Shown here in pieces: positions 1-64,000 of a DNA stretch of 64,000 nt. The position numbers and the translations under genes were made by a program. Each line of letters opens with the position of its first letter. Within the stretch, counting starts at the first letter, position 1. Under the pieces are notes generated by a model, which ran no database searches, was not told the origin of the DNA, and was given only the letters and a program-made list of their open reading frames with translations. Where the stretch lies: contig OX344749.2 of assembly GCA_947034885.2 (NCBI GenBank), positions 23,017,501 through 23,081,500 on the forward strand, written 5' to 3'. Source of the DNA: Thuidium tamariscinum (taxonomy: Eukaryota; Streptophyta; Bryopsida; Hypnales; Thuidiaceae).

Positions 1-230
1 GCAACTACATTTGAATGATCGGGCTACATGATCTTTTTTTCTTTTTTCAGATTGTTTTTTACTGTATTTGAATGTCGTCCGTTGAAGACCTTGATTCAAG
101 CCCGTCTCCGAACAGACAGGAGTTATGCAACTTCAATGATTGAAGCCTGCCAGCCCTTTCGGGCCATTCAAGCAATATCGTTATTGCTACCACTATTTGC
201 TTGTACTCCTACTAGAGGTCAAATGTTCAT

Positions 231-2937
231 ATGAAAGTGGAAGAAGAAGCAGAGGAGGAAGATGTAGAGGAGGAGTTATACAAGTTTTGTGACTCTATTG
301 ATTTTGCAAAAGTTGGCTTTTATGAATTCCATTTTGGTGTTCCGTTTGGTCAAGAGATTTACTCGAAGTTAATTGATGGCGATGAAGATCTATATGGAAA
401 AAGACGAAGTGTTGGGTATTTCCTTGATAATTCCCGGAGGTGTTTTTTCTGTGGAAAGATTTCCGAAGCCTTTAGTGAATGGAGGCTCCAAAAATTTGGC
501 GTCGAGTCCCCCGATTTTCAAAAATGTCGTATTTACTTTGTCTTGGAATGCATACCTGAGATATACGATTATGAAAACGTAATCGACAACATTGAGGTAC
601 TGTCAACGGCTGGAATGTCACGAATCACCCGCATCTACATCATGTTGGGCATTTCAGCTGAATTTCAAAGGCAGCTACAGTTAAATTTTCAATCCTGTGA
701 GACCTATGGTTTTAAAATGCAACTTCAGAAATGCAGCCAGCATCCTCTGAAAGTGGAAGACTTCTGCAATGGAAGGTCTCTCCTTGATTGGGACCAGGGA
801 GAAGAGGAAGCATATAGTGGCTGTATCAGGCCATTAGTCGCGGATACTCGACTTTTTTGGAAATGGAAAGAGACATGTTGTGTTTTTCATGGTGAGAATT
901 GCGCCTCAATTTTGAAGTCTGGGAGTCGGCCCTGTCCACTTCAACTCATTGATGTGGAGAAGAGGTGTATTGTAGATAATGAAGATGACAATAGTTATAC
1001 GGCCCTTAGCTATGTTTGGGGTACTAATTTGGCATTGCCTCAACTTACAAGGGCTACTATTGAACCATTCCGACAAGTGGGATCACTGACTACAGAGATG
1101 CTGCCCTCTACCATTGACGATGCCATAGAAGTGACTTGAGGGCTACAAGAAAAGTACATGTGGGTTGATAGTTTATGCATCATGCAAGATGATGTTCCTA
1201 ATAAACAATTCTATATTTCCCAAATGGACTCCATCTATGGATTTGCCTCAGTCGTAATCGTTGCAGCGTCTGGAGACAATGCACATGCAAGGCTTCCCGG
1301 CATCAAACCAAATTGTCGAACTTGCAAACAAGAACCTTTTACGATCAAGGGTGTATCATGAATGCGAACACTTGATCTTGAGTCCAAAGCTAGGATTTCA
1401 AGCTACTACAATCATCTTGAAGATTCTGTGTGGTTAACAAGAGCTTGGACTTTGCAAGAGCAAATTTTCTCCAGAAGAACATTGATATTTACTTTAGAGC
1501 AAGTGTATTGGGAGTGCCCAAAAGTCACATGGTGTGAAGATGGCATCTGGGAGACCATGGAACCTCCAATAGTGTATCGACATTATTTTGGTCAGCAACG
1601 TTTTCACCATCCTTGGCGAGTTGTGAGCTACGTTGAAATGACCTACCGTATGCTAGTTGAGAGCTTTTCTCAATGGATATTGATGTATCCAGGTGATATT
1701 CTTGATGTGTTTGGAGGGATTCTTTACCATTTTGAAAGGGATCTGGTCAACTTTTTCTTTGGGCTTTACCAAAATGTTTTTTGATGGATGCACCTGCGTG
1801 GCTAATTGAGGAAGACTCAACTGACATTGAGCAGCTCAAGTGGCCTTACAAAGAAGAGATGCCCAAACGTAGAACAAACTAGGTAACTACAAAGCAGGCC
1901 AAGTTATCGAAAACAATCGCCGGTTAGGACCTACCGAGCCGCGGGGCGGCGAGGTTGGTACTGACAAGCGATTATTTTTGGTAACTTGGATTGTTGAACC
2001 AATCAAAACATGCCACAACAGTAATAGTCTCCTCCATTTAGATTTAGATTTTGTTAGGTACGTGAATCTGTACTTATTGAGTTAATATCGGTTGGTAGAG
2101 GAAGAGATTTGTCCTAGATTTCTCTCATTTCTATACCAATGAAATCTCTACTTCATACCCACCTTACTGAAGATTTGCACAAGGCAAACACTGAGCATTA
2201 TCAGTCTTAATTTGCCTCTCCTTAACCAATTGAAGCATGCCACGACAGGAGAACTCTCCTGCATTGACATTATGGATATGTACATTACGAGAGCCTCTGA
2301 TGGGACGACGACCCTCTGTGATTTTCCAAGCTAGTCTTGGGTTAGATGGGTGGTGAAGGTATGTTGGACACATACCCTATACTTGGAAATTAAATTTGGA
2401 AAAATCCGAATGGAGACTCAACACGAGACTAAAGTTCTATTATCTTGATGCCAATGGCTCTCTTATCTCAACCCAAAGAACTTGGAGCTATGAAAAGACA
2501 AATATTCTTTTACAGACTTGCCTCTTGACACCCGATAAGAGGACCACGGTTACTCTCGAGGACATATCCGAAAATTTGCGCAGATGTTCCATCGCTTTAG
2601 CACTGCAAAATTGGACGTCCGACGTGAGAAGAAAGATGATAATCAATCCCCAATTCCAACAATGATTAGTCATGAGGGCAAAAAAATGCCCTTTGATATT
2701 CGATCTTCAAGGTATCCATTAGTTCCTTTAGGTTACAATGTTGTTGATGAGTTTGTTGTCATTGGGGAGACCTTCGAGAATATTGGTGATGACCGAACTC
2801 TGAAGACGTTGTTTGTACTACTCCTCTCCCCAGAGGATTTTGTTGGCGTGGTGCATCGACGCGGACTGGTGTGCATCGAAGCTTCACATTGGCTCGAGCT
2901 TGACAACCTAGTCTGGAAAATGGTTTGTCTTAGATGA
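231..2937 (+). pseudogene. HET-domain (heterokaryon-incompatibility type) protein, decayed copy
   Basis: An open frame from the ATG at 231 carries HET hallmarks in order: a Cys/His-rich lead-in, PLQLIDVEKRCIV, YTALSYVWG, LPSTIDDAIEVT, then WVDSLCIMQDD, MDSIYGFASVVIVAASG and RAWTLQEQIFSRRTLIF. HET domains are known from fungal allorecognition proteins and are also found in some seed-free plants. The frame is cut by in-phase TGA codons at 1137-1139 and 1359-1361, both inside otherwise well-preserved domain sequence. Near 1740-1760 it shifts by one base: the better continuation (LPKCFLMDAPAWLIEEDSTD) lies in another frame and ends near 1880. A C-terminal part resumes at 2396-2937 (EWRLNTRLKFYYLD; later GLVCIEASHWLELDNLVWKM), itself with a frame change near 2600-2660. 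Two stops, two shifts and an interruption make this a pseudogene. An expressed gene with unusual introns is less likely. Family call sure; functional state fairly sure. Confidence 0.8.
1885..2395. other. Non-HET interval splitting the HET pseudogene
   Basis: This stretch fits neither half of the HET protein. It contains a short GC-rich patch near 1925-1960 and a pyrimidine-rich segment ending in an ATGAAATCTCT-like sequence near 2140-2155, a style common at plant LTR ends. The 2164-2373 part is open on the minus strand but I do not recognise its product. Insertion of a retroelement fragment is a guess; no flanking duplication was found. Confidence 0.3.
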
Positions 2938-5900
2938 CGGAATCTCATTTTGATTTGTCCTCTAATTCAGATTCTCGATTTTTAATTGCTGCAAGATCGT
3001 TTTCTTTACTTTTGCATGCACTTGTCGATCTTACCCGCAAGAAATCAACTATATATCCTATCACGGTATGTTCTGCACAATTATTCCTACAATTCGGAAG
3101 GAGTAAAGACCAAAATTCTATATGCAATTTGAAGTTTTTGAAGTAGCAAACTGCACTCTCTATATTGTGCTAAATGCAAGATTGAACTTTAGTTTAGGGG
3201 TTCCAAATTTGATGTCACTTACAGTTAGAGATTCAATACTCAGAGCCAACATCAAGCACAAAATAAAATCCTTGCTATATACAAATTTTGAAAGCCTCAG
3301 ACAGAAGCACCATCCTGTGACTGATTCCTATTGCTGTAAGTTACATTATGATTTCAATGCAAAAGATAGTACGATTAAGAAGTCTACAGTCAGGCAGTAC
3401 CTAATTTCAATTCCAACGTGACTTGGCTGGAAGACTCCAAAAATATATTTGTAGAAGGTAATAGTAAGACGAAGTAGAAATTTTGAAACTTTCAAATCTC
3501 ACTCAATGTAAGAAAAGAAGCCAGAACAAATAAGAACCTAGAGAACTCGAATTTCCCTTAGCCAGGGATTGACAACCATGTGCAATTTGGCAGTAGGGAA
3601 TTCTTACAACAACTCCCATGGCAACCACTACAAGCAGCTCCCAACCCTAAAACTTCTTAAACCCTAAACCTCATACATCAATGGAAAGATCTAATTCTAT
3701 GAGCATTAAAATCATTCCATAGCTTGCATACACACAGCTCATTGAATTCTACAAAAAAAGCACACCTGAAGCTCAAATTCATCGCATTCTTCTCTCTTTG
3801 TTGTTGTTACATGTACTGTCAAAATCCTCAAGAAACCGAAATTTTTTCCGCCAAAACATCAAACATGGAGCAGTGTTTCTTTTAGTGATTTAGCTTTTTC
3901 AAAGTACTGGCCATAATTTTCGATGAACTTTCACTGAAGTGGCTACTTCTGTTCATTGTAGGAGGAAACTAATTTCACTAAACAAATGCACATTGGGGAA
4001 TTTTGGCTATACATAGATTATGATGATAAAACAAAAGTGGCAAGATATCCATCTTTGTATTACATGTAAACTAGTGAGAATTGAAAATGTGATCTAATGA
4101 TTATGATCTGGCTACTTTGTTTGGAATGTATGACTATAATGAGAGAAGTATAGGCGATTATAAACTTATGCATATCGAATTTAGTGGCGATGTTATCTTT
4201 TCGCAAGAAGCTAGATGGCTAAAATACAATTAGTAGAGAGTGAAATTAGGCAAAAAAAATACAATTTCTACTCCTTAAATTCGTATAGTAAAATCGAAGT
4301 ATATAGATGGTGGGTGAATTTTGGCAATTTTTAGCCAATAAAAAAAACATTGGCACAAAGGCTTTGTAAACCTCTATCAACACAAAATCTTTGATTAAAA
4401 CCTTGATGCCAAGTAAGGTTGTAGCACCCATAACCATCAAAATAAGAAATTCGAAATTCCATTCCATTTGTGAAAAAAAAAAAGGAAAGAATTTGAGCAT
4501 CACCTTTTTCTAGAAAAAAAAATATTTGTGTAGTATTAGCAATTGAGAATCATGAATTTCTTTTTTGAGTTAGAATTTTTGGATAAGGCATAAAATTTCT
4601 ACGAATTTTCAAAGTAGAACTCCCTAAGGCACCCTAAACCGCACTCTAGTGAAGTTGCCTTAATTCTCACACCAAAATCTAAATAAATCAAAGCCCACCA
4701 ACCACAATTAAGAATGGGGATGGTTTCAAGGTACTTTGGAGACAATTTAAGGTGATTCTATTGTCAAAAAATGGGTGCACTAACCGTTATGGATGCTTCT
4801 ACCTAAAGTGAAATGACCATTGGATTGATGTTGAGGATTCCAAAACCCTACACACTATACATTGTAGTATGGAAACAAAGTCAAAGTATCAACTTTCCCA
4901 CGTTCTCAAGTTTGTCCCCAAATGTTCCCTAGTGGTGCCAAAATTTCTCTTCAAGGGAGCATTCAAGTCTTCTAAAGGGGTATGTAATAAGAAAAAAAAA
5001 ATCCTAAGGTTGAAGCACCAATAACCAACCATGCCCCAATTCCTAACCTGTAGGGGTACAATATTTCCAATGAAGGCCATAACAATTTTCCAACCATAGC
5101 TTGAATTGTGTTTTTTTGGTCATTTTTGAAGTTGAGACTAATATCATTATAATACATGTTCCAAATTAGTGAGTCTAGAAAGTAGGAGGTAGTGGTCAAG
5201 AAAGTGATTTTTGAATTATTGAAATTGGAAGACTCTAGACATTGGCCATTGGTCAAAAGTACCTTTTTAGCTCCCAAAATTCACACTAATTTCAATTTTG
5301 GAAATAAAATTTTGTAAAAATTTTCTATCTCTATATATATTTCCTATCTTTCTGCATAGGAAAAATTTCCACCACCTCATATCTACTTTGAAATTGTTCA
5401 AATGGTCGATTTCTAATGCCTCAACCTTAACATTTGTGAACCAAACTATTCTACATTTGTATTCATCACTATGTCTCCAACTTGTCTCTACAATAGTAGC
5501 CACATGAATAACATCCTATAGGGCAAGCAAATCAAAGAAATGAGTAGTAGTGTGGTCAATCTATTCAATGTAACAACCGTACAAATTTAATAAATGGTCA
5601 CTTTGTGAATAGTATATTATAATTGTGACCCCTTTCCAAAGCTAGCCCATACACATCCTTGTCTAAAATGTAAAACCTTTATTTATGGAAGACTAGGATC
5701 AATTTTAGGTACACTTAATTCTAATTGTTTGAAAATTAATAGCTTATCATATGGGGTCCAAAATGTCTTTTAGAAATGAATCTTCAATCTTCTTTTGACT
5801 TCCAACAAGATTCAACAAAAATAAAATAATTTAATAATAATAACATTGTTCAGTTGCTTCTTTAAAAGCATTTTTTTGCACAGTTACCTTATTTTCACCC

Positions 5901-7631
5901 TCACAAATGTGGCCAAAATCTTAAAGTTTTATAAACATTGATTCTCCCTTAAAGGACCAAGAGTCTCTTTGAGGGACTTTTAGGAATTCAAGCACATTCC
6001 TATAACCTCAATTTTTGGTAAAATTCTTAAAATTTTCTAGTAAAATAGAAATACTTGATACCTTTACAAAAATATTGCTATCTTAAGTATAATTTTTATG
6101 TTGCTAGACAAAAAAAGAACCTCAAAAATTTGAAATAGAATTAAAAAATGAATTCTTATTAAAAAAAAATTCTACAAGTAAAGCTATCATTCATTCTATT
6201 AAGATTAGTGATGTGAAACTTATAAACAATCTTGTTTTTTGAGCAACCCAAGCATCTTCTTGACCAAAAAATAACTTATAGGATTCATTTTTGAAAGCAA
6301 TTTTGGAAATTTAAAAAAATGTTTGATAAGGTTAAATTTTCTTGTTAGAACAATCTCACCATTGGAATTATTGCATTAGATGAAATTTGAAGGCAATAAA
6401 AGACTGTTTTTGGGGTGTTCCCCTAGCAATTGCCTATGCTATTCAAGAACTGTAAAGAAGCCTTGACAACTTGATTTTTTGAATTTTTATTTTATTTTTA
6501 TCTCTTCAAAAATTTCAAAAAGTATTAAGAAATTGAAAATTTAATTTAATTTTTTTTCAAAAGAATATATGTAAAAATTAATTAATTAATTTAATTAATA
6601 TCTAATGTAGTATAGTCTCGACTACATCAAACTATTGATGTGACACTGTTTCTAGAGTTCTCATAGTCCGGAAACTCGTAGTCTCTTCTTCTCCTCAAAT
6701 TTCATCTAACGTATTTCAATCCTATTTTAGAGTTGTTTATAATTTTATTTTGTTTTCAATCTTGAACTTACTTCCACATAATAATTTTTTAAAGAATTAT
6801 AATCAAGTTTTCTGTTTTTGATTTTCTTATTCTTAGACTTTCTATTCAATTTTCTAATACAAATTTTTTTAATTCAAAGTCTATACTGCAAAAGTTTTTT
6901 CAAATGGCAATCAAAGTTGTCTAAAATTGTAGGTTGGTGTTAAAAAAAGTAATTTCCAACTTTGAATGCTAATATCTTCAAACTTGTCTAATCAAACTTC
7001 ATGAAATTCTTACCTTATGATTTCATCCAAATAGCATACAAGATCCTATAGTTATATTCTAAAAAAAACTTTTGTTGTTGTCTTAGTTTTGAATGGTTTT
7101 TAACAAAGAAGTGGCCTTGATTCTTAAGGGGTTAATACACATTAGAAGGGACTTAAAGGCAATAGAAGCCCATTTCACCACTGTTCCCTCTAAGTTGTTC
7201 AAAAACTGCAAACCAATCCTATTGGCTAAAATTTTTGAATATTTGGAAAAAAAATACTTTTATTCTAAATTTATAAAAAGTGTTTAGAAACCTAAAGCTG
7301 ATTTTTTTTTCTATTCGAAATTTATGTATTTTTAAATCAAAAAATTAAATTTTTCTTTTTTGATGTAGTAGAATCTTGACTACATTAGACTACTAATGTG
7401 GCACGTTTCTAAAGTCCAAGAACTCAAAAAAACTTGCATACTTCTAATGCCCTCAAATCTTCCTTAATTCTTGCACATTGTTATAATCAACTATTACAAA
7501 GTGCCAAATTTTCATATAAAAAGATGGTTACATCTCCATCCAAAACAATTTCCATCCAAATTTTTGAATAACTATTCAATATTGAGTTTAAAATACAATT
7601 CTAACAAAGAAACAAACAAAAATATTCATAT
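2938..7631. other. AT-rich intergenic DNA, no gene recognised
   Basis: Only short open frames without recognisable domains occur here. Two related segments, about 6598-6720 and 7362-7450, share a GATGTAGTA...GACTACAT hairpin followed by an ATGTGRCAC-like stretch and AACTCRT/AGTCT sequences, so they are copies of one dispersed repeat. The rest shows no structure I can name. Confidence 0.5.
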
Positions 7632-7634
7632 ATT

Positions 7635-8682
7635 CACAAGAAAAAAATTGGGGCTTCTGCAACTGCAGTTAGCAACTAGTTTTGTAGTTGCATTACACAT
7701 TTGCAACTAGGTGAGAATTTGAAGCCTGCAATTGCAATGAACAAGTCGCACTAGTTGCAACATAGTTGCAAAATCAAAAAGATTGTTTTCCCATCAAATA
7801 GCCTACATGGAACTTCATGGATGAACTCTTCTAACGTAGAACTTGTTTTTGTGCAACTTGCTTGCAACTTATGTGCGACTACTTTGCAATTGGTTTGCAA
7901 CTAGTTTGTAATTTTTAGATTTTTAGATTTTTTTATCTTAATGATTATAGATTTCAAAAATTTAATCTCAATGATTTGTGGATTTTAGAATTTTAGATCT
8001 AGCTTTTTTTAGATTATCAAATTCAAATATTGATATTAAATAGATTTCACAAGTTTACAAAACTTTAAATTTCAAAAGTTTTAACATTTCTTATACTTTA
8101 AATGTTTGTAGATTTCTATAAATGATAGAAATCTACAAAGTGTAGAAATATTACAATTGTAATATTAAACTTCATTACTTAAAGATGGTATAACTTACAG
8201 TTCTTATCCGTCCAATCTAATAGTACTCTTGACAATTGAGATGGGACAATTGATATAAAACTTGATTTAATTATTTTCTAGTTGTATTCTAGTTGCAAAC
8301 TAGTTGCATTCTAGTTGAATTGTAGTCAAATTTAGATTATTCCCAACTATAGTTTGAAACACTCTACAAAACCTAAAGTGGTCCATGTTGACAAGTGTGA
8401 TGAATTTTGGATGTAGAATATGTCACAAAAGTTCTTTATGTTACATTCCTATAATCCAAAACTTCGACCTACAACTACTTTGCAACTACTTTGCACCTAC
8501 TTTGCAACTACATGCAACTCGAAACTTCAATCTATGTACAACTACTTTGCGACTACTTTGTGACTACAATAGAATAAACATTAAATTTGGTGCAAATACA
8601 GAGGGTTGTAGTTGCAAGGAAGTTACATAGGACACATAGTTGCATTTCAGTCAGTTGCAACGGATGTGATTTTCTTCTAATG
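7635..8682. mobile_element. Non-autonomous CACTA-type element with TTGCAACTA subterminal repeats
   Basis: The left end reads CACAAGAAAAAAATTGG and the right end TTTTCTTCTAATG, imperfect inverted copies of the CACTAGAAGAAAA terminus seen intact at 8765. A 3-bp duplication ATT flanks the element at 7632-7634 and 8683-8685, as expected for CACTA (En/Spm) transposons. The interior is packed with TTGCAACTA/TAGTTGCAA half-sites on both strands, concentrated in the first 300 bp and the last 400 bp. CACTA elements are known to carry arrays of short subterminal repeats bound by their transposase-associated protein, and I infer these play that role. No transposase coding region is present. Confidence 0.7.
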
Positions 8683-8764
8683 ATTGAAGCAAGAATCTTT
8701 AGAAGTTGATTTTAGAAAAGGGACACAATTAGGTGCAATTACCCTTATATCCTTAATGACGTTT

Positions 8765-8993
8765 CACTAGAAGAAAACCATGTTGAAATCCTTGAAATCA
8801 CGTCATGTAGTTTGTGTTGGGTTCATGTTTCAAAACGCAGTCAAAATGCGGTGAAAACACAAAAAAACGCAGAAAAAGCATTTTTCTGCGTTTTTTTGTG
8901 TTTTCACCGCATTTTGACTGCGTTTTGAAACATGAACCCAACACAAACTACATGACGTGATTTCAAGGATTTCAACATGGTTTTCTTCTAGTG
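8765..8993. mobile_element. Perfect fold-back CACTA-type MITE (229 bp)
   Basis: The two 113-bp arms are exact inverted copies meeting at position 8879, where only a 3-bp centre (GCA) is unpaired. Ends are CACTAGAAGAAAACC and its complement, flanked by a possible TTT duplication. Perfect arms imply recent origin or gene conversion. A transcript would form a long hairpin. Confidence 0.85.
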
Positions 8994-10063
8994 TTTGGTA
9001 GAAGATTATCACTCTTGTTTGTGCCCTATAGGATTGAATTGCCTAGTTGCAACATTTTTTGTTTTCAAATACCGAAATGACTTTGAATGAATGCTTTTAC
9101 AACTCAAATCCACCACAACTTTTCAAAAGCAACCATTGAGAGGTGAGGAATTTCTTAAAGAAAATCTATGAAAACTGAGACATATAGTACTTCAAGAATG
9201 TCCATTTGCAATGAGTTTGGTATTACCTAGAGGCTATTTTATATCCTCAACTTTGAAAATTGATAAAATATTACTTGAATTTTGAAAAATTTTAAAAACT
9301 ATTCAAAGTTTGCATTTCTCTTGAATTTGCTAATAATCTCATCAAAAAAAATTGGGGCCATTCCACTTTTGAAGTAGTAGGACTAGAAATAGGGCCACTT
9401 TTAGATGTTGTTACATATTCTAAATTGAGACTTGTTTTCCTTCTTGAAATAATCTAATGTGAAGTTCAATGTGATATTTGATTATTGTGAATGGAATGTA
9501 TGATACTAGCAGACATTTGATCTTTCGCTACCATAAAGTGTTCAAACAAAAAAATTCAACACCTCTCATATTAATGCCATATTTTTTAAGCACAATATTT
9601 TAAAATTATTATACAATTATTATACCATTGAATTCTTGTATAGGCTCAATTATGCATACTAGGCAAATTTTAATTTCAACAAACAAAAAAATCTTTTTTT
9701 GGTGAATTCTTAAAATTGAAAACTATGATATCATTTGAAAATTTGTTGAAAGACATCAATAGTGAATTTTTATAATTCAATTCCACACACATGTTGGAAA
9801 TATCCATGAGCATATAATCTACCGTTCAAATTACCAAAAAAATTCAAAATTCACTCCACAAAGAGTTTAGTACTAAGATCATATGCCTAAAATTTGTAAA
9901 CTAGATGTCTAAGTATTTTTATCTACATGCAGGCAATAGCTACTTTATGATACACTCTATCCCTATAGCATTGGCTTTTTTTTGGAGTAATGTAGCTACT
10001 CAAAGTTCTTCAAGACCATACCTTTTATAGATGCAAATCCTCTTCTACCTTAGTCTATATAAT
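8994..10063. other. AT-rich intergenic DNA
   Basis: No open frame with recognisable content and no clear repeat seen. Confidence 0.5.
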
Positions 10064-10252
10064 CACTACAAGAGAATGGGGTGTTTTAAGTAGTGTCCTA
10101 GACATCATGTCTTTTAAGTAAGGTTTTAAGTAAAATTTTACTAAAAAGACAGTCTTTTTAGTAAATTTTTACTTAAAACCTTACTTAAAAGACATTACTT
10201 AAAAGACATGATGTCTAGGACACTACTTAAAACACCCCATTCTCTTGTAGTG
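10064..10252. mobile_element. Fold-back CACTA-type MITE (189 bp) with AAT target duplication
   Basis: Ends are CACTACAAGAGAATGGGG and its inverted copy. The arms match almost completely except for a short extra segment in the right arm that duplicates its TCTTTTAAG motif. AAT occurs on both sides (10061-10063 and 10253-10255), the 3-bp duplication typical of CACTA elements. Confidence 0.88.
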
Positions 10253-10394
10253 AATAAATTGATTTAAGGTATTAAATATGATAGGGTATAGAAATCCAAG
10301 ATGTTTATGAACAATATTTTTAGATAAAATTGAAATCTATTTATGATAAATGAACAATAATAATTTTGTGTCCATATTTCATTTTTATTGCAAA

Positions 10395-10640
10395 CACTAG
10401 AAGAAAATGAAGGTTTTGTAACTACAAAGAATAACTATATTTTTAGTTGCATAAGACATTTGTAACTAGTACTAATTCAATGACTTACAATTGCTAAGGA
10501 CAAGTTGCTTTTGGAATTGTAGTTGCAATGGATAATGGGGTTGTTTATTATTTGATCGTCTAATTGGAACTCCATTAATATGTTATTTTAATGGTTGCTT
10601 ATGTAATATTTATTGTTGCATTGATTTTGTAGATTTTATA
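10395..10640. mobile_element. Left-end fragment of a CACTA-type element related to 7635-8682
   Basis: Starts CACTAGAAGAAAATG and continues with GTAACTAC, TAGTTGCATAAG, TTTGTAACTAG and GTAGTTGCAATGG, in the same order as the left part of the element at 7635. No matching right end with the same flank was found, so it is probably truncated. Confidence 0.5.
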
Positions 10641-10951
10641 TTGGTAGATCTTGAAATTCTAATCTAAATGATTTATACATTTTAAAATTCCATACCTAGT
10701 TACTGTTTCAGACTTCAAAAGTTCAAATATTGGTACTCTATAGATTTCAATTAATTTGAAAACATTACAATTACATAGGTTTTTAAATTCTTTAGATTTA
10801 AATAATTTTTTATTTCTATAGACTATAGGAATGTAGAAATTGTAGAAATCTACAAACTTTAAGGAATCTACAGATTGTAGAAATCTTAGAATTCTATTAA
10901 TAAAATACATCATATAAAATACAATTTACAAGTCTTATATGTAAAAATCCA

Positions 10952-11085
10952 ATGGTTGAAATTTTCCACAATTAATTTCGTCTCTACTAGATATAGTAGT
11001 CTTTACTTTTGTATGGTTGAAATTTTTCACAATTAATTTCATCTCTACTAGATATAGTAGTCTTTACTTTTGTATGGTTGAAATT
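10952..11085. repeat. 61-bp tandem repeat, about 2.2 copies
   Basis: The unit beginning ATGGTTGAAATTTT recurs at 10952, 11013 and 11074 (third copy partial), with very few differences, so the duplication is recent. Confidence 0.85.
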
Positions 11086-11754
11086 AGAAATTTCAAGCAC
11101 ATCTATGTGCAAAAAAATATCAAAGTGGCACAATTGATTGAAGACCTTCATCATCGATCAAAAGTCGTTGGGCCTTGAGAAGTTAAAAGCAACTACAATA
11201 TGGCAAGAACTACAAACTCTTTAGTTACTCACTTTGAAAATTCCAAACTTGGATAGCAATATCTTCACTTTATTGATGTTGAAGTTGATTGTATGAATGA
11301 ATTTCTCTTTCTCAAGATCTATCTTCTAGAAATACTTAGAGAGGTACTAAAGATGCTTGTGGTTTGCATTCTACCGCATGGATGATTACCAATTGCAAAT
11401 TTGTAGCAACAACCATGTCAACAAAATTGGAGCAAAAGCATTTGGGAGCACTCTAATAGAATTGCAATATACATTTGAGAAGTGTTACTTCAAATGACAT
11501 TTGATTTAAATGAGACCTAAAATTTTACTTTCATCACAATTAATGCTTTTCACTTGACTATGAGTCATTGAGATTTTCCTAATGCTTATTATTTACATCT
11601 CACTTGGGTTGTTTTACCTCCTCGGGTGATTGCAAGAAACGCTTGTCTTATTTTTTGTCCCCTTCGCCTTAGACATGTGGTTTTTTACTCATAACTTTTG
11701 TATTGTTTGTCCAATTTACACAAAACTTGAAATGAAGGTACACATAAAAGTTAT

Positions 11755-13123
11755 CACTACAAGGAAAATGGGCCCTAGTCTACAAAAAATTTGACAGAAT
11801 AGTGTCCGAAATGACAGCCACAACTTGTGAAATTTTGTTTATTGTCAACGCAATTAAAACTGAAATGTCTGTCAAATTTTTGTCAATTTCTCAATCAATT
11901 TTGACAAATAGAGTTAATGTCTTCCTAAAAATCCAACAAATTCTTATATACAATTTTTATTTAAAAAATAAAATGATGCAACTATCATTTACTAATTCTA
12001 TAAGGAATTATACCTCATTGCAATCTTTAACCATTCACCATCAACACCATAACATTATTTTTCTTTAAGGGATAGAAACTCCCTGAATATATGTGGAGGT
12101 AGGAAGTCAACCAACCCATATGGGACATGTGAATTTTTGAAGTTGTGAAAGCTCATAGTGAAGTTAGAAATCCGTAATTTTGTAATAAAACTCAGATTTT
12201 AGACTTCATTTGAGCATAGTAGAATGTCTTTTTTCAAGAAACTTTGAACTAAGACTAGTTAGAATATGAATTGAAGTTTCATTTTCAAAAATAATTTTGA
12301 CATTTCAAATTTTCAATCAAAATTTATAGACATATTTCAAAGAGGAAGTTTGAAAAAATATAATAAGAACAATTTCAAACACCTCTTTGAAATTTCATAA
12401 CTTTTTATTGGAAACTCAAAATATCAAAAGAATTTTTGGATGCAAGATTTGAGTTGATTTTTTAACTAATGTTAGTTCAATTTTTTTTGAAAAAACACAT
12501 TATTCTATGCCTAAATGAGGTCTGAAGTCCTACTTTCAACACAATTCCTATTTCTAACAAAAATCTGAGTTTTATTACAAAATTACAGATTTCTAACTTC
12601 ACTATGAGCTCTCACAACTTCAAAAATTCACATGTCCCATATAGGTTGGTCGACCTCCAACCTCCATATGTGTATATAAAGAGTTTCTTTTCCCCATTCA
12701 TTTCACAAAATATAAATAATTCATGGAGGAAAACAATTTAGTAAGTAAATTAACTCCATGATCTCAATTTGTTTTGGTCAACATTCTTTAAAGTTGTTAA
12801 AAACATTTAAGTTTAAATCATCCAAAAATATTTCATCTAAAAACTTATCATTCATTTGATAAAATTTCATCCAATTTTTTTCCTAGCCATCATTTCAAGT
12901 ATTTTATTAAATCCTTGAAAAATATTTTTTGGAATTAAGTGACGTGGAAATTAAAAAATCCATGGTGGCAAAGGAGTGAGAGGAAGACTTGCTGATGTGT
13001 ATCTTTGTCCAAATTGACAGAATTTTGTCAATTAAGTGTCTAAAACAAGGTCTCCTAATCTACAGCACAATTGATAGAATTTTGTCAAATTTTCTATCAA
13101 ATAGGACACAATTTCTCTTGTAG
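11755..13123. mobile_element. Probable degenerate CACTA-type element with TTGACAGAAT subterminal motifs
   Basis: Left end CACTACAAGGAAAATGGGC at 11755. The right end near 13110-13123 reads TTTCTCTTGTAGT, a plausible inverted partner. Both ends carry copies of TTGACAGAATTTTGTCAA-like palindromic motifs (11790-11920 and 13010-13100). No convincing 3-bp flank duplication remains. It appears to contain the fold-back at 12070-12695. Confidence 0.45.
12070..12695. repeat. Fold-back repeat family FB, copy 1
   Basis: Sequence from about 12070 to 12240 (containing GGTAGGAAGTCAACCAACC and TTTTGTAATAAAACTCAG) is repeated in inverted, diverged form at about 12540-12695. The inner part also pairs across the centre. 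Related copies lie at 13140-13560 and 37880-38290. Confidence 0.6.
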
Positions 13124-13139
13124 TCGGTACACTCACAAT

Positions 13140-13560
13140 TCTTGAGCTCACACTTTTAGGCTCACAAACTAGCGTCGTTGAGTATAGTAGAACAACTTTT
13201 TCCAAAAAACTTTGAGCTACAAAAAGGTTGGGAATCAAACAAAGTTTTATTTCTAGAATTTTCTTTTGAGGTTTTGAAACTTCAACTAAAAGTTATGGAC
13301 AAAAATGAGAATGGGTGTTTGAAAATGTCAAAAAAATGTCCCTTTCAACCCTCTTTGAAAGATTGCCCATAACTTGTAGTTGGAGTTTCAAATATTCAAA
13401 TGAATTTTTGAAAATAAAAATTATCTTGATTCTCCAACTGTTTTTTAGTTCAAATTTTTTTGAAAGAAGATATATATCCTACTATGCTAAAATGAGTTGT
13501 GAAATTCTACTTTGAGTACAAATCCTCCATTTTTGACAATGAGTAGTGAAGCTCTTGTCT
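13140..13560. repeat. Fold-back repeat family FB, copy 2
   Basis: Shares with the other copies the series AGTATAGTAGAA, AACTTTGAGCTA and AAAAGTTATGGAC, then the inverted partners CATAACTTGTAGTTGGAG and TATGCTAAAATGAG. Coding-like open frames here are by-products of the low-complexity sequence. Confidence 0.55.
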
Positions 13561-14701
13561 TCAAATTGTACCACATCCTGTGAGGGTTCATGACAAATAA
13601 TATTATTCATTTCAAAAAGCCCTCTCTACTATTTATTCTCAATGAAGTAATTCTATCAGTTTGCCATCAAAAAATTTCTTAATAGTAGATGGTCAAATGA
13701 TAGATTTAACTTTGACTCAATGGAATGTAATTGAATTTTTTGAGATTTTATAGTAAATCATATTTTCATTTACTTGTAGATTTGGCTATATAGTTCTAGA
13801 ATTAGCCAAAAAAATTCACATTCTTCCTTAATAATTCACGCCAAACTTTGCCATCCATGTATGGAATTGTACAAATAAATTGCCTTGAACTTAGTATTTG
13901 AATTGTAAGTTGTATTTTATTTGTGTGTTTTTTATACTAAATACTTTTGCAAACTCATGGAAAATTATCAAAATGCTAAAATAGAATTAGTTTTTTTGCC
14001 CAATTAAATAACTAAGTTGAGGCAACAACTAGTTGATAATGGTGAACTACCAAATGACATGTGAAAAGAATGGCAATAAACCAAGTCATTATGTAAGGTA
14101 GAAACACCCATTAGCATCCATGTTCCCATTCCTATACTATAGACTACAGCTAATTGTGTCTCTTGGTTGTAGTCAATGTGTCTTCCAAATACTTGATTGT
14201 GAATTGCTCACACATTTGAATGCCGCTTACTTAATTCTCATTTGCTGACTACTAATTTGGATACACCCATAGGATAGTTATGGTGGTCTAGTGAGCCATC
14301 AATTTGAAAAATCATAGAAATTACATACAATATCCAAATTTTTTATTTTATTTTTAATATTCATGATTTTCACTTGCTAATACTACAAAAATATTATTTT
14401 CAGGAAGAGGTGCCTCCAACTATGCTGAAATGCTGAATTGCTTAAATGGCTGGTTTTAGGTGCTTCCCCCTTAAATTCCCTGTTCACTGGGGTCTATCAA
14501 GCTTCACAGTTCACACCTCCTGGACTGACAGCACCAACTGCACAGTACATGTGAAATTCCTAGGCTGCTCATCGTCTGTCAAGGATTGCCTGCCACAATC
14601 AAATTAACTGCATAGAAGTTATGCAAGCTCTAAGGTACAGTCCCAGGACATGTGACTCGTACTGCCATACCCTCCTCAACTGCAGTACATTAGGCAGAAC
14701 G
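13561..14701. other. AT-rich intergenic DNA
   Basis: Nothing recognised apart from a modest rise in GC after about 14400. Confidence 0.5.
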
Positions 14702-14952
14702 TTAAATCCTACCATCGAAGGTAGGCCCAGTGGGGTAAAACTTGTTTTACTAAGGGTTGACAAGGGTTTAGGGTTTATTTTTGTGTTGGATTTTTTGTTC
14801 TTTTATGACCCTCCTCAGCTAATTTGGGGTTTTTGATTACGAATATGAATTCAGAATTCGAAAAAATAAAAAAATAAAAAAATAAAATAATTTTAGTGTT
14901 TTTTCTTGGGGTTAATCCAGCGTGTGGGCCCACCTTCGATGGTAGGATTTAA
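14702..14952. mobile_element. MITE with long terminal inverted repeats and TTAA ends
   Basis: A 28-bp terminal inverted repeat starting TTAAATCCTACCATCGAAGG closes at 14952 with its near-exact complement. If TTAA is counted as target duplication the element resembles the piggyBac style. TTAA could equally be part of the repeat, since it is its own complement. There is no coding capacity, and the interior has a TTTAGGGTTT stretch. Confidence 0.7.
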
Positions 14953-14980
14953 GGCTGCGCATACATTAACGTAGTAGTCT

Positions 14981-15066
14981 TTTTTATTTGACACAAATGA
15001 AATGGGATTTCATTGCAAAGTAAGAATACAAAGCCACCAGCCACAAGTGGCCTGGCGGGACAGTAC
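14981..15066 (-). mobile_element. Short SINE-like retroposon, minus strand
   Basis: Begins with a T-run (the A-tail of the minus strand) and is flanked by AGTAGTCT at 14973-14980 and 15067-15074. Read on the minus strand its last 80 bases align with the insertion at 17944-18044: both contain CCAGGCC, TTTGTATTCTT, TTGCA and a TTGTGTCAAA end before the tail. Confidence 0.65.
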
Positions 15067-16634
15067 AGTAGTCTCAATCCTGCAGTGGCTGTGTCAGTGG
15101 CGGAGTGTCAAGTGCGGACTATTTCCTGGGTAGTCAAACATTGAAATCCCACTTTCAGGGGTTCCCTACCAAATCCTGAATTCCTGACCTTCCCAACCTT
15201 CCCTTCCCTTAACTTACTGCACAGTGCACACTTGCCTGCTTTTGTGGTTGGTGTCTGGAATCTGTACCTGACTAAGCTTAGGTTAGAATGTCGTTGTGGA
15301 TTCCAATATCGGCTTAATTTCATTGCATCTCGTGAGGTCAGTTTTGGGACACAGGATTGGGAAGACGCACAGAGACAGACCTGAAGAGGACTGGGATGGG
15401 CCTTCAATTACGGTATGCCGTGTGCCAGAAATCGGAGCAGAGGAAAATCATGGTGGGGACAGATTACACACAAAAGTGAGGGTTTCCAAACGGTCTGTCC
15501 CAGGCAGGATGACCCTGCGTCCCATGACATGGTGAAGATACGGACCACAGTTGGGTTGATCCACATGAGATGGCTAATCTGGAAAGGATGTCATTGCGGT
15601 AGTCAGGCCCCCCAAAATGACCCAAGTAAGGTCGAACCACCTATACCGGATCACTTAAGCAATTCTGGAATAAACCATGAGGAGTATGAGGCTATGCAAA
15701 TTTTCCCCATGTAGAAAGATAGGAAATATAGGGATTGTGAATTTTTGGTAATTTTAGTCCCAAAACTGAAATTACTATGATTTTTGGAAGCCAAAAAGTG
15801 CATTGAATTTATAGCCAATGTTTAGAGTCTTCTAATTCGGATCATAGACAAGACTACTTTCTTACTTAGTACTTCCCACACACTTTAAGACACTTTGGGA
15901 CATGTGTCATGACCTTATTAGTTCCCACTTTGAAAATGGGGAAAAAGTACATTCCTAGCTTTGATTGCAAATCTCTTTCAACTTTGGTTGGAAATAGCCG
16001 TATCCTATAGGTTGAATACGGGTCCTTGATCGGGAATAGGTGGTTCTACCTTAAGGTGGAACCCCAAAACTTGCTACTTTTTGCTATTGGAGGTAGAAAC
16101 TAATATTAGATTGGTCAACTTTTCATTGATTTTCTTGTTGGCGAAGTAAAGGAGGTTCCAATGCATCAAAGAACACGACATCTGGATACTATATGCTAAA
16201 GTTAGGAAGGATCAAAAGTTGTTTTTTTGGAGGAGGTTTTTAAATTGTTTCTTTAACATATGTACATGTTGATTTTGGTGATATACACTAATGTGGATTG
16301 GAATAGTATTGCCAATTTGTTTAATTCCTTAAAGAATTAAAATTGTGAAGGAACAAGAAAATTTGTCTTGTGCCATTTGGTAAAGAAAGTAAAAAGAAAT
16401 GGTTATGATTCCTTAAAGGTTGAACATTACTTTAGCTCATTGCACTCTCTTTATCCTTGATACTAAACAAATTATGAAGGAAGGTAAAACCCAATGTCAT
16501 CCTCATCATTATTATTTATTTGACAAATAAAATGCATGAATTGAAATATGCATTGTTGAATAAACTTTGTCTTTATGTTGAACCAAATCTTATGATACAT
16601 GACTCTTTAATTTTGATCATTAATAAAGTAGGAG
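15067..16634. other. Intergenic DNA, moderately GC-rich to 15720 then AT-rich
   Basis: Open frames at 15108-15714 on both strands show no domain I recognise. They may be relics of an older element. The remainder shows nothing. Confidence 0.4.
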
Positions 16635-16936
16635 GTTTGAACTTTGACTAGGCATAAAAAGTGAATATGATTCAAATGGGTACATTTTTCTTTCTTCAAT
16701 GTACCAACTTTGCACATTTCAAGGGGTGGTCACTTTTGATGACCATTGATGACCACTTCTTTTCAAATTCAAAAATTTGTAACCAGTTTGAACTTTGACT
16801 AGGCATAAAAAGTGAATATGATTCAAATGGGTACATTTTTCTTTCTTCAATGTACCAACTTTGCACATTTCAAGGGGTGGTCACTTTTGATGACCATTGA
16901 TGACCACTTCTTTTCAAATTCAAAAATTTGTAACCA
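16635..16936. repeat. Identical 151-bp tandem duplication
   Basis: Copies 16635-16785 and 16786-16936 both start GTTTGAACTTTGACTAGG and end TTTGTAACCA. I found no mismatch between them, so the duplication is very recent or is an assembly artefact. Confidence 0.9.
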
Positions 16937-17217
16937 ATTCTATAAAGCTCCGAAAAATATGAAATGACTTGGATTAGATGCCAATGCCAATTTTCTTCCC
17001 ACAAAAATTTATTAAAAATTGTTTCAAGGAACTTAGCTTCCAGTCAATAATGGTGATCAACTCCTTAAATGATTGCTTTATAAACTTCCTACTTTACACC
17101 TCTAAAAAGGTGGGAGCATCTAAAGTCTAGGGACATAATTGGGTGAGTCTAAGGTTCAAGTATAGGAAGAAGTGTGAGAATAGGTGTTTCTACCTTATAC
17201 ATGTTTGAGAAGGTCCA

Positions 17218-17912
17218 AAATGACCACATGCTATACCTATATGATAAAGTTTAAATGCTAAAGTGACACCCAACTAAAAGATATTAATTGTTGAATTATC
17301 AATTGAATGGTGTATGTTTGGCATTTGCCAACATTTTAGTACGTAATTCATATAAGCTGGATACACTCAAAAGCACAATTGACCTTAAAGCACTATCTAG
17401 AGTCTATGTGCACTTTGAAAATCAGTTATGAACCAATTTAGATGGAATGCTTTCAGAAATAAACTTTGACCGCTGATAACTTTGGCATATTGTATCAAAA
17501 TGTTGTGTTCTTTGGTGTATTAGACTGTGCTTTCACTTGCCAACAAGACTATATGAAAATCTGAATAGTCTAACAATCTGAAAATGACCACATGCTCTAT
17601 ATGATAAAGTTTAAATGCTAAAATGACACCCAACTAGAAGATATTAATTGTTGAATTATCAATTGAATGGTGTATTTATTGCATTTGCCAACATTTTAGT
17701 ATATAATTCATATAAGGTGGATACACTCAAAAGCACAATTGACCTTAAAGCACTATCTATGTTGTATTCTTTGGTGATAACTTTGGCATATTGTATCAAA
17801 ATGTTGTGTTCTTTGGTGTATTAGACTGTGCTTTCACTTGCCAACAAGACTATATGAAAATCTGAATAGTCTAATAATAGTAAATAAAATGTGTGGCGCT
17901 TTTGGTGTACCT
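17218..17912. repeat. Tandem segmental duplication ending in a terminal-repeat-like sequence
   Basis: Copy 1 (17218-17580) and copy 2 (17581-17880) both start AAAATGACCACATGCT and share the TTTGGCATATTGTATCAAA block. Copy 2 lacks about 65 bp of the centre. At 17891-17911 GTGTGGCGCTTTTGGTGTACC is the inverted partner of GGATACACTCAAAAGCAC, which occurs in each copy. The same terminal repeat bounds 36654-37335, so this is a rearranged member of that family. Confidence 0.7.
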
Positions 17913-17943
17913 CCCTTACTAGGAGTCAAATACAATACCATAC

Positions 17944-18044
17944 TTTATTTGTCCGTGTCGTCTTGCCGCTTGCCCCCCAGGCCGTCGTCCTGTTTGTATT
18001 CTTTCTTGCAGTAAAGTTTTTCTTTGCTTGTGTCAAAAAAAAAA
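17944..18044 (+). mobile_element. SINE-like retroposon with A-tail and 14-bp target duplication
   Basis: A 101-bp insert ending in 11 A residues is flanked by exact copies of ATACAATACCATAC at 17930-17943 and 18045-18058. This is the signature of target-primed reverse transcription. Its 3' portion matches the minus-strand insertion at 14981-15066, so it is a family rather than a single processed transcript. Confidence 0.85.
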
Positions 18045-18424
18045 ATACAATACCATACATAGGGTTCCCCGTACTTTTAGGTGTTAAGCTTTCCGTTGAA
18101 GTTCCTGTGAAATCCAATTGAAAAGGCTGATTGACAGAGTTTTGCCGGCTGACTCCCTATGCTCTTAACTTCCTGACTTCCTGCCCTGCACTCCCCCGTA
18201 GATCATCACTTCTCCTCAGTCCCCCTCCGTCGACATGCGTGCCGCTGTTCAGATGACTCTTCCGAGCTCATGATGTCGAGCTTCTACCACTTGTAGCACA
18301 CTTAACTTAACTGTTTTATCTTCTCAAACCATTCAATGTGCGCAATATCTACGAGGACATGGCGCTTGGAGATGCGAGAAGCTTTGTTTCTCGCTTGATT
18401 AGGGGAAGCATGCGTACCTGATTT

Positions 18425-19400
18425 GTGAACTTTGAGCAGCCACAGCTCGGGAATATACTGGAGAAGGAAATTTCTATTAGGTTTTCTGGATTACTACTGT
18501 CGGTGGTTGCAATTCAAGACGAACTTGGCATTATGATCAATAATCAGGTTGGCGAGGTGAGAAATCTCCGGGGAGAAATTAAAGAGATAAGAGTAGCCAG
18601 GCTGGTAACGGGGATTATGCAATCAGATATAAGGTTGGGAAGGATTTTCGATTTTGTAGCTCTCTTGAAGTCTGCAAGAATCTGTTGCGTGATTGCCTCA
18701 TGTAAAGAAAGATCGGAAACCTCCTTAACTCCGTCGCAATGTTGGTTTCCACTCCACTATTTCGCAATTCTAGGTGTACATGGCGCTCGCTTTCTGTCTT
18801 TCTCATGAGTGCCGATCAGCCGTTTATCTTCCACATTCCAAGTCTGCAGGTCTAATTAGGGAACTTTGCCGCGACTCCGAAGTTGTTTGAGCGGGAAATT
18901 TCTTTCAGCCTCTCCTGAGCAGTAGTTACTTGCTGGTCTAATTTATCAATTTCGATCATTATGCGTTTCTCATGAGGTGAAGAATCTACCGGAAGAACCA
19001 GAGGAATAGGATTATATCCCGGTGCCGAAGAGAAAGCATTTAGACTTATACTGTTTGAGTTTGTGAAGGTTAATATTTGATGTTCTAGCTTTCTTTAAGT
19101 CTGCAAGGATCTGTTGCGTGTTCGCTCCATGGCAAACAATTTCAGAGATCTCCATAGCTGCATTAGTAACTTCGCCCTCTTAGCGCAGATGTCCGAACAT
19201 ACATTCAGTTAGTTAGCTGATACACGGTCCTCAATTAACCCCTGCCGCCGGGCGATATTCAAGAGATATGTCTTAATTTCTTGAAGTGCGGACGAATCTG
19301 CTGAGGCTCACTCCGAGTATTTAAACCAAATCTCAGAGACCTCCATGACTGCATTAGCAAAGTTGCATTTTTCACGGACGTCCATCGGTATATGTTTTGC
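18425..19400 (-). pseudogene. Tandem relics of an unknown minus-strand coding sequence
   Basis: Three diverged copies of one block can be read on the minus strand. Near 18640-18730 it gives EVSDLSLHEAITQQILADF. Near 19080-19180 it gives EISEIVCHGANTQQILADL. Near 19310-19385 a shorter block gives KVANAVMEVSEIWFKYSE. Spacing is roughly 300-450 bp and each is surrounded by stops. The similarity persists at protein level more clearly than at DNA level, which suggests a once-coding repeat. I do not recognise the family. The plus-strand frame at 18425-18808 is probably a shadow of it. Confidence 0.35.
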
Positions 19401-19654
19401 AGGCGCGGTCAACCAAGAGAATGTTTGAAATGTTCGTAGCTATGTAGCTCTGTACCGCGTCTGTTTATAATAGTACAAATAAATAGAAGGTCGCAGAATA
19501 GGCAGCAATTGACGTGGTCCTCTAGCAGAAGAAATAAAAAGATTTCAGTTCTCTGTGCAGGAGGGAAATTTGAATGTTGTTTGGTAAGATTCTTCGCCTC
19601 TGACCTCAGCTCGAAAGGAGATAGAATTGCAATGAATCCTTCAGGCGGCTAAAA

Positions 19655-22600
19655 ATGGCGGGCATACGGTATTGCGCTCGTTGTGTGTCGGTGTGGCTCA
19701 TGCTCTGGTGCGCCAGGAGTTTTGTGCAGGCTGATCGATCACCTGCAGGTGGGCAAATGATAGCAGTACTTTTGTTCGTGTTTCCTTCAGTGCTGTGGAT
19801 TATCCTGGTGCCGTAGGACTTGTCAATGCGTCATTGTCTTGCTATTATGTCAGGAAATGGCTGAAGCTGCATGTCTATCACACGTCGGTTTCTTCTATTG
19901 CCTTCGACGATAAACCTTCATCTTGGCTTCTCTACGCCCTTGTGCAGATTGCCCGTTGGACTTCGGCGCACTGGATTTTACCGCCACTGTCGCAGCGTGT
20001 GCAAATGTCAGCTACGTCAGCTGCTGTGATCACTCAAAAGCCCTTGTTGCAGTTGCTATGTCCCAATACACTCGAAACACCAGCAATTTACATCTTCCTC
20101 CGGACCTCCTTCAACCTTGCATGTCTTTCATAGGTGCCGTTTTTGAGGAGAGCGATATTCACTTGCCCGTGGCGACTTGGTGTGCACTGAATTCCAGCGT
20201 TCTTGTCGATTCACCTTGTCAAGGAATTACTGATGTCAAATCGATATATGGATCACCATATTTTACACCGGTAGAATCCTCTTGCGGTCCGATCGAGAGC
20301 TTAGTCAACTCTGTGTCATGTCAAAATTGCTTGACTTCACAAGCGAGGTTTCACGGCAATTTGACAAATAATCGCAGAATTTCAGAAACATGGAACTCCT
20401 GTGCCCACACTATATTTCTATCAGTTGCAAGTCTTGGGGACTCGGATTTCGCTATGGAGCATGCGAACTGCTTCTTCCAGCTTCCAGCACCCAATGCATC
20501 TTTTCTGCCACAGTCTCGTAAGTAAGCTGCTGACTCGCAATCTACTCCTATCGATTTAATTTTCATGCCCCTTAGTATCAGTTACACTAAAAATGCATGA
20601 CTTGATCTCAACGATCTATATCAGTGTACGGTGCAACGTTGCGCGTTTTCAATTACCATGCTTTTTGTGGCTTATATGTCAACAGGATGTCCGGTGACAC
20701 TCGAGCCAGGCCAAATTACCTCCACTGCCAAGTCTTGTGACGGTTCCAATGGGAATCGGTTGCAATGCTGTGCTTCAGCACTGCTGGAGCTCCGAATAAG
20801 CCTCACAGAATCATCTCCGATGTCCGAAACTTTCTCTATTTCTAAGAAACAAGGTGCCGCCTGCATCGAAGACCTTGACTCAGCTCTGCTCACTCAGGCC
20901 GTTGCTCAGGATTTGCATACAGATTTCCAGACCTGCAATATTTCTCCTGAGGATATTTTCCATAACTCCACTCATGGTTGCCATGGAATCTCTACTATGG
21001 AAGAAATCCGCAGCATACTGCTTGACAAGGACGTAGAATATCATCTCCTCCTTCATGAGCATTGCAGTGCGCCATCGGCATCGTGTGAGCAGTGTCGTAG
21101 AGCAGTATTGGAAGCTGCTTTAGTGGTGGCTTCTACCGGGCGTTCAGAAATAAATTCCACTATGCTCCAAAGTTGCAGCGACTTGGTGTTTCTTGCTCTA
21201 GCGAGAAATTCCACTAGAGCAAAAGCCGTTGAAATCGGCTCGTGCCTGTATTATGTTCCAGGTGCGTTTATCTCCCTGAAGCTCGAGACATTCAACGATG
21301 GAATCATCGAAGATGTCAGGACTTCAAATATTCGTACGACATTTTTGGTTCAAATTCATTTCTAGCATGGTGAATGCGCGGAAGTGAAGTCTTTCCTCAC
21401 CTCAGTCAGAACATTGACTTCAGACGAGAATGGTGCTATGATCCACAAACTAACGCTGTGAAGATTCTGTGCCAGATATTGTTGATCCTACTCCACCTCC
21501 GGAACCTCCGGTGCCAAGTAGTCCGATCGTGGTGCCACCCTTCACCCGGTTGATCGCTTTGCTGGGGATATGTTTGGTGGTTATGATACCCCTTCTGGTG
21601 ATTCTGCTGATAATTCTCGTTGCAATTCTTCAATGCAAAAAGAAAACCCTCTGCCCCTCAGAAGAAATGCCGTTAACAGGCAAGGCGAGATTGAAGAGTC
21701 GCAATTTCCGAAAAGGTGAGATCCAGTGTGTTAACCGCAGAGTAGCCATAGGAAGGTAAAGCATTTGGAACATATACATTGCTTCATCAAGTTAGAATAA
21801 ACATGGCGTCCTGCTGGTTGAGAAGTGTATGCCCGTCAATAATTAATTTCCTCATTGTGTGAACTTAATTCTCCAGATGGTCCGACACTCTTCACGCACA
21901 TCAGGTTCTCTGAGATCCAGCGAGCCACAGACAATTTTAGCACAATCATAGGACGGGGTGGATTTGGAACAGTGTACAAGGCACGATTTCAGGATGGCCT
22001 CGTAGCTGCTGTTAAGCGTATGAACAAGGGCACATCGCAAGGGGAGCAGGAATTTTGCAAGGAAATGGAACTCCTCGGGCGTCTGCACCACAGACACCTT
22101 GTCACTCTGCGCGGTTACTGTGCTGAACGCCATGAAAGGTCCCCCATTCACCCCTTTGTCGTTTTACTCCGATTAGCGCTAGTGGAAGAAGCCTGTTTCT
22201 CTACTCAAGTCTGATTACGATCATTATGCATGTTTTCTAAGATAAACAGACTTGCGTATGGAAACCGACTTTATCCTAGGCAAACTATTGCAGATTCGAA
22301 GGCAGACGTAGAATATACTGGTCCTGCACGTAGTAATTTGATATTATAGTCATCAGAGAACTGTTCTCTCGAACTCAACCTATCTCTTATGGAAAAGTCT
22401 TAACAAGTCTGACTGTCTGATGCCCGTCACTGGACCACTTTATTTGATGCTCACTTTCTCTTCCATGAAGACCCTCACTGACGAATATCTGACTGCCATC
22501 CTTCACATTTGGTGCAGGCTTTTGGTTTATGAGTACTGTGAGAATGGAAGTCTGAAAGAACATTTGCATCACGATGGTAGTCACCTGTAACTTTTGCCAG

Positions 22601-24438
22601 AATTGGATCTGCTATTATGAGTATCTTTAGATGATTTTGTAATCTTGAATTCAGTCTCTAAATGACACAATCATAACTCATCATCATCGCATTTCCAAAA
22701 ATCAAGAGCCGACTTATCTGCTTTGCATCTCACGAGCGGCATGTATGTTCCTTCAGGCCGGGAAAAACAAGGTCTTACATGGCAAAGGAGGAAACAAATT
22801 GCCTTGGATATTGCAACTGGTTTGGTAAGCATCTTCGGAAATTGGACTTTAAATATGTCCTAATTCAGTTTCTAAAGGAGTGACTTTTTTATTCTGTCAC
22901 GTCAATACTCTGATTGCCAACATCATCCTTGTCAATTTTTTCTTCAGAGTTTGCCGAAGCTCGGTCAGGCTTCGTCTGAGTACTCTGCGTAGATAGATTC
23001 TTACTCATCCGAATTAATTATCTCTACTTGACCGCAGAGAAGTCGCTTAAGCCTACCTCGAAATTTTAATGGGCTTCCTGGACTATTGCAGGAATATCTT
23101 CATTCGTATTGTGAGCCGCCCTTGTGCCACCGTGACATAAAGTCTAGCAACATCTTGCTGGACGAAAACTTCACTGCGAAGGTACTATCTCTGCCTTCCT
23201 GAAATAGTAAATTGAGTATATTTGGATCAGCAATAATGTCCATGTAGTGTACAATCAATGGTTGCTTATTTGGTTGTCTCAGGCGTCACCGCGTCAGTTG
23301 AAATGTCCCCGAATTCATTTGTGTCGAGAAAAAAGAAATGTCCCTTAAGGGCAATTGTTGGTACATTGATTGCAGATAGCTGACTTTGGGTTAGCTCATG
23401 CGGGAAAGAGTGGAAATGCAAAGTTTGAGTCAATAACCACCGAGGTCCATGGAACGCCAGGTGTGTTGCGGCCATTGAACTTAATATTTTTATGAAGGGA
23501 GCCAACTACTGCTTATTTCCTTGCACTGTCTGAGTGGGGCTCGCCGATGTTTCTTTCTCAGAAATTGTGTTGCTGGTGTGCTGACGTTGAAGAACATTCG
23601 TTTAGCAGGATGATATTTTCCAACGCAGTAAGTACTGCTCTAATTCGTCGTAAATGGGCCTTACTGCTGTATCTCTGTCCAGGTTACATGGACCCCGAGT
23701 ATGAGCGTACCCATGAACTGACGGAGAAGAGTGATGTATACAGCTTTGGTGTGCTCTTGTTGGAGCTCATCACTGCCCGGCGTGCCATCAGTGGTGGCAT
23801 ACGCCTTGTGGACTGGGCTCAGAAATACATGGACAATGAATCAAAGATCCCCTTGATTGTCGACTCTGACTTGGAAAACATATACAGCTTGCATGAACTG
23901 AAGTCGCTCATCACCATTATCAAGCGCTGTACACAGGTACACTTCATCTTGTTAAGCTCATTACTATCTCAATCGTACTGCATTGATAGCTCGGAAGAAA
24001 TCATTTGATACTGTAGAGAAGTACCACATAAAGTTGAATGTGGTATAATCAATTTCTGTAATTCTTGCCCAAATCTCTGAACCTTGGACTCTTCAGTTTT
24101 TATATTAGGCAGCTTCCTCCAGTGCATTAGAATACTGTTCCTCATCATCGATTGAGGTATTTCTTTCACCCGCACATTGACCACGGACGGCAGCTAACAC
24201 AAATCATGGGTGTGCACAGAGTGATGGACAGCTGCGACCAACGATGCGACAGATTGTAAGGTATTTGTACGATTTAAGCCCAATGATGGATTCTTCATCA
24301 CGAAGCACGCAGGGGCGCATCCAACCAGGAAATTTTACATCACCACCTGCAGTTTGGGATAACTTAAGCAGTCCAGAAGTTGATCCTGATTTTCTGAAGC
24401 ATGGATTGTCAAGCATCGAGTCATGCATCTCATTTTAG
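19655..24438 (+). CDS. SPARK-domain receptor-like protein kinase (838 aa, 11 exons)
   Basis: Membrane receptor kinase resembling the plant At1g49730/At3g19300 group. Exons by GT-AG and phase: 19655-19748, 19948-20517, 20686-21261, 21476-21715, 21877-22138, 22518-22576, 22757-22824, 23092-23181, 23376-23460, 23683-23936, 24220-24438. An N-terminal signal peptide (about 1-26) is followed by two Cys-rich SPARK-like units (about 32-221 and 222-413), a Pro-rich linker, a transmembrane helix at about 439-465 and a kinase domain. Kinase motifs visible: [11 protein letters not shown] with invariant Lys540, HRDIKSSN (RD type, Asp638), DFG at 656-658, and [10 protein letters not shown]. The catalytic set is complete, so an active Ser/Thr kinase is expected. 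All exon joins keep frame with no stop. The ligand is unknown. The ATG was chosen because it begins the signal peptide in the only frame that joins exon 2. The neighbouring ABC transporter is convergent. Confidence 0.9.
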
Positions 24439-25298
24439 AACCGTGTAACCGGACCAGCATTTCTTGGAAAAGCGGCTATGATCGAGTTTTGACACTCCAA
24501 AAGCTAAAGTTCTGACACACAAGGTTACTCTGAGATACTGTAGTTCATGAATCAGGTTCCTAGAGGAACTCCCTCGAAATGAAAAAATGCAAGTGATATC
24601 TTCAAAACACACCTTGACGAGAATGCCGAAATTGTATCTGTCGCTAATAGTGCTTTTTGTGTCAGTGTTCAAGGTTTCATGATGCAGCAAGCAGAAAGAC
24701 CCTTATCAAACAAATCATAATATCTCAGCTGGACATGAAGTGGGTAACCCAAAGTGGAAGCAGGTGATTATAATGAAACGGTCTCAACAATATTACGATG
24801 GAATATCGTTCCAAAGCATGTCCCTACAAACTTCTCCAAGTTTGAACAAACATTATTAGAATGTTTTCCAATGCCACAATATCAACAACATCGCAAGTAA
24901 TGTGGTTCAAAGTACCATTCTAAGCTGTTCTCACCGGAATAGGTACGATGACCTCGACCTGAAGGTATCCAAACATGTTAACTCTCAGAATAACAGCAAG
25001 GGCATGGAATCTTTTGTTATCAATTGACATGCTCCGTGCCTTTCATGAATGAATGAAGTGGGTCTTTGACATGGTCCTCTGTACTTTTTGCTTCAAAGAT
25101 TCCATCTATCTTTGGTTTAAAAGTTCTCACTCAAGTGACAACTTAGTTCAACTTCTACTTCGAAATTAAATTCACCATTCAAAATAATTGCCCCCGTCTA
25201 TTTAGAACACTGTGACCTTGTCCAAGACAGGGTCCAAAAAATGGGTGTCAGTCTCTCCTAAGTTAGAAATTGTAAAAATAAGAAATTGACAATTTTTT
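24439..25298. other. Intergenic space between convergent genes
   Basis: Holds the 3' ends of the kinase (+) and the transporter (-). No other gene seen. Confidence 0.6.
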
Positions 25299-34718
<9,420 letters not shown>

Positions 34719-36653
34719 GAATGAATGCAGCGCGCTTGCGCTCGCTGGAGCTCTGATCTCAGCTCAGTACTTGGATGGACGGAGCTTGCGATTCTGCTGC
34801 TCTCAAGGACGCCCGACTCCAATCATGGCAGCACTTCTCTTAGTTGATGGTCAGTGGAAGCACATGCAAGGACTACGTCTTTAAGTGAAAGATGAGGTCT
34901 TCCCTGGACCGAAGGACCAGTTGCAACTTGCAGTGATGCAGTCAGAGTGTGGCATCGGCATCACTTCGGAGACAGAATCTTAAGAATGATACGACTCTTC
35001 GGAGCGACAGACTCGTCGTCTGACTTTTCAAGGTTTTCGTGGAAATCAAGGAGCTCAAACGGAGGCTGTCTGTTTTTGTCTTGGGGTCCACGCCTAACTA
35101 CCTACCTTGATCAGCAATCTGCATATCTTGGGGTCGACTCCAAGAGCGGCGCATTTTTTTTTTCCGGGAGGTGTGAGCTTGTTTCACAAATCAAAAGCAA
35201 GTGGAATTATAAATATTCAATTAAAATTGTAATTTCTATAAATTTTTAAAGTGGTCCCTCCTAGAATTATAAAATCACTTAGATAGAGTGAAATCATGAA
35301 TACCCTAAAAACAACCCATAATTGCTCTCCCATACATCCAATGGGACATCCAATAGGACAAGGAGACTTGCTCCATCACTCAGGTAAAATGCTATAATTT
35401 TTTTATTTTTCACACAATTTTTCTTTGCAAATTTTGAATTCATATTTGCGATTAGAGACCTCAAATTAGGTAGGGGGTTGAAGAAAATAGGGGTGATCAC
35501 GGCCCAAACTAGGGGGCTTTTTGTTTTGATTGCACCTTTGGTAAAACATGGTAAGGCCAAGCAAGGGGGCCAATCCACTTGGATCATCCAATGGTACTTA
35601 AGTGTTTACCATCAAAGGATTGAAATGTACTCCCTTGTTGATATTAATGTAATGATTTTGTCAAAAATTGAATGGATTTTGATGAATTTTTGCACAAAAT
35701 TGTGGTCAAAAGTAAGATGACAAAATTAGGTAGCTCATAGAAAATTAGGCTAGCTTACCTTAATTACAGTTGTGAGGATGAGTGACGATTTTTATAACAA
35801 TATTGTAGAATTCATCAAATTATATACATAACATTGTTAACCATTGAGAGAAGGGGGCTATTTTGCATCCTTGAAAATGGAAACCCTCAATGAACAAAAT
35901 CATGTGATAAAGCTCTTTTGTCAACCCCAATCCTCAAATTAATCCCTAAAGTTTTAAGAAATTAGGCCATATTCATTATATTGAGACTTTTTGCAGATTT
36001 TGAGACAAAATGATAATTATTGAAAAATTCATTTTGAAAAATAGTAATTGAAACCAAAAATAAATAATGCTCAAATAGTGATTCTATAATAAAATTTTAA
36101 AAATTGGTGATGTTACCTACTTATAAAAAAATATTAGTAAGGAAATAAAGCGGTTTATCATTGAGTCGAGAATAAAAATGAGACTCCAACAAGTCTCAAT
36201 ATAATAAATATGACCTTGGCTTCAATCTCCTCAAAAGACTCTTGAAGCATAAGAGGTTTTCTTCCATAGTTGAGAGACGGCGAGTTCCTAGACTGTGGGA
36301 ACTCGCTGCAGCAGCTGATCTACAGTAATCTGATGTGGCACAGAGACTGCCACATCAGATAATAATATTTTATTAAATTAAAAAAATATTTTTTTATTAC
36401 TTATTATTTATTTTTTTAATTATTATTTCATTTTTTAAATATTTTCATTTTTTAAATATTTTTTAAATATTTTTTTATTCTGATCAGCAGGGCTAGTTCA
36501 CAGAAATGAGGAATGAGGCTGAAACAGTCTCTCAACACCCCCGAAAAACTTCTTATGGTTTGAATTAGTACTTGTAATCTCAATTTTTGGCATGACTTTT
36601 TGAAACTTCTTTTGGAGATTGGTATCTCAACAACTTCAAAGGCGTATAAAGTA
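34719..36653. other. Region upstream of the ABCC gene, then AT-rich DNA
   Basis: The first few hundred bases are the likely promoter and leader of the transporter. Perfect hairpins occur at 36288-36313 (GGCGAGTTCC paired with GGAACTCGC) and 36331-36361 (TCTGATGTGGCA paired with TGCCACATCAGA). The second resembles the repeat at 6598 and 7362. No gene recognised. Confidence 0.45.
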
Positions 36654-37335
36654 GGTACACCCAAAATGGCACCTTACCTTAAAGCGCCATCTACAATGTG
36701 CATACATTTTCAAAATTAGTCATGTACCCAGATTGTAGATGGCGCTTTTAGAAACAGACTTTGACCGTTAATAACTTTTGCATACAATATCCAAATCCTG
36801 TATTCTTTGGTGTATTGGAACATGCTTTCAGTCGCCAACAAGATTGTATAAAAATTTGAACATCATGATAAGAAGACTTAGAGAGAGAGAGAGTAAGAAT
36901 AAGAGCATCCCCATGCTTGGCTCAAGCAAATGGTCCGGCCAGGGACCACTTGCCGAGCCATTAAGGAAGCCCGGGCCTAGCTAAAAAAATTTGCCCCACC
37001 CCAATACGGCCAACGAGGTAGGAAAGCAAGCTATTTCGGACTTTGAGGTGCCACCTAAGGAGATTCCGACATGAAAAAAAGACTTTTTCTAATTCCAAGT
37101 GCCTCGGAAGTTGGAAAAAAGGCAAAAAAAAAGGCATGCCGGGTTGACTCTCGATTTGGTGATGGCTCGCCATTTGGCTGAGCCATCACCAAATTTGTCT
37201 AGGCCTGGCCTTATTTTTTCCTTCCCCATGCCTGCCATGAGACAATTCACATGGCCGGGCCCTAACCACTTGCCCAGTTTGCGTCTTGTTTTGTGTAGGC
37301 ATGGGAATGCTCTAAGTGGCGCTTTTGGGTGTACC
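36654..37335. mobile_element. TIR element (GGTACACCCAAAA ends) interrupted by a MITE
   Basis: Left end GGTACACCCAAAATGGCAC and right end GTGGCGCTTTTGGGTGTACC are inverted copies. The inner sequence (CTTTGACCGTTAATAACTTT; CTTTGGTGTATTGGA) is related to 17218-17912. The 410-bp MITE at 36903-37312 splits it, leaving only about 20 bp of the right side. Target duplication not clear. Confidence 0.6.
36903..37312. mobile_element. Tourist/Harbinger-like MITE with TAA target duplication
   Basis: Ends GAGCATCCCCATGC and GCATGGGAATGCTC are inverted copies, and TAA lies on both sides (36900-36902 and 37313-37315). The 3-bp TAA duplication fits the PIF/Harbinger superfamily. Confidence 0.75.
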
Positions 37336-37879
37336 CACCTTAATTCATTTTCAAATTTGACTCACAGTTGATGAGTTGCAACCAATTTCTTTTTTAAATG
37401 GGAAAAAGAGGACAGCAGTCATAGAATGTTGAAACTCATAGACTTTCAGCAAGGCTGCTGGAAGGGTAAGGGCCACTGCAAAAAGGGAGTGGCGGCTGAA
37501 GATTCGCTCTTGCCACAAAGGGCAGCCACTAGCAAGCAACTGCTCGACTAGAGGCATGGGACAATGGGGTTACCTTACTCAAGTCGCAAATTCAGCTTCA
37601 GTTAAATTAATTAAAAATGAAATTTCAAATTAGTTTGTTAATTATAACTAGATAGCCAAATCTACAAATAAATGTAAAGATCGTTCACCAATAATCCATC
37701 CATTCAAGTGAAATACCAATTCATAATGGACCAATTTCCATTAAGAAATTCATGATTGTCACATGAAGAAATTTCCACATGGACACGTTATGAGAAAATG
37801 GGGTAGAGAGGTTGTTTTTATAATAGAATCCATTGTCCATTATGAATCCTCAAAGTGTATGGGATAATTTGAACACTAG

Positions 37880-38290
37880 AGCTTGACCACTCATTGTCAA
37901 AACGCAGAAATTGTGTTCAAAGTAAAATTTCAGACTTCATTTTGGCATAGTAGAATAACTTTTTACACAAAACTTTGAACTAAAAAATATTGAGAAATCA
38001 AGCTAATTTTCATCACTAAATTTTTTTCTAGATTTCAAGTCTTCAATCAAAAGTTATGAACAAAATTCAAAGATGTTTAGAAATGTCCCTTCTAACCCCT
38101 ACTAGAACTTTGTCCGTAACTTTTGATTGGAGGCTTGAAATTTGAAAAGGATTTTTAGAGATAAAAATTATCTTGATTTTTCACATTAATTTATTTTGAA
38201 TTTTTTAAAAAAAGGCTACTTTACTATGACTAAAGGAGGCCTTAAATTTTACTTTGTGTTCAATTCCTCCCTTTAACTTGAACTCTTACT
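37880..38290. repeat. Fold-back repeat family FB, copy 3
   Basis: Contains CATAGTAGAATAACTTTTT, AACTTTGAACTAAAAA and TCAATCAAAAGTTATG, followed by inverted partners (GTAACTTTTGATTGGAGG; ACTATGACTAAAGGAG). Same architecture as the copies near 12.1 and 13.1 kb. Confidence 0.6.
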
Positions 38291-39874
38291 AATCTTAAAA
38301 CACGTATTCCACATAGGTTGTTTTTACTTCCTACCATCCTACTTGTATCAATAGTTTTTTTCCCTCATTTCTCAACAATATTAGGATAGGAGATGTAGGT
38401 GAGATAAACAATAATAGGCATAATTAGATGTATCCCAAAATATAAATGTCTCATATAGCATGGGAATATAGCTCACTGGCAATGGAGTAACATGGAAAAT
38501 AATCAAAAATTTACAAAGATCATCTATGGTTCCTTTGTAGGGTGATTGCAAGAAACACTTCACGTTTTTGGCTCAAAAACATTGTTTTGGGATATAGTAC
38601 TGGTTGTACTACATAATCCTAATTATACAGCGCGTTTGACGCACACCTACAAATCTCAACCATCAATTTCGGTCACCTACAGATCTGGGCCGGCAGTTTA
38701 GTACCATGTAGTACTATAGACTACTACAAAGTACTTCACAGGCCACATGGAGCAGAAAATAACAGAAAAAGGGTTTGTGGACCTTTTTATTTATAATTAT
38801 TCAAAAATAAATAAATAATTATTTTAAGAAATTTATTTTTTTAAACAAAATTTTGCTCACAATGCAACAAAAAATTCATCTAAATTTTTTTTCCTTCTTT
38901 GTAGTCTTTGTGCACAGAAAGGTCACTTTGACCCCATGTGCACAATAGACATGTTATTATTTTCATAAAAACTCATTGCCAACCCTTGAAATGTTAGTAG
39001 ACCTACAACTTGTCCAATTTGTGGCTTCAAATTCGGATTTTTGAGTCAAAAATAGGACTAAAACCTCCCAAAATGGCCAAGATAGATAGCCAATTGGGGG
39101 CAGTTTGAAAATAGTAAAATAATTTTTTTTAAATTGAAAAATTATACAGCATATAAAACTTTTGTTTGAACCTTCATTCCAAATTTCAAGTTGATAGGGC
39201 AAAAGATGCAAAAATTATGAGCAAAAACCTACTTAAAGGCCATATTCGTTAAATTGGGAAAATGTGCAATCTCTTTTTAATCGTGAGCCTAAATTTAGAA
39301 AGTGGAAGTGTTCTTTAAATTGAGACATTTCAATAAATTAAAACAATGAGATGCCAAATTCATTTTAGAAATGAATGAGATGTGAAGTATAATATGAAGA
39401 ATTCACAATAGACATATTGAGTTCAGAATTAATAAACAATCAAAGAATACATAGCAAGTCTAAATTTGCATTTCAAACAAACAAACATTGACAATGTAAA
39501 TTAAAAAAATAAACCACCACATATCAAACAATATAGTAGAGACACGCGAAACACAAAATTTTAATAGGATGCAACATTGTTGCTTTCAATATTCAAAAAA
39601 GATCAATACAATCAATTTAAGAAATAATTTGCAGACTAAATCTTTGTAAATATTTCTTCTAATAGAATATAAATTTTGTTTTGAAGTAAGGTTTTTTATT
39701 TTTATATTTTTTTATATTTCTTCACTCACTACCAAAATAATATAAAAACTAATAATTCTAGTACTACAAAACTTTTTATGTTTTTAAAATTTTTTTTCCA
39801 CAAAATAATAATAAATCATACCAAAAACTTCTAGTAATAGCTACCTAATATTTGTAACTAAAAAATAAACATCT
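38291..39874. other. AT-rich DNA downstream of gene A, with a putative element terminus
   Basis: At 38540-38556 lies GGGTGATTGCAAGAAAC, also present at 11624-11640 and 58539-58555. Within 200 bp follow several GTACTAC/GTAGTACT motifs, the same arrangement as after the 58.5 kb copy. The rest to the stop of gene A is AT-rich with no gene seen. Confidence 0.4.
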
Positions 39875-42712
39875 TCATGCCGTTGATGCATTGTTGCCTT
39901 CGTTGGATACATATGCATGTACTGATGCTTTGATGATAGCCACCTGATTCTTGGGAATTTTGATCTTCGGATCCGAAGTTCCTGCTCTCACACGTGGCTT
40001 CCATCCAGTCATGATGCAATCAGTGTGTACCCAACTCGAAGATATGACCTTGTCTTCGCTCCAAACATTCCCTTGTTTAGTATCCCATCCAATATAGGTG
40101 TTCTTATCAATGTGTTGAAAAGATGTAGGTGTCCAATACTGTAGCTGAATGAAATTAACATGCGCAGGATCAGGACTAGGATTTGTCAATGCCCGAACAA
40201 GCCAAAATGGACGCAAATCACCATCAGCAGGACGCACAGCCACAAAATAACCTGCATACACATCACGAAATGAAGGAAGTGGACGATCACGTCTTCGTCC
40301 AACAAAAGGAGCATCTTCTGCAAACTCCTCACGCATTGTGCCATTGTCAAGGTAGTGATCTACCTCCTCAATGGAGGTAATTGAATGCGGCCAAAATCCA
40401 TCTCGTAAGGTCTCACGCCTTACAAGTGGTTCAAGTAATGCATTTCGCACACCTTCCCAATATTTTTTCACCGGCTCAATCTTCCTTCGAAACTCTCCCG
40501 ACAAGTCTTGATTAGCCATTGCACTCCACAAATCAATGTACCCATCTAAACCCTTCATAACCTCATCAAAGCAACGCATATGTTGGGGAGCCAATGGTTT
40601 TGGAGTACCCCTTGGAACTTTTGGACGCCCATCTGCAGTGTCTTTCCACAATTGAATCCCTCCACCTTCAAGCGGCAACCAATCACTATCTGTGCAAAGA
40701 ATCTTGTATTGCATCAATGGCCATCCATTGGAGTCTTTGTAAAATTTGAATTGTTGGGCTTGAGAATGGCCTTGTAAAGAATCATCACCTGTATGCAAAT
40801 AACCTTCTACATAGCCTTTGAAATCAGGAACCTCTTCAATGAAATGTGGAATCACTGGTTGTGTCTCACAATCCATGAAGGACTTCATCAACCTTGGAAT
40901 TGTAGGGTAGTCATTTGTCTTTAACTTAGTACTCCATCAACCAAAAAGAGCATCGATGTCTTCATGAGTGTGTCCAACAATGAGAAAATTGATGTAGATT
41001 TCACGAAAAATTGCTCTATAGACAAGGAGAGAGCAAAATGCAAAAACCCAACGGTTTTTGTTGTCACCAGATGCATTATTAAGCTGAAGTGTCAATGTTG
41101 GAGGAAGACTTTGAGGTGGAATGACTTCTTGAGGACAAGGAGCAAGTGAGTCTTCACAAATTTGTGACCCCTCTAAAATTGCAACTGATAAAGGATGAAT
41201 AGGATCATCCTTCTCAAACACCTTTCGAGATGAAACCTTAGGTTCAGACTCCAAATCACGCAACAATTTTGCAATAGATCCAATTGTGTGGTTTGAGTCT
41301 GTTGGAAAGATATCCAACCCATAGTGTGCGTACCAAACATCTCCATGTCCATGCGCAATCATGCCCGTAACAGAAAGTGGCATCTTCATGAACGAATCAG
41401 TCCCCTTGTTCTTATGAGAGAAATGAGGAGAAGCAGTCTTTGAGTGATCCATTTTGTCATGAATTATGGTGAGCATCTTGTCGGGGGACTTCTCTGACGT
41501 CAAACGATTGGCATAATACAACTCCCGATGTGCTTGCTGCCCTGCCAGGTGAACTTTCAATTTTTTAGTCCACACTTCTTGAGCATGCGAACGTGGAGTA
41601 CATGCATTCTTCAACTGTTTCAATCTATCACATTGCCCACAACGAGCAAAACTGTCACCACGAGCTTTGGAAGCATACTCTGGAAACGAAGCACGACAGA
41701 TGTTGCTCAATCCACTTGCTGAAACATGTTTCAACTGGAAGGAGGAATTGATACTATTAATCTCAGGCAATGTTTCACTCCATCGAAATGCTGAAGGGAG
41801 GACCATCAAAGGAACTTTCTCTCCTGATGCAAGAGTCCTTGATTTGTGAGGCATTTGGTCTGCACTCCTCTCTAGAACTAATCGAAGTGTGGCAGTTGCC
41901 TGCAATGTTTGAGTGCGTGGCTTCTTCAAGCCCACATTACCATGGTGCTCAGGTTGTTTACCATTTCTTGCTTGCTCTCTGTATCTGTAGTAGGTAGATT
42001 TATGAACTCCATGAATGACACACCAAGCTGTAGGACAGACCTCACGAGAAGCTAAAGTGATCATCTCCCTTCCATTAGAGTCATGGTGGATTTGCTTGTG
42101 TACACCAAGCAAACAAGATTGACGATTGTAAACACCACCTTGAACATACAATTGGTTTCGTATGGCTTGAATCTCCCCACGAGGAAAAGGTTGCAAGCAA
42201 TTTTGCCTACAACAGACCACCGTGGACACCTCAGAAATGGCTCGAGTGATTAAAAGGGCTTCTTTCTTTGGCGTAGTTGCTGATTCCTTTCTCTCACGAG
42301 AACTCTCGTAAGTTCGCACGCTTGTTCGAACACGCCGACCTGATGCAGTTATTGCAGTCTTGAATATGTGAGTTTGGTCATGATCATAAAGGCTAGCACC
42401 ATGAAGAAAGACACGTGAAATAGGCCACGATCGCATGGACCACATCCAAGTAGACGGAACATCAGCCTCATTTAGAGACTGTGCGATTTGAACTGCAACA
42501 CGATCATCTCCGAGAGGATTCCCGTCCATGTCGATCACAAGGGACGCATCGACGCTGTGGCAAATCGCTCTCGCAACCTCAACTCCAGCTTCATTCGTCA
42601 AAGTAACAACTTTAGTGATCCAGGAAGATCGAGGAATTCCCTCACAAGGAGAAACACCCGCCGGCAACGTTGGCAAAGATCTTGTGAACTCATTCATCTC
42701 GAGAGTAGCCAT
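39875..42712 (-). pseudogene. Gene A: DUF7869-type transposase-like protein with one premature TGA
   Basis: One 946-codon frame from the ATG at 42712 to 39875, interrupted only by TGA at 40937-40939. Recognisable parts: a Cys cluster VVCCRQNCLQPF, a helix-turn-helix-like HGVHKSTYYRYREQARNG, a Cys pair FARCGQCDRLK, and the RNase H-like core with TIIHDKMDHSKT, MIAHGHGD, LQLNNASGDNKNRWVFAF and FLIVGHTHEDIDALFG. The stop falls directly after DALFG, where the family continues without interruption, and the frame resumes at once (WSTKLK) for about 350 more residues of conserved C-terminal region. The family occurs in many copies in eukaryotic genomes and is presumed transposon-derived; the catalytic role is inference. 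The upstream 700 bp carries nine copies of the 21-bp palindrome. If TGA is not read through, the product would lack its C-terminal third. Confidence 0.75.
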
Positions 42713-42752
42713 TTCTGCGCAACAGAGAGAATCATTTGTCAGAGAATGAAAC

Positions 42753-43429
42753 GTATCCTCGATTCGAGGATAAATTCTTCTCAACAATTTATCGAATAAA
42801 CGAACTCATACAATAGACCAAATCTGCAACACTTCCCACAAAATAAAAAACAATATTTACTATCAAAATTATTTATATCCAAAATGAACAAAAAATATAC
42901 AATCGTTTAGGCTATTGGTGACAAAGATACCCAACGTCACAATTATCTTCGACTCGAAGATAATGCAGTAACAATACTTATTTAATACTTTTAAATGTTT
43001 TGTTCTGAAAAGATCATCTTCCTCATTTATATACACGATTCAAATAAGAATGAATTATCTTCGACTCGAAGATAAGTGAAGTCGTCAGGACGTATCTACT
43101 TGTATATGTTTACTCCATTATTACTTTTAAATGATCGATCTTGTTTCAGAGTAATATTAAGTCTCCATACATTCCAGCTATCTTCGACTCGAGGATAAAT
43201 GGAGAATTATCCTCTATCCGAGGATAAGTTGAGAAGTATCTTACAAATGAGTATATCTTCCAATTTTTCCACGCGTCACATTACTGTTCAATTTATCTTC
43301 GAGTCGAGGATAAGTACTAATTTATCTTCGAGGCGAGGATACTTCTCATATTATCTTCCCTGAAAGGTTATGTATTTCCTGATCATCTGGAAGATGGTAC
43401 TTCACATTTTATCTCCGAGTCGAAGATAA
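42753..43429. repeat. Cluster of nine 21-bp palindromes upstream of gene A
   Basis: Copies at 42753, 42943, 43055, 43178, 43207, 43293, 43322, 43351 (degenerate) and 43409, each 21 bp. Arms are TTATCYTCGA and TCGARGATAA around one variable base, so orientation is undefined. Spacing is irregular. The nearest copy is 41 bp upstream of the gene A start codon, so the cluster covers its leader and proximal promoter. Possible protein-binding sites, by inference. Confidence 0.85.
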
Positions 43430-46400
43430 ATAACAAGAGTTCAAGTCGTATGAGCACTGTTCCGGATTTTACGGCGTAATATTTGCGGGGCACTGACTTC
43501 CACTCTCACGACAGCCAAGAAAATAATGAACTCTCTCATGATTCCATGATTTCGCGAGACACACACAACACAAACAAGAAAATAACGAACATGATGTGGT
43601 ATCAATACTCAGAGAAGATTAACACAAACTAACAGCATGAATCGTAAGTTCAGAGACGGGATGTCTTGTGACAATGACAAATCATACGGACTCATGAAGA
43701 TGGAAGACACCTACAACAAAAGATGAAGTGCAGCAGAGTAAAAGAAGTGCTACTTCAACATACAACAATCGGGATTGCGTAAGTGGAAATACTTCGTCAA
43801 ATGCAAGAAAAAACGGAATGCAGAACCGCAAGGCGCCGGCGGAGCAGCGTCTTCAACATACACGAAAATGAAGCAGAAATGAAGCAATGGCATTCCTGGG
43901 GAGAGAGACGATGGAAAGAAGGCGGCGGGATGAAGTGGGCGGGAAAGGTGACGGCATTTCGAACCGTGAAGATTCTTCGGACGTAGGGGAGAAGTACCTC
44001 CAAGGTTTAAGGGGCTCTGAAATTCTGAACCACCTTAAAATGGTATTCAACTTGAATGCTGAATAACTTTTCACCAAATCCCGTGGAATTTTAGAATTCC
44101 CTTGCACGATCAATATCCACTTGGGGGAATTTTATGCCGCGACCTTTTTTTAAGCCGGCATAACATCCGAGCCAGAGGTACGAAGTTCAATGGTTGTCCG
44201 GATTTGGAAATCAGAACATTCCAAATTATTTGCGCGTCCTCCTTTTGCGTATTTTGGCTACGTGTCTTCTTATCCTCCTCTCCCTATAAAAATAACTTTT
44301 CATTGTCTTAAAAAAAAATTATTTTTTTCTGGCGGCCCACCAACATGTATTACTTGTTTCTGTGGAATTTGAGAAACTCATCCTATCATCGTGATTTTTG
44401 TCTTATAGTATGCTTAATTTTAATTCTTAAAACCCTAAAGTTCAGTTATTTTCCTTATTTATTTTCAAATTTCACATCTATGAGTTCAATCTTTGTGTAT
44501 TTGGGATCAACCTTTTTTTAAATGTAATGGCAAAGTATGCTCATATTTCAAACAACACATTGAATGTCTGTAAACTAATAATTTTTTCTTTGAGAATTCG
44601 AATTGTTTTGAGCACTACAACTATTGTTGTATCAAACGCATAGGTCTTAAGTCTTAACTTATACGTTGCATTCCTTGTTTTCTCAGTAGTACAAATAGTT
44701 CTATTAATTGAAAATTTGTTGTCAAATTTTTTAATGTATTCTTAATGTTACCACTTAACTTTCAAAAGACACGGACATGCAATCCAATGAAATGTATTTA
44801 AAGAAAAATATGAAAGACACTCTAAAACTTGAATTATAAATCTTTTAATCCTAAACACATTGAGTGCTTCAGATTACATCAAAAGCTAACCTTGTTTAGG
44901 GACTAAAATGAAAATAGATTCTAATGTTCTGATTTTGTATGCCTTTTTTAAAATTACATGCAACTCATAAATGAAAAAAGGAAAGTTAAATTTTGAAAAT
45001 AAATTTTTCTATCCTTAAAGTCTTCCTAGAACTCTTCTCATTTGAAGAAGTAACCATTGTGCACTTCAAATTCACCATGAGTGATCCTCTATTGTGAAAT
45101 TTATACATACATTCTCAACTCTTTCATTTTTCAATTAGTACAAAAAAACATCATTTCAACATACTCTTGATTGTACATTTATAATCTTCTAAAGTGAACT
45201 ATTGCTTGTATATCCATCAACATAGATGAAACTTTCAAATTCACAATGATTGTAGAAGATTAGAGTATAAAGATTACTTTGGAGCCCAATAATACTAAGT
45301 ATTGTAATCAAGTTTTTAATGTACTAATGAGGATCTTTTTAGGAAGAGTAAAAGTATAAATCTCACTTTCCAAATGAATGATTGTGACTTCAATTTAGAA
45401 TTTTGATTGCACATTTTCATATTTTGGTACTAAAAGTCTTCGAGATGAGCCTTTACTATCCTAAAATTTGGATTCAAAATCACATAAGGTATTCACTTAA
45501 TAAACTTAGGAATAGATATAAAAAACAATTAATAAATTGATCGTATACATATTATCCCCTTTACTTTATACTTCTTGATGACAGATTCTTTGAAAATTTC
45601 ACCCCGTGGAAATTTCTTAGAGTAACCTTTACACACTATATATGAGAGTATTTTAGATCCCTAATTTGATTTCCTATAAATTTAAATAGAAAAAGAATTT
45701 TACAAAATGACAATATTTTTCCACTCTAGAAGTTTGTAACTTGAATAATTTTTATTGTTGGTGGTGATTATCATTAGTTACAAATTTTTTTAAATAATAA
45801 AAAAGTACATTGTAGTAAGAGTACAAAACAACTTCCATACCCCTATTTTATATAAGAAGAAACTGTTCAAGGAATGAATACAAAATTATTAAAAATATTT
45901 TCCGTTGAAAGTTTTTTTCGGTTCAATATTGATGCCATATTCATTTACATTTATTCACTAGAAAAATTTGAGCTGAAAAACATAGCTACTTAGGTCATTT
46001 TTCAACCTACTTTACTAATCATTTCATATGTTATTCTAATACAAATTTTTGGCAATACAAGCCTAGTACAGTCATTGTTAAGCACATCTAATAATTATAA
46101 ATTGAAGTCACAGTTTGTAAAAGAATATGTAAGGGGCCTGAAATTCATTGTAACACTTGTTGTCTGATAATATACACTAAGTTATCTTGTGAAGTGGGAA
46201 TTTGACATGTGAATATCAAATTAAAAGACTTTTCAACAGTTACTTATGAACTTCTAGTACACACATGAGAAATTATTATTAATTAACCCATCCACAATTG
46301 ATATTGTAGTATTACTTTGCAAGGCATTTAGTCTTCTATGCACTACGCTATCTCAATCCTTTTATAAGAATTAAAACTTCTGAAAATGATATACCTCTCA

Positions 46401-49400
46401 AATTTTTAATTCAGAATTTGATTTAAAGCTTTTTGCACAAAGAATTGAGGAAGCACCCTAGAAAACTTTGGCATGCAAGGGTTTAATGAATGGTACATTT
46501 TATTCTAATCGGCAAGTTCATTCTACAAATTCTATTTATAGATTATTTCTTGTTGTACCTATATGACGTTTTTATTAATATAATGTACTATATTACTAGC
46601 ATACAGGATTGATAGATATCTACATAGCATATTAAATCATTCTTGTTCATAAAAACATTGGAAATAATTTTAAAAAATTCACCAACATGACATGACCATT
46701 TTTAAGGTTTTGCTATTCATTTGTTTTTACCTTTCTTCTTGTTGTTGACAGAACTATTACTTTTAGTTTTTTAAGAACGGAAGAATTTTTATTTAAGATA
46801 AATTCTTCTACAAATATAATAAATGTAAAAATTGTTTATTATAAATAACAAAATATTTTGCTTTCCGCTATCTTTTCCAAATTACACTATCAATAATTAT
46901 GGTACAATTCCTATATAACAAGTGATTTGTAGTAAATTTTATGAGAAAATTATAACTAAGTATTACAGAGTGCTTAAAGAAAAGAAATTGGGATGGAAAA
47001 GAACTGGAAAAAAAATGGGAAGGGATAAAGAGGTAGATAGGAAGGAAAAAAAATGGGAAGGGATAAAGAAGAAGAAAGGAAAAATGGAAAAGCAGAGCAT
47101 TTGAAGTTTTGATTCATCTAAAAGAAAGCATGCTTTCTCATGACATCATATAGCAAATACTAATAAACAATAATTGCATAAATTGAATTTTTCACATGGC
47201 GTGGTAGAAGAGACTACCATATACATGCAATTCATAAGTAATATGAAGATTAGGAAGTAACATATGAAGCCATAACTTAAAAGCAAAACAGATTTACACA
47301 TTGTACTATCAAACTCTGTGATTGAGGGGCCTAACCCTAAACCAAAAATGTGAATTGTAACTAAAATGTAGGAAATTCACCTTCTACCAGTTCAGGACAC
47401 TCACAGTTATGCCGGTTGTAAATTGAATCTGTAAATATGTAATGCCAAAGATCCACATTTTTATAGGTTTATAAATCTACCCTTTTTTCTTATTATCATT
47501 TGGATGAAAGCCAATTTAATTTTTGGGGATACTTTGGGAAGTTGTGGTTCCATTAAAAGTTTGGATTCAGTCCAACTACTGCATGTATTTCTTTCAAATG
47601 GCAAATGAGGTACTATATCAAACAAGAAATTGTGCATATAGCAATAGTAGACATCTTGTAAAACTTGAACTTCTTAAAAGCAATTTCAAGTTTTCATGAA
47701 GTACACTTAAATAGCGCAATACAAAAATGAATGGATTTGGCATTAGTATTTCATTATTGAAAACAAACTTGGATATTTAACCCATAAAGGTATTTTGCTA
47801 ATTATGTTTCCACCAAAATCACTCCAAAACTGTGATTTCTAACACAAGTGCAGTTTTTTTTCAACATATTAAATTGTAGGATCTCGTAGTTATGTGGTTT
47901 GAAAAGATGTGGAAAAAATTCAAATATATTCATCATGTAGATTGCAAGATTTTAACATTTAAACTAACAATAATCACGTATTTGTCCTTCTAAAAATCAT
48001 AGCACCTGTATCTTATAAGGTTATATTTGTATTGACAAATACACGATTTTTTCTTTTAAAAGAAGGTTATTTTTACAATTTTTTTTTGCCTTAGTTGTCT
48101 GCAATTCAAACAAAGTAACATAAGAAGCCATAATTTTTTAACCATGTAGTCAAAAGTTACGAAAGTTATTGGGCCCTAACGGTACTCCTGGGATTTATGT
48201 TGTGTGAAAATTTCAAAGAAATAAAACAAAAACTCCTTCCATGGTGAGCTGTCCAAAATTGCTATGTTGCCAAAAAAAACATAGTTCAGGGCTTCGGGGG
48301 GTTACGTTCCTAGATGATGAGGAATCCTTTGTCGAAATTGTAGAAAACAACGTCCCATATTCAATATTATAGGTAAGAACTAAATCGCTTTACGCTACTT
48401 TAAAGTTTTATAAAAAAGAAGTTTCTTATTCAAGAAAAAGGATGCTACCTCATACATTCAAATATATGAACCCCTAAACATACCATGGGAATCTTCGGTT
48501 AAAAAAAAATCTAGAAGTACACGTTGGAAGTCAAAGCACTGTAGAAGATCTTCCGTTTCCACCCCTAATTCCTTACAATTATGCTTGCAATTTTGTCCTA
48601 CATAAAAAAATTCCCTAAAACCAGGGAATGGCTTTGGCATCGTTTAAGGTTAAGGACGCTTCCATTGCACCCTAGAATGCTATCATTGATTAAAATGAAA
48701 GAAGACCCCCCTTTTAGAAAAAAATTGAGCCCCATTTGTTAGATAAATACAAGACAATCATTAACATAAGTATAATATAACACAAATGGTTTTGTAAATG
48801 AATTAACAACACCTAGGACAATTAGTTTTAATAAAATACAATAACACACAATTCGTTTTAAGACTTAGAATCACGCGTTTGGATTTGGGGATCTGTCAGA
48901 AACGCAATTGTGGTGCGCTTTCTGGGGGCCGGATTTTATTGGCTGTGTCAGTCCGACCCACAAAAAGAAAGAGGAGCAGCCAGGGCCCAGGGGCCCAAGT
49001 TTGCTACCATACGAAAAAACTGAAAAATTGGAAAACTGGGGTGGAATAAATTTTTTTTTAAATAACAAAAAATTTAAGAAAAAATTAGGGTGGAATAAGT
49101 TATTTGGTGAGAGATGCGTAGCATTCGTTAGCATTCTAATTTAACCCTTAAACGTCGAAGAGGACGTTTTGCGTCTGCAGAATGAGAGAGAATCTTCCCT
49201 TGTAGAGTGGAAGTGCAACTATTGGTCCTCGGTTTTAGGGGTGGAAAGGGGAAATCTTCTACAGGGTTTTTGACTTCCAATGAATATATTTGGCTTTTCC
49301 AAAGTAGATGATGTCACACGGAATCAAAATGCATGATTTCCACGGTCACCAGTCCGTCGTTCAAGGGTTAATCACACAACTTGAAGAAAAGTAAAAGCAG

Positions 49401-50422
49401 AAGTCGCCCACCGAGCTCTTCGGGTGGGAAGCCTCCAAGTCAGGAAGCACGGTCATAGGCTCCCAACGTCGCGGTCAAAGGGTGCAACCCACGTGGCTGC
49501 ACCACGACCCTTTCCTCTTGTCCAAGGTTAGGGTTTGCAGTTCTTCATGTTTTTGTTCTCTTCTCCTCTCGCGCCGTGTTTTGTGGGTGCATCGCGCCGA
49601 GTTTGCATTTCCTTTGCGCTCCGAGCGTGCGTTTTCTTTGCGAAGTTCAATGGCCTGTGTGTGTGTTTGTGATTGTTTGTTTGTGTTTTACGGGCGCGTG
49701 TGTGTGGTGCTGCCTTCCGCGGTAGTTGGGTCTGGCACGACTCCGGCCGTGACGGTGTTTTTGGTCGAGGCCGCCCCTGCGTGTGTACATCGCGCATTGT
49801 AGATAGCTGTGCATTTGTTTCGTTTTTTGTCCGCTCCAATGTGTAGCCGTAGTGCGTCGGAGTATTTGGGAGGCGCAAGAGTTCTGTTGGGTGTTTGGGA
49901 GGCGCATGTGCTGCGAGGTGCGACCTAGGGCGACCGCAATTTGGATTTGCGCACTTCTTTGAAGCTGGCGCGGAGTTTGCTTGGCGAGGAGCTAGCGGTT
50001 TGAATTTGAAGTGCTCGTTTGCAGGTGAGGATGTTGGGTTTAGGGTTTGCTCTTGACAGTCAGTCTTTCAATTCAACTGCATTCAAGCTGCTCCTTGTTT
50101 TTGAATTGTATCTCCTTCTTCAGAGAAGAGCATGTGCAGACAGTTTCTTGATTTTGAAGTTTCAACTTGCATTCACGGATGTTAACTCCCAATCTCTATA
50201 CATCGCAGACTCTGATTATCTCCTTGTGGTACAAGTATTAGCGTCACAGTTACCTCATTCCATAGGTAACAACACAAAACGTTTTGGGAACTCTAAAGTA
50301 TTGTGGAAACAACAATGAATCCGAAAACAGGGCAGCAACATCCAGGACTGGCATTAGGGTTTCCGTGAAATAAACATTCAAAATTTCTAGAAATACAGGG
50401 AGTAGTCCAATAAAAGCAGGAG
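43430..50422. other. 7-kb spacer between divergent genes A and B
   Basis: 43430-44000 is of ordinary GC and may be the gene A promoter. 44000-48850 is AT-rich without recognisable genes. A GAAGGGATAAAGA-type short tandem repeat lies at 46980-47090. 49440-50040 is CpG-rich and contains TTAGGGTTT twice, as plant promoters and leaders often do, so it may hold the transcription start of gene B. None of the 21-bp palindromes is found in this spacer. Confidence 0.4.
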
Positions 50423-50867
50423 ATATCTTCGACTCGAGGATAATTATCTTCGACTCAAGGATAGTTATCCTTGACTTGAGGATAACTATCCTCGAGTCGA
50501 AGATAATTATCCTCGACTCGAGGATAGTTGTCCTCCTTTCGACAACATAAAAATTTCACTACCCATCCAGCCCCTGAAGAAAAACAATGGGACTGAACCC
50601 AAGCGCTGAAAACAATAAGAGACAATTATCCTCGAAGCGAAGATAATACTCGGAGAAGACGAACATCACATCCTCTATCAATCCTAGGACTAAACAACTT
50701 CCTAATCAATACGAAACCTTCTATATCCTGAGAGGGTAGATTATCCTCGATGCGAAGATAATGCTTCAAACTGCTCGACCCATATAATGCTCGACTAAAA
50801 AGCAATGATCATAGTCTACAAGCATGGGCCAGTAAAGAAAGTAAAGTTATCTTCGAACCGAAGATAA
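50423..50867. repeat. 21-bp palindromes upstream of gene B, five in exact tandem
   Basis: Five copies abut without a gap: 50423-50443, 50444-50464, 50465-50485, 50486-50506, 50507-50527. A degenerate sixth follows at 50528-50548. Three more stand alone at 50626, 50741 and 50847, the last 54 bp before the gene B ATG. The repeat unit equals the palindrome length, so the array was probably made by unit duplication. Its members differ at several positions, so the array is not brand new. Confidence 0.9.
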
Positions 50868-52356
50868 TATGAACACTATACTCACGGTCTGAAAAATTGC
50901 AATTGTGCAGACATATCTAAATGGCTGCCGAAGGTGATTACGACTACTCAGCAACAAGGCCATTCATAGAGCCATTCATGTGGCAAGGAGATGCGCCATT
51001 CTTTGCGGACATGGAGGACCAGTATGGCGACTTGTGGAAGCTGAAGTCAGTCGTCGAGTCTTGGACTATGGGCATCAACAGATTCAAGAATTACGTATTC
51101 CTTCGTCTAAAAATAAAGGGGGCGGCGAACTTCCAACTTTTCAATGTGAGTGAGAAGGTTGCATTCGTGGAGGATCATCAAAAAGAATATGTCGTCCTCA
51201 ATCTGGAAGCAGTCAATGACAAGGGCGAGGAACTCCCGCACACTCACTCGATTGTCTTTCACCAGGATGCCAACACAGCCAATTTCGATTTGGATGAACT
51301 CATCAAGTCTCTACAGGAGGCAGCAAACGAAAATCTTACGCGAGAGATGACCAGGAAGTTTCATCCATGGCTCACAAAGGATGCTGGATCCATGGCAAAA
51401 CGACTGAACTTACTCCTACGCGATCTGGAGAAATACGCTTTGACTAACGTCGAGAAGTCAGGCGCTACAGGTCGAGGGGTATCACAGAACAGGCAGGTGT
51501 CCCAGCTAGCGTCCCAGATTGCATCAGTTGGGAGAGGGACATCCGCTAGCCGAGGTAGCGGACCTAGTTCTGCTCGAGCTCAGCCTAGGAAGCGTAAACC
51601 GAGCACTACAGAGGTGGGGGAGAGTAGCGGTAAGCGCCAGCGAGCGCCGGCACCAAGTCGAGCTACAGCGGCTGGTAGTTCAGGGTCAGCTTTAACAACC
51701 GTGGCGGCAGCAGCGGCTGTTGACGACCAACCTATTAAGAAGTACGAGCTTGCAGCAGCATACCAGGAGAACTTCTGGAATAACTGCAAAGACTGCTTTA
51801 TTTTTGATCCACAGACTTTCACTGTATCCATTGACAAATGCTTCTTAGCAAGGCCTAAATACATTATCAGGTAGTTGGAGCAAAAGATTGTCACTGAAAC
51901 ACGGGAATTCTTGGTCGGTTTGTCAAACAAGAGGCAGCGTCAGACAATCTGCCTCACACCCATTGATGAGAAAAAAAATCTTTTAAAGGAGCAACCGAAA
52001 AGCTGGGATGAAATTAAAGATGGGAGCTTCTTCATCATCAATGGGCAGCACAGCATCACTACATCGAAGCAGCTTCAAAAAGGTGGTTGCTGTGAAAAAA
52101 GAAAACAAGAACTCCAGACGTGGGACGCCACGATAGTGTGGAGCCTGAGTGCGGAGAAACTTACTCAAATTTCGGGCTGGTACAATAGGACTAACCATCT
52201 GAAGCATAGTCAGCCAACCTGGGGCAATCAAATTTCTTTATGTTGGTCGATCTGGGTTAGCTCCAAGAGACCTACTGCTGTGGAATCAGACCGAGAGAGG
52301 AGAAATAATGGTTTCAAGTTCGACAAGAATGCATACCAGGTAATGCTGTTTTGTAA

Positions 52357-52461
52357 TTATCCTCGAGTCGAAGATAATGTATGTATCGAGAGTCTTAATT
52401 TCTTCATGACAGTTTCTAGTTGAGCTCATTACTGTGTCGATTATCCTTGGGTCGAGGATAT
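52357..52461. repeat. Two 21-bp palindromes in gene B intron 1
   Basis: Copies at 52357-52377 and 52441-52461. The first begins 18 bp after the donor GTAATG at 52340. Both are inside the 193-bp intron, so they make up over a fifth of it. Confidence 0.85.
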
Positions 52462-53889
52462 CTGTAATACAAAGTTTCATCAGATTAGTATTGGGACCAA
52501 TACTAATGCCAATTTGGATTGCTACGCTACAGAAATTTGTAGAGGCTCTGATATTTCGATACCAGAGCGTGAATCCGGAGAAAGACGGGAACAGAGTCAA
52601 CAAAGAATCCGACATAAAAAACGAAATCAGAATAGTAACGTTGGATGATGAGACGTACCTGTTATGGAAGACGTTTCTGAAGCGCCACACGGAAGGGACT
52701 CTTATCGATCCCTGCACAGGGAAGTCATATCGGAAGGCCAAGAATTTCAACCTCAAGACTTTTGAGCTGAAGAGAGAATTCTTCAAGCATTTAGGGCACT
52801 TCACAGATCACGATCTCTATGAGTATGTGCTCCATTTGCTAGGGAAAACTCCAGGTCGCTCTCTACCATACCCAAAAGTCTCAGTGGGGAAGTCGAAGTT
52901 CTTGGTTGAAGACAATATGTCCCATGCTGACTGGGTAGAGCGTCGGAAGTGAAAGAAGGTAGTTCTCGAGGAGTTCATGGCTATTGATAAGAGCTTGAGG
53001 CTGAAGGACCGCGAAGGAGATGTAAAGGACGGTGTATGGAGAGAGTGGAAAGAGAAACACCTCTTCAGTTCAGCTTCTTGGGATTTTTTGCTGAACGCAT
53101 TGCCGGCGGCCTTCTTCGTGAAGCGTCTAACCAACGAGGGGAAGTTGAAGACGGCTGCTGACTATAAGGACAAGGCATTTCCTACACTCTTCCCTCTATT
53201 GAAGAGATTTCTTCTCCTCAAGAGCAACGTGAAGCCGTCTGAAGGGGAAGTGCAAATTCGTGGGCACGATTGCTTTCCTCAAGGCTTCAGTAGCAGTCAC
53301 GTTTGGACTTACCAAAAGCGAGGGCTTCCTTTTGGAGTCATTGACTTCAGACAACTTCCCAGACCGATTCCGGAATCAGAACAACCTGATCCGCTGTTGC
53401 CGCTTTTGAAGTTCCTATCTGACCATATGAGGCCCACTTTGGTGAGTCCAGATCTGTGGTTGTGGATTCCGACCAATGCTTTCGAGTATGAGGAGGCTTC
53501 AGCTTACGCGGAGAAGAAAATGAAGTAGTATGTGGTGAAGACCGCTCTCTACATCGAGTGCAAGGCTGAGAAGTTGAACAGCTCCATAGCGCGGAAGGAC
53601 CCTCCTCCAGTGAAGCTTCTCTTTCTAATTCGAAAGGACAAAGACGGTGCTCCGATAGAGCACAGTTCTTTGAAGAAGGTGTACACCACTTCCGACGGCA
53701 CCTTCTACAAGGACCTTCGGTTTAATACCGAGTCCAAATTCAGATCCCATCCTAGCGAGCTTAGGATGGAGTTCTATATCGACGTTCTTCAAAGTTTTGC
53801 TACGAGGGGGGAGAACGTCCTCAGCATCTACGGGGGATCGAAGTTTTTACTTGCCACAAAGGTAAACATCTTCCTCGTCTTTCGTTTTA

Positions 53890-54028
53890 TTATCTTCGGG
53901 TCGAGGATAAACCAGTGAAATTCACAAAAGCCATTTTGAGTCAAAATGTCAATGATAAGCAGACTAGCTTTATCATCGGGTCGAAGATAAATTCTGGGTT
54001 TGATCATTTATCTTCGTCTCGAGGATAA
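53890..54028. repeat. Three 21-bp palindromes in gene B intron 2
   Basis: Copies at 53890-53910, 53970-53990 and 54008-54028 within the intron 53862-54171. The cores vary (GGG, TCT) while the outer TTATC/GATAA and the CG steps are kept. Confidence 0.85.
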
Positions 54029-55127
54029 TCTCCTTGTGTGTTTAGAGTTGATGAAATCGATATGGTTATTTGCTGGTGGAAGGTACTCTCTCTTTATGAG
54101 TTCTGAGTCGTGGTAAGCCTGGGTTCATACAGAAGTTGGTCCTTTATTAATTCGATTATCGTGTGTTGCAGCTTTGCGGCATGTTCTGCTACGCTGTAGC
54201 AAATAGACACCACAGGGAGAAGCTCCTGTAGCTTGTGAGGCGTGGTATCGCAGCGGACGTGAATGACTTTCTTCACGACAATTCACCTTACAAGCCCAAC
54301 TACGTTCGACCACGTTTGTTGCGGTCCCCTGATCCTGACTTTGAGTCCACGCCAGACTCATCAGAGAAAGATGGTTCTCCCGAAGGGACAGAACCCGCGG
54401 AGGTGGTCAGGGAGGAAGTGGTCCTGCGGAGGAGAAAGGAGGCAGTAGTGGACGATACTAGGGAGGACAAGGAAGAGGACAGTGACAGATCTCTTGAGAA
54501 GGAGGACTCCGTGCCGAAGGGAGATGGAGCTGAACTTGGCATTGACGAATTCGGGACAAACGTCAGCATTGTCCAGAATTCAGATCTGCAGCTCACCGCC
54601 AATGATTTTGAGGTGAGACCCCGACAATGCTTGTCGTCATCGGTGGTTGAAGAGGAAATACAGATGGCGTCTGATAAGGTGGCCCCGGATTACGAGGGCA
54701 AGGAAATTATAGATTTAAGCGACGGGGACTCTTACGATGACCTCAGGCATTTGAATTACGATGCACCCATCCCGGACACTGCGACATCATTTGCACCGCA
54801 AGATCAGGGGACGTCGACGGAGGTTACTACCGCAGACGCGCAAAAGAATTCCGGGATTTCTCAAAGCGGTTCGGCTCCAAGGGCATCGGAGGTGAAACAA
54901 GAGAAGTCCGACTGGTGGCAAAAACGTAACGAAGAGATCGCCAGGGTTCGGAGGGAGGAGGCATTGGAGAAGGAGAATATGCAGGCTGAGTTGCAGAGGA
55001 TGAAGGAGGAGAACCTTTGTCTGAAGGCGGAGAATGCCAAGAGTGCAGCACTCTCTCATGATGCAAATGCGGATGGGCCGCATAAGAGTGGTTCGTCAGT
55101 GCAGTTGGACTCTGCTAGAGTTGGGGA

Positions 55128-55490
55128 TTATCCCCGAGGCGAGGATAAATCATTAACTTCCTCGCCCTCCCCCAGAAGGAAAAAAAGCTCTCCTCCTGTT
55201 GTGGCAAATTATCCACGAGGCGAGGATAAGTCAGTGACCCCCTCGCCCTCCCCCAGAAGGCAAAATCGTTCTCCTCCTGTTGTTGCCAATTATCCTCGAG
55301 GCGAGGATAAAGGTCTCCCTCATTCCGTTGCATCTTCTAGGCAATTGCGTTCCCCTCCTCCTGACGACTCACAAGATTTGGCCCTTCCTCTCCACGACAA
55401 GCAACCCAGTCCCAAACAAAGGATTGGTTGCACTGTGAGTCTCGTTGCTGGACTTGTAGCTTGTGTGAATTATCCTCGGGTCGAGGATAA
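55128..55490 (+). repeat. Coding 21-bp palindromes and 81-bp tandem repeats in gene B
   Basis: Palindromes at 55128, 55209, 55290 and 55470 are all read in one frame as DYPRGEDK, NYPRGEDK, NYPRGEDK and NYPRVEDN. The first three are spaced exactly 81 bp and head a 27-residue repeat (NYPRGEDK, then a Ser/Pro/Arg stretch such as PSPSPRR, then SPPVVA). The palindrome is conserved to the base, including synonymous positions, more than the rest of the repeat. Confidence 0.9.
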
Positions 55491-56076
55491 TTCCAGTACC
55501 CCTCCTGATGAGGATTATCAGGAGCAAGAGTGCGTTGCCCCGATCGCTGATGCTGAGCGGTTTGAGCAGGTGCATGAAGAAGTTCCGCCTCCGACAACGT
55601 CTCCCATTCGAAATTACGAGGCGGAGTCTCAGAACCCACCCGATGACGAAGACGAAGAACAAGTCGATTACGGTGATGGCAATGAGGATGCCATGGAGTT
55701 GGCGTTTGGACAGGTATCGCCGCAGACATCTGACCCCTACTGTCTTGATTGTGTCTCTGGGAACTCTGAGTGATGAGTACTGTTCTGTCTTTGATGCTTG
55801 CTGCGTTTTGTAGTGAGAGACTCTTATATCGTCTTGTCCTGTTGACAGGAGGGAGTGGAGAGTCAGTGATTGACTTGCGTCGGCATACCTCCCGTTTTAA
55901 ATCGTTCGTTGTAGTATAGGTCACATAGTGGGCGTGGTTTTGGATTGTATAGAGACGGTAGAATTTTAGCAAGTGTGCTACCACATGTAAATTAAATTCT
56001 CTGAAAATAAATATTCGTGTACAGAGTTCAATTCAAGTCGTTGGTAACCATCTGTTTTTGCATATGTTTTGTCCAG

Positions 56077-57084
56077 CGCATGGGGCTGAAATATTTGCAT
56101 CGTCCTTTGGCACTCAAACATGATTTTAATGAAGGGATTCTGCAATCGCTTAGTGGGGGGCAATGGGGTTCGCCGTTGTTTGGATCACCTGGGTCTGCGT
56201 TTCATCAGGTAACTCCACTTCTCTCTTGTTTCTGATTTTACCAGGTAGTCACGGGCAGCGGTGGAGAGAGAGTTCCTCGGAGTGTTGCCCCAGTAGCACC
56301 CGTTAGGCCGAAGAAGTGGTTGAACCTCGTCTTCGACCTCAACGGAGTGCTTTGCCATTGCGAGAATAGGACCTTGTATAAGAGTGAACCTGTCCATTAT
56401 CCAAAGGACTGTGTTTTCTCGGATCGGGTTCCCACGCTAGTTGCGTCGAAAGCTGTCTTCGTTCGTCCCAATTTGAGGGACTTCTTGAGGGAAGTCGGCC
56501 AATTAGCAAACCGTATTGTATTCTGGAGCTCCATGGTCTACAAGAACGCCGAACCCATTGTCCGGTTTCTCTGCAAGAACAACTTAGAGGCCTTCGTTGT
56601 ATACGGTCAAGAGCATTGCAAGACCGTTGAGCGTTCACCAGGGAATTTTCTCTTTGAGGGACTCAACCCTACGAAGCATTTGTTTTTGAAAATCCTCGAT
56701 GAACGGTTGTTCACGCGGCCTGCGGATCCCATGTATTTTAACGCGGACAACACTATTCTTATTGATGATTCCCCGGCAAAGAGTATCTTGAATTACAATG
56801 GGAACGCAATATTTTTGGAGTCGTGGAATCAATTCCATCGTGGGGACAAAGTGTTGATGTCAGCCCTCCTCCCCTTGCTCAAGCGAATTAGTGAACACTG
56901 TCCCCCCGGGCACTTGCGTGATTTTGTTGACGCAAACCGCATAGGTCAACCCCCGCTGACGCGTTCCTCGTATGGCGTGGGTCATATGTTGGAAGGATTG
57001 AGGGAGTCGGCTAGGAATTTCGGGTGCAACTACGTGCTCCCGGGGATGGGCGTAGTGATCAAACCAGAGCGATGCAGGACATAG
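56077..57084 (+). CDS. FCP1/NIF-type HAD phosphatase-like region with altered DxDx motif (possible gene B C-terminus)
   Basis: Exons 56077-56208 (ATG at 56080) and 56245-57084 join in phase 0; the ATG-initiated product is 322 residues. Motif I reads VFDLNGVL, where FCP1-type phosphatases have DLDETL or a close variant. The first Asp (nucleophile) is kept but the second, the general acid/base, is Asn. Motif II (IVFWSSM) and the acidic motif (ILIDDSPAKS) are present. By family knowledge, loss of the second Asp usually abolishes or greatly reduces phosphatase activity, so a binding role is possible. The acceptor at 56076 and a donor at 55714 would fuse this in frame to gene B, where all other introns are also phase 0. 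A separate gene is the alternative. No internal stop. Confidence 0.65.
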
Positions 57085-57241
57085 TTCTTCCGTGCGATTT
57101 CGCATTTGTAGAATTAGCTTTAGATTTAGAGGAGTTGGAATTCATTTGTAAATATTATCCATTTGAAATATAATGATTTTCATTTTCAACTTCATCTTGG
57201 TTGCACTGTGGTATTCTTGAGTGTCCCCTTCATTTGGTTGA

Positions 57242-57262
57242 GTATCTTTGAATCGAGGATAA
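57242..57262. repeat. Last copy of the 21-bp palindrome
   Basis: Slightly diverged copy between the FCP1-like stop and the next exon-like frame, 35 bp before its acceptor. No further copy was seen to the right. Confidence 0.7.
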
Positions 57263-57296
57263 TGGGAGGGACTCCTTCACATTTTTCCTTTTCCAG

Positions 57297-58148
57297 ATTG
57301 GAGGAGGTTTTAAGGCCATTTGTCCCCAACTACTAACTAGGAGCTTACTTTCCGGATCGGACGCGGCGCTGTCCGACACGTCCGAATTCGATGAGCGGAG
57401 CGGCGTGCCTTCTGCTGATTCTAGACCTATTATGTTGTGTTCGGCCACGGATGCGGCATCTGCTGCCATCGACTTTTCTAAGGGAAACGTCAATGATGAT
57501 GCAGTTGACAGTCCACCGAGGAAGGGTCCACCCAGAACTCCTGTCTGCTCACCATCTTCTCTGAAGTGGCCAATCTCCAAGCCGAGTCGACTACGATCCC
57601 AGTCGCCGACTCCCCGTGTTGAAATGGCTGTACATAGGAAACTATATGCGGACACGGAAGCAGTTGCGGAAGATCTTCGAGACGAAGACGATGTTTCGGT
57701 TGCAAATGCCCCCGAAGCCCCTGAAATCATCAAATGGGATGTTGGGGTAGATTTGTCGACGAGAGGATGTAAGAGGAAGGTACCTTGTGCTTCCCGCAGT
57801 GCCGGTGATGCTGAGCAGCTGCAAGGCATTGCTGGATTTGTACCTTCAACACTCGTAAGGTGTGAATCTTCGCCTTTCGTGGGGCCTCTATCGCGCGTAG
57901 CTGTGCTCGCGGGGTACCGGCGATCGAATGGTGATCGGCCAACTGCTAGTGCAGATCTTAATGTAAATACCCTCCGTAGATCCTTGCCTAAATGGCCTCC
58001 TCAAAATTCCAAGTCACTTTCAAGCACAGGCGTTCCTCGAAGTGATCGTAGGGAGGCTATGGAACTTATGAAGATGGGGATGTGGACCATTCCTAGTGTG
58101 GAACCTAAATTAGGCCTTCTCGCCGCGAGGATATTCTTAGAGGGCTAG
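57297..58148 (+). CDS. Unassigned exon-like frame, 283 codons plus stop
   Basis: A good acceptor (TTTTCCTTTTCCAG) at 57296 opens a clean frame starting IGGGFKAICPQLL and ending at TAG 58146-58148. The product is Ser/Pro-rich and probably disordered, with no recognised domain (KWDVGVDLSTRGCKRKVPC; RREAMELMKMGMW). There is no obvious ATG near the start, so it should be a 3' exon, perhaps of gene B by alternative splicing past the FCP1-like stop. I found no phase-0 donor that proves the link. Confidence 0.45.
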   Translation: MGGGFKAICPQLLTRSLLSGSDAALSDTSEFDERSGVPSADSRPIMLCSATDAASAAIDFSKGNVNDDAVDSPPRKGPPRTPVCSPSSLKWPISKPSRLRSQSPTPRVEMAVHRKLYADTEAVAEDLRDEDDVSVANAPEAPEIIKWDVGVDLSTRGCKRKVPCASRSAGDAEQLQGIAGFVPSTLVRCESSPFVGPLSRVAVLAGYRRSNGDRPTASADLNVNTLRRSLPKWPPQNSKSLSSTGVPRSDRREAMELMKMGMWTIPSVEPKLGLLAARIFLEG

Positions 58149-59771
58149 CTAAGCTGAAAGCTCAAGAGGAAAGTGATAGCCATGCTTCCCCGAAGAAGAA
58201 TGGGTAGTTGAGACATTTGTGTCCATATCCCTAGGGCCTTGGTTGACATTCATCCCTATTAATAGACTATACATTCATATAATGCAACCACTTATTGGTT
58301 AGGAAAAATTTCAATGCACCCATCCATTAGCATGTGCCGTTTATATTTAGACATAAAATACATCACCCTAACCAATCACAAATAGGTTTTGGGATTTCAT
58401 TTCTTAGGAAGTGAAGTATATAGACATGTGAGGAAAATAGTTTCATGTATACATGAATTCTGAAGCATCTTCAGAATATTTTTCAATGTAAAAAAAAATT
58501 TTGTAATTGTTTCGTATTTTTCAATCCCTTGTATGGAAGGGTGATTGCAAGAAACGGTGTTCGTTTTGCGTAGCGTTTTACAGAAATCTGGATTTTCGGA
58601 GCGCAGTACTATGAGTACTACGGGTACTATAGGCGGCAAATGTAGTCCGTCGATTAAATAGTAGATCTTCTGCGGGGTTGACGCGTGTTGCAGAGGGCCG
58701 TGGCTTGAGCATTAAATGTAGCCGCCCGATGTGGTTCACTGACAACTCGCCATCAACTTCTTAATTTACACGTCGACGCTTACAGGATGAAAGTAGTAAA
58801 GTTTCTCATCCACTTGCATTCATTCGTGGATTTTAGGGATGGATGGAGGTAGGTTTTCGGTGGTTGTGGATGAAGTTTTGAAAAAAAATGGCGGTTTTTG
58901 CTTGCACTCTTCTCCGACTTCGTTTTGCTGGTGGCTGCGATCGTGAGAGGTTGGCGTCGACTGAGGTCAATTTCCTTGGAGGGATTGCGAGTGTGTTTAG
59001 TGGAGTGCCAATTTTGAAGTTAGCAGTTTCATTTTCAATTCACCACGGAAAACAAACGCACAATTGCGTGAGGGAAAGCTCCAGGGTTGCAGCGGAATTG
59101 GAAGTCTCTCCATTTTGCGGTGTTGGGCTCCACTGAGGGTTGTTGCAGCTAGGACAAGATGTTCATCAAGTGTGTGGAAGGGAGTTGGTGAAGGATTGCA
59201 TTTGTTGCACTTCTAATTCTCGTGGTGAACGAAAACTGCCCGGATTGCTGCTCAGAAGTACGAAGGCTGGTGCTCTCGAGTGCGGAGGCTGCTTAGCGAT
59301 GCCAACAGCAGAACTGAGGTGGCCGATTGCAAACATCGGCAGTTGTGACGACGAAATCAGCGCCTGAGTTCTAGGGTTCCTCTTTCTCTCGATTGAGCGG
59401 CGTTGGCGGTCTGGTAAGCAATCTAGTCCTCTGTAATTCTGGCTCCCCTTGAGAATCCCATTGTTGAACAACTACGGTGTTCCCAATTTCTCCATAAGCG
59501 CTTGTTGTTTTTGGCATTTGTTGTTGGCACATTGTCATTACTGCCGATGAGGGTGACATTGTCATTTTCCATTTTGTTGCCAACGTGGGCCACTTAGAAT
59601 TGCCATAATGTGGATGTCAATGTTTGGCTTGGCTCCTGTGACATTTCGGTAGGATTTAGGATGTCCTGGGCAATTCAGATTTAGGGTTTCGGCGCCTAGT
59701 TCGCCATGTGCAATGTAGGTCATGTTCATCTCCCCTTTTTTTTTTAAACTACCTCTGTCTTGTGGATGCAG
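58149..59771. other. Spacer before gene C, with a putative element terminus and leader
   Basis: GGGTGATTGCAAGAAAC lies at 58539-58555, followed within 80 bp by GTACTATGAGTACTAC and GGGTACTATAG. From 58880 to 59770 the DNA is of higher GC with several GT-AG options and ends in a strong polypyrimidine acceptor (59761-59771). This looks like promoter plus a 5' untranslated intron of gene C. Confidence 0.45.
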
Positions 59772-60850
59772 AGTATGGCCAAATTGAAGAAATCCGCGAT
59801 TCGACCCAAGGTTGCTTCTGATGGGGCATGTAAGCCTGCTGGGGAAGGTGCGTCTTCGGCTGATGGGAGGAAGGGAAATGCCACTACAGATCTGGGCAAG
59901 AAGGGTCTGCCGTCCATGCCAGCGCCTCCAAGACCTTCGGGCAACGAGAAGAGGAAGAAGATGGTCAGTAAGACAGCTGCAGGTGTCTTGGCGGCTCCCA
60001 CGAAGTCCTTCAAAGAAAAGGACTCCCTGAAATGCAAGAAGACGGCAACAGCCGAGCAGTCGGTTAGTGGGAGTTCGTCATCGGGAAATTTGACTTCACC
60101 TTCAAAGGCTGTCTCCAACGGGGAACCCAATAGTGAGGATGAACAGGAGACAAGTGTTGTCCCTTCTGAGCAGCGCCGTGAGAAGAAGAGACAACAGAAA
60201 GCAGAGCGAGTTTTCACGGAGTGGGAATGCTTGAAGCAATTAGCGGCCTTAAGCGCAGATGACAAGCGCCCCCCCGAAGCCATGACTGCAGACATGTTTG
60301 CATCTCGGTTCAAACTTCCCCACGAAGGAATCAACACCCACCGCATGAAAATTGGGAAGGACATTAGTCTGGAAGAAGTGGAGCAAGTATTCGGGAAAGA
60401 GAAAAGCAGAAACGGCTTCCTTCTGACGGAAAAGCTATCTAAGGCTATGAAGAGAGAGACACAACAGCTGTACTGTTTGTGCTACCAGAAAGGTGTGGCA
60501 CCGAATCATGTAGCGAAGGAATTTGCCATTGGTGTGGTCTTGGACAAGGTTCAACACAAGAGCGTGGATTGGGCTGACTTCGCCAGTGAAACTAATTTTA
60601 GGCAGCGGCAATCCTACTGTCGACGAGTGAAGGTGTGGATCGAGGCTTTGGCTACTTTACGGAATGTACCAGCTCTTACAGTGTACGAGTCTGAAGGTTT
60701 CACTGACTACATTTTCTATCCTAGCGACAAGTCTGGAATCGGAGATATGCATTCCGATGGAGCTCTTGAGGGTGCATCCGTAGGCCTCACAAAGATGCGT
60801 CCTCCCGTTCTTGAAGTTCGTGGGCATGACACTGAAACCCTACATATCAG

Positions 60851-61619
60851 GTATTTCCTCTTCTTTCTACATACAATTGTACCTTGTCAGGTTGAGTACT
60901 ACAAATAGGACATCATCTGATTCTTTCACTGTATTCGATACTGCAGCTACTGTAGGAGCAGTGCTTCCATAAATTTTTCTTTGTTGCTTTGGCAGAACTG
61001 GCTTTTTCTCTAGAAGTCTTCTATGTAGTAGGCTAGTAGTCACTGTTGGATCCTTAATGACCGTGTGCCTTAGTCTCTTGTCTTTGTGACATACTATATG
61101 TGGAAGTGTCTTCTGTGTTAGTCCTTAGAGTAGTAACATGTAGAATTCTTTAGTACACACTAAACAGTCATGTTCAATATGTAGTGTCTGTGGAAGTCCT
61201 ACCTAACTACTTTAGTACTACAGAAGTTCTGTCTGCTGTCTGCTGCCGATTAGAGAACACCTGCACTGTCTTTCGTGTCTTTGAATGCTGTAGTATGAGT
61301 CCTTCATTGCACTACACGATTAGCAGTCCTATACTTTAGTATATATAGGACAACAATGCATTACTTTCATGTGCATATTCCTCTTTTCTTCAACGTAGTT
61401 GTACCTTGTGTAGTACTATCATTCCGTCTTCGCTTCTTGGTAGTACTCAGAGGTACTATGAGTACTACGTTGTGATATTCAGACTGCGTTCTAATACGAA
61501 AAATCCTGTCGTGGGGAGTTCTTTCTATTCGGTGCTCTTTATAGTGCCAACTGCATCACTTCTTCTTAATGGTGTACATAGTAAAACCTTTTGCATAACC
61601 TTCGTATGAGCGCTAATAG
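60851..61619. other. Gene C intronic region rich in AGTACT/GTAGTA motifs
   Basis: Contains repeated short motifs of the AGTACTAC, GTAGTACT and TAGTGTCT type, densest at 61405-61470 (GTAGTACTATC, GGTAGTACTCAG, GGTACTATGAGTACTACG). These match the motif style beside the 38.54 and 58.54 kb termini. No exon was convincingly located. Confidence 0.5.
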
Positions 61620-63713
61620 TTGTCCACACACTTGTCATACAAGAAGAATGACGTCACAAACTTAGTGGCAATCATTGAAAGTGAGCTTCAATGCTTAAGC
61701 CAAGAAATTGCTTTGATGGAAGCTGACGTCAAGAAAGCAACACTGGAATGGGAGGCCTCTTCATTGCTTGTTAAGCAAATACAGTCCTCATTGGCGGAGG
61801 CTGAACAAGAGTGCAGCGTCACAGCTGACGAAGAACAAATTGCTGCTGCAGTGGCTCAAGTGGGCATTGGACCCATGTTCAAGATGTTTTACTCCAACGT
61901 CTAAAAACTGTCCAACTATGCAACACAGAAGTCAATATGCGAAGAGTCCCTCAATCGAGCTCATGCAATGAGAGTTGCTTGCACCACTCGACTCTCCACG
62001 TTGCAAGCATATTTGAAGGAGCTGTCCGTGGGAAAGGACACTGTTTTCATGAGGCCACTCCCAATACACAACAATGGTGAAGTACCTGTTGTCAACAACA
62101 AAGCAGCTGCCCTCCCCTCAGCCCTTGTATGTTGTATTTGTTCTGATGGTTTCCCACTGTGGGACATCATTCTATGCTTCTGCCAGCATGTGTATCATCC
62201 TTGGTGTGCAATTCAGTGGTTCCAGAAAAATGTCACTTGTGCAGTGCCAATGTGTGGACTTGTTTCTAAGGCGTGGTACAATAGTTGGGGTTTTGGGCAG
62301 TACGAAAAAATACTCTCTATACATGCAGGTGACATCAACAAAGATGGAGAATCTGGCACTATTAGTATGGTACAAGCAGCGTCCCCACAAAATACACCTC
62401 CAGGTATTCACTCATCTTGTACAACTGTAGTCTTTGTTGCACTTCTGTTCTCTTCCATTCATCATATATGGCCTTCTCTTGCTCCATATTCATAGTGAAG
62501 TTCTACTGGATGCTTGTTCTGGCATGCATGTGTACTGTTTCTCAGACGTTTTCATGTGGCATTTGTAGTGTCTTTGAACATTGGCGATGGTGCTCCAAGC
62601 CTCTCTGCTTGTGACAGCACATTCTTGAAGGCCTTCGGGACACATGAACACATGGAGATACCTGCTGCCACAACACACTTAAGTACAGCAACGCCGCAGA
62701 CATACATTGATGGCTCCAACGAACCATTTGGATCAAAGCCAGCTACAGTAGAGAAGAAGTCGCATACAAGAAGCCTTGTGACGTCTTCTAAGGAGGGAAA
62801 TCAGTCATCGGATATTCTCCCTCTCACCAACCCGATTGCTGTTACTGAGGTAGTCTGTGGCGTTGGACCGAATTGGCGTACAGAAGGCCAAGACTCCGCG
62901 TTGAACTTGCCTCCCAGCGCCCCACTGTTGCATGAGTCACCTATTCAAATTGTTGGTGGCTAGAACATGGAATGCGATGAAGATGGCTTGAATGTCATGC
63001 CCACAGCGTCCAAAGTTTCTGAAGTAAGGCAGACTTCAATTTACATTCACTGCATTGCTACCTCAATTTCGCTTGAATTCGGGTCGCACATTTCCTCCTT
63101 TTTACATGTTCTATGCTGTGCAAGAGAGGAAGTTTTCATTGTGATTCTATTTTTTTTTAAATATCAATGCACAATGTGTACAGAATGCAGATCCCTTGCT
63201 GCCCCCAACAGCAGCTGATCCGATTATTGAAGAGAGTGGACTTCAGGGAAGCATGGGTGCTGAAGATCCCTATTCCTTCACTTATCCACGGCCAGCAAAG
63301 CGCTCCAAGAAAATCGACGATGAATTAGAACATCCCCCACCATGTATGCCTATGCAGGAGGGCGATGCTGCGAATACTGTGCGCTCCGAACAAACCTCAG
63401 CCGACGTCCTTGGTCATGGAACCGCTGACTGTAAGTTGCGTCCTTTCTACAATTCTATTTCATTTTTTTTCCTTCTTCCACACACACTTGTAATGGGTTT
63501 TTCTGAATGAAGGAAAAGCTCTTTTGTTCACCTTCTGATCTACTCTTAATTTTGACAAATCACTTCTCGAATGTGCGTGCGCTCTGTAGGTATCAAGTTG
63601 TATTGTGAGGCATAGGTTTAGGTGTCTCTACAACGTCTGTGCTTTCAGGATAATGTGTCTCTAATATTATAGAAATGATTGGGTTCTATGTGAGAATTAC
63701 GTCTGTAATGTGT

Positions 63714-63905
63714 GAGTACTATATGGATATCAATGGATACTACACGCTACTACATGACTAGTCCGTTTGTACTGTCTGAGTACTACATGGGGGTCAGTGG
63801 ATACTACAGGGTACTACATGAGTACTTAGTCTGTACTATCTTAGTACTACATGGGTGTCAATGGATACTATAGGGTACTATATGCGTACTGTGTCGATAC
63901 TAGCA
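63714..63905. repeat. Three 64-bp tandem repeats carrying AGTACTA motifs
   Basis: Units start at 63714, 63778 and 63842, each with AGTACTAYATGG, TCARTGGATACTA and a second RGTACTA. The units differ at several bases but keep the AGTACTA/GGTACTA cores. They lie in the gene C intron after the donor at 63431. Confidence 0.8.
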
Positions 63906-64000
63906 TTTGCATTGTGCGACTACAGTTGTAATGTCTTGGTCAACAGTCTTTGTTACTGTGATTTATAGCCCATATGTTTTTCTCTTCTCTTCTTTAGTAG

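Follow-up and report, generated by a model that had tools for sequence, protein, structure and literature searches.

A 21-bp palindrome at conserved places of a large moss DNA transposon, a putative binding site for an element-encoded protein with a predicted ParB-like fold

The window, a stretch of 64,000 nucleotides from the moss Thuidium tamariscinum (C1:23017501-23081500 in a 19-contig assembly of 363 Mb), holds part of a terminal-inverted-repeat (TIR) transposon that runs on the forward strand from 39236 to 58538, as delimited by its collinearity with a second copy (copy 2; C1:47302538-47320813, 18,276 bp). Copy 2 follows the window from 39236 onward, the two agreeing at 82-97% in most blocks and at 77% in one, and is bounded by 27-bp inverted repeats that are 96% alike; the left TIR of the window element occupies 39236..39262 (27 bp, forward strand, 96% to the right end). 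The window element is broken by an insertion at 58539-80015, so that its last part, 80016-80207, lies outside the window; the CTTA on its left flank equals the CTTA on its right, a 4-bp target duplication. Without nested insertions, the element measures about 18 kb. Its TIR, AAGGCCATATTCGTTAAATTG, gave 259 forward and 239 reverse matches in the genome (≤2 mismatches) and none for the reversed control, and was present at the predicted left end in 14/14 fetched copies. The 4-bp flank duplication matched in 5 of 6 full-length elements, the window's included, and in 7 of 10 MITEs, a count that excludes L074-L076, whose inverted partner has 4-7 mismatches and lies at 490-713 bp, and includes one low-complexity duplication, AAAA; flanks were mismatched in C7:4871834-4908893, L071, L072 and the window MITE. 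Genes A and B, which an earlier note on this DNA had described as an element pair, are rather two genes of this single transposon.

The insertion that begins at 58539 is a different, nested transposon of 21.5 kb with its own 4-bp duplication (GGAA) and imperfect ends (GGGTGATTGCAAGAAACGGTG / GGGTCATTGCATGAAACGGTG), and no relative of gene A or B was detectable within 58539-80015. It holds 40 copies of AGTACT, often as TGAGTACTAC, perhaps a repeated site of its own. A 30-mer at 38539-38568, about 700 bp to the left of the main element, matches the left end of the nested one at 83% identity and probably represents a fragment or relative of its family. The window has further large inverted repeats, near-perfect or imperfect, at 8765-8993, 12091-12669 and 37900-38274, which are probably fold-back or MITE-like elements.

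Gene A (39875..42712, reverse strand) encodes a DUF7869 (PF25273) protein, a candidate DDD transposase, and is broken in the window by one in-frame TGA at 40937-40939. Pfam returned DUF7869 and one sub-threshold ArgoL1 as its only matches at E≤1, and its named relatives are moss proteins, of Ceratodon purpureus and Physcomitrium patens. Across 34 aligned sequences, D419, D545 and D587 (P0001 numbering) do not vary, nor do other aspartates. The structure model was weak (pLDDT 65) and gave no fold match at E≤0.001, solved structures searched by sequence returned three matches at E≤1, all chance-level, and viral collections searched with gene A and the palindrome core described below returned nothing.

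Gene B lies on the forward strand and is divided, by exon limits inferred from the sequence, into exon 1 (50921..52339, 473 codons, one in-frame stop, with the same extent in L037, a copy about 43% identical), exon 2 (52533..53861, two in-frame stops), exon 3 (54172..55713, one in-frame stop) and exon 4 (56245..57084), the last encoding a NIF-type phosphatase domain at about 56323-56895 (PF03031, E 1.1e-17). With four in-frame stops in gene B and one in gene A, the window copy is decayed. A further open frame at 57252..58148 (forward strand), partly conserved in L037 (67% over 188 alignment columns), is either a fifth exon of gene B or a third gene. Gene B copies about 43% identical keep the exon limits, with exons 1 and 2 whole and residues 2-278/279 of exon 4, and their exon 3 aligns over 47 residues only. 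In decayed gene B copies, in-frame TAG appears to be commoner than TGA or TAA, uncorrected for codon use, which cytosine methylation at CAG could cause.

In hand-picked pairs, selection is visible between diverged copies of both genes. For gene A, dN/dS was 0.09 and 0.11 in two diverged pairs and 0.49-0.72 in the other three, which are near-identical in sequence; for gene B, it was 0.12-0.17 in four and 0.58 in one near-identical pair, six further pairs being saturated at synonymous sites. The genome holds at least 74 matches to gene A and at least 115 distinct gene B loci, and the two genes are linked: 57 of the 74 listed A copies have a B within 20 kb, 56 of them divergently oriented, where 0.94 would be expected by chance, and 17 have no scored B within that distance. 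An A-only lineage had been suspected (9 copies, 69-72% identity, without listed B partners), but a search with a more distant B relative left it unsupported: three of the nine then had a B no more than 20 kb away, and two more had a divergent B at 22.5 and 38 kb. A single contig, C11 (17.5 Mb, 4.8% of the assembly), carries 46 of the 115 listed gene B loci and 21 of the 74 listed gene A copies, and is perhaps a sex chromosome or a repeat-rich chromosome.

Searching for the palindrome TTATCYTCGANTCGARGATAA with up to three mismatches, we found 26 copies across 42753-57262, the very bounds given in the earlier note, and 27 in the whole window, whereas 100 shuffles that preserved dinucleotides averaged 0.03. 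Eight precede gene A (42753..43429: 42753, 42943, 43055, 43178, 43207, 43293, 43322 and 43409) and eight precede gene B, five of them in an exact 21-bp array (50423..50527: 50423, 50444, 50465, 50486 and 50507) and three further on (50626..50867: 50626, 50741 and 50847); the distances originally reported, 41-717 bp upstream of the gene A ATG (42712) and 54-498 bp upstream of the gene B ATG (50921), are right. So is the recurrence within gene B, with two copies in intron 1 (52357..52461: 52357 and 52441), three in intron 2 (53890..54028: 53890, 53970 and 54008) and four in exon 3 (55128..55490: 55128, 55209, 55290 and 55470), the latter translated in frame as YPRxED and the first three spaced exactly 81 bp apart. 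One more lies past exon 4 (57242..57262), and at this threshold none was found in the gene A coding region or in exons 1, 2 and 4 or intron 3 of gene B. Of the 28 copies originally counted, the 26 described as clear were recovered; the two described as degenerate, probably those at 43351 and 50528, keep the local 29-bp or 21-bp spacing but have seven mismatches each, a level at which 42-58.2 kb contains 17 matches, so that by score they are inseparable from chance. The reported absence from the 43.4-50.4 kb spacer and from gene C holds at ≤3 mismatches, although gene C belongs to the nested transposon, whereas the absence from the first 42 kb does not: a three-mismatch copy at 36155-36175 must be considered real, since it sits inside a 255-bp MITE (35963..36217, reverse strand) whose ends resemble the TIR of the main element.

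Genome-wide, the palindrome had 2057 sites with up to two mismatches, against 28 for the reversed control. The random scatter, unassociated with genes A and B, that the earlier note had named as the contrary outcome was not what the listed sites showed. Of these 50 distinct sites, all exact and on C1-C2, 41 have a scored copy of gene A or B no farther than 15 kb away, three of them thanks to the search with the more distant B relative, and five others are as close to a listed terminal repeat, 46 in all, supporting the specificity of the palindromes for this transposon. The four unaccounted for are C1:25072302, C2:481045, C2:2036795 and C2:7944474, of which the last has a listed terminal repeat 17.9 kb away.

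The sites also keep their places between copies. At 26 loci with a full exon 1 match (four of the 30 fetched had partial matches and were excluded), a site lies 72-86 bp before the gene B ATG in 26/26, with further ones upstream, often in exact 21-bp steps; intron 1 has at least one site in 26/26 and two in 24/26, and exon 1 has none in 26/26. Gene A loci carry 8-12 upstream sites in 10/10, while the searched portion of their coding region and the 1.5 kb beyond it are free of sites, again in 10/10. Even the group with about 43% identity retains the upstream and intron 1 sites in 10/10 loci, and its copy L037 has sites in intron 2 and exon 3 as well. All the exon 3 sites translated (the window's, two from L037 and two from L004) are in frame as YPRxED or YRRLDD. 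Beyond this genome, 11 of 17 database relatives of gene B, which are protein sequences and some maybe close kin, encode the palindrome just past the exon 1 donor, 8 exactly and 3 with one mismatch, their open frame continuing into intron 1. No encoded palindrome was found past the donor in P0124, P0127, P0131, P0135, P0136 and P0137, of which P0127 ends a few residues after the donor and P0137 ahead of it. Applied to 120 gene A relatives (73,553 residues), this test gave 32 matches with ≤1 mismatch and one exact match; the latter falls in the P0003 leader, some 30 bases ahead of the likely start codon, a place that we read as close to that of the window's gene A site.

Among 162 distinct sites, Watson-Crick pairs between symmetric positions were near the number expected under independence at 8 of 10 positions, the departures being positions 6/16 (90 pairs, 77 expected) and 10/12 (65 pairs, 84.6 expected). 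Since the arms of the palindrome vary largely independently, the site resembles two half-sites, TTATCNTCG, inverted around three free bases, as would suit a dimeric protein. The TTATC core hardly varies in any of the three subfamilies. Position 6 differs between them: the 95% group (68 distinct sites, A at 3%) and the 60% group (88 distinct sites) have C or T there, and the ~43% group (47 distinct sites from 11 loci) has A at 34%, C at 30%, G at 28% and T at 9%. The chi-square of 204 for this difference, with counts rebuilt from rounded fractions, overstates its certainty because the sites are related by descent.

That a sequence-specific factor binds these sites, as the earlier note proposed, is supported indirectly, by the independent half-sites, the conserved places and the predicted fold of the gene B protein. 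A region of exon 1 (51812..52210, forward strand; coordinates transferred by alignment from residues 299-431 of the relative P0127) is predicted to adopt a ParB-like fold, the match spanning the nucleotide-binding (CTPase) domain alone (299-431) at 15% identity in a model of pLDDT 68. The same fold is also found in sulfiredoxin and SerK, which do not bind DNA, and ParB profiles matched 0/16 gene B members, both in Pfam at E≤1 and in NCBIfam at E≤5; solved structures searched by exon 1 sequence gave four chance-level matches at E≤1. Next to this domain, where a ParB-type clamp would have its DNA-reading helix-turn-helix, helices follow at 435-449, 458-462 and 470-473, outside every fold match. 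The ParB motif GERR presumably corresponds to GQHS, invariant across the gene B alignment, a replacement through which nucleotide use by gene B may differ. ParB-type proteins are described as loading at palindromes (parS) and spreading (PMC8367383), VirB, a ParB relative, as spreading from virS and countering H-NS silencing as an anti-silencer (PMC10770331), and VANC21 of the Arabidopsis VANDAL elements as binding short motifs upstream of VANA and in VANB/VANC introns and removing silencing (PMC5735166). On these three parallels we base what we regard as the most likely reading, at about even confidence, that the palindromes are where the gene B protein binds and so marks the element against silencing. 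The palindrome would then serve a large moss DNA transposon as a cis-acting site for the protein of its own gene B, each 9-bp half-site (inverted, 3-bp spacer) being held by one monomer of a dimer, in the manner of ParB-family proteins on parS-like palindromes; bound at the promoter, intron and exon 3 sites, the protein would coat the A-B part of the element, or mark it, so that the element's own promoters stay open despite host silencing. More tentatively, and rather unlikely in all its parts, the system might be ParB-parS-like, a gene B clamp with a phosphatase-like domain loading at about 26 sites, spreading, shielding the element and allowing site-bearing MITEs to be mobilised, while the specificities of protein and site co-evolve between subfamilies.

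The distribution of sites in MITEs bears on a different binder, the gene A protein, which as transposase might recognise the palindromes for transposition or for its own regulation. CACTA elements offer a precedent, their accessory protein TNPA binding subterminal repeats. Of eight MITEs (242-255 bp) found by TIR alone, six have a site some 42 bp in from one end, there are at least 40 near-full-length MITE copies, and in nine aligned copies the palindrome columns are somewhat better conserved (0.841) than the rest (0.774), less so than the TIR (0.911). That gene-less MITEs carry sites argues against a purely regulatory role and favours a part in transposition; self-regulation by gene B does not need such sites, and they count against the reading we prefer. 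So do the negative ParB profile searches, the 17 listed A copies with no scored B within 20 kb, and the departures from independence at positions 6/16 and 10/12. An AF2 model of a gene A relative shows paired helices in its N-terminal half, which may be the helix-turn-helix claimed earlier. Gene A nevertheless lacks a fold match, and the sites cluster before the genes and in gene B introns and exon 3. Copy 2, which spans 2568-20843 in its local numbering, has sites from 6030 to 19787 and none, at ≤4 mismatches, in about its first 3.4 kb or last 1.4 kb, and such site-free ends argue against the palindrome as a universal transposition end. We consider binding by gene A unlikely, if a serious candidate; regulatory and transposition roles of the palindrome may both hold.

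Less probable still is a host transcription factor that the element parasitises. The near-invariance of TTATC across the subfamilies would suit it, this being the complement of GATAA, which we take to be a GATA/I-box-like core, but position 6 varies between subfamilies within one genome, and host promoters would be expected to have sites, yet 46 of the 50 listed exact sites are in or near elements. Neutral amplification, in which a 21-mer tandem repeat spread within the element without function, would account for the 21-bp and 81-bp tandem arrays whose copy number differs between element copies; it is very improbable in view of places kept across copies about 43% identical in protein and in 11/17 outside relatives, and of the absence from exon 1 at 26/26 loci. 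RNA hairpins in transcripts (for splicing, stability or as a small RNA source), for which many intronic sites, one exon and arms able to pair over 9 bases with a 3-base loop might speak, fit less well than paired half-sites and are rejected because most symmetric positions do not covary, 47 of the 162 distinct sites being non-pairing at 6/16 (45 C-A, 2 A-A), and the upstream sites stand in exact arrays of 21 bp, two helical turns.

The literature searched, subscription journals and preprints aside, yielded no mention of DUF7869 and, among the papers listed, no account of a system of this kind, whether as a moss palindrome transposon, a ParB-like protein of transposable elements or a Sola element with anti-silencing. 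Annotation of DUF7869 genes in moss genomes gains a defined element, with TIR, 4-bp duplication, gene order and MITE, and the more than 100 gene B loci of one genome, in diverging subfamilies, allow changes in protein and site to be matched. The moss element resembles CACTA/EnSpm in that an element protein would bind many short repeats within the element; CACTA/EnSpm repeats are subterminal, whereas full-length moss copies have theirs at internal promoters, introns and an exon. With the Sola superfamily, as described, it shares TIRs, 4-bp target duplications, large size, above 15 kb in some Sola members, and occurrence in moss, and Sola transposases are described as DDD transposases, the class for which gene A is a candidate (PMC10741241); the passages of that source describing Sola contain neither palindrome arrays nor a ParB-fold gene, unlike the moss element.

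With the ParB, Noc and KorB clamps and with VirB, the element shares the predicted ParB-CTPase-like domain in gene B and palindromes that may be sites of loading type, its palindromes with independent half-sites co-occurring with gene B; it differs from the bacterial clamps as a eukaryotic transposon lacking a ParB profile match and carrying about 26 sites in one element. According to a 2025 survey of the ParB fold, no representative in eukaryotes is commoner than sulfiredoxin; words that begin with plant, moss or transpos are absent from the main text of that survey (PMC12704722). Sulfiredoxin, of the same fold class as predicted for gene B, is a small redox enzyme. If the preferred reading is true, ParB-style recognition of dispersed palindromes, familiar in bacteria from partition, occlusion and anti-silencing, was taken up by a plant transposon as a new way to mark its own DNA. 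The likeness to VANDAL/VANC lies in dense element-specific motifs that precede the transposase gene and recur within accessory-gene introns, and in VANDAL the tandem repeats of the motif are described as evolving quickly, with specificity shifting between families (PMC5735166). The VANC21 motif is, however, a 9-base non-palindrome (YAGTATTAY), whereas the moss site is a 21-bp palindrome with four exonic copies in the window, and VANDAL has a Mutator-type transposase and target duplications of ~7-12 bp where the moss element has DUF7869 and 4 bp. As the VANC proteins are unrelated to gene B, with its predicted ParB fold and NIF phosphatase domain, binding and anti-silencing by the gene B protein would, if true, represent convergent evolution of sequence-specific anti-silencing.
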